Source: Amphiura filiformis (Eukaryota; Echinodermata; Ophiuroidea; Amphilepidida; Amphiuridae). From it: 64,000 nucleotides of DNA. The stretch covers positions 52,913,365 through 52,977,364 of the forward strand of contig NC_092644.1 of NCBI RefSeq assembly GCF_039555335.1. Reading direction: 5' to 3'. A program made the position numbers and the translations under genes. Positions within the stretch are counted from its first letter, which is position 1; the number at the start of each line of letters is the position of its first letter. Shown here in pieces: positions 1-64,000 of this stretch. The notes beneath the pieces were generated by a model. That model had not been told where the DNA came from and ran no database searches. It saw nothing but the letters and a program-made list of their open reading frames with translations.

Positions 1-574
1 ATGCATTCTTTTGCACCAATAAATCTATGCATGCTTTCAGTGCGCCAAAATTCAAAATAATTAAAAAATCTAAGTGGCATTTTGACTGCAAATTTTTGTT
101 TTGTTTACACCACATTTGCTGGCGTGAACAACATACCGAATGGCAGAGTTGTGCGCGTCACGCAACGCGAATCGTGCACGTAATCACAATATTTCGCATT
201 CAGCGCATTTCTGATTCATTATTTCCGCCAATTTACTAAGCTGTCTTGAGCCATGTGACTTTTTAGAGTTGGAAAGAGTGAAACAAATCAAGCAAAAATA
301 CAAGTAAATATTAGAAAGTTGTATTTTATCACTTTCAAATGAAAGAATACATCTTAGTGTTGATAAATATCAAGAAATCTCAAATTCGGGGGTGAACGAA
401 TGTGTCTTCCATTACTCTGGCCTTAAATCTTCAGTTTTTCAAACGAAAAGTTCCTGACATTTTCGAGAAAATTGTAAAAAAAACTTTTTCAAAACAAAAA
501 GTTCTATGGTCGGGACTGCCGAGACAGTCGATCGGAGGAGGACAAGCAAACACCTTTTTTTTGCCTAAGTGATG
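1..574. other. No recognisable feature
   Basis: AT-rich non-coding sequence. I see no ORF with recognisable protein features, no RNA gene and no clear repeat structure here. Confidence 0.5.
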
Positions 575-832
575 TACCGTATAAACTGTATGCTTATTTC
601 ACTATTCGTTGTATGTCTTGTCTGAACATCCCATCAGCTGTGTGTAGCTCCGCCAATAATCATGATAAATAATACACGCATTGTAGCCGCTGTACGTCGA
701 CTTGACACATAAACTGTGTGTATATTGCTATTAGTCTTGGCATCTTGTTTGAATTCCATCAGCTGCGTGGAGCTCCCAATAACCATGGTAATTATAATGG
801 CGAGCTAGATACACGCATTGTAGGCACTGGAA
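575..832. repeat. Two-copy tandem duplication, period about 127 bp
   Basis: Two diverged head-to-tail copies share the words CCATCAGCTG (at 631 and 756), ATACACGCATTGTAG and ATAAACTGT. No coding potential is visible. From 833 to 1006 nothing else is seen. Confidence 0.6.
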
Positions 833-1006
833 TGAAATACCAGTTTTACTTCATTTGTTTGGCTCGAAATAAAAAGGGGCAAAGCGATCAGTAGCTATCA
901 GTGAAAACTAACATTTAAATAGGAATCTATTTTAATGCAGATAACACATTATTGCTTTAATCTTTTGTAAATTATGAATATTATCAATCATCCATGTAGA
1001 TCAAAT

Positions 1007-1293
1007 AGTTGACTAAATTATAATTCTATTCAACTGGACTTACTATTTATGATGGCTACGGTATCACGTCATATCCATGACGCATCATCAGGCCGAGTGA
1101 TCTTGAATTGGCTCTGTATTCTTGACCTGTGGCGTCCACGATGGTAGAAGTGGCGTCACACGAGAATCGTCGAGGATCTTCCTGATGGTCAATTCAAGAT
1201 CACTCGGCCTGATGATGCGTCATGGATATGACGTGATACCGTAGCCATCATAAATAGTAAGTCCAGTTGAATAGAATTATCATTTAGTCAGCT
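1007..1293. mobile_element. Foldback (hairpin) element with about 100-bp arms
   Basis: Bases 1021-1110 and 1190-1279 are perfect or nearly perfect reverse complements, 90 bp each, around a 79-bp loop. The match continues less perfectly to 1007 and 1293. The outer edge carries CAACTGGACTTA, which recurs at the ends of the inverted repeat at 38.7-39.3 kb. There is no coding sequence, so this is a non-autonomous DNA element or a foldback. The near-identical arms suggest either youth or arm-to-arm gene conversion. Confidence 0.8.
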
Positions 1294-4017
1294 TTGTAAA
1301 TTACACCTATAATGATTTATTGAGAACTTTTGATGTTGTGTGAAATACATATACTTTGTATTTCAAACTGTACCATTTATGTGGTGAAAGTTTTATAAAT
1401 TATTGAGGGATTGATTATCATTAAAATGTATACATGTGCTTATACTTAATGTATTTGAAAGATGGGTATATGTATTCAAATTAGTCCCATGAACATGGCA
1501 GATGCTAAAATGCTGTGTGGATATAGCTGTTGAAAATAGTATCATCTGTTATAGAGTATTCACAATTAAAAGCGAATGATACATTTATTTTATCCATTCA
1601 GAATACACCAATTATGGTTAAAACAGCATGAATTGAATGTGCTGATCCTTTTGATATAATAGTACTGTTTATGAAACATTTATATATTATGTGTATACAT
1701 ATGAACTATGAATAATAAAAGATAAGAAAAACTCATTTATACCAGTGTTCCTGAATTTAGTTTTTTTATACAGAGTATGAAGAGTATTCACCAAAATCAT
1801 CCTTATAGTGCAGAAATAAGGATTGGCCATACATATTATGTTCTTATCATTGGGAATGAGGACAATGTCAGTAGCTGCTCTTTGTTAGTGTAAACTGTGA
1901 CTATCTATGTTGCAAAATGTACCTGTGGGTCATGCCGGAGGAGCATCGCCCCTCATCTTTGGCTGAAAGGTCATTTAGGTGTCAATGTCCAAATAGGTGT
2001 GATTGGGCTCAAATTTGGTGGATATAAAGCCAAAGGAGGGGAACATGTTAAAGGCTAAGTTAACTTGAGGTCAAAGTTTGTGTAGAGGTTAATTTCTAAA
2101 TCCCTTTGATTAGACTCCATATTAATTAAATTGTGAATGCTAAATTCAGTCATGACTTCAGCATAGCTGCTATTGTTTAAGATATTGACCATATAGGCAT
2201 CCAAATGAACTTTTAAAATTCACACACTGATCTGCAAAAAGATACCCCCAATCGGAAATAGACCAAAAATGAGAAAATGCTTTCAGGAGCCGGTCTAGCT
2301 CTGTATGATGAGAATAATTGCCTACCTGTTGGATGCTGCATTTATTATTATTTAGATAAATCATCATTTCACCGAGGAAATGAACATGGAAATTATTACC
2401 ATTGATGTTTGTGGTCAATTCCTGCAAAGGAGAATGGGAAACTCTTGTTTTCTCCCTCACCTTAAATGAACACCAGGTAAATTCAAGTACATTCATAACC
2501 GCATAAATAAAGTGATGCATAAGGCCCAATCAAACTTATTTAGTAACCTCATGCAGTGTATGCGAAATGAACAATCCACATGCAAGCAATTATCGTGTCT
2601 GTATACATCGTATGATTAAGCACTGTCGACTATTTCTTGAGCACTGTCGACTATTATTTGATATCAGAAAGACATTCTTCAATGAGCTCTCATGTCCCAC
2701 AAAAAATGCTGTCAAAATGCTCATTCCAGATGCCTTTATGACTTTGCGCCGGTTATTTTTCAGGTAATGTGAAGAGTCTCAACAGCTCATGTGGACCACA
2801 GAATATCCTTCACACCACTTGGGATTTTCCTTCGTTTTAAAACAAAATGTTTAGATTTTCCACAATTCCCTCAAAACAACTGGTGTGCAGTCATTAATCT
2901 CTAATTAATAAATTGATGTTGAAATGGAAAAAAACTTGGGGAAAATTATCATGCAGATAAGAATCACTTAGACATAACATGTTAACAACTCACACAACTT
3001 TACAACGAGATGCATTGCTGCATGTATGTACCCCGCTGTTTCAACAAAGAGTTTCTGTCCCTTTAAATATGAAAATGGTGAAATAAAATCCATAAAAAAA
3101 TGCAGTTGGGGTTTACAAATCTGGATTATCTTTGCTTAAGCTCAATTCCTCTAAAGAAGCCACGTGTAGAGTACACATCAATGTTCTCAGCAGCACTCTC
3201 TTGTTATGACAACATCTCTGAGATACGTGTACTAAATACCAGGTATATTTCATGATGCTTTTACTCTGGATTTCTTGTATCCATGCATACCATATGTATA
3301 CTGATGCAGGACTACAAGTCCGTATATAACAGTATGATTAAAAGTCCCATTTGGTGATCCCAGTGCAAATGTAAAAAATTAAAATTAATTGCTTAAAAGT
3401 GATGGATAAGGCATTCAAAAATTGTCGCTTTGAAATGAAAAATTTTCCAAAAAACAAAGAAAACAGCATGTTAGAATGAATATTTTAAACAGTTCTCTCA
3501 ACAAAAGAAAACAGCAGTGTACATTTATATATATATTTGGTCTATTCATTAATTCAACCTATTGTCATGAGAGGGTTTGTTGCATACAAAATCAGAAATT
3601 AAAAAGTTGTACAAAGTGGTAAGTGCCCAAAACCATGGGGAAAACTGGAAAGATTGACAAACATCTCCCTAGTCGGTATATGCATGGTCTTACAAGTTGT
3701 GATTCACAACACAGGTGCTCGAGAACTCTAGCCATGCATTTGCTCTCCGATAGCTCTATTTTCGAGGCTAGAGACCAGTGCATTCGAAATCTAGTCAGAA
3801 TCACTGAATCACAACACCATGTAAAGCAATAGAAATTCAGAAGTAAACAGCTGATAATGATGGGCGATTGCATCAAAATGGTCAGTGCAAAAATTGCACT
3901 TCAAGTTCAACTAAATTTGAGTTTGTTCAAAATATAGGCAACCATAAGTCCGATTCAGACTCCAAATCGCAACATCATGAGATATGATGTTGCACTGCTT
4001 TTTTACAACGTAACATC
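1294..4017. other. Non-coding stretch without recognised genes
   Basis: The longest open frames (for example 2170-2529 minus, 119 codons) show no domain, no repeat logic and no splice context. A 23-bp tandem duplication containing GAGCACTGTCGACTATT lies at about 2619-2657. Nothing else can be supported. Confidence 0.5.
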
Positions 4018-4377
4018 CTGGGGGGTCACTCGCATACCAAAGTGGTACACATGCTCGTCCTCAAAAACGTCGAAAAAGGGTTGATATTTGGTCTTGTGGC
4101 TGTGTCGACGTTTTTAGAAAAAACGGTGCTTTTCAGGTAAAGTTTCAACGTTTAGGGTATTTTTTGCAACTTCGGTGGGTTTATTTTACAATTTACACCA
4201 TTTAGGGGTCCATTTTAGTTTCTTACGCCGAATTACGCCATATTTTAGGGGTAAGAGTTACAAAGCCTTACGCCAATAAGGGGAGAGATTTTTCCACACT
4301 GATTACGCCATTTAATAGGGTCCATTTTTGAGGTGCTGGGATGAGCATGCATACCACTTTGGTATCGAGTGACCCCA
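4018..4377. mobile_element. MITE with about 38-bp terminal inverted repeats
   Basis: The left end CTGGGGGGTCACTCG and the right end CGAGTGACCCCAG are inverted copies. The match continues through ATACCAAAGTGGTA and ATGAGCATG. The inside is non-coding with repeated TTACGCC words. No clean target duplication could be fixed, so the superfamily is undetermined. Confidence 0.7.
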
Positions 4378-4399
4378 GACATAACATCTCACAATCAAA

Positions 4400-4751
4400 T
4401 TAAAAGGGCATTTTGTGATCCACAGCCCCACTTTTTTCAAAAAAGTTGACTATTTTATACCACTTGAAACCTCTGGCTACATAATGTTTATGTACCAAAA
4501 ATTTCTTGCAGATTAATTCGTTTAGAGCTGTTTAGCAAAAATATCGTCAAATTTGAATTTCGTTCTGGTATACCAGAACAAAATTACAACAGTGGCCTAT
4601 GGAGCAGTGAACACATAATCATGCATAACTCATAAACGCAAAATCGCAATCATCCTAAATCAAATTTTGGGAATAAGCTTTATTCGTGGATATCTACTGA
4701 AAAATGTCATAAAAAGAGGATGCTAGCTAGGATCACAAAATACTCCTTTAA
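4400..4751. mobile_element. TTAA-flanked MITE
   Basis: TTAA stands at both borders (4400-4403 and 4748-4751). Just inside, AAGGGCATTTTGTGATCC on the left is matched in inverted orientation by GGATCACAAAATACTCCT on the right. TTAA duplication is typical of piggyBac and Kolobok elements; the TIR alone does not decide between them. No coding sequence is present. Confidence 0.7.
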
Positions 4752-5159
4752 ATGTACTGCAACAATATCGTGGTCATGATATGGAGTCTGCATCGGGCTT
4801 TAAGGTCATTCTGCCTACCTTGATTTTCCAGTAGCCAATCAAAACAAGAAAAAATAGTTGCACAAAATATAACTCTTGATTTTAAATCCCAGATAAAAAT
4901 CCCAGCACCTGATGAGAATTCTCACTGCAGAGCTCGTGGTAGTGATGTGGAATTGAACTTTCATAAAAGATTCAGAACTTGAATCCTGGGTTTTCTTGAC
5001 CCATGGCGAAATAAATTTAGGGGCTATCATTTTCTTTGGAAGGGGGTCACAAACCCGGTTCCCAAATTTAAACAAGTTAATAACGTCGATAAAATTGTGA
5101 CCCCCCCTATTTTGGCAACAAACTTTTTATGACCCCCCACCACCGATACACCCTAACCC

Positions 5160-5280
5160 TAAGGGGTGGTGCAATAATTATCGTACCCGGGGGGTGAATT
5201 CTCAAAATGGTCTGCCAAAAATCGCTTGCCCCCCCCCCCCTTACACATGCAAGATTTTGGGGAACCCGAATTTAAAACCT
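5160..5280. repeat. Fragment of a C-rich interspersed repeat
   Basis: The segment with GGGGTGGTGCAATAATTAT, CTCAAAATGGTCTGCC and a long C run before TTACACATGCAAGATTTT reappears almost unchanged at 57.9-58.1 kb. It is one arm of that inverted element. 4752-5159 and 5281-5540 hold nothing recognisable. Confidence 0.65.
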
Positions 5281-5540
5281 TTTATTTAAGACAATTTAAA
5301 AATTGTCTTATCTAAACAGGCTAAAATTGTATTAAAAATCAGTCTTTAAATAAATAAACACACTATCTGTGTACCCCTATTTTTCTTTCCAAAATTAAAT
5401 TTATGAAATTGAAGCTATATAAACATGATAAACACAGCATGCAGTTCAGGAAACGAGTACAGAATTTGGGTGCAAAGTAATCGTGGAATTTCAGGAAATA
5501 TTTATCACTGATAATGAATCCAAATTCATATGAAGAATAT

Positions 5541-5909
5541 TTAAGGGGGTACTACACCCCTGTTTGTAAATTCGTGACTATTTTTGCATTTTTCTCAAAA
5601 AATAATAACACACTGATAACAAAAGTTATGTATATTATTGGGGCAAGGAATCCGATTACTACACTGAAATTTCAGTGACTAACGACAAGCGGTTCAGTTT
5701 ATATGATAGAAAATGAGGTACATTCTAGCGGTACCTCTTTTCTTATCATAAATAACAAACCACTTGTCCTGGGTCACTGAAATTCCAGTGTAGTAACTGG
5801 ATTCCTTGCCCCTATAATATACGTAACTTTTGTTACCACTGTGTTATTGGTTTTTGAGAAAAATGCAAAAATAGACAAAAATTTATCGAGGGGTGTAGTA
5901 CCCCCTTAA
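5541..5909. mobile_element. TTAA-flanked foldback MITE, family 2
   Basis: TTAA at 5541-5544 and 5906-5909 encloses GGGGGTACTACACCCC and its inverse GGGGTGTAGTACCCCC. The arms extend well over 100 bp, including the shared words GGGGCAAGGAATCC and TTCAGTG. A second family member lies at 48527-48886. It is non-coding. Confidence 0.85.
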
Positions 5910-6540
5910 GGTCAAATATTTACTTTCGTCTCAAAACTGTAGTTGTTTTTGCAATATTAACACCTTTTTTTTTTTTTTTCATCTCATCGTGACCATTGTT
6001 TACATGTTTGTCCAGGAGGCGTATGCCACCAAGAGCATTAGCCTCTTGGCCAGTCGTTCAAAGTTATTTTGGGTCAGGGATCAAACCAAAAGATTGAAGA
6101 AGTCCGGGTTTCGTTAGGGTTTAATGTCAATTACCTTTCTCCTATACTCTAATAAAACATCCATGTTATTTTCACGCAATTACTGCTTACCATGCTTACA
6201 GACAGGGAGAGAGGAAGTCCGCTGTCAAGAAATACTACTAAAATTAGTGACGTTTATTATAGGCTTATCGATCTTTTGGTTTGTTCCCTTGATGTTAAGT
6301 TTTATTTAACAACAGAGGGCGGTGTTGCACAATTCGGGAATTTCCCTGAACGTTGTTGCCCCTGGAATATTACCTGGAATATCATCTCTTTAAATAGGTT
6401 CTTTTATTAAATTTGTTTCTACGGCATCATTGGTGGTACAATATTTGGGGAGAGGAGGGACGGGGGGTGTCCAAAGCAGGCATATTTAGGCCTATGTCTG
6501 ATGAACATAATTTCACAATTATTTTTCCAAGTTTTTTTTT
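5910..6540. other. No recognisable feature
   Basis: A T-run near 5968 and short overlapping open frames only. Nothing can be supported as a gene or element. Confidence 0.4.
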
Positions 6541-8370
6541 TCAATTTCTGTTTCTGTCAAATATTCTCATTTTGTGGCACTCTTTGACTATAATATTGTA
6601 CAGGTTTCACTCTGTCTCTCTAATAAACAAGTTTTGATGCCCAGAAAAAGGTCAATTTCTGTTTCTGTCAAATATTCTCATTTTGTGGCACTCTTTGACT
6701 ATAATATTGTACAGGTTTCACTCTGTCTCTCTAATAAACAAGTGTTGATGCCCAGAAAAAGGGCGATTTCTGTTTCTGTCAAATAGGCCCCCTATTCTCA
6801 TTTTGTAGCACTCTTTGACTATAATATTGTACAGGTTTCACTCTGTCTCTCTAATAAACAAGTTTTGATGCCCAGAAAAGGCGATTTCTGTTTCTGTCAA
6901 ATATTCTCATTTTGTGGCACTCTTTGACTATAATATTGTACAGGTTTCACTCTGTCTCTCTAATAAACAAGTTTTGATGCCCAGAAAAAGGGCGATTTCT
7001 GTTTCTGTCAAATATTCTCATTTTGTGGCACTCTTTGACTATAATATTGTACAGGTTTCACTCTGTCTCTCTAATAAACAAGTTTTGATGCCCAGAAAAA
7101 GGTCAATTTCTGTTTCTGTCAAATATTCTCATTTTGTGGCACTCTTTGACTATAATATTGTACAGGTTTCACTCTGTCTCTCTAATAAACAAGTTTTGAT
7201 GCCCAGAAAAAGGTCGATTTCTGTTTCTGTCAAATATTCTCATTTTGTGGCACTCTTTGACTATAATATTGTACCGGTTTCACTCTGTCTCTCTAATAAT
7301 CAGGTTTTGATGCCCAGAAAAAGATCGATTTCTGTTTCTGTAAAATATTCTCATTTTGTGGGACTCTTTGACAATAATATTGTATAGGTTTTACTCTGTT
7401 TCTCTAATAAACAGGTTCTGATGCCCAGGAAACGGTCGATTTCTGTTTTTGTAAAATATTTCCATTTTGTTGCACTCTTTGACTATAATATTGTACAGGT
7501 TTCACTCTGTCTCTCTAATAATCAGGTTATGATGCCCAGAAAAAGGTTCATTTCTGTTTCTGTAAAATATTCTCATTTTTTGGCGTTCTTTGACTGTAAT
7601 ATTGTATAGCTTTCACTCTGTCTCTCTAGTAATCAGGTTTTGATGCCCAGAAAAAGGTCTATTTCTGTTTCTGTAAAATATTCTCATTTTGTGACACCTT
7701 TTGGCTATATAGGTTTCACTCTGTTTCTCTAATAAACAAGTTTTGTTGCCCAGAAAAAGGTCAGTTTCTGTTTCTGTCAAATATTCTCATTTTGTGGCAC
7801 TCTTTGACAATAGTATTGTATAGGTTTTACTCCGTCTCTCTAATAATCAGGTTTTGATGCCCAGAAAAAGGTCAATTTCTGTTTCTGTCAAATATTCTCA
7901 TTTTGTGGCACTCTTTGACAATAATATTGTATAGGTTTTACTCTGTCTCTCTAATAATCAGGTTTTGATGCCCAGAGAAATGTCGATTTCTGTTTCTGTA
8001 AAATATTCTCATTTTGTGGCACTCTTTGACTATAATATTTTAACCCTGTCTCTCTTTGATTGCGATCACTATTTACGCCAGGGCAGAGAATGGAGGATTT
8101 TTGCAGATAAATGTCGCATCCCCCGCATATTGAAGGGAAAATTTCATGTCCCCTTAAATCCCCATTCCTTCTGTATAATTTCCTGTCCCCTCCAATATCA
8201 AGGTCAAATTTCCTGGCCCCCTCCTCATGTCAATTAAAAAGTTGCCATCCCCTAAAATCCTCCATTCCCCTGGGGTAAATAGTGATTGCTGTCTCTGTAA
8301 AAAAATTCTCATTTAGTGGCACTTTTTGAATGTAATATTGTACAGGTTTATACGCCCTGTCTCTCTCAGT
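6541..8370 (+). repeat. 111-bp minisatellite, about 14 copies
   Basis: The unit contains TTTCTGTTTCTGTCAAATATT, TTGACTATAATATTGTACAGG and GATGCCCAGAAAAAGG. Successive GATGCCC words are 111 bp apart (6636, 6747). As 111 is divisible by three, plus-strand frames stay open for up to 157 codons and read a 37-residue repeat containing CLSNKQVLMPRKRSISVSV. I consider that frame a by-product of the period. Copies are most alike in the first half and more diverged, with ATCAGG replacing AACAAG, downstream. A short insertion interrupts the array near 6787, and an element splits it at 8061-8290. Confidence 0.9.
8061..8290. mobile_element. MITE inserted in the minisatellite
   Basis: The left end GCGATCACTATTTACGCCAG and the right end CCCTGGGGTAAATAGTGATTGC are inverted copies of about 30 bp. 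Minisatellite sequence resumes right after it (TCTCTGTAAAAAAATTCTC), so the element inserted into one array copy. It has no coding sequence. Confidence 0.75.
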
Positions 8371-9188
8371 GGCTTAGCCGGGGGGGGGGGGCAAAGGCAA
8401 AGGGGGAAAGTGGAAAGTCTAATGTGTACTTTCAATGAATGCCAAGGCTCAAAACCATTTTCACATTGATGTAATCATGGATTTGAGTATTGGTTGGAAT
8501 TTGCCTAACTTCATGATACAGGACCTTAATTTGCCTAACTTCATGATAACATAATGGTGGGATTTAGTTATTTTAAAAGAGCTTTCTGAAGTTTTTATGG
8601 TAGGCAAGGCCTTTTCTAATGTTGCAAGTATCAAAATCTGAGTTTTCTTCTTACATAGCATTACATTTGTAAATTCTCATACCGTTTCTCATATCGCTTT
8701 TAGATCGATTTTTGAGAAATATATAACCTCGGAATCAGATTATATCATGGGTCAAATGTTATGCGTGTACATTTTTATTGGACTTGGGTTGCATGAACTC
8801 TGAAGGAGGACCAAGACAATAAAAAAATGCACTAAAATAGGGAATTAAGTATTTTTTGAGATTTCTTATGTTTGGGGAGTATTTTGAGACCAGTTTTGAT
8901 GAAATTGGACCATTTTTTAAAATTTGGACCTCTATGTATGACATTGACCTATTCGACCTTTTAACTCCTGAACTAAGTACCATAGAAAAACATGACAATT
9001 GATTTTTTACTGTGGGAACAATTTTCACATTACAACATGGAATTATTTTCAAGTTATGTTCTCACTATGAATGGAACCAATCAAATTTGTATCATTTCAG
9101 GTCTAAGGATGCCCCAAAACATTGGTTCCACTATTTAAAATCCCAAACCCATAGTGCCACATACTAATATTTCACATACAAATAGACA
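8371..9188. other. Non-coding stretch with a remnant of a CAGTGG...AGCC-type repeat
   Basis: CAGTGGCTTAGCC followed by a G run at 8369-8395 resembles the end of a decayed DNA transposon of the kind also seen at 18.89 kb. A 33-bp local duplication containing TTTGCCTAACTTCATGATA lies at 8501-8548. No gene is seen. Confidence 0.4.
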
Positions 9189-9777
9189 TAAACTGCTCAA
9201 ATAAAGAAAGTCCGCAGTCATAACCTGTTCTACACCGAAGCCTGATCTTGTTATGACAATTTGATTGAAACGGTCGTGTGCAAACTCTTGTTATCTCCAA
9301 TTTGATACCAAACACTTAAAAGTAACAAAGATTGACACCGGTTTATGGCATTTGGTGCATTTCAAAAGTTGCAAATCAAAAGTATGCATGCAGTCAAATT
9401 TGCTATGCGTGGCAATGTGGTCAAGCTTGTTGCCCACGATGGCCCCTGTCGACTATCCCAAATGCGCGCTTCATTCAATTGTCAATTTAAAACGCATGGA
9501 TTGCTACAGTGCTTTACTGATGAATACTAGGCACGATGCGATTGAAATGACCTAGTCGTAGTTCTGGCTATGTCAATGTTTGCGCTCTGCTATTCACCTC
9601 TACAGGTCCGCGTGGTCTGTTTTTTAATTTGCAACTTTTGAATATGCATCAAATTTCATATACTGGAGCTAACAAGATTCTGCACACGACCTTATCAATT
9701 AAATTGTCATAACAAGATCAGGTTTTGGTGTAGGACGGGTTACATGACTGCAGACTTTCTTTATTTGAGCAGTTTAT
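9189..9777. mobile_element. Inverted-repeat element with about 110-bp arms
   Basis: Left arm 9189-9298 and right arm 9668-9776 are close reverse complements, starting TAAACTGCTCAAATAAAGAA and running through TCTTGTTATGACAATTT and TCGTGTGCA. Shorter inverted words (TTCAAAAGTTGCAAAT) continue inward. TA at both edges would suit a Tc1/mariner-type duplication, but this is not proven. The 96-codon plus-strand frame inside shows no domain. Confidence 0.75.
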
Positions 9778-9804
9778 TATATGCACCTCAAAACTCAATC
9801 CCTG

Positions 9805-9860
9805 ATTGATGATGATGATGATGATTATTAGTGATTCTTATTATTATTATTATTTATGGT
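9805..9860. repeat. GAT and TTA microsatellites
   Basis: A GATGATGAT run is followed by a TTATTATTAT run, between two inverted-repeat elements. 9861-10080 is otherwise empty. Confidence 0.85.
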
Positions 9861-10080
9861 AGAATTGGACTGACACCAACTGCAACTGTAATAATAACGC
9901 TACACAACTTCAAGTAAACACACTCCACCACATTTCTATTACTGTGTACATAACACTTTTTTATTGATCAACATAATACTTTACAGGAACCAAAGGTCCC
10001 GGTTTGAATTCTGGATGGCCAGTGGACTTTTTTTCACTGGTTATCATTCATGTTGTGTCAGTGGGAAGTTTAAATCCAAT

Positions 10081-10637
10081 TACAAACACATCAAAAGAAG
10101 AAAGTCTCTGCTAGTTTGAGTGGTCATAACTTAGAACACAATTACTTAATGCAATAAGATTGATATGAATGTATAGAGATGTTAGCTGCAGTATGACACT
10201 TGTATAAAGGCGAATCATAATGATTGAGAAATAAGCGTAATTCGATGCAATTTTAAAAGTTACACATTCAAACAAATTACGCTGTGTAAAACCATGCATA
10301 ATGCTCTCCAAATTGAAGACTAACATGTTCCACTCACATGAAGTGAGTGTCGATCAGTGTCATCGATCGAATAACAACCCACTTTGAATACAGTCTTTTC
10401 GATTTGGAGAGCATTATGCATGGTTGACACCCATTCCAACATGCTTTTACACAGAAAATTTGCATGCAACTTTTGAATCGCATTTACGCAAGTGTGGTAC
10501 CATACTGAAGCTAACAATTTACAAAATTTTCCAAGCGTTCATATACATTAATACTGCTTTTACTTTCTTGTGCTCAAAGTCACGCCACCAGGGCATGCCA
10601 CTCAAACTAGTGCAGACTTCCCTTTTTGATGTGTTTA
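10081..10637. mobile_element. TA-flanked inverted-repeat element
   Basis: TACAAACACATCAAAA at the left is mirrored by TTTTTGATGTGTTTA at the right. The arms also share AGTTTGAGTGG. The middle is a second palindrome: ATGCATAATGCTCTCCAAAT (about 10297) against ATTTGGAGAGCATTATGCAT (about 10401). It resembles the 9.2-kb element in layout and in the words AAGTCT..GC and GCAACTTTTGAAT, so the two may be distant family members. Confidence 0.7.
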
Positions 10638-11574
10638 TTATAACATATAATACTTCATTTGAAATATATTCATATGAAACGCATCAGTGAAGAGGACGCA
10701 ATGCCTCGAAATCAAATACCAATATTTCGGATATCATTAGCAAAGTATTACCATCACATGGCAATTGTTCATAACATAAACAGTGGCATAGATTTCTTTT
10801 TTACATGGGGGCAGGGGTTAGAAAAATTCTTGGAGTATAGTGAATGCAGCACCTTTTGGCGACACACTAAGTTTATGGTACAAATGCGTGCAAACATGTT
10901 TGCCATATTGAAGCTAAACTGATGAAATATGGTACAAAAGTGGAATAAAATCTAATGGCCATTAATTAGGTAATTATAAAAACTACCTCAAGCGATGATC
11001 GCATCCTTTAAAAAGAACAAACACTCCTAGTAAAATGAGTGTTTTGAGTGAATCGCGGATCCCTGTGGATCCCTGTCTTGCTTTTCAAAACCACCCTAAA
11101 TATGTGTTTTCTTTCATGCGGATGCTTACAACTTTCATATATCAGTGACCACCTGGATAACAACAGTGGTTTTCTTCATCCCTGTCACTTCTGCAACACT
11201 AAGTAGGGCAGAGGTACATTGCATGATCTAGCAAATGTAATCATGTTTTGCTAAAAATAGAGTTGCAGTTTACAATGTATAATTCACAATAGTGACACGA
11301 CCTGGTCCATGGAGGCCAAAGGCGGCAAATTTAAAACTGAGATAGAGGCAAAAATATGGAGTGAAAAAAAAAACAAATACAAGAAAATAGATATCACAAA
11401 AACTTCATACCTTTAGAACTAAGTATGCTAGACCTTTGGCATAGCCTAATGTTTGTATGAGGTAATGATTATAAATTACAATCTTTGATAAAGTGCCAAT
11501 TCATTTTCATTGACTCCATTGTTTTCATACCTTGTGACCTTTCTCTGCAGCTCAGTCAGTATAATGTCAGAATG
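10638..11574. other. No recognisable feature
   Basis: The 87- and 88-codon open frames at the start have no recognisable domain. No repeat partner was noticed elsewhere in the window. Confidence 0.4.
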
Positions 11575-12072
11575 CAGAGTTCATTTTTTGCCGGCAAAAA
11601 GCCTGTTTTTGCCGGCAAAGTGGCAAAAAATGACAAAAACCTGTTTTTGTCAGTTTTTGCCTGGTTAAACCAGCAAAAATGCCAAAAACTGGTAAAAACT
11701 CATTTGTAGTTAGTCAAATATTAAAAAGTAACACTAATTAAAAACAATAGCACACAACTTTTGATCAATCATTCAACATACTTTTTGTCTCGCCAAGTCC
11801 TTAAAATGAAAATGTTTTGAATTTGATATGCCACATTGCAGTTAAATCCACTAGTGAGCAATGAAAATCCATGCCGTTAATTTCTTAATATGTTACTTAC
11901 CAAATCTGGCCTTGTTACACTCAGGAAATTACTTTGTATAACTTAAGTATTTGTTTTGAAATGAAAAAAGTGAACTATTCATCACTTTTTTAGGTATTGC
12001 CATTTTAACAGCATTTTTAAGTGGTTAAAACCATGATTTTTCCCTCCTGCTTGCAAAAACCTGCAAACCCTG
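11575..12072. mobile_element. hAT-like non-autonomous element, copy A (empty TTAA site)
   Basis: The ends are CAGAGTTCATTTTTTGCCGG on the left and the inverse of CAGGGTTTGCAGG on the right, next to GCCGGCAAAAA-type subterminal repeats. CAG...CTG termini suit hAT elements, but a clean 8-bp duplication was not found. Copy B (48282-49565) aligns through CACAACTTTT, ATATGCCACATT, AGCAATGAAAAT and AAATCTGGCCTTGT. Copy A has a single TTAA near 11887-11890, where copy B carries a 356-bp insertion. Confidence 0.7.
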
Positions 12073-12390
12073 TGTCAGAGATGACAAAAATATATATTTA
12101 ACATTTAAGGCACTTGTTAATCAGATACATTTATGCAACTTAGCCTGTTATTATGGCCATGATTTCTTTAAATACATTCTGTGTGCAAAGCTTATTAACC
12201 ACTTCAAATATCAACAAATTACAAAATTAGTCAACCAACATGCATGTTTGGTTTAAGTTATTGCAAATCCGTCTATCTTTTGGCAAGATCCAACATAATC
12301 TGCCATGCAGCATTTGGTATAACTGCTGAATCATACACAACGTCATAAAATGGGTAGAATCACTGGTGGTGGAATCGTCAAATGAGCAGT

Positions 12391-12590
12391 GATGGCGCCA
12401 CACGGTGGGGGTAGGGGCATGGGGTAAAATACTTCCCCCAGACAGAAGCTCTGCCCCCAGAAAAATTGAAGAGGGTGAAAAGCCACTTTTTAGCCAAATT
12501 TAGGTGAAAATGTCCCCCAGTCGGAAGCTCTGCCCTTTTGCCCCCAGAAAAAAATTTTCTGGTGCTGCCACAGCAAATGAGTCCAGAGAT
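12391..12590. repeat. C/G-rich interspersed repeat with GGTGGCAGCACCAG-type end
   Basis: Words such as CCCCCAGTCGGAAGCTCTGCC and TTTTCTGGTGCTGCCAC recur in a diverged copy at 63585-63770. It is probably a MITE family. The minus-strand frame over it is not a gene. Confidence 0.6.
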
Positions 12591-13160
12591 ACCACTTGGT
12601 GTCGTCAAGATTTCCTGTAAAACATGGAAAAATCCTGAAAATTCATTTTTCCCTTTTCTTTTGCACAGGAAGGGTAGAGCAAAAATTTCCCGAAATCAGG
12701 AAATTTCCTGAAAAGCAGCATCTCTGAATGACGTCATTGGACATTTTGCACTTGTTCGAATACTGTATAACAAAAAGCATTCAATAAAATCTTTGTACAA
12801 GTTTTACAGGTGAATATTATTCAAAAGAGGATAATCGGATTTTACTTGTGCCTTTCCATAATAGTTGATTTACTTCATCCCCATTCCCAAACTCAACCTG
12901 TGGTGAATGAGAAGTTATATCTTTCACATTGTTCTTGTAATATCACTAAATGTATAGGCCTAAATTAGTTAACATTGGTTACATTTTATGCTTGCAAAAT
13001 ACCAACATTTTAGTACAATGCTTTCCCAGACAGGATGAGAAAAGTACAACTTACCACTAAATACCAATATCAATGTTTCATGCAGTGTTAAAAATGTGGA
13101 CAACGTGGGAATGTAACTCTGAATTTTACCCTAAAATTTCATGAACTTTTCGTCTGAAAA
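12591..13160. other. No recognisable feature
   Basis: Only short AGGAAATTTCCTG-type palindromes (around 12697) were noticed. Confidence 0.4.
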
Positions 13161-13164
13161 ACTA

Positions 13165-13600
13165 AAAATATCAAAGAAGAGAATTCCATAGACGAGGACC
13201 TGCGGTTTGAAACGCTTTGTCACCGGTGAGAGTCCTGGTTTTCGGAACAATGAGAAGTGTTCTGTCAAGTGATGAACGAGTGGCATACTTTGGTTTGCGA
13301 AATGTGATCAGTTCTTGCAGGTATTCCGGAGCTTGTGAGTTGACACACTTGTATGTGCATACATGTAGCTTGAATTCGACACGCTTACGGATCGGTAGCC
13401 AATGAAGATGGCGTAACAGAGGGGCACTAGATGTATCACGGCCAACCATCATTATAAGTTTTGCGGCTTAGTATTTTGTTTTCGTTGTAGGTCATATTCA
13501 GTGGCTCCAAACAGTAAGGCGTTACCATAGTCTATGCAAGAAAACACAAGAGCTTGAACAGCCAGTTTGCATGTGTATACGGAACACACCTTGGCTGGCA
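13165..13600 (-). pseudogene. Non-LTR retrotransposon (LINE) reverse transcriptase fragment
   Basis: The 93-codon minus-strand frame 13171-13452 contains LLRHLHWLPIRKRVEFKLHV, APEYLQELI, RSS, LLIVPKTRT and GDKAFQTAGPRLWNSLL. That is the characteristic C-terminal end of the reverse transcriptase domain in CR1/L2/Jockey-type LINEs. Upstream in transcript order (13453-13590) another frame reads QALVFSCIDYGNALLFG, the preceding conserved block. A one-base indel near 13465-13485 separates them. The catalytic F/YADD block and the endonuclease are absent, so this is a 5'-truncated, decayed copy. Family is certain at LINE level; the clade is an inference. Confidence 0.9.
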
Positions 13601-13789
13601 ACATGGAGGAAATCAATGGATATGCATAATCAGCTTTATTGTTTTATATTTTTAGGCATGTTACAACCACTAGTCCCACACATTTTAGAAAGCAATAAGT
13701 CATATTAATAAAAGTCATTTCTTTCTGGTGAAACAAGTCTGAATGCGACTTAACTCTTTATCGGAGAATGTGCCATGTATGTACAGGCT

Positions 13790-14841
13790 TACAGGGTATC
13801 CCAAAAGTAACTTAACATTGTGAATTGGCCATAACTCGCGTTGGGTTGTATTGGGATAGTATTGTTACAAAAATTGTGCAGTATGTAGATAATTCTTTTA
13901 GAAATGTTATGATACCAAACATTTATATCTACTGTACCGTAAAACCCACTTTTATAAACACAAAATATAAGTCTCGACATTTGAGACGTGACAACACGAT
14001 ATAACGTGTTATCGTTTTCAAATCTGTTTTGTTTAATTTTGCTATGTTTGTTTGATTGTTTGTTTGTTTGTTTTCAATGCGTAATCTTCATTTTCTGTTT
14101 TATCTGGATTTTATATGGAAATTGCTTAAGTTGTTCTCCATGTAAAGTCGACAAACTGATCGTCTTGGGCTTTTCGCCACCGCTCTTCGTATGACATCGA
14201 TGTTTGTAGCTGATCTTCCTGTTCTTCCACGTCTTGCCCGATCATGAACAGATCCAGTTGATAGGAATTTCTGCACTAGTTGCTGGATTGTATTTCGGCT
14301 GGGTGTATAATTTACATCAAAATGTTCCCTAAACTTTGCTTGAGTGAGTTTGTCCGACTTTGTCTCGGCAACGAATCTGAATCTGTTGATCTATAGGAAA
14401 TTCATATTCACTTCAACTGTTTTAAAGTAAAGTTTAATATTGTCAATATATCCTAATTATAATCTAAAACAACAGTAACGCTTACGCTAGGCCATGTAAT
14501 CCATGAATGTTCTTACCTAAATGTAGCGTGTGCAGTGTGTGAACCAACTCTATTGTTCAGGGAAGCACATCATTCATGTGCTTGAACTTGAGACTAGTAT
14601 ACCTATACTAGTCTCAGGCTTGAACAAACAACATAATAATGAGCTTGCTTTTGTGGGTTTGATACACACATATGTACAGTCGCACAGTAAGGTCAAGGGG
14701 TCATCAATAATGCTGTTTTTGGTATCAAAATAATTCTAAAAGATTGATCTATGTGAATATGTTCTCCATTTTGGTATGAAGTAGGAAATATTTGAGATAT
14801 GGCAAATTCACAATGTTAAGTTACTTTTGGGACACGCTGTA
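13790..14841. mobile_element. Tc1/mariner-type transposon, internally deleted
   Basis: Both borders are TA (13790-13791 and 14840-14841). The left end ACAGGGTATCCCAAAAGTAA and the right end TTACTTTTGGGACACGCTGT are inverted, extending through CTTAACATTGTGAATTGGCCAT. At 1,052 bp it is a little shorter than a complete mariner. It contains a transposase remnant only in its middle. Confidence 0.88.
14163..14390 (-). pseudogene. Mariner-like transposase N-terminal remnant
   Basis: Reading minus, 76 continuous codons give FRFVAETKSDKLTQAKFREH, then TPSRNTIQQLVQKFLSTGSV and RARRGRTGRSATNIDVIRRA. This is the paired helix-turn-helix DNA-binding half of a mariner transposase: a first HTH, the STGSV-H-R-GRTGR linker, then the start of the second. 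Upstream a stop codon separates it from MNFL, and downstream the frame ends with no DDD catalytic domain. It lies centrally in the TA-flanked element, so it is the element's own gene, truncated. It cannot produce a working transposase. Confidence 0.85.
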
Positions 14842-15257
14842 CTTACAAAATATAAAAACTGTGCATGCAACTTATTTGATTTTAACTTATGAACCAATTA
14901 ATACGATTTAAACCAACAGGTGCTCACCCAATCAAAGTCAACAACTATGAAAAGGGTCAATATGAAAGATTTTGTTGATGTTTTGGTTGTGTTGGGCAAA
15001 AGACATGATACCCAGTAAAACTGTACTATCTGCAAGCATTAGATATTGATTAAATAATTTTCAGAACAAAATCTGCAATAATTTGCACATAGAAAATATG
15101 AGTAATTTCAATTTCCTGGCACATGAGATAACAGAGATATGACGATGGAGGTAGAACTTTTTGAATGATCCTTGTATAATAAGATCAAGACCAAATTTTT
15201 ATTTAACAAACTTTTTTGAAACTATTTTTGGAATTCTATCCTTATCCATCTTTGAAA
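14842..15257. other. No recognisable feature
   Basis: AT-rich sequence between the mariner element and the foldback element. Confidence 0.4.
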
Positions 15258-15285
15258 GGCAGCTAGGGGTACTCTCACTTTTCCA

Positions 15286-15690
15286 AAGGTCTGCCATTCC
15301 AAAGGTTCGATTTCCGAACATGCAATTTTACCATTCGCTATTCCGAAAAGGTTAGCTAATAAAAAAAAAACGGTTCTCTAATCCGAAGGCTCTCTATTCC
15401 TAAAATTCTCAAAACACAAACAGATTCTCTATTCCGAAAACAAAAAGGTTCTCTATTCCGAATATGAAAAGGTTCTCTATTCTGAATATGAAGAAATAGG
15501 TTCTCTATTCCAAAAACAAATAAGGGTTCTTTATTCCGAAACAAGTCCCAGTGTTCTCTACTCCGAATATGAAATAAGTTTCTCTATTACGAATATGAAT
15601 AAAGTTTTCCATTCCTAAATCTAAATAGGTTTCTTTATTCCAAAATGAGTCACAAATTCCAAATTATAAAAAAAGGTTCATTTTTCCGTA
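15286..15690 (+). repeat. Left-arm minisatellite of the foldback element
   Basis: About 14 diverged units of 24-30 bp are built on GGTTCTCTATTCCGAA plus an A-rich spacer. The 62-codon minus frame across it only reflects the repeat. Confidence 0.85.
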
Positions 15691-16133
15691 TCTGTCTATG
15701 TTGAATCATCTTTAGACTCTCTAATAAGACCAATTGGAGTTGAGCAAAGCACTGTTAAACCAATGTGTCATGTGCGGAAGAACCCTAATAAATGTCTGTT
15801 TTTTTTCAATTTCGATAGAGCTTCATGTATCTGGAGTTCCTCTGATTACTTGTAAAGGTAGAGAACAGTTTGAAGTTTGTAACTGTGGAGTCTGCAATGT
15901 TTTGCATGTGCAGAACAATAGAAAACTAGCTACTTTGCATCCAATTTGCATATATTAAGATGACAAACTGAAAATTCAACAAAATTTAACCATTAGGGTA
16001 TAATGTAGACCTACATCACAAAATCACATACAAATGAAGCAAATTTTAAACACTGTTGTTCCTTATCTATTATAATATCCTTATATATCATAAATTTTAA
16101 CAAATTTGGGCAATTTCTCTTTTTACATGATAA

Positions 16134-17957
16134 TACAGTACGGCGGCAACTTCGTGACCTCTTTTGTTCGATAGAAAATTATTTCGAGTTGGTGAGCACG
16201 GTGTTTCATAACACAATGTTGAAAAATTTGGCCGGCAAACATGTTTTAGCGAAATAGCTCCAGAAATGGGAGACACAGGTCGTTTTTTGCTTAAATTACA
16301 TACCTTTACCACAGATAAGATACCAAACATTTGTGTAAAGCATCAAAAAAACAAGTAAAAGTTGAATTATATTGAAAATAAAGAAGCTTGAACATGTCCA
16401 AAGTAGCCGGGAAAATGAGAAAAATTGCATGTCACGATCACCAAAATGGTTATATCTACAACAGGGAGTAAGTTACTCTCAAAACAGCCTTGTGTTGCAA
16501 TCGTGCATGACCATTGGTGACTAGTGTCACTAGCAGGGCTGTCAACTCTCACGCATTGGCTGTGAGTCTCACGCATTGGGTCACTTTCTCACGGTCTCAC
16601 GCCAAGGTAGTATAATCTCACTCCTAGGTAGTAAATCTCGTGCAAAATGCTGGAAAATGAGTAAAATCTCACGCATCATCAACCAAATTTGTTCGAACCT
16701 TACCGTAGAAATTTGATTTTTTTCCTCTCTTGTTCTGTTAGGCCTATGAGTATTATGATGATGATCATTTGGAAATATTTATATGCAACCTGTTTGTTTT
16801 GCCACAGTCTTCCCTGCAATGTTTTTCTTTATGTGTACATATCAAATAATGATATAGCGTCAGCCATAATGTACGAATTTCAAACCTGATTTTTGGGCAT
16901 ATTTGTAATTTTTACACATGTCCTTACACCATACCCAGATATACACCGAATTGGAATCAGCAGCGGCTCGTTGTAAAGAGCAACTTTGATGATCTCCAAT
17001 AGAACGCCACAGTTAAGCGGTCAAGATAAAAAATGCTTTCTATCATTTTACCTCATTATTTCTACTTCAAATGACCAGAAATCCTTCCTGAAAGTTGTTT
17101 ACTAATATCGTAAATATTTTCATAATTTAAAAACAAAACAAAAAAACTTTCAACCTCCCGCACTACAGGCACGGCCCTAGCCACTAGACCATCACATCTT
17201 GCTACCTTATTCTTGCACCTTTTACAATGTTATTTCTAATTCAGTGTCTCGTTCAACAATAATCTTTTTTAAACTGTTTGTAAGTTCAGTCAAATGGGAT
17301 GAAATTACTTTTTATATTGACTTCGATATTTTGTAAGACATGGTAGTATTTTGTATGAATAAATATATATCACTGGAGTCAACTGGACGATTCTGACAAT
17401 TATTAATCGATATATATATGGACGAGCCAGCGGCTATTTTGCTAGTGACACTGGTCACCAATGGTCACGCACGATTGTGACACGAAGCTGTTTTGAAAGC
17501 AACTTTCCAACCTACGATTCGATTATTCCACAAATCATTTTTGCTGAAAATTTAATACAAGCTCACATTAGTTAATATCTATCATTACGGAAAAAATACG
17601 ACCGGCGTTTGCTCATAGTTGTAGATATAACCAATTTGGTGATCGTGACATGCATTTTTTTTTTTTTTTAGGCTACTTCACACACAATAAACATTCATTT
17701 TGTCCACAATAGGCTACTTCACGCACAATAAACATTCATTTTGTCCACAATAATTGGACTTTTACACATTACTGTTTGTTTCATATCTTATCTATGGGCC
17801 CAGTACAGGAATTAAGCGAGAAATGGCTTGTGTATTCCATTTTTTTAGTATTTCCAAAAAACCATCTTTGTCGTCTTATTTTCAACATTTTTCAACACAG
17901 CAAAGGTCATGCCGGTAAAAATTACCGGAAGTGAGCTAAGATGCCGTCGTACTGATA
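16134..17957. mobile_element. Nested inverted-repeat element of about 1.8 kb
   Basis: CAGTACGGCGGCAAC on the left faces GATGCCGTCGTACTG on the right. Long inner arms also pair: 16426-16540 (ATGTCACGATCACCAAAATGG, CCATTGGTGACTAGTGTCAC) against 17445-17660 (GTGACACTGGTCACCAATGG, TTTGGTGATCGTGACATGCA). It lies wholly within the larger foldback. No coding sequence is recognised. A 45-bp tandem duplication containing TAGGCTACTTCAC lies at 17669-17755. Confidence 0.7.
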
Positions 17958-17989
17958 GCTAGGAATAAATACCAGAATCATCTCATCTG

Positions 17990-18087
17990 GAGGTTACTTC
18001 AAATCATCCCAAAGTCATGGTTTAGGGAATGTTCTAGCTGTACTCTCAAACCATGTGACTTGGGGATGATTTGAAATCACCTCTACT
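17990..18087. repeat. Small hairpin element
   Basis: GAGGTTACTTCAAATCATCC pairs with GGATGATTTGAAATCACCTC, with AAAGTCATGGTTT against AAACCATGTGACTT inside. The length is about 98 bp. Confidence 0.75.
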
Positions 18088-18339
18088 TATGTTAAAAGAG
18101 ACACACGTAGCAAACAAATTTGTCATATGTCGACTAAAATATTAGTCTAAATTTTGTCAGAAACACTCACTTGCGTAACATTGTGGGGCTTTACCATGAT
18201 GACTGCATGGACTAGGCCTATACCCCAGAATCAATGCTAGACATGTTTCATTCCGTGACTGATATTTTACTGCTTCCATGGAGAAATGTGCCTGAGAAGG
18301 GGTAAATTTTGACAAACTTTACACTGAATAGCTATAACC

Positions 18340-18620
18340 AAGGAAAAAAAATTATATACTGAGGTTAGCCGATGGCTTTGTGAAGTCATTTCTATATACT
18401 GAAGATATATATACTGCTGATGGCTATGATAAGTCATTAATATCTACTGAATGTAACTGATGACTACGAAGTCATTGCTATCTACTGAAGATAGCTGATG
18501 GCTATAAGAAGTCATTAATATCCACTGAAGATAGCTGATGACTATGTGAAGTCAGTGCTATCAAAGGAAGATAGCAGATTGTTCTGTGAAGTCATTGCTA
18601 TCTACTGAAGATAGCTGATA
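18340..18620. repeat. About 40-bp tandem repeat, roughly 7 copies
   Basis: AAGTCATT words recur at 18431, 18469, 18509, 18549 (as AAGTCAGT) and 18589, together with TCTACTGAAGATAGCTGATG. Non-coding. Confidence 0.85.
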
Positions 18621-19324
18621 GCATAGTTAACACAAAACATTTTCACAACATTCGCTGTTTTTAAAATGTTATAATAATGTTAAAAGTGTGGTTTTAGATT
18701 GGTTGAGAAATCACAGAAAAACATCTTGAAAATGTTTTATAAATATTTCTGATATGCAGAAACATATAAATTTCATATTTTATTTTATTTTGGCATTGTT
18801 TGCACCATTCATTCTCCATTGAAACAATCCCTTGTGCAAGACTTCTCACGGGGGAGGGGGAGCTGCTCCCCTTTACCCAGGCTACACCACTGTATGAGAC
18901 CTAAATTTACCCATGATCCTTTGCGCATGCCTAACCCTCCGAATTATTAGCTTCGTAAAATGGCCTAAAATTCAACATGGTTCAATCCAAATGACGGTTT
19001 GATTTTCATTGCTATAGATTCCAGAAATATCCCATGGAAATAATACTAAAAGTTTACCAAAATATAAACAGATATTCTATGGATTTTCACCCCGTAATAG
19101 TAGTATAAATAGAGAGTTTTCGACCCAAGCTGGTAAGAAAAATGGTCCCTGGTTTATTGGAGCCATTATGTGCTCTCATAACCCATTCCGTAAAAACATA
19201 CTGTCAAAACCCAATGGCATACCATCCAACCCTAAACTATGGCAAAGCACCATAAATTACACTGCACAGGCCTATATCATACCAGCAAACCTTAAGGACT
19301 TTGCTAGAGAGTGCAACATGATTC

Positions 19325-19720
19325 AACAACGACAGATTCAGAAAAAAGGAAACTCTTTTATAATTCGAAATAGAGATCACAGCGACTCATTTCGGAATAA
19401 AGAACCTTTTTTAGATTTTGGAATGGAGAACCTTTTTTTCATATTCCGAATAGGGAACTTTTTTCATATTCGGAATTGAAAACACAGTGACTTTTCGGAA
19501 TAAATATTTTTTCGTTTTGGAATAAAGAACCCATATTTTCATATTGGAATAGAGAAACCATTTTCATATTGGAATAGAGAAACCATTTTCATATTCAGAA
19601 TAGAGAACCTTTTCTGTTTTCAGAATTGAGAACCCTAGAGGACCTTTTTAATTTTCAGAATAGTGAACATTCGGAATAGCAAACATTCAGAATACCGAAC
19701 CTTGGGAATAGCGAACTTCG
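19325..19720 (-). repeat. Right-arm minisatellite of the foldback element
   Basis: This is the reverse orientation of the left-arm repeat, with units built on TTCGGAATAGAGAACC. Arm-to-arm divergence is visible. Confidence 0.85.
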
Positions 19721-19731
19721 CCCGGCAGCTA

Positions 19732-20469
19732 CATTATCTGGCTACACAGTACAGGATCATTTAAATGACCATATGAACAACACTTGTTCTGTAAGAGTCT
19801 GATGGCATCTTGTACTCAATACATTTTTTGACTTATCAGATGTCCATGATCATACACATATGTCTTGTGCTCTATGTATGGGTGCATTTAGCCTGCCACA
19901 ACTTTGTTGATAACATTATGGTTCTTCTAGTTCTCTGCCTGGAGAAATCCTTTGTCCTCCTCTGCACATTGTGCCAAATTGAAGATATGCACAGGCATTG
20001 TGGAGCCTTAGGTTGACATTGGTTCTCTGCAAGAAAATAAAGACCAAACAGTAAACATTTATGCAGTTGATGGAATCTCAAGCAAGGTTTGTTTCAAAAA
20101 TTTTGTACCCTTTCAATAGTGAACTTTTCCTTTGAGGGGTATAACACATTTCCCAGGGGGTATTGTTTATTCTGTTTTGGAAGAACTTAAACACTGTGTG
20201 CCTCAATTTTTGGTGTTATACCTTTATGCAAGAAATTTCACTGAACAAAGCATAATTATGATATCATAATCAATAATAAAGTATTTAAAAATGTCTTTGT
20301 CTTTTGGGTCTCAAATGATTTCTAAAATTTCGGACTCCCATGAGGAGGGTTCTTAGTGGGTACAGGGATATGCAGCAGATTCAAGATGCAACATTTTTTC
20401 AACATTTTCTTCAAAAATGTCAACAAAACAGTCAATTGTTTGTTGTTACCATAAGAAGAGGATGCTACT
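19732..20469. other. No recognisable feature
   Basis: The 68-codon frames on both strands at 19810-20081 have no recognisable features. No repeat relation was noticed. Confidence 0.4.
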
Positions 20470-23140
20470 GTCCATTCAGTTAGCTTAGATTATTGGATTT
20501 TTTAAAGATATTTTAAAATTACAAAATTGTGGTCAAAACCATCAAAGAAAAGTGTTGGCACACCTTAGACCCAGCATGGTTTATACTTTTCAAATTCCAA
20601 AGTTCAATTTGAAACCCCCATTTCTTTTTTTGGTCGTTTCCTGCGATATTCTTATAAAATGCAGTAGAACGTCAAGTACTATAAACTTTTTTTGAATCAA
20701 TCAATTTAGAACAATGGGGAATAATGTTACAATTATAATAAATAGATGCGCTGAGATAGTATTCATTCAACTATCCGTATCAGGGTGTATTATCTGGCAA
20801 AATAGCAATATTTGCTAGTAATTGGGTGAAACTCACTGTTGAAACATTAGTTTATTATAAAAATGTGAACATGAACTAAGATTTTCAGAACATAGGCCTG
20901 GCTTACATAAATGCATTCCTTGCATACTTATACACTTATATAGCCTCACATAATTTCATACGGCCATGCGTTTTGAGTTGGGCCGGTAATGCGTTACATG
21001 TTTTCGCGAGATGAAAATGGCATGTTTTTTCGTTTAGATATGAATCTCTTTCATATATTATACCCAACATATATAAAAGTATACATTTTCTGGCTGCAAA
21101 TGAACCAAGGAATCCAAAAATGCACTTTAAATTGACACAGGGTGTAACACTAAGGAGTTATGAAACTGAAAATACCAAATATTTTAGGGAAAAATGTAAA
21201 ATTTGACAAATTAAAAAAAAGTTAGCTTCACCCCACATACTTAAAAGTTCCATATTTGAATTCCTCTCAGTCAGAGCTTTAAATACATATATAACATCAT
21301 AGGGTTCAATAATATTAAAATGATTTTGCGCCAGCCTCTTTCAAGGCATATTTTCCCATTGACTTCAATGTATAACCCGAACGGAAAATAAAATATGCAA
21401 AATTGCTTCTCAAAGGAAATTAAATTACCTGGAATATGATTGTATGGTGTTATAGTATGCAGTTTAAAGTGAATTGTAAAATGTAAAAAAGAAATGGACC
21501 TCTTGCATCCTAAGACCCCTGGGGCTCACTTTTATTAAATTTGCTCCTCCTGATCATCCTCCTCCTGCTCATCCTCCACCCCGCACATCATGCTAATTAG
21601 ATGCAAATTATTCAAATGTTAATAACTTTTTACAACTTTTTTAAGGTTTACTGTATTGGTCTCATCACAAGCTTTAGTTTGACACCAAATTTAACTACAT
21701 AGGCTGCATATTAACTGAGAAAATTAAAAAGATGAACCCTAAAATGTCGCGCGCATGTAACATCTCCACCTATTTACTGGCCCAAATCAAAACGCATGGC
21801 CATACAACAAAACCTGGTGGACCATCATCACCTATACACCCTATCCAATAACCGGAATGGTATAACAAATGAAAGGGCAGCCAAGACAGTTCTAAGTGTC
21901 AGAGTGACATGTCCCTAGTTCGAACTACAACCATTCATACATATCACCTGTTTTTTAACTTTTATTGTATTATCATCAAAATTAACCCTTTGAGGCCTCT
22001 TGGGTGAATTTTTTTAAAATTCAAGTCTATGCCCTCCCTTAGTTAAGAATGGACCATCCCATACGATTTGTGAAAAAGTTGCAAACCCTTTTGGTGGACC
22101 CAGGGACGTGCCTAAAATGAGGCAAAATTGAAAATAAATAGGGTTTGAAATTGAACTTTGGAATTTGTAAAGTATAAATCACCTTGGGTCTAAGGGTAAG
22201 CTAGCACTTTTCTTTGATGACTTTTACCACAATTTCCTGTTTCTTTTTCAAATATCTTAAGGTGGAATCTCCCGGACCCGGTTGTGGGCAAAATTATCTT
22301 ATTTTTGAGTAAAGAACTGGGTAAGAACACATGATTGCATGTTGACTTTACAAATTGGAATTAAGGAAAAAAATCCCTTTCTTCTGGTTTTTGTTTGAAA
22401 ACAATCGGAGCTTCTATTCAAAAGTTATATTCAAAAATGTAACTTTGCGAGGCAAATTTTTAAAAATCAATTCTTATGTATTTTATTGTTTTCTCAAACT
22501 GCGATATTTAACGTTTTTCTCTTTAATAAACCATATCTAAAAAAATAATCATTATTATAATTATTTGTGATAATTCAAGTGTTTCGTTTCCAAATCAAAA
22601 TTATAATAAAGCAGTGTTTCGAAAATATAGAAAATCCTAAAAACAGTGTTTCTCGACTAAAATTCACAAAATTGCTGATATCTCGAAAACCTTTCGCGAA
22701 CGCATGTCCACACTGTGTGTTGCTGATACGCAGGGCTATAAATTGAACTAGAAGTTTTTAATTCCAAGCTTGGGGAACTATGTTGTTGCTATGGCAGCAT
22801 CAAAATAGTATACAGCAATAATTATTAAAATTTGAATTTGACCTTCGACCTCCCGGTAGACCCCCAAGACATCACATGATTATCATAATTCTAGTTCAAA
22901 TTCCAGTCCTGTCTATGAAGAACACATTCCAAACATTTCATTTCTATTGATAAAACACTTTTTGAGATATCATGTTCCAAAGGTCTCTACCTTTGAAATT
23001 TGTTTAAGATATACATGCCACCTAGTTATGGGAAGTTTCATTCACTAAGTTTATACCTGTACAAGCTTTAGATTCCAGATCACCCAAACCGGGGGTTCCA
23101 CCTTAAAAACATAATCCAATGTAATTGAATGTGCAGAGTT
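20470..23140. mobile_element. Large foldback of about 2.7 kb, interrupted by a TTAA element
   Basis: Left-arm words (CATCAAAGAAAAGTG, CTTAGACCCA, TTTATACTTT, AATTCCAAAGTTCAATTT at 20540-20620) are mirrored at 22130-22260. An inner pair is CGGCCATGCGTTTTGAGTTGG (about 20962) against CCAAATCAAAACGCATGGCC (about 21785). The right arm is cut at a TTAA by the element 22257-23106 and resumes at about 23107 with AAACATAATCCAAT, matching the complement of the left arm before 20505. No protein is recognised in it. Confidence 0.7.
22257..23106. mobile_element. TTAA-flanked element, family 3, 842 bp between duplications
   Basis: TTAA stands at 22257-22260 and 23103-23106. The ends GGTGGAATCTCCCGGACCCGG and the inverse of CCGGGGGTTCCACC match as TIRs. 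An inner segment (TTGAGTAAAGAACTGGGTAAG, ACACATGATTGCATGTTGACT) recurs at 37163-37217. It is non-coding; the superfamily (piggyBac or Kolobok type) is unresolved. Confidence 0.8.
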
Positions 23141-23285
23141 GAATAATAAAATCTCAGACACTATCTGCTGTGTGAGTTTCAACAGCATCTAGTTAGTCTG
23201 GTTTGCTTTTAAGTATCAATTTGGAGACTATTTTAGCACCATATAGCATGCAGTGCAATCATTGGATTCATTCACGGCTGTTTCG

Positions 23286-23717
23286 TCAGTGAAATAACGA
23301 CTCAAACAAGTCGAAATACAAACTTTGACCAATCAAATATATGCAATGTGCAGGTGCCCTTGGTCTCACTAGCTCACTTAGACCAGATCGTATTAAGACC
23401 TGTACCATTGCCATGGAAAACTCATATATAATTTCGAGTGTATGTAATATTGTATGTTCATGTATTAAGGGTCCCCTGAAGATGAAAACATTCTGCCTAT
23501 AAACTATATAACTTTTCCAAATAATAAGTTTTTTCTTAATATCTCTAAAACAGTTTTGATGGAGTTGGGCCCTTCTTCCACTCAGGTATTCAATTATTAA
23601 TTCTGAAGCTATAGGCGTATTTATAACAGCTGCGATACTTTTTGTGCAGACTTTACAATAGGAATAGACTAGCGGCAGCAGCAACTGAGGCCCCAATCGA
23701 CTGATATCCCCTTTCAT
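23286..23717 (-). other. 143-codon open frame of unknown nature
   Basis: This is the longest unexplained minus-strand frame in the area. It begins MKGDISRLGPQLLLPLVYSY and contains no motif, domain, signal peptide or splice context that I recognise. Its composition is not clearly protein-like. It lies between two foldback elements. I list it only because of its length; chance is the simplest explanation. Confidence 0.12.
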
Positions 23718-23738
23718 GCCAGAGAAGTCACATTGTGT

Positions 23739-23953
23739 GGATTAATACCACTGCATGGCTATCTGAATCAACCACTGAAGCCCAATGATTGATTGATAGC
23801 AAATTCATCATAGTCTATCAGAAGGACCACACTATTGTTATAATAAAAATAGTGTGATCTCTCTTAAAATAGTGTGGTCCTTCTGGATAGACTAGGATGA
23901 AATGGCTGTCAATCAAGAACTGGGCTTCAGTGGTTGATAGACTGCCACGCGGT
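23739..23953. mobile_element. Hairpin element with about 100-bp arms
   Basis: TACCACTGCATGG...GAAGGACCACACTATT on the left pairs with AATAGTGTGGTCCTTC...GGTGGTA on the right. The shared arm words are GGGCTTCAGTGGTTGAT, TAGTCTATC and TCAATCA. The loop is only about 10 bp. Confidence 0.8.
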
Positions 23954-24921
23954 GGTATAAATCCTGGTTTTAGACAGACTTGATGTTTGTCAATCAGAAA
24001 AGACAAAATATGAAACTTTTGTAATGAGGTTGTTACCAGATGGTTTGCTTGGTGAGGGAGGAGCACAAACAGGCTGGGACCGAGAATAAATGTGATCACA
24101 CCATTACAATCTCACTCCCTTCCCTAGCGTACTGAAAAGGAACTCATATTAACACATTCATTTAAAATCTTACCTCCATATTTATTTTATGTCTCATGCA
24201 TGCATAGATATTCAACAACATCATGTTTCAACCTTTTGATCAGTGCTGCTTTCTGTTGGAATTCCAGCTATCTTGGTGCTTTCTTGTATTCACGGTCTGA
24301 TTATGTCCATCTCCCTTGCATGTGATGTCTTGATTCAAACTTCTTCAGCTCTTCATCAAAGCTGTCAACTACAATGCTGGAAGGAATTAAAAATTAACAG
24401 CATCATTGCAACCACTGAATATTCCACTGTCCATAGGTCTTGTTTCTTAAAACCAGTATTGTTTCTTATGATATTAACTTTATAACAAAAAAAAAATTAT
24501 TGGCAAATTTTTAAATACTAGCTGTCACCCGTGCTTAACCATCTTTCGCGGTCACCACAAATAACAGTTGGTTAATGCACTTTGATTTTGGGTGTGTAAA
24601 TATTCTAACTCTGAGATTTTCATTTACCATGTTTACAAATATATTATAATAACAAGGTGGATTGTTTTAATTTAAAAGTACAACTGTTATTCACATTTCC
24701 TCACAGCACTATCAATGATAGCTCAATGATATGAGTCAAAATATGCTAAGGTGTTATAAAAGTGAACACAGGGGTCAATTTCTAAACTTGGTTATTTTTC
24801 TCTGCAACTAACTTCATATGATAGTGTACATAATTAGCTACAATGATATAGAAAGCAAAATATAAGTTGTTGTACATGAACTTCAGATTTTATTTTTTTC
24901 GGTTTTGAACTTCAACCTTGC
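23954..24921. other. Mostly unrecognised; one CTAGCTGTCACCCGTGC word
   Basis: At about 24519, ACTAGCTGTCACCCGTGCTT followed by TTTCGCGGT looks like the end of an interspersed element often seen in invertebrates, but I cannot place it. The 80-codon plus frame at 24243-24485 has hydrophobic stretches and no family match. Confidence 0.3.
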
Positions 24922-25750
24922 GTGACGTCAGATTTGACAGACAAAATATTTCAATTTTTGTGGCATAAATAATAAATTTATCATCAGGAGGTACTCTTTT
25001 GCACTTATTTTAATGTAACAAATATAGTTCTTATGAATAAATGTCAAAAAACAATCCAAATAAATAAATAAATAGTTCTAAATGTCTTTGAAAATTGGTT
25101 TGTGGTTCATACGACTTACAAAAGGTAAGGTACAACTACAATTAACCTCATTACAGCCACTGGATATCAAAGAATATTTGTAAATTTTTGAAAAAGGTTA
25201 AGTATAACATGTTTGCAGAGTTTAAATGAAGTTTAAAGATAGAACATAGTAAATAAGAGGATTAATTCAGATGTGCTTGACGTGACGTCAGTTTGACGGA
25301 CACACATGTGCGTACGTCAGATTTGACGGACACACATGTGCGTACGTCAGATTTGACAGACAAAATATTTCAATTTTTGTGGCATAAATAATAAATTTAT
25401 CATCAGGAGGTACTCTTTTGCACTTATTTTAATGTAACAAATATAGTTCTTATGAATAAATGTCAAAAAACAATCCAAATAAATAAACAAATAGTTCTAA
25501 ATGTCTTTGAAAATTGGTTTGTGGTTCATACGACTACAAAAAGGTAAGGTACAACTACAATTAACCTCATTACAGCCACTGGATATCAAAGAATATTTGA
25601 AAATAATAAAAAAAGGTTAAGTATAACATGTTTGCAGAGGTTAAATGAAGTTTAAAGATAGAACATAGTAAATAAGAGGATTAATTCAGATGTGCTTGAC
25701 GTACGTCAGTTTGACGGACACACATGTGCGTACGTCAGTTTTGACGGACA
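24922..25750. repeat. Tandem duplication, period about 419 bp, with ACGTCAG/TTTGACRGAC clusters
   Basis: The two copies (from 24924 and from 25343) are almost identical over TTATCATCAGGAGGTACTC, AATAGTTCTAAATGTC and GCAGATGTGCTTGACGT. Each boundary carries copies of a GTACGTCAGTTTGACGGACA motif, three of them in a row at 25286-25362. The near identity points to a recent duplication. Confidence 0.9.
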
Positions 25751-26526
25751 CTTGCACAATTTAATATCACAAAACCTGGCCAATATTAGAAAAGACATTG
25801 AATTTTAAAAAGTGCAGGTGTGCTACAAATCCCTTGCTTAAAAGGAGCTGTATATAGTGTGATTTGGCAGATTTACTTGAATTTTCTAGCCTAGATCTGC
25901 AATTTACAGTGGGCAATAAATCTGTCCTCCTGATTCTATATGTGATCGCACTCCTCCAAACTCAATCCCTTTTCAATGACCAGCTTACAATAAGTGTATT
26001 TGCCTTTAAATTCGAGTATTACATGTAGATGTACATTGCATGGTAAATTTCACAAGTTTGTTATTACATAATAAGAATTCTTAACATATAAGAATTAAGA
26101 ATTCATGCTTTCCATAGTCAATTTTTTCAGAACCTATCGTGCCATAGATTGCTGACTGGACATGTACATGTAGGTAAGTTATATCATCCAAGTTGCTCCA
26201 TTTTGCAAACAATACAGCCAGCTACTTTAACACCAATCTAGAATCACCATGAAAATGTGGTTCAAGTTGTTCCAATAATAATAATGGAATTTGTACAATA
26301 ACATTGTTTGGTTTTAACTTTTTTTTCTTTCTTTTTCTTACACAGATAAGTCAACTGTAAAACAAAGAAGACACTCGCTGGTCACAACAATATGAGTGCA
26401 TTCATCAGTCATAAGAACAAATAACTTATTTACACATCTATGTGCTATAGTTAGCAAGTCAAATTTACCCAACCATTTAGGTGTATACAACTAAGCACTA
26501 TGTTAAGCCGTGCATGGCAGTGTAAT
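25751..26526. other. Region downstream of the transposase-like gene
   Basis: No ORF or repeat is recognised. It would include the 3' untranslated region of the minus-strand gene. I do not see a convincing AATAAA on the minus strand close to the stop codon. Confidence 0.4.
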
Positions 26527-26780
26527 TTAAAGTTCTGCTGCAAACTTGAACTGTCCTCTGTTGCTGATTGGGAATGGGGCAGAAAGAGTTCTTACAACCT
26601 TGTGTGATTCATACCAAAGAAGATCTGCGGGATCTGGCCACTTCCAGAACTTGCCAGCTTTCTCTAGGCAATCGATTTCTGTTTCATCTCCTACAATTTG
26701 TTTGACTATCCCAGGATAATACATTCCCTTATATTCGGCTAACACCCAGTCACCAATTCTCCACTGCTTATCTTCATAAT
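26527..26780 (-). CDS. Exon 3: SH3/Tudor-like C-terminal module
   Basis: From the AG acceptor at 26781-26782 this exon codes D-YEDKQWRIGDWVLAEYKGM, then YYPGIVKQIVGDETEIDCLE, KAGKFWKWPDPADLLWYESH and a TAA stop after FKFAAEL. The W-GDWV-A-Y-G-YYPG-V-I pattern is a small beta-barrel of the SH3/Tudor/PWWP sort, used elsewhere to bind chromatin or peptide. It is undamaged although exon 1 is broken. Phase 1 joins it to exon 2. Confidence 0.75.
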
Positions 26781-27112
26781 CTGAAAAATGCATGAAAAAG
26801 AATTGTAATATAATGTACAATATAATATTATTCTTATACTTGTAGAGAAAATATATATTTTAAGTGTACATTGATATGAAATAAATGCATGTGTAGTAGT
26901 ACTTGTCATAAATATGTCAATCTAAGATTACTGAAGACAAATCTTACCTCAGCATCTACTTAAGAAAATGTTTCATGCATCTTTGAACTTTGTAATCTAA
27001 AGTTATATAATAAGCATATATTTCATAAAGGTTCCTCAAACAGACTTGTCATAAGTAGATACTCATTATATCACAATATGAACCAACTTTTAATCAGGGT
27101 GTACAAATTTAC

Positions 27113-27190
27113 CTGTCTTGTGATTCTGCACTTGATTAGTGAGAGATGCATCCAGGTCTGGCTCAGATTCATCCGATTCATCACGTTCAC
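27113..27190 (-). CDS. Exon 2: 78-nt acidic exon
   Basis: Bounded by TATTTCAG|GTGAACG and AAGACAG|GTAAAT, it reads ERDESDESEPDLDASLTNQV then QNHKT in phase 1 at both ends. It joins the acidic linker of exon 1 to the C-terminal module. The frame is intact. Confidence 0.75.
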
Positions 27191-27307
27191 CTGAAATAGA
27201 GCAAACATTAAATGCCAAATAATGTTACTTAAGCAGGGAGGGTTGATAGCATACTGTAAGAAAGAAATATACTGCAATTGTGATTAAAAGTAACATTAAG
27301 TTAAGCA

Positions 27308-27700
27308 CAGGGAAAATGCGCGATTTCTGAGAGTAAAATGCGCGCGCCAGTTTCTGAAAATGTGCTATTTTGCGTAATTTGCACATTTTTTAACAAAATG
27401 CGCAATTTTTCTCCCCAAAAAGTTCAAATACATGCAATATTAAAATTTTTATTCTTTTTTCCTTCTATATTTTTATGAATTTTTTTTGACGGCCTATTTT
27501 CTATACTTTAAATAGCATGGATTGTGTTGCAGGTCATTGTGGATTCTTTGATTTTGTAAAAACTTCAGGTTTTTGCAAAGTTAGTACTTGAAAAATGGTT
27601 ATTTTGGTAAAATCTTAAAATTTGTGGTCGGACCCAAAATGCGCTGATTATACCCAAAATGCATAAATTCCCTGCTTTTTGTGCATCACACATTTTCCTG
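27308..27700. mobile_element. MITE inside intron 1, rich in AAAATGCGC
   Basis: CAGGGAAAATGCGCGAT on the left is mirrored by GTGCATCACACATTTTCCTG on the right. Inside, AAAATGCGC or its near forms occur five or more times. CAG...CTG ends would suit hAT, but I find no matching 8-bp flanks. It lies in the intron 27191-27855. Confidence 0.6.
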
Positions 27701-27904
27701 TCCTTACATTAAGTCTTTGCATTTATACGCATTACACGTTTTTTTGTAGGTCATGATGTTATCAGCAATTTTGTATTAACAAGTTTCCACTTTGTAAATA
27801 ATAAATTCAACATGTACTGTTAATGACATTGAAAATAAAAACATTTCTGACATACCTTGCAACTGTCTGAACAAGTCTTCAATACTTTCTTCATCAGGGG
27901 AAGG

Positions 27905-28020
27905 CTTATCTGCACCAGGGGGATATCTGCACCAGGGGAAGGCTTATCTGCACCAGGGGAAGGCTCATCTGCATCAGGGGGAGGCTCATCTGCACCAGGG
28001 GAAAGCTCTTCTGCAGTGTC
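27905..28020 (-). repeat. 21-bp coding minisatellite (GADEPSP repeat)
   Basis: GCACCAGGGGAAGGCTCATCT-like units repeat about five times and read as GADEPSP on the minus strand. A unit of altered length near 27920 shifts the frame; beyond it PDEESIEDLFRQLQ resumes in another frame and leads into the splice donor. Confidence 0.8.
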
Positions 28021-30539
28021 ATTTGGGGAAGGTTCTTCTGATGGTTGGTTTTCATGAGAAGTGGGTATTTCACGATCCATCTTCAATACTTGTCTCTGCC
28101 ACGGGTTAACGTAAGTTGCATTGGCACAGTTGGTTGGGGACTTGAAATGCACCCTTCACAGAAGCACCCCAGTAAACGAGTTTTTATCACACCGGGCGAC
28201 ACACACTTGATGGCATGAAAGGCACGGGTTCCTGCTACTGGCTTCTTAACTCCTTGTTTTCTTTCTCTTTGGATTTCATTTCTTCTGACGAAGAAGAACG
28301 TCTGGCGTTGTCCCTTGCAACTTTCTCTTGACAGTTCTTCTTTACAGTAGGTGTACATTTCTTCTGCTGTATTAATCACAGCTCTTCTCGAAACAACGGC
28401 TCTCCTGACTGCACTTTTTACCACCCCTGAAACCCCATCGCTAGGCCCCTTTCCATGCCTTGATCCGAAATATAGTCTTTCAAAGTCGTCGACCCCATAA
28501 TCCTCTGTGGCATAGCTTATGTCACCAAATGGGCCGCGGGATTTATATTGACAGCCGCAGCCGTCCGTGTACTCAACTATGTGTTCCAAAGGAAGTCCCT
28601 ACTTTCCTTGAGGTGCTTTACAGCGACCTCTTCGAAATGATGCACTGCATGGAAATCGTGCCCTAAATCTTCGCTTATGAAAACCATCGCCTCTTGGACT
28701 ATGTGGGACTGAGTTGCATCAGAGTGCACACAATTATAATAGCCAACGATAGGGTGAACAGTCACTTGTTGAGTCGCCCAATGTGCAGACTGTATTTCAT
28801 CTTGAGATAGGCATCCATAATTTTCTGCAAAATCCAGTACCAGCAAGGCCCAGTTCTGTGGGAGCTTTGTACTAATTTCTGTAAACATGTCCTGCTGCCA
28901 GTTAGCAACAAATACATGCTTGGCTAGAGTTTCGGTTTCATTCAATAGTTCTTCCACCAGCTCGGATATGGTCTTTCTCTGTGTGATCAGAACTTTTTTT
29001 GCTTTTGTTTTCCCATTGTGTTCATAAGTTTGAAGTGCCCACTTTCGCCACTGTACCATAGAGTCACCATGAGCTGCTATCAGTGGTGTAAATCGGTTAC
29101 GCAGCTTTTCAGTTCCACATTCTGGGCAACTCCTGTTTATGCAGTCAGGTTTTGCATAGTTGTCACCGTCGTTCTTTGGGCACATTGATAGACCAATTAG
29201 CTCATACTTATTTTTGACTTTTATGTCTGGCATCTCATACACCTGAGCAGCCCTGTTCAATGACTCCAATTTAAGCAGAATATCAGTACAGTACTCACAG
29301 AGACATTGATTAAGTTTATTTCTGTGTTGAAGGAGGACATTTTCAGGTCTCAGCTTTTGAAACAACGAGCGACTAACAACGGTAACATGATCTGGGTGTT
29401 CTTCCTTCCACATTGTGTATGCCTGATCAATAGAGACTTCCATAACCCTTCTCTGTGTCTGCTGTTTCACTGTTCTCATGTACGGCAATTCCCTCGATAC
29501 CTTCGGTAATCTGTAAAATGACTGTATTTCGTTAATCACCTCCATGCTTGTAGCATCGCTTCGTCTTTTCCGCGACTTTGACATCATATCCTCATCAAGT
29601 GATTTTGAAAGCTCCGACAGGTAATTGGGCGCACATCCAATTGTTTGGCTAAGTGACTTTGCATACGGTATTTCTTACTTATTAGATTTGCTCTCACCAG
29701 TAGTCGCTCTCTTTAAGGGAAGCGGAATCTTTTTTTTCTTCAGTTCTTGGACTCTCCTTTTTACACTGTCTGTCATGCACTTTCCTAACTGTAGGGTTCT
29801 TTTTGCACTTAATACACCAATACCACGTCTTTGCAATGCAGCTTGTTTCCTCGGTGTTGTGTGCTTTCCTGACACAAAGTCTTCTACTATGGACATAAAT
29901 TTTTCTGGATCGTTTATTGGAAATCGTTCCCACAATCTCTTGAATGCCATCCGTTGTGCAGACTTGGATATGAAACCACTAGATGTCCGGGGAGGAGTGC
30001 TATTGACTGGACATTGCTTTCCTTGGTTTTCCTTTCGCTTTTCACTTCTCCTTTTTGCATCTATTTCCCTTGCTCGCCTCTTCTGTTGTGGGTTCATCCT
30101 AGCTCTGCGTTCTTGTTGTTTAATCCGATTATATTCAGTTTTTTTTTTTTTCTGTGCGAGTAAGTACTTTTGACTTTTTTCCTTGTGTTGTACATTTTCC
30201 TTTGGCAGATTCTACAGCTCCTTCAGAGAGTCGTTTTTCATAGCGTTGTTGTCGAATACGGCCTGTTTCTCTATCTCGTTCTCTTTGCTTTTCTGTTCTT
30301 TTGGCTCGTCGTTCACGTTGACGTGCAGCTTCCGATGCTAAAAACTTTTTCCTTGCTTCAGGATCTTGCTTTAATTTTTCTCGCCTATTTCTAGCCCAAC
30401 GTACAGAAGATGCAGAAGGTGTATGTGCAGAAGATGTAGAAGGTGTATCTTCATCATTTTCAGGCGAATCATTCTCACGCTCGGCAACATCACACGGTTT
30501 TTTACGATTGAAACTCCTCATCCGAATACTCAACACCAT

Positions 30540-30740
30540 CTTGACAACACTAGCCTATATTAAAAAAAGGGGGGAAAAAAGGTAAGTGTTAGAACACAGG
30601 GCGATTCTTTAACCCACATTACCACAAGTGTCACTGCTTTCTTTTAAAATGTCAAAACAAATGCAAAATGATGTGATTGGACGCCCTGTGTCTACTTTTA
30701 TTGTATTTTTTACCCACTTCCCAAGCAATATAAAATAAAC
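30540..30740 (-). promoter_or_regulatory. Possible 5' UTR splice acceptor upstream of the transposase-like gene
   Basis: On the minus strand a pyrimidine-rich run followed by AATATAG|GCTAGTGTTG ends about 15 bases before the ATG. This suggests that the start codon lies near the beginning of a second, coding exon. The promoter itself is not identified. Confidence 0.3.
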
Positions 30741-31160
30741 CTCGGCCATGTGAACATCCCCACCAGAGGCTCAGTTTTTTTTATTATGGAGCCCAGACTA
30801 CCCACCACTAAGACCACTTTACTAAGACCTATCAGAACCATTCATGTGAACACCCCGCTGGAGGATCCGTTTTGAGTTATGGAGCCCGGACTACCCACCA
30901 CTGAGACCACCTTACCAAGACCTATCAGAACCATTCATGTGAACACCCGGTAGGTTGACCTACAAAAGGGAAAAAAAATGTTTGTGTTTTTAATATGCAT
31001 AGTGATAATTTGTGTTCATGCCATACTATGCACACAAATTATCACTTTGCATATTAAAAACACAAACATTTTTGTAGGTCAACCATGAATGATCCTAGCA
31101 TTTAGTACTAGGTCCAGGGACACTCCAAAACCGAAAAAAATTTAAAAAAAAAAAAAAAAA

Positions 31161-31202
<42 letters not shown>

Positions 31203-31660
31203 CGGAAATTCCAGAGCACATAAAAAATCTGGAAATCCGGATAAATCCGGAAGTGTGACATCTCTGCAAGCCCTATCAGAACCATTCGTAGTGAACACCC
31301 CGCCGGAGGCTCCGTTTGAGTTATGGAGCCCGACTACCACCGAGACCACTTTTCCGAGACCTATCAGAACCATTCATGTGAACCCCCGCGGCTGGAGGCT
31401 CCATTTTTGAGTTATGGAGCCTGGACTACCCACCACTAAGACCACCTTACCAAGACCTATCAGAACCATTCATGTGAACACCCCTGCCGGAGGCTCCGTT
31501 TTCGAGTTATGGAGCCCCGACTACCACCGAGACCACTTTTCCGAGACCTATCAGAACCATTCATGTGAACCCCCGCCGGAGGCTCCATTTTTGAGTTATG
31601 GAGCCGGACTACCCACCACTGAGACCACCTTACAGACCCCCCAGGCTCCGTTTTGGAGCT
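30741..31660 (+). repeat. 91-96-bp minisatellite, about 7 copies, with two insertions
   Basis: Units contain GAACCATTCATGTGAACACC, GGAGGCTCCGTTTTGAGTTA and GACTACCCACCACTGAGACC. TTCATG words lie at 30841, 30934, 31373, 31469 and 31560. A hairpin (30953-31084) and an A/T-run segment (31085-31270) separate the copies. The open frames here are only repeat products. Confidence 0.88.
30953..31084. mobile_element. 132-bp hairpin MITE in the minisatellite
   Basis: GGTTGACCTACAAAAGGG pairs with its inverse ending TTTTTGTAGGTCAACC. The arms AATGTTTGTGTTTTTAATATGC and GATAATTTGTG are matched in inverted order. A long A run then T run (31137-31197) follows it and is itself a perfect palindrome. Confidence 0.85.
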
Positions 31661-31859
31661 TAATAATTCAAGACTCAAACAAATTATGCACACAACCCCC
31701 CCCCAAAAAAAACCTAAGCAGCCCGATTAATTTCAAAAGAAGTCCTCATTATTTTTGTTTATGGCAGAAGTGGCTTTATACGATAAGGCTATAAGCACAA
31801 TTGGGCTACTAAATCAGGAGTTTGGCAACCCTGTTGAAGCGAGTGAGCCAATGATCAAC

Positions 31860-32713
31860 CATGGAAGAAAGAGATAAGAAGGAACCACAACGAACACATT
31901 CACTTTGTCCACTCCCTTTACCGACATTTAATTGACATTGTTATTCATGAGGATTTACTTTGATCAATACCCCGCGTTAAATAGGTGATTGGTATTGTAC
32001 TCTATGTATTTGCATGTCTTCTGGAGCGTGTCTGAAGGATGATTTGAACTAATGACCTTCCGTGCAAGCACTCTATAGGATTTTCTCTGGTGACGTGATC
32101 ATCGGTCATTGATGGCCTACATCTTTTTCTTCCATTTCGCCCAATTTTCCCGAACTTTGATGACTTTTTTTCTCAGAGTTGGCAGTCTTTGGCACTGAAA
32201 CGAGTTAGCTAGTTACGATTATACACATATAAACTATTAAATTAAACAGGTTTCATGTACCGGACTCAACCGGAACATTGTGCATTATTTAAGAACATTT
32301 TGCATCTATTTTTCATCGAAAAAGTCACCAAAATCTTACCTTATTTGCTAAAGATGAAACTCAGCAAATAAACGGCCGATTTTGATGACCTTTTCGATGT
32401 GTTAAAGGACATTTTCTACACAACACGATCAAGAAAACAGTTTGACTGTAGATCCCAAAACAAAGCTACTATACATGTTCAGAGCATCAGTGAAATTCCA
32501 TAATCTTACTTCTGGGTAGCGTTTGTTTGTTCTTGGATGGGTTTGTTATAGTTTTTTCCAGTAATGATTTCGCCAAGCATCGATCGCGGTAAATGGATCA
32601 TACATGAAAGTAAGTACCATTGATAGCTTTTCTTTTCATGCGTCAATGGATAAGCGGATTAAAACTTGGTCGATCGAAGTCGTTGTGGTTCCTTCTCATC
32701 TCTTTCTTCCATG
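31860..32713. mobile_element. 854-bp non-autonomous element, copy 1, 7-bp target duplication
   Basis: The termini are CATGGAAGAAAGAGATAAGA and the inverse of TCTCATCTCTTTCTTCCATG: a TIR of about 34 bp with one mismatch. GATCAAC flanks it exactly on both sides (31853-31859 and 32714-32720). It is almost identical along its whole length to copy 2, differing visibly only in T-run lengths, so both moved recently. It has no protein-like frame and must depend on a transposase in trans. Confidence 0.92.
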
Positions 32714-32813
32714 GATCAACAAAGCCTGGTGCACCACTAGACTTGAGGTAGCGCAAAAAAAAAGAAGATTGGAAAAACTGTCCTTGGCTGGCTTGGCTTG
32801 GGTGCCGGCGCAC

Positions 32814-33310
32814 GTGGCACGTCTGTCAACAATCTGACGAACGTGCAGCACATCTGTCAACAATCTGACGAACGTACACGGAATAAGCTTTAATTTTTGT
32901 TTACACCAGTTTAATCACAAATGCGTTCGTTAAAGCACATCGTGTATATTGGGGGTTCTAAATCTAGCATCTTGGTGGAGAAACGACAACAATATCTTTA
33001 GCGAGGTAGCAAATATCAAAGTTTAAAAATAAAATGGCTGTCAAACCCTGACGCACGCCCAGAAAGTCTGTAAAAATCTAACGTACGCATGCAACGTGTC
33101 CGTACAAAAGCATTGGTGCGAGTATAAACACAAACATCCTCGAGGCAAAGCCCCGAGGCAGTGCGTAAATCGTGGTTTAAATTACTCTAATTTACACATG
33201 GACTGGCTCAGTTTTGTCTATATATACCGATTTATCAGTTGTAATATATTTTCAAGGAAATTTATACTCACGTACGTCAGAATAGTCGGTCGTCAGGTTT
33301 GTTGACAGAC
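32814..33310. repeat. Cluster of CTGTCAA..CTGACG..ACGT motifs
   Basis: CTGTCAACAATCTGACGAACGT occurs twice in tandem (31-bp period, 32817-32878). Relatives stand near 33035-33085 and 33270-33310 (GTACGTCAG, TTGACAGACGTCA). The first two are in inverted orientation to those at 24.9-25.75 kb, on the other side of the transposase-like gene. 33311-33871 holds nothing else recognisable. Confidence 0.6.
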
Positions 33311-33878
33311 GTCACTATGCAACTTGTCATGCCGCCATTGCTTGTAATTTTGCCAAGAGCTGATGACGTTCAACATCCGGGCACCTATTACATCATGTGA
33401 CGTTGTATTATAAAGGCTGGTCTGGCTTTGAGTAGGGATAACCATCAAAATTTCATGTTGACCCTATTGCTACAAAAGATTGTTTTCTGGGTAGAACTCA
33501 TCAACAGAAGTATTTTGGTGGTTAAATGGTCAAAATCGGTCAAAAACTTTTCGAATTATGAATTATCAAAGTTTCCCATTCTGACCGGTCATTGGAACGA
33601 AATAAAATGACAAGGTCCAAAAATAGCAATTGGGAGCAAAATTGGCATAAGCATATATTTACCTTTATATATTTCTTTATTTTAACATATTTGCAAACAT
33701 GAAACAAGCATATTGTGAAAGTATCAAAGGTTTTTTTTATGAAATGGCACTTAACTAGTCACTGGCATAACTTATTTTTTCAAACCGAGGCATTGAAATC
33801 ATGCATTTAGAGGACATTTGCCAAAAATCATCCAAGATAGCCAATATGGCACAAAATCAAAATTGCACTAACTAAGAA

Positions 33879-34732
33879 CATGGAAGAAAGAGATAAGAAG
33901 GAACCACAACGAACACATTCACTTTGTCCACTCCCTTTACCGACATTTAATTGACATTGTTATTCATGAGGATTTACTTTGATCAATACCCCGCGTTAAA
34001 TAGGTGATTGGTATTGTACTCTATGTATTTGCATGTCTTCTGGAGCGTGTCTGAAGGATGATTTGAACTAATGACCTTCCGTGCAAGCACTCTATAGGAT
34101 TTTCTCTGGTGACGTGATCATCGGTCATTGATGGCCTACATCTTTTTCTTCCATTTCGCCCAATTTTCCCGAACTTTGATGACTTTTTTCTCAGAGTTGG
34201 CAGTCTTTGGCACTGAAACGAGTTAGCTAGTTACGATTATACACATATAAACTATTAAATTAAACAGGTTTCATGTACCGGACTCAACCGGAACATTGTG
34301 CATTATTTAAGAACATTTTGCATCTATTTTTCATCGAAAAAGTCACCAAAATCTTACCTTATTTGCTAAAGATGAAACTCAGCAAATAAACGGCCGATTT
34401 TGATGACCTTTTCGATGTGTTAAAGGACATTTTCTACACAACACGATCAAGAAAACAGTTTGACTGTAGATCCCAAAACAAAGCTACTATACATGTTCAG
34501 AGCATCAGTGAAATTCCATAATCTTACTTCTGGGTAGCGTTTGTTTGTTCTTGGATGGGTTTGTTATAGTTTTTTTCCAGTAATGATTTCGCCAAGCATC
34601 GATCGCGGTAAATGGATCATACATGAAAGTAAGTACCATTGATAGCTTTTCTTTTCATGCGTCAATGGATAAGCGGATTAAAACTTGGTCGATCGAAGTC
34701 GTTGTGGTTCCTTCTCATCTCTTTCTTCCATG
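33879..34732. mobile_element. 854-bp non-autonomous element, copy 2, 7-bp target duplication
   Basis: This has the same termini and interior as copy 1. CTAAGAA flanks it exactly (33872-33878 and 34733-34739), a different target from copy 1. The two are therefore independent insertions and not one segmental duplication. Confidence 0.92.
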
Positions 34733-34927
34733 CTAAGAAGGTGAACTTTTTTTTCACAACCAAGAATTTCAATGTTATTGGGTTTAATATGACCAATTAG
34801 TAGGTGTATGTAAACAAAATCTTAAGTTTTGAAGGTCATTGACTCATTCACAACAATAGAGATTATCCACTCATCATGCTCATGTGTGACTTCTAACAAA
34901 AGGCGCTGGTTCCTGTAGTATTCCTCA

Positions 34928-34978
34928 TTCAAACCAAAGATACTCAATACATTATATGAGTATCTTTGTTCAAACCAA
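34928..34978. repeat. 31-bp palindrome between 10-bp direct repeats
   Basis: TTCAAACCAA occurs at 34928-34937 and 34969-34978. Between them, with one flanking base on each side, lies CAAAGATACTCA...TGAGTATCTTTG, a 12-bp perfect stem with a short loop. Confidence 0.85.
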
Positions 34979-36531
34979 TTCAATGCTTGACCTCGGAGTT
35001 ACCTGCATGACTATCGCGGGCTATTTTGAAACAGTTATGGTTGCACATTCAAGTACTTCTTTTGAAAGTCCTAAACAAGGTATAGCCAGCAGCAAGTTGT
35101 AGATGTTATAGGCCTACATATAAGAAAACGTTTAGGGTTGATATCAGGTGAAAAATACATCGAATGAGCACGAAACTTCACATTTATGTTCAGAAAGGTG
35201 TCTTCTTAACATGAGTTGAAAGGAGTATGGAAATTCCAAAGGGAAGCTGGTGATTTAATTTGTAACTCGAGATCTACATGTTCAATTTTTTAACCTTTTT
35301 ACAGAGGGTATGATAGAGGTATTACTGGCAACTCTGCCAAATTACAGCTCAGTAGGCCACGTTTTTCACCTGAAATTATTGACATGAATATTTTGTGCCA
35401 TTCTTGAGCAGTGCTTAACTCAGCCACTGGCAATTAAGCGCACTGTGGCGATGGACCAATTTTGACTCGCACTTACAGAAAAACGAAATAAGTTATGTTG
35501 CTGTAATTTGCAAGATAGTTACCAAATATAATTGGCAGTAACTTCCCAATTTTTACAGAAAAATATTGAAAAATAAAAGAATGAGATCAATTTAGAAATG
35601 TCTGTGCAAGCAGTGCACAGTTGAGCTCCCTGCATGTCTATGGGAGTGTTCTAATCAAGTTGATGGTTCATTGGTCATCCCTACTTTGAGCAAGAAATAT
35701 GGTCGTATCTTAAGTACGTCAGATTTTGACAGATAGAAGGAAGAAGTTTTTAAAACCATGATAAAATCAAAACAAATTGTAGCCTAAGAAAAAAATGAAT
35801 ATAGTTCAAGACAAAATGCATTTCGTTATAGGTTGACCATTGTGGTTTTCATGGTAGACACTGTTTAGTGAAGTTACGATCGCTTGTAACTGAACCACGA
35901 GTTTGACAGACATACCTGACGACGTAAGGGTGAATTTCAATTTGTTTTATTTATAACATTAATCTTACTTAGGACCACGATATTTACATTTTTGTAAATT
36001 ATTGTTATGTACTTTTGACCCACCTATCATGTAGTTCTATTGGGAATCACAATAAAACAGTATGAGCTGTTGGGAAAGAGACGTCACTGCATGTTCAAAA
36101 AATCAATGATGAAAAACGTGGAATTCAGAAAACTTTTTTTTTTTTTTTTTTCAAATTTTTAATGAAAAGATCGACTCAAAACTGTGTGTGTTGTGTCTTT
36201 ATTAGTTATTTTTGCCTCTGAACTTACAAATAAATCAATTCCTTACTCATAACATTAAGAAAAAAAGAAATGAAATAAGCATATTTCTTTGGTTGTAAAA
36301 TAACGCCTTAGCATATTTTGACTCATATACATGAAGTTACACAGTTGCAATGCATGTATAATGCTGATCACATACATGTATATGCCATAAAGCAGGGTCG
36401 ACTTAGTACACATTCTTTGTCTTGAATTGGTAATTGGATCATGATTGAAGCAAGTTATATTGCCACCATACCATCATCAGATACAACCCTATTCTACATA
36501 TCATCGCAAAAGCTTCTTTCCTGAAATACCA
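34979..36531. other. No gene recognised
   Basis: Isolated motif copies GTACGTCAGATTTTGACAGA (about 35715) and TTTGACAGACATACCTGACG (about 35902) echo the 25-kb cluster. A T run is at 36132-36150. Nothing else is supported. Confidence 0.4.
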
Positions 36532-37033
36532 TATTTCCTTGAATAGTCACTCCCCAAAGGGGGGGGGGATTTAATTATTATAGAGGTCATTTTTAAAACA
36601 ATAATTCCTGTTAAAATCATTAGGTAAGGGACGCACCATTTGATACTCATGGGGGGTAGGGCAGCGAAGTTTTTTTTTTTTAATTTCATGCATTATACAC
36701 AGTTAGGTGGGGAAAGGTTTTTTTTTTAGTGTTGTTGGGGAAAGTTTTTTTTTTGCTCATGTAGTGGGTGAAGTTTTTTTTTGTAGAAAAACTTCCTACC
36801 CCTAAGCTTGAAACTCATGCGAAATGACAAACTATGAACTTAGGAACGATGACTTCCGGTTCACTTCCGGGTTTCAAGCAGATATTCGCCAATTACCGAC
36901 GCCATTAGTGACCATGTGTGCACCTTGAAAAGCTTACTACACAAGATAGCATGGAAATATCAGCATTTTTTAAACATCTTGGTGAAAAAAATGGTGGGGT
37001 GTTTAATTGAAGGGGCGACTATTCAAAAAAATA
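36532..37033. mobile_element. TA-flanked MITE (pogo/Tigger-like ends)
   Basis: TATTTCCTTGAATAGTCACTCCCC on the left is mirrored by GGGGCGACTATTCAAAAAAATA on the right, with TA at both edges. The inside has three AAG plus T-run segments. A Tc1/mariner-superfamily assignment follows from the TA and is not proven. Confidence 0.65.
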
Positions 37034-37162
37034 CAGTGTTGTAGTCAAATTTGTAGCAGTAGTACAAATTCACCAAACTTCTATTACAAATTAGGGAGTA
37101 TGACAAATTTGTAATTTTTTACAGATCCAAAGTAGATAACTGCTTGACTGCCTCAATTATCT

Positions 37163-37217
37163 TATGTTTGAGTAAAGAACTGAGTAAGAACACATGATTG
37201 CATGTTGACTGAGCAAT
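37163..37217. repeat. Fragment of TTAA element family 3
   Basis: The words TTGAGTAAAGAACTGAGTAAG and ACACATGATTGCATGTTGACT match the inside of the 22.3-kb element in the same orientation. The ends of the element are not found here. From 37218 to 38151 nothing else is recognised. Confidence 0.75.
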
Positions 37218-38157
37218 TTGGAAAATTTGCCAAATACCTGCTTCATTGGTTTGTTTTTTTCTTCTTTTAAGACTGAGAGGTAAATGGATCTTAGAATACA
37301 TTTTTTTTTAATTCTCAAAATGGATTGCCAAAAATTGTTTTTACCCTTTTCATGTGACACTAACAACATATTCCCCCTTTCAACATGAAAAAAAAATCTT
37401 CGCCTCAAATTATGTGATGGCTAACATTCCGCATATGTGAACATTTTCATACTGTTTTTCTACACATTTTAGGGCCTTTCCCAACTTTGCCCAAGTTTCG
37501 CAGGAGCAGGTCTCATTAAATTTGTTTACAGTTTACAAGGCCATAGACAATTTAACTGGACAAATTATAATTTGTGCACAGTACCCTGTACATTGTTGTC
37601 ATTGTCTGTATATAACTGGAATCCAGGTAATATACAAATATACTTCAGGTTGGTCTGAACCATGGCATTTTTTAAAAATGACAAATTCCAGTTTTCTTGA
37701 ATTCTATATTCATTAGTCTGTGTACCGGTACTTAAACTTTTTTAAACAAATTTCTATCATTTTTAAATATGGTATTTCACCCTTTTCCATCTGAAATCGT
37801 CCACATGGTCAATGGCGGGAAATCTTGCCATTTTTTAAAATTTCCATCAAAAAACAAAAATATACACAACATAGTCTAAATTAGGCTGAAGCTGTCAGAT
37901 TTCAACTATTTTAAACGAATATTTCATAAACTTAGTCAAAATTCAAAAAAATAAATTTAACGGATCCTAGATTTTCATACCTAGATTTTGAAAATCAAAA
38001 GAAAAAATTTTACTGAAAAAATAATTAGTTACGGGTCAAAATCACGGTTTTTGATGATTTTCTCCAAAATTGAGCATTTTATAAATTAATCTGACGTCAC
38101 CACTGGATTTGTAAGCTAATTTCCATTCGAAATATGTATACTTTTATACACTTTAGA

Positions 38158-38356
38158 CAGTGACTGTCTTTTGAAATATGCAGGAGAGCATTAAATAGCT
38201 CTTCTGGAGCCTTCAAGGAGAGCTGATTAGATCATTTACAATAGAATGTAAGAGAGAATGGTCAATTAAGGAGAGCTAAAATTCACTCTCCAATATCAGA
38301 TTTAAGGAGAGCAGTAGAGAGTGATTGCTCTCGCTCTCCTCAAAAGTCAGTCCCTG
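38158..38356. mobile_element. 199-bp MITE with TTTAGA duplication
   Basis: CAGTGACTGTCTTTTGA on the left faces TCAAAAGTCAGTCCCTG on the right. TTTAGA flanks it at 38152-38157 and 38357-38362. Several GGAGAGC words lie inside. A 6-bp duplication is unusual for CAG...CTG ends, which normally go with 8 bp. Confidence 0.75.
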
Positions 38357-38695
38357 TTTAGATCAACAATTTAGAAGTTGAAAGGCTAAAATGTTTCCAT
38401 AATTCCATGGTTCAGACCAACCTTAAATAGTACTACCAGATATACATGTATGCACTGCACATGCATGCGTGCCACATGATGTGATAACACAATCACCATT
38501 TGAGATAGCATGCTTTCATTGGCTGGGCCAGCAAAACACCCATAGCTACCGGTCAGCTACCAGTAGTCGACCTAGTGCTTTGATGAGAGGGGTCGGGTCC
38601 GAACCCTGACCCAAAACAAACTCTTTAATCATTCCAGATTCCAAAAGCCATTGGGGCTCAAATATCCAATAAAAGCTGTACATTTGTGAAGATTA

Positions 38696-38986
38696 TCATT
38701 CATCCAAGTAGTAAACAATAATAATATTTGTATTAGTCTCGTCAACTGGACTTTCAATTTTTGAGTGGGAAATTTCACGTTCAATTAGCCCTACCGACTT
38801 TAGGCAGTAAATGTTTATTGAACTGTGAAGTGGATGCTTTCGTATCACAGGTTTAATACATTTGAATTCAACCTGATAGATATCTTCTTGATCGCTAAAC
38901 TGTATAGGCTCCTGCAACGTTATGACGTAGGCCACTCCGTCCTCCCGTTTCACATAAATTTGCTCATACCAATTACCATCTGCTTT
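38696..38986 (-). CDS. Exon-like frame, product unknown
   Basis: Read minus from a possible acceptor at 38987-38988, the frame gives KADGNWYEQIYVKREDGVAY, VITLQEPIQFSDQEDIYQVE and FKCIKPVIRKHPLHSSINIY before a stop. The composition is protein-like. It could be joined in phase 0 to the exon-like segment at 39441-39583, giving KKK-KADGNWYEQ. The last third overlaps the left arm of an inverted repeat, which argues for a mobile origin. No family is recognised. Confidence 0.25.
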   Translation of the reverse strand, partial: KADGNWYEQIYVKREDGVAYVITLQEPIQFSDQEDIYQVEFKCIKPVIRKHPLHSSINIYCLKSVGLIEREISHSKIESPVDETNTNIIIVYYLDE

Positions 38987-39293
38987 CTCTGTTCAAGATT
39001 TATATCCTTGTTGTCAAAAGAATGTTTGCATAGTCTCCACAACCAGTGCTGGCTCGTCTATGCTGGTACATGCATTCTGCAAACTTGGCAGGAGCTCATG
39101 CCAATAGTCAATACTTTGCGGAAGCCTACAGTCCAGCGATCAAAAAGATATCTCTCAGATTGAACTCCAATGTGACCAGTGATACAACAACATCTGAACT
39201 TTTACTGGCAGATGATCAGAAGGGCTAATGATGCGTACAGGGATGAACATGAAAATTTCCCACTCAAAAATATTAAGTCCAGTTGACTAGATT
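38735..39293. mobile_element. Inverted-repeat element with CAACTGGACTT ends
   Basis: CGTCAACTGGACTTTCAATTTT..GAGTGGGAAATTTCACGTTC on the left is mirrored on the right by GAACATGAAAATTTCCCACTC...AAGTCCAGTTGACTAGATTAT. The outermost ~25 bp match the ends of the foldback at 1.0 kb. Exon-like sequence lies inside. Confidence 0.7.
39034..39228 (+). CDS. Captured exon-like segment, product unknown
   Basis: After a possible acceptor (TTTGCATAG) the plus frame reads SPQPVLARLCWYMHSANLAG, AHANSQYFAEAYSPAIKKIS, LRLNSNVTSDTTTSELLLAD and DQKG, then TAA. The amino-acid pattern is amphipathic and protein-like, which is rare in this window. It lies within the inverted repeat 38735-39293. It may be a terminal exon captured by a transposon, or part of the element's own gene. 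No family is recognised. Confidence 0.3.
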   Translation, partial: SPQPVLARLCWYMHSANLAGAHANSQYFAEAYSPAIKKISLRLNSNVTSDTTTSELLLADDQKG

Positions 39294-39440
39294 ATACCAG
39301 TAATATAAATATTATTATTTCATAAAAGTAAAAAGCTGTCTTCAATGAATCAAAATTTATGAGTATTATCTCATTTTACATCATATAACAACTTTGTCAA
39401 AGTACTTGTCATGAAGACAGAAACTTTTACCATACCTTAC

Positions 39441-39583
39441 CTTCTTTTTCAGCAGCACCTTTAAAGACCCTTTTCTCCTTTGTTTTATCTCCAAATCAAA
39501 TACTTCACTAATCACTGCACTCCGCTGACAGCCCTGATCTGAATCCCCAGTTGCACTATTGTCACTCATTGTGATGAATTATC
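39441..39583 (-). CDS. Candidate first coding exon of a host gene
   Basis: On the minus strand a TTTTACAG acceptor precedes 14 bases and an ATG. The frame is MSDNSATGDSDQGCQRSAVI, SEVFDLEIKQRRKGSLKVLL, KKK, then the donor AAG|GTAAGG. A short leader, a start codon, an acidic then basic N-terminus and two consensus splice sites together look like a real second exon. The next exon is not certain; 38696-38986 is one possibility. The product is unknown. Confidence 0.35.
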
Positions 39584-39746
39584 TGTAAAACAACCAAGCA
39601 AGCAAACAAACGAAAATACTCATTAAAGGTCCATCAGAATACCAAATACCCTCTAATAAAAATTCCTTTAAAAAAGGAATGGGCGCCCAACTGTTTGGAT
39701 ACTTTTTTTTCTCTTTAAAACAATAATGTAATATTAGCATAGAAAG

Positions 39747-39931
39747 TAGTCCATTAATTTTGTATTTTAAACAAAGAATATACGCACAACATTTTATCCC
39801 GAACATATCAGAAAACAATAATAAAATCAAATCCAAGCAAATTGTGGTTTTATTTCTAAGCTGGGCATACTTTTAAGCAAAACAGTTGCGAAGTAAATCT
39901 AGCAAGACCGAAATTAGACGCTCTTTGCAAA
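39747..39931. repeat. Direct repeat, first copy (second at 41100-41280)
   Basis: About 180 bp starting TAATTTTGTATTTTAAACAAAGA and containing AAATTGTGGTTTTATTTCT recur in the same orientation 1.35 kb downstream, with roughly one difference in ten. They may be ends of an LTR-like element or a local duplication; no LTR features (TG..CA ends, primer site) were confirmed. Confidence 0.8.
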
Positions 39932-40257
39932 GTCAAGCCAAACAAGAGAAATGTGTCTGATTGGGGAAGGTGTTCTGACAATCCAAATATAAACTTAGTC
40001 CACCTCAAATGACCTGTAACAATTTGTGATTGACATTACTTAATTCGCCTCGGATGACTTTGATCTGACATTCAACTTTTTCGTTCTTACACCAATCATA
40101 TCCATAACAATTTAACTCTTACAACTTCCTGTCAACTCTCTAATTTAAAACTCTAAATTTCTCTGTTTGCCTTTTCTGTCTACAGTTTGTTACAATTATT
40201 ATGATAAGCAAACATTGCTGGGTAGATAACAGGATTTAGTTATTTACTTAATCCAAT

Positions 40258-40597
40258 CATGGAGGTAGTATAGCTACAACCTTGGCGAAATATGTTGCCA
40301 CACCTGAGCGTTAATTGGCCAACATCCTTCCCCGCTCCCCTATTGCAATGTTGATTTGGACAAAATCGTCATCATTTCTACATTACAGTCTCCCAACATT
40401 GGAAAATGGGGTGGGGGTGGGGGTGGGGGTGGGGGGTGGGGAAGGGCAAGTGCATTTGCAACTATTATACAAAATAGTACGGAACTATCCCATATTTAGC
40501 TTCGATTGCGTGCTTTTAACACCAGAACGTGCTGGTGTGGCCCTGGTGTGGCAAACGCAATTTCCGCCAGAGTTGTAGTAGGCTTACTACCTCCATG
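40258..40597. mobile_element. 340-bp element with CATGGAGG ends and 7-bp duplication
   Basis: CATGGAGGTAGTATAGC on the left faces CTTACTACCTCCATG on the right. The TIR continues through ACAAC..TGGCG..AA..TG.TGCCACACC. ATCCAAT flanks it exactly (40251-40257 and 40598-40604). The first six bases and the duplication length match the 854-bp elements. A GGGGTGGGGGTGGGGG run at 40407-40441 inside could form a G-quadruplex. Confidence 0.82.
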
Positions 40598-41099
40598 ATC
40601 CAATCATGGCAATAACGCCAATTTTGGTCTTCAGTGTTTTAAAATACAACAATGTAGAACATGTATAATTAATATGCCGTGTTGTTTGCATACAGTTTTC
40701 CACCAATTGTGCCACCATATTGCAACTTTGGCAATAACCGCTATATAGATTCTATGGTAATTAGCAAACAAAAGCCATCAGTAGAGTCCTCGTTAATTGA
40801 TCTAATCACTATGGACCACAATAGTCTCATCCCAATGGCATAGTCCAATAACCTCAATTACATAATCATAGTGCAAAATTTGACCTCAAGTTGCAGAGTA
40901 TGAGTTTGTGTACCCAAATTTTCAAAGGATGAAAGTAGGCCTACAAATGTATTAGGGCTTAAGAACTGTTCCCATGATAGATGAGCATGTTGTGGATCCT
41001 AGTGTATGGTCAAATGTCACCGTCTATCGGGTTTCTAAAGGCACACGGTAAACTGGTTGAACCCATACAAAGGTCAGGATTTATTTGGTGTTTTTATAA

Positions 41100-41280
41100 A
41101 TCCTAATTTTGTATTTTAAACAAAGAATATACGCTCACCATTTTATCCTGTGCATATCAGAAAACAATAATAAAATAAAATCCAAGCAAATTGTGGTTTT
41201 ATTTCTGAGCTGGGCATAATTTTAGCAAAACAATTGCGAAGTCAATCTAGCAAGAGTGAAATTAGAAGCTTTTCACAAAG
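41100..41280. repeat. Direct repeat, second copy
   Basis: Matches 39747-39931 in the same orientation. Just downstream (41312-41340) is a hairpin, TTTTGGCGCC...GGGCGCCAAAA, with a 10-bp GC-rich stem. Confidence 0.8.
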
Positions 41281-41340
41281 AATCACAAAGTCATGCCTAT
41301 ATTTTGGCGCCTCCGTAGAGGGCGCCAAAAAGGGGAGCAT

Positions 41341-42287
41341 GATCACAAACCCGGAAGAATGAACACACAATGGTTTTGCACATGTTATGTGATTTTCAGT
41401 ATTAATTAAAACCTATAATATTAGCAGGGTGCACTACTGTACCTTGATGAATTTAGATGTTTTAAATATCTTTTGAGGCATAGTAAAAAAAAGCAACACA
41501 AAAAATACTAAAATTGTCCCTCATGGAACAAATGGAATGTCCAGCATAAATGTATGAACCTCTGGCTCTGCATGCCTCTTGCCTACATGTACAAGGGCAC
41601 CCTCTTTTGTGCCCTACGCCCCATGGGGGTCCCTGGGTATTGATCAGTATTCAGTAGGTATCTATCATAATTATGTGGAAAAAAAATTCATGAAAAATTA
41701 TTATTTTCAAGACTACTGTACATATGTAACATGAATATGGTCTCTCTAAGACAAGCAAATTTGAGAAAAGGTATTGCTCAATAGATCATGCATATTAAAG
41801 GTCCTATGGAAACTTTCTGACCTTGTGAGTTTCAAGTAACAGTTTTCAAGTAGTGTAATAAAGGATCAATTGGACCAATCGTCAACATTGTTAGAATAAT
41901 TTCACCACACAAAAACATCGGGTGAAATATTTGCAAAGCTCCATTCTGAAAGTAATGATATCATGTAATTAACCAGAGGCAATGTTAGATTGGCAGGTAG
42001 TGTTCAGGGGGTTACTAACTGGTTAAGAGTCCATAAAATTTATACTTTACTTACTAGTTAGGGAATAAGATAATGCCAGTGACATTTGCCATACTTGTTT
42101 GAGTGCATTTTCGTCCATGCTCAAGGATGATAACGATTGATACCCCCTTGACAATGTTAAGTGTCCCCTACCCCAGCCCTGCACACACTACATGTAGTAA
42201 AGAACCCCTTCCCTGCCAGCGCAAACATTGATTAACATGATATGTGTTTCGACTAGGTGATATGAACAAAATTATGGTAGTTTGAAG
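41341..42287. other. No recognisable feature
   Basis: No ORF over 60 codons and no repeat partner noticed. Confidence 0.4.
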
Positions 42288-43178
42288 GTGGTAGACCTGG
42301 GAATAAATGAAAGTAGCATGTGACTCTATACTACCGTAAACATTTAAAAAAACATTAATTAGCTAATTAGAAAAATTCATTAGCCGATAAGGTCATATTT
42401 TCAAAAAAAAATTGGAGCCTCAACCGAACATCTTATAAAGCTCATTGAGGTATCAAATTGAAGCTCTTTCGACAGAGATCTGTTATAAACTTCTTTGTGT
42501 AGACTTCTAAGGGAGGGGGTTAGGTTATTCACTGTCTGTGAAAAACCAAAATCTGGAATGATCAAATATCGCTCAATTATCAGAATTTGTCATTTTAGTG
42601 AATACAATCTACTTTTACATTTTTCAATTGAGGTTTAAAATACAGATCACAGATTAAAGTACAATCATGCAAAGTTTCAAGTTCATAGGGGATGTAGTTT
42701 TGACTCTCACATTTTATGGAGATCATAAACTCATGAAAAATGAAATGATAGAAATTTGCATTGAAAGTAATTATAGTTTAAATTCCTTGATTAAAAAACA
42801 CAGAAAATCATGATTTTCGCTTCAAAATTAGTCTTTTTCAGAGATACATGTAGTACCGTAACATCATTTGGGACATCTGTCAAAAACATGCGTTTGGTTC
42901 AGCATTGGTTCTGATAATCTAATGTTAATTTATAAATTTGGTCAACAAGGCTTGGCAAAAGCAATAAAATACATAAGAAATTGAATATGTACACATTTTC
43001 TATGGGAAAGCAATTTGGATTCAAAATTGTGGTCATTAGCAAAATAATGTTTGATTAGTTCTAATGTTTGAATGGAAAGTCAGATTTCAGTCAAATAAAA
43101 AGCAAAACACAGTTTTGTTTTTTAATGACAGAAAATAAGAAAAATGCTGTTTTTACCACCCAATCCCAGGTCTACCAC
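42288..43178. mobile_element. Possible element with 15-bp inverted ends
   Basis: GTGGTAGACCTGGGA at 42288-42302 is exactly mirrored by TCCCAGGTCTACCAC at 43164-43178. The interior is AT-rich and non-coding. No duplication was confirmed. Confidence 0.45.
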
Positions 43179-43480
43179 ACCGGAAGTTGTATAATTTAGA
43201 GTCACAATCACACGGTAGCTGTGAGCAGCAAGTTTGAAAAATAATCGACTGATAAAGAAGACTAAACAGATGCTCCAGCGAAACTATATTTACACGTAAC
43301 ATTAAAGTACTTGAGTTATATTGTTAACTTTCTATGATACTTTACAAAAATATGCAATTTTGAGTCCCATTCACCAAAAAATCCAAGTTTTTCACATTAT
43401 TCTTTAAATTGTTCTTTCTGGACGATGCATCCATTCATATAATAAATGCTGTACATCGACACAGCAATTTACATCAGTGT

Positions 43481-44430
43481 CCCGTGGCTAAATGGTTAGG
43501 ACCCATTCCATGTCAACTCCAGGGATGTGCACCGCAGCACCTCTTCAATTTTTTTCTTTTTTCAGGGATTGATGTGCACTGGCATCAATTTTAGCACCTC
43601 TTCAATTTTTTCTTTTTTCAGAAAGGTTTCCACAGAGTTGTACATGTCATTATACATGAAATCAAAAATGTACAACTCTATGGAGAATGCAAACCTTACT
43701 GATGTGTTGAAGCCATCGAGTCCCAATTTGTAAAAAGCCAATATCTCTCAGAAATGTTGTCCAAGGACATATTTTCAACATACCTGAAGTTGATGGTGGG
43801 GAAAATGTCTGACATTGGTTTTCAGGGGGGTCAAAATGTACAAAAAATGTACAATTGGGGTTTTGCATGGGTAATATCTCAGCTAAAAATATTCTAATAG
43901 GCTCAATATTGGTTAAGAGTAATGTCCTACCAAAGGGCTCTGACTAGAAAAAATGGACAGTAAAATTATTTTTACTTTTTGAGTTTTTACCCCCAAAGTT
44001 GGTCCCGGATGGACGGTTGCATTTTGAGGGCCCTATATCTTTTAAAGTAAAGGAGTTACAAGTTTTCTGATGCCAGATTTGAATTCTACACAAATAAGTA
44101 CCCCAGGATACATACTTTTCAAAGTTGTAAATGGTTCCTTTATACATTCATGGACCTCCAACATCGCCTTTTCGCTATGGACACATTTTTACGCTGACCC
44201 TCTAAATTTCAAATTGATGCCAAGGGAAACCGTCAAACTTTTCAAAAATGTAAATGGAGTATGAAGCTCAAATTTTCGGGATTTTACTTTCATCAATATC
44301 TACCACCACACAGAAAAAAAAAAAAATTGAAGAGGTGCTGCGTGCACATCCCTGAGTTGACATGGAATGGGCCTTAGGGCGTTCGACTCCGGATACGCTG
44401 ACCCAAGTTCGATATCCGATGACCAAGTGA
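43481..44430 (+). repeat. tRNA-derived SINE head, split by an insertion
   Basis: CCCGTGGCTAAATGGTTAGGA (43481-43501) has an A-box layout. TTAGGGCGTTCGACTCCGGA (44374-44393) followed by CCAAGTTCGATATCC carries the anticodon-arm-like part and a B box (GTTCGATATCC). Together they form one tRNA-related head of the kind at the front of many SINEs. The halves are separated by the element 43502-44371. It is not a functional tRNA gene. Confidence 0.65.
43502..44371. mobile_element. 870-bp DNA element inserted in the SINE head
   Basis: CCCATTCCATGTCAACTC at the left is mirrored by GAGTTGACATGGAATGGG at the right. The TIR runs for about 60 bp through GGGATGTGCAC and GCACCTCTTCAATTTTTT. Flanks are GGTTAGGA and CCTTAGGG, possibly a decayed 8-bp or shorter duplication with TTAGG in common. 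The inside is non-coding. Confidence 0.75.
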
Positions 44431-45704
44431 ATTTTTTCAATATTTTATTAAACAATTTATTGTCATCAATCATGGATAACATAATTTTAATCATCCAGTG
44501 CTATTGTGATATTATTTTTTATCAAATCAAGATCTTTGATTATCAGGGAAATTGTTTATTATATTTTTAAAAAATCTGTCCTACCACGGACGACCCTGGC
44601 AATTCACATGATAATAGGACAATAAAACATGTGATATGCATGAATGGTTGTTGAATCAATCTAGAGACTTATCCCTCTGTCATATTCAGCTATTGTAGAA
44701 CTGTATTTCAACATATTCCAACATGACTGTCATTTCAATTGTTATACAATTGCATACACTCTATAGGTGTGAAAATTGTGTAGTATGGGAGGTCAGCAAG
44801 GAAAAACATATCCAAAAAGAGAAAAACAAATATGGAATGCCATTAAAGTCATACATAACGTACGGTATAGACAAATTATCAAGGCGGCAAAAATATCCAT
44901 AGGCCTATTGAAAGGAGGTCCCCACTACAGACACAGGGAACAACTTAAACCCAGCCTATTAAGTAGGACGTCTATGTGCATTGGTTCAACTCGCTCGCAG
45001 ACCATGAGAAGGCATGCCGAGAGTGAGGATGTAGTCCACAGTGCAAGAAATATTATGCCTATAAAAGTTTCATTTATTTTAATTTGGGGATCACATTTAT
45101 CATGTCCATTATGGTTACATTAACTTACGCCTAATAAGCTCTATAGACATTTTGGAATATATATGCTGTACGGGGGAGAAGATTCAACTGTGGCCCTATT
45201 TTTAGGGACTTTGTGGTTGTATGGGGGACTTTTATTCTTTTCAATGAATGGGCTTAGTCCGATGATGCCTTCAGCAACTTACTTAAACCTCCAAAGGTCA
45301 CAAAATGCAAAGATTTCATGCAACACTGAAGTTGCACACAATCAAGTCCAAACTCTATGCATTTATGAACCACAAAATTACCTGTAATTACTGACAACAA
45401 CTTCCCTTACTCCCAACATGTACATTACGTTTGAACACACACATATTTTTCATTTCATATTCCTTCTTTTGTCTCAAAAAAGTTTTGGGTATAAGGCAGT
45501 GGGCTGACAAAGCTTACCTTAACATCTGTAGATCTATAGAATGGTGTGCCAGCAGTGATCTTTTAATATACCTGTAAATAACATTGGAAATATTAAAAGA
45601 TTAGTTTGCCTTCAACATTGTTTAAAACATTTAGACAGTGGCCTCTATTCATCAGTAAAACTGTCCTCAAATGAAAATTCTTATGATTCAAATTAATCAC
45701 TTTT
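44431..45704. other. No gene recognised
   Basis: The 115-codon plus frame at 44776-45123 lacks any recognisable domain and is most likely chance. No repeat structure was noticed. Confidence 0.4.
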
Positions 45705-45836
45705 TGGTTGGAAACAACCATCCTTAGAAATCAATGAAAGTTAAAATATAAATAAATTGAGTTTACAACCCCGTTTATTGATGGTGGTAATGGTACCCTC
45801 CAACAATCTTGGTTGGACAACCATCCTAAAATTAGG

Positions 45837-46013
45837 GATTCAATCATGTTTCACCGTTGTTCATCACCGTTTAACAGCGATGCGTTGACAGCGTCGTCTG
45901 CGTGGTTTATTTCAGCGAGGGCAGCTTTAGCTGCCCGGCTAAGTAAACCACGCAGACGCGCCGGACGCGAAGTTGTTAAACGGTGATGAACAACGGTGAA
46001 ACATGATTGAATC
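45837..46013. mobile_element. CpG-rich hairpin element
   Basis: GGATTCAATCATGTTTCACC on the left pairs with GGTGAAACATGATTGAATCC on the right. The arms of about 75 bp include GTTGTTCATCACCGTTTAAC and CGTCTGCGTGGTTTA. The adjacent 46190-46340 is also CpG-dense and shares TTCATCACGG. Confidence 0.85.
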
Positions 46014-46437
46014 CTTTCAACAACGTAAAAGAAGCTAAAGATCGTATAATTCACATGATTATTTCATGAGGAATGTCAATTAATCATTGCCACTCGGCCT
46101 TACAAAAGCGTCGATGATTTCTCTGTTGATATCAGCAATAAAACCACAGAATAAAACTGCATGTTTAGCCGCTGCCTGAAAAATACTGAATTCAACTGGC
46201 AAAGTTTGCATATGCACATAGGTTCCCGGCATAGGTTCCAGGCGTGACGAATTTTACGCGTTCTCGCGTAACGCGTAGTCTCGCTGCGTTCAGATACGCT
46301 ACAGTAAAAGTGTGGATTCATCACGGATTAACAACGGTTGGCTGCTGTACAAAGGTATAGGAGGAGTTGTTGAAATCAATGTAAATGAATTGTTTCAGAT
46401 GTCCAATGTTTAATATTTATAATTACTTGTTACTCGA

Positions 46438-46549
46438 GAAATTGTACAAACTGCACTTGTGCCGAGATGTTGATGCATCGATTGCACTCCTTCGGGCTCA
46501 TCATGCATTAGACATTTCAGTACGTGTGCATTCATTTGTACAGTTCCAC
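46438..46549. repeat. Imperfect hairpin in the tandem repeat
   Basis: AATTGTACAAACTGCACTTG pairs loosely with GTGTGCATTCATTTGTACAGTT. The inner arms GATGTTGATGCAT and ATGCATTAGACATT also pair. Confidence 0.6.
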
Positions 46550-46800
46550 TTCCAACAAGTGATACATGTTTAAAACCTATAAATACAACCCTGTTTATAT
46601 TGGTAATGGTATTCCACAACCATTTTGGTTGGATACAACCATCCTAAGAAATCAATGTAAATGAAGTGATTTCAGGTTGCAATACTTAATATTTACTCGC
46701 AACTGAGTTTACAACCCTGTGGTATTGTACAACAGTACAACCATCTTGGTTGGATACAGCCATCTTTAAAAATCAATCAACAAAATTTTGTTGAAAATAG

Positions 46801-47332
46801 CCACTTGCACCTGTAGGGAAATTTTGCTGGAACATGTACATTTTGAAAGAAATGGCTAATTTTGCGCAGGGATATGCGAGAGTTTTGACATCACAGATAA
46901 GAACACCTCTTGTGCAAGCTTAGTTTCTACATGTAGGTTGTCAGATCATTTTTTGTGAGTGAAATAGCAGAGAGCTAGTACAGTACCTTGACTATAGAAA
47001 AAAAAAAACCTCTAGATATTTAGCTGGAATTTAGATCAAACTAAAGCAGGACTGTCAACAAATTTCCGATTGCTTGACATGAGATATTGTTGAACAGGGG
47101 CGCACCGGGACTGAAATATTGTTTGGCGACTAAAAAGTGTGCTGTAAAGTGTGCTGAGGCTTGTGGATCAACATCTAGGCGTTGTGCCTGTGCGTAGCGC
47201 ACTATCACTGCGCATATTTTACTGTTGGTGTGTGAGTGTGAGCATGATAGAAAGTGGGAGAAAGTATCTAAATGTGTAAAAATGTGTGAGACTCATGCAT
47301 GATGCCAAAAAGGTCATTGCATCTACCAAATC
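46801..47332. other. No recognisable feature
   Basis: No gene-like frame or repeat noticed. Confidence 0.4.
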
Positions 47333-47335
47333 TTA

Positions 47336-47566
47336 GGGCTCATATTGAAATTCCCTTACACAGGAAGGTGTGCGCCATCCTGCAGCTTTCCTGTGCTAGC
47401 CTTCTTTTGTTAAAATCCTGGGCAGGATGTATCACGGATGCATATAATCCATCCGTTTTATGACCGAGCTTTCCCGAGGCACGCGCTTTAATAAAATAGC
47501 GAGGGGAATCCTGCCTTCTTTCTGTGTGAAAACGTGGTACCCGGTAGGGTATTTCAATATGAGCCC
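47336..47566. mobile_element. 231-bp MITE, PIF/Harbinger-like
   Basis: GGGCTCATATTGAAATTCCC on the left is mirrored by GGGTATTTCAATATGAGCCC on the right, with TTA on both sides (47333-47335 and 47567-47569). GGGC-type ends plus a TTA duplication are the PIF/Harbinger pattern. Non-coding. Confidence 0.8.
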
Positions 47567-47569
47567 TTA

Positions 47570-48281
47570 TTATAATATTCTTAGGAAATACATTGCAGGA
47601 TGGTCAATGAGAAAAATATGATTCATTTTATGATATATCAAAAACTCTTCAACAATGAGAAAAATTTGGGGGATGATGCTGTTGATAGGGTTACAGACCT
47701 TTAATGATGAAATTTGGATGAAAATTATTTGGAATGAGTTCAAGTTCTATAAAGATTGCCTTTTTTTTTAACAGTCCAAAATTTTGTTGAAGTGCAATTA
47801 ACAACATTTTTGATGTAATTGCCTGTCATGATCGGCTGTGTTTAACCTCAGGGGGGGGGGGGAGTGATCGGTATGACTTGGAAATTAGCCCAATTTTGCC
47901 TCAATCTAGCCGAAATTCAGGGGAAATTGGTAAAATTACTTGGAAAGATTGCGAATAGGGGTGCAACTCGATTAGTCTTAAATTACAAGACTGGTCTACC
48001 CCAACCATAGCCCCTAACCGAAACTCTGTAAACGTGGACTGGACTCAAGTCTAGCAAGTTGCACCCTATTCGGTAATTGTACCAATTACTTGATGATTTG
48101 GGTTAAATTCTAAATTTTGTAAATTTTGGTACCAGTAGGCCTACATACTAAATACATACCGATGGGTCCAATTTTTTACAAATTTAGTACCGCACGGTAA
48201 TGCCTATTGATAGGTTCATTTTCAAATTCTCAGTGGCACATCCGTTCCAAAACCAAATACCCAAAGCTCCACCCCCCCCCC
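47570..48281. other. No recognisable feature
   Basis: A G run at about 47850 and AT-rich sequence only. Confidence 0.4.
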
Positions 48282-49565
48282 CGCGGTTCGGTTTTTGCCA
48301 TTACCAGTGGCAAAAACTGGCAAAAACCTGTTTTGCCAGTTTTTGCCTGGTTTCAACCGCAAAACTCACATCATGATATAGTCACTCAAATTAAGTCAAA
48401 TATTTTTAAAAAAATACCAGAAAACTCATATATACACACAACTTTTAATGAAAAACTTTTTAATCTGATATATGCCACATTTCGGTTAAATGCACTTAAG
48501 CAATGAAAATGCATGCCATTCATTTTTTAAAAGGGGTACTACATTTCTGGCCAATTTTGTGCCTATTTTTGCATTATTCTCAAAAACTATATAGCGCCTT
48601 GGTGACAAGTAAGATATGTAGGCTATATTGTAGGGGCAAGGACTACAACTACTGCACTGAAAATTCAGCAACTCAAGGCGAGTAGTTATTGATTTATTGA
48701 TCAAATATTGGTTTTCCCTCATTTTTGACTGTAACTCCACAACTGTTGCTTGTGTTGAGATAAAATTTGCAGTGCAGTAGTTGTAGTCCTTGCCCCAATA
48801 ATATCTTACTTGTCACCAATGCGCTATAATTTTTGAGAAAAATGCAAAAATAGGCACAAAATTGGGCAGGGTGTAGTACCCCTTAATATGTTCTTTTAGA
48901 ATAACAAAATCTGGCCTTGTAACACTCGGGTAGACATGATCACAAAATGTTCAAGTCTACAGGTTTTTTCACATGGAAATTATTTTGTTTAAAAAGGTGA
49001 TTATTTAACTTAAAAAAATGAGGGGTCGATCAACCATGTCTGTAGCTCAAATATTTGAAACAAAGTTATGAGCAAATGTCTGTTTTTAAGATTTTTCATT
49101 AAATCTGCGGCCATCATTGACAATGCCCTACAATGACTTACTGTACAATAAAGCAAGCAATGCATCATTTTTCACCACGGCAATCCGTTTTACACAAAGG
49201 CAATTTTATTTTATAAAATTTAACTATCACTGCATAGTGACTTCTGAATCAAAGATAAAGTACGTCAGCACTACGTCTCCAAGTTTCTGTTGTCCAAATT
49301 TCAAAATTTTGAATTTTACTATGGGGATTACACAGTTAAGCCATTTACTGTGGTCGCAACTCTTTGAACTTTTTGAGTTGAACGTCGCCCTCTATAATAA
49401 GCAATGTGGACATACCTACTCAGGAAACAATTTTTGTAACTTAATAATTTGTTTCGAGATTTTATAGTTTTTTTTGGCTTTAGCCATTTTTGGCAAGCGG
49501 TTATAACTGCGGTTAAAACCGTGGTTTTTTCCACCTACGCATACGGCAAAAACCTGCGAACCCTG
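48282..49565. mobile_element. hAT-like non-autonomous element, copy B
   Basis: The left end CGCGGTTCGGTTTTTGCCA and the right end GGCAAAAACCTGCGAACCCTG are inverted. Subterminal CAAAAACTGG and CGGTTAAAACCG words repeat near both ends. It aligns with copy A at 11.6 kb but is longer inside, and it carries the TTAA element 48527-48886. The 116-codon plus frame at 49117-49467 has no hAT motif. Confidence 0.7.
48527..48886. mobile_element. TTAA-flanked foldback MITE, family 2, nested
   Basis: TTAA stands at 48527-48530 and 48883-48886. The ends AAGGGGTACTACA and GTGTAGTACCCC, with GGGGCAAGGACTACAACTAC against GTAGTTGTAGTCCTTGCCCC, make it a sister of the 5541-5909 element. Confidence 0.88.
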
Positions 49566-50360
49566 CCCCCCTCCCGTGTCAAATAGCGTACAGCTGAGCT
49601 GACGAGCTGTTGAAACTTGAAAGCTGACAGCCAGGCCCGTACACAGGGGGGGTGCGACACTTGAAATTAATGATTAATGATTCTGTATATTCAGAACATG
49701 AATAGTACACTATACATGATAACACGTCACATGTCAATGTATTTATGCATGTGAGATTATGATTTATATGACAACGTCAACATACTTAAGCTTAATGATT
49801 AAGTTAATCATACTACTACCGGTACTACAAGGAAATACGTTGTCCAAGTATATAATCTGATAATTAATGGCGAGCGGTCAGATATTTTAAACCATATTAT
49901 GCATTATGTTTAGTTTACCATCTTTACTCAAACTTATACATTGTTAAGCTTACCTGTAAATTCACCTCATCATCATGCAGCATGATCGTACTTGTTACAA
50001 GGGTTGCCACATAAATTCGCGGGTCAGATAGTTGACAAGTCGCCCAATTTTCTACTAAACATTTTCAAAGATCGACTTTGGAAAATTAGTTTTTGTTGTT
50101 GTTGTTGTTGTTTTTGATTTCTATGGGAGAAAAACTACAGATACTGGAACACATAAACCAAAAGTGCAAAAAGACTGACCAATATTAAGGAAGAAGAAGA
50201 AGAAGAAGAAGGAAAATTTCAAAAGTCGCCCAAATTAGGCTTCTAAAATAAATGATGACGGATTATCAAACCCTGCCGATGCTTTATCAACAGCATATTT
50301 ATGCTCCTCATTAATATTCATTTCATTACGTCATCTCAGAACTGGTAATAAAATACAACA
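49566..50360. other. Non-coding with GTT and GAA microsatellites
   Basis: GTTGTTGTT at 50091-50111 and GAAGAAGAA at 50189-50213. GCCCGTACACAGGGGGG at about 49635 may be the end of a decayed element. No gene is seen. Confidence 0.5.
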
Positions 50361-53300
50361 ATAACTAGACTTAGCTGTGGTCTAAGACCACGAACACAGC
50401 CGTGTTGTGACCCCTTAATGACCTTTGACCCTAAAATATATGAAAACCCCATAGATATTGGCTAATGTCAATGTATGTGTGCACGTGGCATCACTTTTGC
50501 CATGTTATTTGTGGCAGAAGGAGCATTTTGAAGGTTTTTTGTCTCAGACCGGAAGTGACACCTTAATGACCTTTTGCCCCCAAATAAAAAAAATACCACG
50601 TATACACTGAGTAACATCAATTCATGTGTGAATGTACCGTCTCTGTGCTATATTTTTCTTGGCTGATAAAGTTTTTTGAAGTTATTTCGTTTTATACCGG
50701 AAGTGACCCCTTAATGACCTTTGACCCCAAATCTGTGTACACCCCATAGACACTGGGTAATAACAATGCATGTGTGCAAGTGGCATCACTGTCCTACGTA
50801 ATTTGTGGGAGAAGATGTATTTTAAAGGTATTTCGTTTTATACCGGAAATTACCCCTTAATGACCTTTGACCCCAAAGAAAAAAATACCATATATACATT
50901 GGGTAAACATAATTCATGTGTGAACATACCATCACTCTCCTATATTTTTCTTAGCTAATAGAAATTTTTTCAGATATTTCGTTTTATACCGGAAGTGACC
51001 CCTTAATGACCTTTGACCCCAAATCTGTGTACACCCCAGTGGGGCTAGGGTAATAACAATGCTTGTGTGCAAGTGGCGTCTCTGTCCAACGTAATTTGTG
51101 GAAGAAGATGCATTTTAAAGGTATTTCTTTTTATACCGGAAGTGACCCCTTAATGAGCTTTGACCCCAAATAAAAAAAAATACCACACATACATTGGGTG
51201 ACTGAAGATCATATGTGAACATACCGTTACTGTCCCATGTTTTACTTAGCTAATAAAATTTTTTGAAGGTTTTTCGTTTTATACCGGAAGTGACCCCTTA
51301 ATGACCTTTGACCCCAAATCTGTGTACACCACATAGACACTGGATAATAACAATTCATGTGTGCAAGTGGCGTCGCTGTCATACGTAAGTCGTGGGAGTA
51401 GATGCATTTTAGTTGAAATCACGTTTTTGACCCCTATGACCTCTGCGTGACCTTTAACCCCACAAGTTTCATGTGACATGTAGGGGCACGGTCAATGATC
51501 ATTGTGACCAAGTTAGGTCAAAATCGATGTAAGCGTGTGAGTGCTAGAGCAAATGTAATGGTTGACAGAAGAAGAAGAAAGAACTAGACTTAGCTGTGGT
51601 CTAAGACCACGAACACAGCCGTGTTGTGACCCCTTACTGACCTTTGACAACAAAATATATGAAAACCCCATAGGCATTGGCTAATGTCAATGTATGCGTG
51701 CACGTGGCATTACTTTGCCATGTTATTTGTGGCAGAAGGACATTTTGAATGTTTTTCGTCTCAGACCGGAAGTGACCCTTTAATGACCTTTGACCCCAAA
51801 TCTGTGTACACCCCATGGACACTGGGTAATAACAATGCATGTGTGTAAGTGGCATCACTGTCCTGCGTAATTTGTGGGAGAAGATGCATTTTCAAGGTAT
51901 TTCGTTTTATACCGGAAATGACCCCTTAATGACCTTTGACCCCAAATAAAAAATACCATATATACATTGGTTAAAAACAATTCATGTGTGAACATACCAT
52001 CACTGTCCTATGTTTTTCTTAGCTAATAAAAATTTTTGAAGATATTTCGATTTATACCGGAAGTGGCCCCTTAATGACCTTTGACCCCAAATCTGTGTAC
52101 ACCACATTGACACTGGGTAATAACAATGCATGTGCGCAAGTGGTGTCACTGTCCTACGTAATTTGTGGGAGAAGATGCATTTTAAAGGTATTTCGTTTTA
52201 TTCCGGAAGTGACCCCTTAATGACCTTTGACCCCAAACAAAAAAATACAACATATACATTGGGTAACTGCAACTCATATGTGAACATACCGTTACTGTCC
52301 TATGTTTTCATTAGCTAATAAAATAATTTGAAAGTATTTCGTTTTAGACCGGATGTGACCCTTTAATGACCATTGACCCCAAATCTGTGTACACCATATA
52401 GACACTGGATAATAACAATGGATGTGTGCAAGTGGCGTCACTGTCCTACGTAATTTGTAGGAGAAGATGTATTTTGAGTTGAAATCACGTTTTTGACCCC
52501 TATGACCCCTGCGTGACCTTTGACCCCACAAGTTTCATGTGACATGTAGGGGCACGGTCAATGATCATTGTGACCAAGTTAGGTCAAAATCGATGTAAGC
52601 ATGTGAGTGCTAGAGCAAATGTAATGGTTGACAGAAAGAAAGAAGAAGAACTAGACTTAGCTGTGGTCTAAGACCACGAACACAGCCGTGTTGTGACCCC
52701 TTACTGACCTTTGACCCCAAAATATATGAAAACCCCATAGGCATTGGCTAATGTCAATGTATGCGTGCACGTGGCATTACTTTGCCATGTTATTTGTGGC
52801 AGAAGGGACATTTTGAATGTTTTTCGTCTCAGACCGGAAGAAACCCTTTAATGAACTTTGACCCCAAATCTGTGTACACCCCATAGACACTGGGTAATAA
52901 CAATGCATGTGTGTAAGTGGCATCACTGTCCCGCGTAATTTGTGGGAGAAGATGCATTTTAAAGGTATTTCGTTTTATACCGGAAATGACCCATTAATGA
53001 CCTTTGACCCCAAATAAAAAATACCATATATACATTGGTTAAACACAATTCATGTGTGAACATACCATCACTGTCCTATGTTTTTCTTAGCTAATAAAAT
53101 TTTTTGAAGATATTTCGATTTATACCGGAAGTGGCCCTTAATGACCTTTGACCCCAAATCTGTGTACACCACATTGACACTGGGTAATAACAATGCATGT
53201 GTGCAAGTGGTGTTACTGTCCTACGTAATTTGTGGGAGAAGATGCATTTTAAAGGTATTTCGTTTTATTCCGGAAGTGACCCTTAATGACCTTTGACCCC

Positions 53301-56300
53301 AAACAAAAAAATACAACATATACATTGGGTAACTGCAACTCATATGTGAACATACCGTTACTGTCCTATGTTTTTCTTAGCTAATAAAATAATTTGAACG
53401 TATTTCGTTTTATACCGGAAGTAACCCTTTAATGACCTTTGACCCCAAATCTGTGTACACCATATAGACACTGGATAATAACAATGGATGTGTGCAAGTG
53501 GCGTCACTGTCCTACGTAATTTGTAGGAGAAGATGCATTTTGAGTTGAAATCATGTTTTTGACCCCTATGACCCCTGCGTGACCTTTGACCCCACAAGTT
53601 TCATGTGACATGTAGGGGCACGGTCAATGATCATTGTGACCAAGTTAGGTTAAAATCGATGTAAGCATGTGAGTGCTAGAGCAAATGTAATGGTTGACAG
53701 AAAGAAGAAAGAACTAGACTTAGCTGTGGTCTAAGACCACGAACACAGCCGTGTTGTTACCCCTTAATGACCTTTGACCCCAAAATATATGAAAATGCCC
53801 ATAGACGTTGGCTAATGTCAACGCATGTGTGCACGTGGCATCACTTTGCCATGTTACTTGTGGCAGAAGGGGCATTTTGAAGGTTTTTCGTCTCAGACCG
53901 GAAGTGACCCCTTAATGACATTTGAACCCAAATAAAAAAATAACACATATGAATTAGGTAACCACAATTAATGTGTAAACATACCGTTACTGTCCTATGT
54001 TTTTCTTAGCAAATAAAATTTTTGAAAGTTTTTCGTTTTATACCGGAAGTGACCCCTTAATGACCTTTGACCCCAAATCTGTGTACACCCCATAGACACT
54101 GGGTAATAACAATGCATGTGTACAAGTGGCGTCACTGTCCTACAGAATCTGTGGAAGATGATGCATTTTGAAGGTATTTCGTTTTGTGCCGGAAGTGACC
54201 CCTTAATGGGATTTGACCCCAAATAAAAAAAAAATACCACATATACATTGGGTGACTGCAGATCATGTGTGAACATACCGTTACTGTCACATGTTTTACT
54301 TAGCTAATAAAATTTTTGAAAGTATTTCGTTTTATACCGGAAGTGACACCTTAATGACATTTGACCCCAAATCTGTGTACACCCCATATACACTGGGTAA
54401 TAACAATGCATGTGTGCAAGTGGCGTCTCTGTCCCACATAATTTGTGGAAGAAGATGCATTTTAAAGGTATTTCTTTTTATACCGGAAGTGACCCCTTAA
54501 TGAACTTTGACCCCAAATAAAAAAAAAAATACCACATATACATTGTGTGACTGCAGATCATATGTGAACATACCGTTACTGTGCTATGTTTTACTTAGCT
54601 AATAAAAATTTTTGAAGCTTTTTCGTTTTACACCGGAAGTGACCCCTTAATGACCTTTGACCCCAAATCTGTGTACACCACATAGACACTGGGTAATTAC
54701 AATGCATGTGTGCAAGTGGCGTCACTGTCCTACGTAATTTGTAGGAGAAGATGCATTTTGAGTTGAAATCACGTTTTTGACCCCTGTGGCCCCTGTGTGA
54801 CCTTTGACCCCACGAGTTTCATGTGACATGTAGGGGCACGGTCAATGATCATTGTGACCAAGTTAGGTCAAAATCGATGTAAGCATGTGAGTGCTAGAGC
54901 AAATGTAATGGTTGACAGAAAGAAGAAAGAAAGAAGAACTAGACTTAGCTGTGGTCTAAGACCACGAACACAGCCGTGTTGTGACCCCTTAATCACCTTT
55001 GACCCCAAAATATATGAAAACCCGATAGACATTGGCTAATGTCAATGCACGTGTCCACGTGGCATCACTTTGCTATGCTTTTTGTGGCAGAAGGGGCATT
55101 TTGAAGGTATATCGTTTTATACCGGAAGTGACCCCTTACTGACCTTTGACCAGAAATGTGTGTACACCATATAGACACTGTGTTATAACAATGCATGCGT
55201 GCAAGTGGCGTCACTGTCCCCCGGCACTGTCCTACGTAATTTGTGGAAGAAGAAGCATTTTAAAGGTATTTCGTTTTATCCCGGAAGTGACCCCTTAATG
55301 ACCTTTGACCCCAAATAAAATAATACCACATATAAACTGGGTAACCACAATTCATGTGTGAACATACCGTTACTGTCCTATGTTTTTCTTAGCAAATAAA
55401 AATTTTTGAAGGTTTTTCGTTTTATACCGGAAGTGACCCCTTAATGACCTGTGACCCCAAATCTGTGTACACCCCATAGACACTGGGTAATAACAATGCA
55501 TGTGTGCCAGTGGCGTCTCTGTCCCACATAATCTGTGGAAGAAGATGCATTTTAAAGGTATTTCGTTTTATACCGGAAGTGACCCCTTAATGAGATTTGA
55601 CCCCAAATACAAAAATACCACATATACATTGGGTGACTGCAGATCATGTGTGAGCATACCGTTACTGTCCCATGTTTTACTTAGCTAATAAAAAATTTTG
55701 AAGGTATTTCGTTTTATACCGGAAGTGACCCCTTAATGACCTTTGACCCCGAATCTGTGTACACCCCATAGACACTGGGTAATAACAATGCATGTGTGCA
55801 AGTGGCGTCTCTGTCCCACATAATTTGTGGAAGAAGATGCATTTTAAAGGTATTTCTTTTTATACCGGAAGTGACCCCTTAATGAGCTTTGACCCCAAGT
55901 AAAAAAAAATACCACATATACATTGGGTGACTGCAGATCATATGTGAACATACCGTTACTGTGCTATGTTTTACTTAGCTAATAACATTTTTGAAGGTTT
56001 TTCGTTTTATACCGGAAGTGACCCTTAATGACCTTTGACCCCAAATCTGTGTACACCACATAGACACTGGGTAATAACAATGCATGTGTGCAAGTGGGGT
56101 CGCTGTCCTACGTAAGTTGTAGGAGAAGATGCATTTTTAGTTGAAATCACGTATTTGACCCCTGTGACCCCTGCGTGACCTTTGTCCCCACGAGTTTCAT
56201 GTGACATGTAGGGGCGTGGTCAATGATCATTGTGACCAAGTTAGGTCAAAATCGATGTAAGCATGTGAGTGCTAGAGCAAATGTAATGGTTGACAGAAAG

Positions 56301-57413
56301 AAGAAGAAGAAGAAGAAAGAACCTGTAAGAAAAAAGACACAGCCGTGACTAACGTCACGGCTGTGTAAGAAGAACCTGTAAGAAAAAAGACACAGCCGTG
56401 ACTAACGTCACGGCTGTGTAAAGAAGAAGAAGAACCTGTAAGAAAAAAGACACAGCCGTGACTAACGTCACGGCTGTGTAAAGAAAGAATTAGCTGTGGT
56501 CTAAGACCACGAACACAGCCGTGTTGTGACCCCTTAATGACCTTTGACCCCAAAATATATGAAAACGCCCATAGACATTGGCTAATGTCAACGCATGTGT
56601 GCACGTGGCATCACTTTGCCATGTTACTTGTGGCAGAAGGGGCATTTTGAAGGTGTCTCAGACCGGAAGTAACCCCTTAATGACATTTGACCCCAAATAA
56701 AAAAATACCACATATGAATTGGGTAACCACAATTCATGTGTGAACATACCGTTACTGTCCTATGTTTGTTCTTGGCAAATAACATTTTTTGAAGGTTTTT
56801 CGTTTTATACCGGAAGTGACCCCTTAATGACCTTTGACCCCAAATCTGTGTACACCCCATAGACACTGGGTAATAACAATGCATGTGTGCAAGTGGCGTC
56901 ACTGTCCTACAGAATCTGTGGAAGAAGATGCATTTTAAAGGTATTTCTTTTTATACCGGAAGTGACCCCTTAATGAGCTTTGACCCCAATTAAAGAAAAA
57001 TACCACATATACATTGGGCGACTGCAGATCATATGTGAACATACCGTTACTGTGCTAAATTTTACTTAGCTAATACAAATTTGTGAAGGTTTTTCGTTTT
57101 ATACCGGAAGTGACCCCTTAATAACCTTTGACCCCAAATCTGTGTACACCACATAGACACTGGGTAATAACAAGGCATGTGTGCAAGTGAGGCCGCTGTC
57201 CTACATAAGATGTGGGAGAAGATGCATTTTTAGTTGAAATCACGTTTTTGACCCCTATGACCTCTGCATGACCTTTGACCCCATGAGTTTCATGTGACAT
57301 GTAGGGGCACTGTCAATAATCATTGTGACCAAATTAGGTCAAAATCGATATAAGCATGTGAGTGCTAGAGCAAATGTAAAGGTTGACAGAAGAAAGAAGA
57401 AGAAGAAAGAAAG
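50361..57413 (+). repeat. Higher-order satellite: six super-units of about 0.9-1.5 kb made of ~145-bp monomers
   Basis: Super-units start with CTAGACTTAGCTGTGGTCTA at 50365, 51584, 52651, 53714 and 54939, and truncated at about 56490. Each ends with AATGGTTGACAGAA plus a GAA/GAAA run. Inside, two monomer types alternate: one with CCAAATCTGTGTACACC, one with ATACCACATATACATTGGG. Both begin around ATACCGGAAGTGACCCC, TTAATGACCTTTGACCCC. The several open frames over the array are repeat products. No transcript or protein can be supported. Confidence 0.93.
56321..56480 (+). repeat. Hairpin monomer cluster 1 (three copies)
   Basis: Each copy is ACCTGTAAGAAAAAAGAC plus the perfect hairpin ACACAGCCGTGAC-TAAC-GTCACGGCTGTGT. 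The copies look identical to each other and to cluster 2. They are separated by GAA-type spacers and sit exactly between two satellite super-units. Confidence 0.92.
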
Positions 57414-57570
57414 AACCTGTAAGAAAAAAGACACAGCCGTGACTAACGTCACGGCTGTGTAAGAACCTGTAAGAAAAAAGACACAGCCGTGACTAACGTC
57501 ACGGCTGTGTAAAGAAAGAAGAACCTGTAAGAAAAAAGACACAGCCGTGACTAACGTCACGGCTGTGTAA
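57414..57570 (+). repeat. Hairpin monomer cluster 2 (three copies)
   Basis: The same monomer as cluster 1, after the GAA run that ends the last super-unit. The array then stops and AT-rich sequence with AATAAA begins. Confidence 0.92.
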
Positions 57571-57599
57571 TAAAACTGTAATGAAATAGTTTATTGTAA

Positions 57600-57894
57600 A
57601 TAAATTAAGGGGGCTGGCATTTCCCTCGGAAGGGGTGGGTCCCAAATATACTGGGGGGTCATAGAATTTTAGACCAAAAATAAGGGGGGGTTATAATTTT
57701 TGAACACCCAAAAATAAATAGGGGGGGTTATAGAATTATTATTAAGGGCTGGTGACTCAAAATTTCTGCGCACAGACTTTAACTTCAAAATCATAATGTG
57801 CATACAACCTATAGCTATATGCAAAATTTTTACGCACTTCACGCGCCTTCTTTTACACTTTCTTCGCTCTTAACTTTTGGCGTGCTCCGGTCCT
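57600..57894. other. G-run-rich spacer
   Basis: GGGGGGTTATA-type words recur three times (57630-57740). Otherwise nothing is recognised. Confidence 0.4.
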
Positions 57895-58718
57895 TAGGGG
57901 TGGTGCAATAATTATGTGTACCCGGGGGGTGAATTCTCAAAATGGTCTGCCAAAAATCGCTTGCCCCCCCCCCCTTAAAAAAAAAAAAAAAACCTTTGCC
58001 CCCCCCTTCCGACGTGCCAAAAACCTTTCCCCTTTTGACGTGCCAAAAATCTTTGCCCCCCCCCTTACACATGCAAGATTTTGGGAACCCAAATTTAAAA
58101 CCTTAAATTGTCTTAACATATAATGTGAACGTAGCGAGCAGGAATTTTGCATATTTGAAGCGTGTTAAGTAACGTTTTCCTATGCCTTTTAGGGCGTAAT
58201 ATAGAAACGGTGTAGGAAAACATTAGGAACACATTCAAATATGCAAAATTTCCTGCTCGCGCGCTGCACTCGATTATACTGAGGGCTGTGCAATAATTAT
58301 GAGCCTGGGGGGTAAAATTTGGGGGGGCAAGAAATTTTTGGCGAACCGAAAGGGGGGGAAGCAATTTTGGCCAGCTGAGAGGGGGGGCAAGCGATTTTTG
58401 GCACACATTCACTGGGCGTCTTTTAAATAAATCACTCTAAAAAGGCTTAGGAAAACAGTACGGAAATGGTTTAATATGCAAATTTTCCTGCTCGCTGCGC
58501 TCGCAACATAATAGACCATTAACGGTTTGAAAATTGGGATCCCAAAAATTTTACATGTGTAAGAGGGGGCAAAGATTTTTTGGCGGGCCGAGGGGGGGGC
58601 AAGCGATTTTGGCATGCCGAGAGGGGGGGGCAAGCGATTTTGGCATGCCGAGAGGGGGGGGGGGGCAAGCGATTTTTGGCGGGCTTTTTGGCAGACCACA
58701 TAATTATTGCACAACCCC
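57895..58718. mobile_element. G/C-run inverted element
   Basis: GGGGTGGTGCAATAATTATG at the left is mirrored by CATAATTATTGCACAACCCC at the right. Both arms repeat GGCAAGCGATTTTTGGC next to runs of G (or C). Inner inverted words are GAGCAGGAATTTTGCATATT against AATATGCAAATTTTCCTGCTC. Another arm copy is at 5160-5280. The frames here are low-complexity and not genes. Confidence 0.75.
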
Positions 58719-60118
58719 ACCAGAATCCTGAAATAACTTGGCAGAGAGCATTTACTATGACGTTACCTAATGAATATTCATGAATGTTTGCGAAAATAAA
58801 CATTTTAAGCTGGTCTAGAATATTTGACCTTGACCTTACAACCTTTAAATTAGGCCTACTTCGGTGGCGTGTTCTGTGGCTGAAATATACAGTAGTCTCC
58901 TTTACAGCCTGTTCTTGTCGCCGTTAGGCCTATAGCTGGCTAGATTCTATGTCCGAGACTAATGTAATGATGCGGCAAAGCAAACTCGAAATTCGGGTTA
59001 ATTTTAAAAGTCAAAATATTATGAATAAGACATTTTTTTCAATTAGACTGGTTAATGCAAGTGTTCGCGACTAGGACTGCCAACCCGCGGTCCGGACTAA
59101 GATGCAGCAAATATTATCCATACGTTTTACTAGTAGGCCTATTTTAAAAGAAGCCCAATTGGGCGTTTTGATTCGATGAGGGGTATACTATAAGTTTTTA
59201 CTGGTTTTAGGATATTAAATCATTCCCAACAGCATTTATACACTCCGTTGAGGGGGTATTAACCAAAATAGTATAGTAAACATTGGTCATCAAATACTAA
59301 TTTCTCGTGTGATACTAAAATATATCACAAGACAATGAGCAAGGCATACTATTATCTATTAGTATGCATTAGCCAATGTATACTAATGGTAGAATCGGGT
59401 GCGTGGGCATTAAATTTAGTGCCTTTTATCTAATACCCTATGGTAACTGTCAATCAAGCCTTCAGTGCAATTTTCCAACTTCTCAGTTTGGGAATATCCC
59501 CCTCTGACACCCCTTGCATATATGCATAAATATGTTGCCCTTTTCGTTTCTGTTTTGGACAACCGGTACATTATGTTTAAAGCAACAATATAATAGCAAA
59601 AACTTGTCCACAAATGGCTTAATTCAATTGGGTCGATCGTCATTTCACAAATTTCGGCTTTTTCAAACTATAACATTTTACACAATAATAGTGTCAAAAT
59701 GATCCACCAAAAGGGCTTCAATTTAGGTCTCTATTTTGAAAAGCACATCCCCCCTCTACGTAGCACAAGTGTGACGCAGTGGCATCTTCGCACCCATTTC
59801 TTACACATTTCGTGTACATATCCTTAACATTTGAATTCATGCTTTTTTCAAGTTTTTTCTGCTTTGACAGCTAGTTGCCATGGCAATTGTCATGGCATGA
59901 AAGTTAGTCTTAAAACACACTGGTTAGCCTGTCATCATAACCAGCTGGACTTGGGCCACCATATTATGCCCTCTGGCAATTCCACGCTGAGACTACTTTC
60001 AACCACTATTTTTTATCAATGGCATTACAGTCATGCCACTGGCCTGCCCAGCTGACCTCCAGAGCACCAGGAATGTGTTGACATGCCAAAGGTCAAACAT
60101 CAGCAGGTGTCGACGAGG
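58719..60118. other. No gene recognised
   Basis: Small palindromes around TATACTAATG and AGTATGCATTAG at 59340-59395 only. Short open frames lack features. Confidence 0.4.
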
Positions 60119-61130
60119 TAGGGGAGAGCGGGGAGTGTTCGCCCTATTTTTTCTGACCAGCCTAGCGATGTCAATTTTAAGGTTAGGGATGACCTGATTA
60201 GCCCATGTGAAAGCCCTATGTCTTAGCTATATACGGCCATAATCCCAGAACTATAGGCCTTACAATAGCAACAGGATAGAGCAAACAAAAAAGTTTTTGT
60301 AAAGTGGCGAACTTGCCCCATATTGGGGCAGGTTCGCCCATATGGTGGGGTAAGTTCACCCTAATCACAAAAAAGGTTTAAACATTGCATAACAATAACA
60401 TATTCAATGCAAACATTTAGCAAGAGTATACAGGGCATTCATTCTCTTCTGGGGAGTCACTAAATTTGTTGCAGGGGTCGGGTCAGGGTAAAATGTAGGG
60501 GTCCAAAGTGAGCTGAAACGTATCATGTTTACAACTTCGGGGAGAAATGGATTAGGACATAAACGGTGGTATGAGTAATACCGATATCACATTACTTTAA
60601 AAAAACATGTTTTCAGTAGTTTTACCTTTTTTAAAGTTTTATAATTATCAATATTTTGCATAATACGCTGATGGGGCAGGTCCGCCCTCCAGTTTGGGGT
60701 AAGTCCGCCCGGGGAAGATATAGGGCGAACATGCCCCATCCTCAAAAGGGCGAACGAGCCCCTTGTGCACATTTTTGTATTTTCTTCGGGGTATGCAAAA
60801 CACAAATCGAATAAGGAGTTTATAACTGCATTAAATCTTTGACAAATCCCATATGTTCCCAATACAGATTTCCATTAAAACCATCTGTATTTATGTATCA
60901 ATGATAATACAACATTATGAATGCAAGAAAAATTACGTTTTGGTGTAATTTTTTTTTTTTGTCTGCAGTTCGATGAACACGTCCCTATATGTCGTGTAGC
61001 TAATATGAGAAGTTTATAATGACCTATGTCACCTAATTTTGCCATCACCAAATTCCCTGATAGCCGTAGTGCTGAGAAACAAGGGGTGGGCGAACCTGCC
61101 CCTAGGGCGAACACTCCCCGCTCTCCCCTA
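60119..61130. mobile_element. 1,012-bp TA-flanked element with internal TIR-like repeats
   Basis: TA at 60119-60120 and 61129-61130 encloses a perfect 26-bp inverted repeat starting GGGGAGAGCGGGGAGTGTTC. GGGGCAAGTTCGCCC-type words recur inside in both orientations (60305-60360, 60672-60765 and 61085-61105). Tc1/mariner-type TA targeting is likely. No transposase is present. Confidence 0.85.
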
Positions 61131-61613
61131 TATGAGATCAAATTATGAAATCCAAAATCGGAAAATGAAACCAGTGGAACAAAATGTATACCCTCGCTTT
61201 TCTCTAATCGAGGGTAATTTTGCTAAAGTTCTTTAAGCTAGGATCCGTTGACGAAATGATTTTCTCAAATTGGGCCCCCTCTGACTGCTCTAGATCTGCC
61301 ACTGGATATCATGGATATGTTTTTGAAAATTATACATAATTCCAAACATTAATGTATGTTGTATATTAACATTTCAAATATTTTGATCCACAGATATATC
61401 TGCATTTGGAAATTGGCAAAAGAACCAGGCCTAATACAGAAGCTATGGCACATGTTGCCTTGTATATTACTTACCATGCTTACTGCTCCACTACATCGTT
61501 GCTAGAATTAGCATCCTTGTGGGTTCGGAGATGCGAACATAACTAGATCTACATCTTTGAATGTTTTTGGGTTCATCATATGTACTTTGTAAATTACATG
61601 TAACAAACATTAG
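61131..61613. other. Upstream region of the zinc-finger frame
   Basis: No promoter or upstream exon can be identified with confidence. Confidence 0.4.
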
Positions 61614-62537
61614 ATGAAAATGAAACTTTTGCAACCATTTTCTTGCACATTTTGCAGCATCAAACATTCTTCTTTGGACAAATTGAAAACCCATGTCAAC
61701 AGACATATGATTAAATATGTGCAGCTACTTCGATGCAGATCATGTTTTAGTCGGGAAAGCTTTTCAACAAACCTGCAAAGACAGTTGAATAACCACAGTA
61801 AGATATGGTACCAAATTAATAACTGCTGGAACATTGAAGAAAAACCCTATCAGTGTATGCATTGTCAGAAATGTTTTGGCCTAAAAAGTGTCCTTTTTTA
61901 CCACATCAGAAATCACAACAAAGAGAAACGTAAATCCTATCAGTGCGAGTATTGTCAGAAATGTTTTGATAATTATAGTAACTTCACATATCACATCAGA
62001 ACCCATACAAACGAGAAACCATATCAGTGTGAGTACTGCCAGAAATGTTTTAAACAGAATTCTGATCTGAAAAGACACATCAGAATTCACACCAAAGAGA
62101 AACCATATCAGTGTGAGTATTGCCAGAAATGTTTTGCTCATAAAGGTAACTTCACATATCACATCAGAACCCATACAAAAGAGAAACCCTATCAGTGTGA
62201 GTACTGCCTGAAATGTTTTGCACATCGGAGCCATCTGACAGGACACATCAGAATTCACACCAAAGAGAACCCCTATCAGTGTGAGTACTGCCAGAAATGT
62301 TTTAAACTGAGTCATCATCTGAAAAGACATATCAGAACTCACACCAAAGAGAAACCATATCAGTGTGAGAACTGCAAGAAATGTTTTACTGACCTAAGTA
62401 GTTATAAAAGGCACATTCGGATTCACACCAACGAGAAACCCTATCAGTGTGAGTACTGCCAGAAACGCATTACACAGAGTTATAAACTGAAAAGACACAT
62501 TCAGAATTCACACCAAAGAGAAACCCTATCAGTGTGA
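61614..62537 (+). CDS. C2H2 zinc-finger protein, nine fingers, frame lost near the C-terminus
   Basis: A 307-codon frame. One N-terminal finger has C11, C14, H27 and H31 (CTFCSIKHSSLDKLKTHVNRH). After a degenerate stretch (residues 35-75) eight tandem fingers of the form YQCEYCQKCF-x-LKRHIRIH follow, joined by H-T(K/N)EKP linkers. This is the DNA-binding tandem-finger class seen in nuclear regulators; no KRAB, BTB or other partner domain is visible. IRTH and IRIH endings often alternate, suggesting duplication in pairs. In the last finger one extra base (ACATTCAG for ACATCAG) shifts the frame, giving HIQNSHQRETLSV and a stop. It may be one exon of a gene or an intronless, retro-like or decaying copy. 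Confidence 0.75.
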   Translation: MKMKLLQPFSCTFCSIKHSSLDKLKTHVNRHMIKYVQLLRCRSCFSRESFSTNLQRQLNNHSKIWYQINNCWNIEEKPYQCMHCQKCFGLKSVLFYHIRNHNKEKRKSYQCEYCQKCFDNYSNFTYHIRTHTNEKPYQCEYCQKCFKQNSDLKRHIRIHTKEKPYQCEYCQKCFAHKGNFTYHIRTHTKEKPYQCEYCLKCFAHRSHLTGHIRIHTKENPYQCEYCQKCFKLSHHLKRHIRTHTKEKPYQCENCKKCFTDLSSYKRHIRIHTNEKPYQCEYCQKRITQSYKLKRHIQNSHQRETLSV

Positions 62538-62612
62538 GTACTGCCAGAAACGCATTATACATCTGAAAAGCCACATTCAGAATTCACACCAAAGAGAAAC
62601 CATAATAATATA
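62495..62612 (+). pseudogene. Out-of-frame continuation of the zinc-finger array
   Basis: In the +1 frame the array continues RIHTKEKPYQCEYCQKRIIH, then LKSHIQ, where the same extra base occurs again, and a stop follows in ATAATATAA. The repeated insertion shows that the shifted unit was itself duplicated. This finger lacks several residues between its cysteine and histidine pairs. Confidence 0.75.
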
Positions 62613-62619
62613 ACTTATA

Positions 62620-62996
62620 AGGCAAAAAAACAAAAAACGTTTGCTTGCCCTCAACCGACCGGCCCTAATTTTGGAAATCTATTTACTGTTCAAAAGAATA
62701 CCAACCCTTTTTTTGGAAATTCCTAAAAAAGTTTTTTTTCTTTTCAAATTTTTGCATACTGAAGATGTAAAAAAAAATGTTTAGACATTTTAGAGCTTGT
62801 GTTCAACATTTTAGTTGTTTTGTAATGTTAGTTGATTAATTTTGACACCAAAATTATCTGATTTTTCATATTTTGAGCTTTAATTAATACTAACAGTAGA
62901 GTTTGCTAGTAATTAAAAAAAAAGAAGAAATCCTGACCAACCGACTCAATTGTTAAAATTCATTTGAGGGCAAGCAAACAATTTTTTTTCTTGGCC
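62620..62996. mobile_element. MITE downstream of the zinc-finger frame
   Basis: AGGCAAAAAAACAAAAAACG..TTTGCTTGCCCTCAA on the left is mirrored by TTGAGGGCAAGCAAACAATT...CTTGGCCT on the right. CAACCGAC words lie inside each arm. It is non-coding and separates the finger array from further decayed fingers. Confidence 0.8.
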
Positions 62997-63029
62997 TAAA
63001 TAAAGTAGTATCTTTTACTGACCAAGGAC

Positions 63030-63120
63030 CAAGGGAGAAACCTTATTAGTGTGAGTATTGTCAGATGTTTTACTTGTAACCGGTTATCAGCGTAAGTACT
63101 GCCATAACTAAACCGCCCGA
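63030..63120 (+). pseudogene. Decayed zinc-finger remnant
   Basis: GAGAAACCTTATTAGTGTGAGTATTGTCAGATG matches the EKPYQCEYCQ coding segment, with CAG changed to a TAG stop. A second fragment, GGTTATCAGCGTAAGTACTGCC, follows. The array was therefore once longer and was later split by the MITE. Confidence 0.7.
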
Positions 63121-63584
63121 GACATTGAACTGAACCACCCGCATATTAAATCTCAATGCAATCCCCATAAGTCCACATACAGCTCAAGCAACACTAAGGT
63201 AGGACGACCTACCCCATGGGGAATGACAATAATTGAGGGAATATTTGTTAATACAATCGGCAATCATTCCTTGTGCGACTACGCAAACTGAATTAAAGCA
63301 CTCGACTCTTACATTGTTTTTGAGATAACATTGGTCTATAATTAATGCCCTAAATATAAAGCAGTCAATTTTTGCATAGATCCAGTTTTCCCATGTTTAT
63401 TACAGGGATGAGATTTCCCCTGGGATAGGAGGAATTCCTTTTATTGCAAATTTTCACCTCTGTACAAAAGTATAGGAGGTCATTTATTTTTCCTCCTTTT
63501 TGACATTTTCCTCCTTTTTGGCAAACTCCTGTCTCATGTCTGTTATTATCGACTGCAAATGGATAAATTACTTCTCTTCAGTGG
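63121..63584. other. No recognisable feature
   Basis: No gene-like frame or clear repeat noticed; TCCTCCTTTTTG is repeated at 63490-63525. Confidence 0.4.
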
Positions 63585-63770
63585 CTGGGCCACAGGGGGC
63601 ATGGGGGGAAATTCCCCCAGTCAGAACTCTTGCCCCCCAGTAAAAACCCAAAATTACAACAATGTCCACTTTTTGCTGCAATTTTGCCCCCCCCCCCTCC
63701 CCCCGCCCCCTCAAAATTCACTCCCCCCTCCCCCCAAATGCCCAAAAAAATTCCTGGTGCCACCACTGCT
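63585..63770. repeat. C/G-rich interspersed repeat, second copy
   Basis: GGCATGGGGGGAAATTCCCCC, CAGTCAGAACTCTTGCCCCCC and TTCCTGGTGCCACCACTG match the arrangement of 12391-12590. The long C runs make low-complexity frames on both strands. 63771-64000 shows nothing further. Confidence 0.6.
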
Positions 63771-64000
63771 TCTCTTCATCCGGTTTGTCAGTTCAGGTGG
63801 GGAAGCTATAGGGCCACAAGCTGCCTGGAATGAAACTCACAAATCAAAACACAAAATTGACCCTGGGAAAATTGAATGATCAGTAGGCCTATGTGGCAGA
63901 TCTACTATGGTGTTATCAAATATTTATACTGTCAGAGCTGGTCCCATGCACTTGCACAAGTTAAATGCACTAATTATAAGCTATCGGGCTTGTTTCCTGT

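What the first reader, a model, noticed from the sequence alone, without database searches (positions are those of the whole stretch)
31860..34732. Two near-identical 854-bp elements with exact 7-bp target duplications
Both copies are 854 bp, with CATGGAAGAAAGAGAT termini, and are flanked by GATCAAC and CTAAGAA respectively. Seven-base duplications are unusual among known DNA transposon superfamilies (P is usually 8, Dada 6-7, hAT 8, Mutator about 9). Two young insertions 1.2 kb apart suggest recent activity, perhaps local hopping.
Basis: seen in the sequence. Interest (0 to 1): 0.75.

Follow-up and report, generated by a model that had tools for sequence, protein, structure and literature searches.

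The report
Two young non-autonomous DNA transposons
Two almost identical copies of a small jumping gene that cannot move by itself sit close together in what looks like animal DNA; they are real, recent-looking insertions of a known general kind, and the 7-base scar they leave is already known from relatives of the fruit-fly P element.

Summary
Two 854-bp elements (31860-32713, 33879-34732) differ only by two one-base T-run indels; both have 34-bp terminal inverted repeats (one mismatch) and exact 7-bp duplications, GATCAAC and CTAAGAA. Unrelated flanks make them separate insertions. A scan that did not use the CATG motif found a third insertion of another family, 40258-40597 (340 bp), CATGGA-ended, also with an exact 7-bp duplication. 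None of 150 resampled windows gave a structure of this grade. The 854-bp copies have no open frame over 69 codons: best read as non-autonomous cut-and-paste transposons using a transposase encoded elsewhere. That 7 bp is unusual does not hold: in the P superfamily, 1360 makes 7 bp in 274 of 279 insertions and Galileo mostly 7 bp, and the Drosophila P end also begins CATG. P-superfamily placement is the leading guess, not shown: similarity beyond CATG is weak, and no transposase or genome was available. Local hopping is untestable here. Ordinary; modest interest.

The parts
31853..31859 (+). left target-site duplication GATCAAC of copy 1
   Evidence: sequence
31860..32713 (+). copy 1 (e1), 854-bp non-autonomous element
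31860..31893 (+). left terminal inverted repeat of copy 1, 34 bp
32680..32713 (-). right terminal inverted repeat of copy 1, 34 bp, one mismatch to the left one
32714..32720 (+). right target-site duplication GATCAAC of copy 1
32121..32136 (-). internal copy of the terminal 16 bases (14 of 16), inverted, inside copy 1
   Evidence: besides the four ends and the twin site in copy 2, no other match with up to 2 mismatches in the window
32314..32399 (.). internal imperfect palindrome of copy 1 (75% over 88 aligned columns)
   Evidence: blastn self-match; paired in the fold
33872..33878 (+). left target-site duplication CTAAGAA of copy 2
33879..34732 (+). copy 2 (e2), 854 bp, two one-T indels relative to copy 1; its own 34-bp inverted repeats are 33879-33912 and 34699-34732
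34140..34155 (-). internal copy of the terminal 16 bases (14 of 16), inverted, inside copy 2
34733..34739 (+). right target-site duplication CTAAGAA of copy 2
40251..40257 (+). left target-site duplication ATCCAAT of the third insertion
40258..40597 (+). third insertion (e3), 340 bp, different family, ends CATGGAGGTAGTA (13 bp exact; gapped inverted repeat of 47/53 bp at 79.6%)
40598..40604 (+). right target-site duplication ATCCAAT of the third insertion

Best explanation
The two 854-bp copies are non-autonomous cut-and-paste DNA transposons (MITE-like: inverted ends, no gene). A transposase encoded elsewhere in the genome binds the 34-bp ends, excises the element and joins it to target DNA at strand-transfer points 7 bp apart; gap repair gives the exact 7-bp duplications. 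The 340-bp element at 40258, unrelated inside, has the same CATGGA start and a 7-bp duplication and is probably moved by the same or a related enzyme. The most likely enzyme is a P-superfamily transposase of the 7-bp kind (as for 1360 and Galileo). Shown: the ends, exact 7-bp duplications in three insertions, independence of e1 and e2, no long open frame in them. Inferred from the established biology of such elements: mobilisation in trans. Guessed: the P superfamily.
For: Exact anatomy. Longest stop-to-stop open frame 56 codons in e1, 69 in e2. Third element with the same type of end and duplication found without using the CATG motif; its first 13 bases match the e1 end at 9 of 13, a level reached by 234 of 127,974 window 13-mers, the elements' own ends included. 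For P: the D. melanogaster P end is printed as CATGATGAAATAACATA in PMC4004357; P-superfamily members make 7-bp (1360, Galileo) or 8-bp duplications; Anopheles P elements have 27-31 bp inverted repeats and MITE derivatives (PMC1562414). The e1 ends match the 31-base P end at 16 and 15 of 31 positions (shuffles p = 2.3e-3 and 7.4e-3).
Against: With CATG held fixed, the remaining match to the P end is weak (p = 0.05 and 0.11), and e3 matches at only 9 and 11 of 31 (p = 0.40 and 0.14). D. melanogaster P makes 8-bp duplications. Repbase's rule for filing two non-autonomous elements together (same duplication length, at most 1 mismatch in the first 11 bases) is not met: e1 against P has 5 mismatches (and 7 v 8 bp), e1 against e3 has 3. 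No further copy of these ends, hence no autonomous partner, is in the window, and no P-transposase or THAP domain (E up to 0.05) was found in six frames over 20001-49700. e3 holds an 87-codon open frame that was not examined on its own; it lies in the stretch scanned. No genome could be searched.
Confidence: 0.55

Rival explanations
1. Same non-autonomous cut-and-paste element, but moved by a transposase of another superfamily with CA..TG ends and 7-bp duplications (a 7-bp hAT lineage, a KDZ element, or an undescribed one).
For: Fungal hAT7 and Kyakuja elements make 7-bp duplications, and the Kyakuja ends are CA..TG (PMC12730594). An unclassified nematode inverted-repeat element also has 7-bp duplications (PMC3169594). 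The P match beyond CATG is weak.
Against: The two Kyakuja families described there lack inverted repeats, whereas these have 34 bp; hAT7 was reported there from rust fungi, and hAT usually makes 8 bp. Dada-U6 and Dada-U1 have no terminal inverted repeats and Dada is known mostly from small-RNA genes, while no Rfam (gathering threshold) or tRNA match lies in this window. IS3EU has TA..TA ends and usually 6 bp (PMC10045372).
Confidence: 0.4
2. The two copies are near-identical not because both inserted recently but because gene conversion between neighbours 2 kb apart keeps them alike.
For: Zero substitutions over 853 aligned bases within unrelated flanks is compatible with it.
Against: Both 7-bp duplications are still perfect, which fits young insertions and would not be protected by conversion; not decisive, since 7 bases carry little clock.
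Confidence: 0.1
3. Segmental duplication or assembly artefact.
For: Close spacing and near identity.
Against: Different duplications and unrelated flanks on both sides of both copies.
Confidence: 0.02

Closest known systems
1360 (Hoppel), P superfamily, Drosophila
   Same: modal duplication of 7 bp (274 of 279 insertions, PMC3276498 Table 3); inverted-repeat element
   Different: The synonym Hoppel is recalled
Galileo, P superfamily, Drosophila
   Same: mostly 7-bp duplications (three copies of 8 bp in D. willistoni); many copies lack a transposase
   Different: up to 1.2-kb Foldback-like inverted repeats and a GTANTAC target consensus; here 34-bp repeats and no evident consensus in three sites
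Drosophila P element and Anopheles P-MITEs
   Same: the P end begins CATG; inverted repeats of 31 bp in Drosophila P and 27-31 bp in Anopheles; MITE derivatives with unrelated interiors
   Different: 8-bp duplications; little end similarity beyond CATG
Dada
   Same: 6-7 bp duplications
   Different: no terminal inverted repeats in Dada-U6 and Dada-U1; insertion mostly in small-RNA genes
Kyakuja (KDZ) and hAT7 of fungi
   Same: 7-bp duplications; CA..TG ends in Kyakuja
   Different: the Kyakuja families described have no inverted repeats; both reported from fungi in that paper
Unclassified 936-bp inverted-repeat element of Meloidogyne
   Same: inverted repeats, similar size, 7-bp duplications (PMC3169594, passages seen)
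   Different: its sequence and class are not given in the passages seen, so no end comparison was possible

Membership tests
Non-autonomous TIR DNA transposon (MITE-like) | inverted termini flanked by fixed-length direct duplications | tested here: met
   three insertions, all exactly 7 bp; in e3 a rightward extension of up to 5 bp also matches because the genome after it reads CATGG, but not in register with the inverted repeat
Non-autonomous TIR DNA transposon (MITE-like) | no transposase gene | tested here: met
   longest open frame 56 codons in e1, 69 in e2, 87 in e3. A weak Pfam match inside both 854-bp copies, RnlA-toxin_DBD (E 8.7e-4 and 0.013 with stops read as residues, 20.1 and 16.3 bits against a cut-off of 27), runs over several stops and is taken as chance
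Non-autonomous TIR DNA transposon (MITE-like) | many dispersed copies in the genome | not testable with these tools
   no genome held; 2 copies in 64 kb
P superfamily | P-type transposase (THAP, RNase H with GTP-binding insertion) in the autonomous partner | not testable with these tools
   no other copy of these ends in the window; no P or THAP domain at E up to 0.05 in 20001-49700; no genome
P superfamily | 7- or 8-bp target duplications | tested here: met
   7 bp in 3 of 3 insertions; literature range
P superfamily | terminal similarity to a known P end (Repbase rule: 11 bases, at most 1 mismatch, same duplication length) | tested here: not met
   5 mismatches in 11 against the only end compared, D. 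melanogaster P, and 7 v 8 bp (rule); 1360 and Galileo ends were not available. Hence not filed as a member, only as the likeliest placement
Dada | no terminal inverted repeats; insertion mostly in small-RNA genes | tested here: not met
   34-bp inverted repeats; no tRNA or Rfam match in the window; description
IS3EU | TA..TA termini, usually 6-bp duplications | tested here: not met
   CA..TG termini, 7 bp (definition)
Kyakuja (KDZ) | 7-bp duplications, CA..TG termini, no inverted repeats | tested here: not met
   34-bp inverted repeats present (description of two families)
hAT | hAT transposase; usually 8-bp duplications (7 in fungal hAT7) | tested here: inconclusive
   duplication is 7 bp in 3 of 3; transposase not available

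The most novel reading that the evidence does not exclude
CATGGA-ended elements with a fixed 7-bp duplication form a separate lineage of cut-and-paste transposons outside flies: either a 7-bp branch of the P superfamily or an undescribed superfamily, with at least two non-autonomous families active in this genome.
Probability: 0.15. Interest if true: 0.4.

Novelty: new member of a known kind. Interest (0 to 1): 0.2.

Why it matters
If the P placement holds and the host is not a fly, it adds an example of P-superfamily elements that cut targets 7 bp apart, which bears on why P and 1360 differ in spacing. Otherwise it is one more young non-autonomous transposon family, useful mainly for annotating this genome.

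Tried and rejected
Segmental duplication: rejected by unrelated flanks. A fourth CATG element at 45845-46005: rejected, because its inverted repeat continues outward (41-bp perfect arms from 45836 and 46014, starting GGATTCAATCATG), so the apparent one-mismatch 7-bp duplication is part of the repeat. Eight-bp reading of the duplications: rejected, one more base on either side breaks e1 and e2; in e3 only the rightward extension matches. Dada, IS3EU, Kyakuja: see membership test. The neighbouring broken gene (27820-30554, minus) as autonomous partner: no match to the terminal 16 bases with up to 2 mismatches near it. Other rows of the scans, not taken up: one search printed 30 rows, 4 of them at 7 bp (e1, e2, e3 and 15463-19443, a 9-bp repeat between two arrays listed); the rest are 6- or 8-bp rows, most from the array at 56317-57586. 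One search printed 17 pairs of CATG ends at 7-8 bp with up to one mismatch in the duplication; e1, e2, e3 and the rejected 45845 pair have 13-16 of 16 matching end bases, the other 13 have 9-11.

Searches that led nowhere: a 16-base end pattern in viral contigs gave 56 loci with one match each, taken as chance; longer end patterns in viral contigs and genome contigs gave 0; the 365-aa ORF of the neighbour gene found nothing in viral contigs, PDB or phages. Target-site consensus: three sites are too few. Of ten literature searches (open-licence PMC only), I saw no non-Drosophila P element with 7-bp duplications, but I looked at listings and at found passages of 14 papers, and read no whole paper, so this is no proof of absence. 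One 7-bp case in a moth turned out to be a truncated retroelement (PMC1852546).

Full report
Observation. The finding is accurate in the details checked. e1 (31860-32713) and e2 (33879-34732) are both 854 bp, in the same orientation, 1,165 bp apart, and differ by two single-T indels in T runs. The inverted repeats are 34 bp with one mismatch in both. The direct duplications GATCAAC and CTAAGAA are exact, and extension by one base on either side fails in both copies. Flanks are unrelated: blastn of 200 bp on each side of both copies gave only matches of 27 bp or less elsewhere in the window. These are two insertion events.

A third insertion. Scans for an inverted repeat abutting an exact duplication, made without reference to the CATG motif, turned up a 340-bp element e3 at 40258-40597 with ends CATGGAGGTAGTA and duplication ATCCAAT. 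With a 13-bp exact repeat and an exact duplication the window has three structures at 7 bp (e1, e2, e3), one at 6 bp and none at 8-10 bp; 150 order-2 Markov resamples gave 0 at 7, 0 at 8 and 1 at 6 bp in total. Under the looser rule (14 bp, up to 2 mismatches) the window gave 3 at 7 bp and 2 at 8 bp, and 25 order-1 resamples gave 8 and 4 in total, so that rule alone would not convince. The seed-based scan printed 30 rows; four were at 7 bp, the fourth being a 9-bp repeat between two tandem arrays. e3 matches the e1 end at 9 of 13 positions (234 of 127,974 window 13-mers reach this), but the interiors are unrelated. The genome just after the right duplication of e3 also reads CATGG.

What it is. 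The longest stop-to-stop open frame is 56 codons in e1, 69 in e2 and 87 in e3. e1 folds as single-stranded DNA better than shuffles (z -5.0 against 20 shuffles); its end repeats and an internal imperfect palindrome are paired in that fold. Each copy carries an internal inverted near-copy of its own 16-base terminus (14 of 16), at 32121-32136 and 34140-34155; no other match with up to 2 mismatches lies outside the elements. The simplest reading is a non-autonomous cut-and-paste transposon supplied with transposase in trans. No partner with these ends lies in the window, and no P or THAP domain was found at E up to 0.05 in six frames of 20001-49700; the only matches there, RnlA-toxin_DBD inside e1 and e2 below cut-off, run over several stops and are taken as chance. 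The rest of the window was not scanned this way: of ten ORFs of at least 110 codons outside that stretch, three (6869, 19018, 61614) were put to Pfam.

Which transposase. The Drosophila P end begins CATGATGAAATAACATA, with 8-bp duplications (PMC4004357, passages seen). An unclassified nematode inverted-repeat element of 936 bp also has 7-bp duplications (PMC3169594, passages seen). The e1 ends match the 31-base P end at 16 and 15 of 31 positions, better than shuffles (p 2.3e-3 and 7.4e-3), but much of that is CATG itself (p 0.05 and 0.11 with CATG fixed), and e3 does no better than shuffles over 31 bases (9 and 11 matches, p 0.40 and 0.14). Repbase's rule for filing non-autonomous elements (PMC4455052, passages seen) is not met against P or between e1 and e3. 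So P-like with 7-bp spacing is the likeliest placement, not a demonstrated membership. Dada, IS3EU and Kyakuja as described in the passages seen each fail a tested feature; hAT with 7 bp remains open.

Age and local hopping. No substitution in 853 aligned bases and perfect duplications fit recent insertion, but gene conversion between neighbours is not excluded and no clock is available. P elements hop locally over about 50-150 kb (PMC7776569, passages seen); two copies 2 kb apart in one window cannot show it.

Limits. The species is unknown; a C2H2 zinc-finger array at 61614-62537 suggests an animal (inference). No genome is held, and the collections searched for DNA patterns are viral and prokaryotic, so genome-wide copies, copy number and the autonomous partner remain unknown.

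Verdict. A correct and careful observation of an ordinary kind of thing: a young non-autonomous DNA transposon pair, probably P-superfamily, with a duplication length already documented in that superfamily.

Noticed in passing
window 27820-30554, minus strand: A broken, multi-frame gene (five ORFs of 111-365 aa in adjoining frames) with transposase-like motifs by eye (DG..QYK, HGKG..DG); no Pfam match above cut-off (best Zn_Tnp_IS91, E 0.075). Its 365-aa ORF found nothing in PDB, viral contigs or phages. The motif reading is recalled, not from a call.
   Followed up: partly
window 45836-46014: A 179-bp inverted-repeat element with 41-bp perfect arms starting GGATTCAATCATGTTTCACCG; a different short element without a clear duplication.
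   Followed up: partly
window 40251-40262 and 40598-40609: After the right duplication of e3 the genome reads CATGG again, so the duplicated stretch could be read as 12 bp (ATCCAATCATGG); could be chance or a trace of an earlier insertion at the same site.
   Followed up: no
window 31761-31859 and 32714 onward: e1 splits an open frame starting ATG at 31761 that stays open across the reconstructed empty site for 71 codons; its first 47 residues have no Pfam or PDB match, so it may be chance.
   Followed up: partly
window 50407-57230: Large arrays of a roughly 146-bp repeat unit (with TGACCTTTGACCCC), in several blocks.
   Followed up: no
window 6544-8039: Tandem array of 13.5 copies of a 111-bp unit; since 111 is a multiple of 3 it gives a repetitive open frame.
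   Followed up: no
window 23767-23938 and 30974-31073: Two further foldback structures: 53-nt arms 87% complementary, and 46-nt arms 96% complementary.
   Followed up: no
window 61614-62537: Open frame with a C2H2 zinc-finger array (Pfam zf-C2H2, 7 stretches).
   Followed up: no
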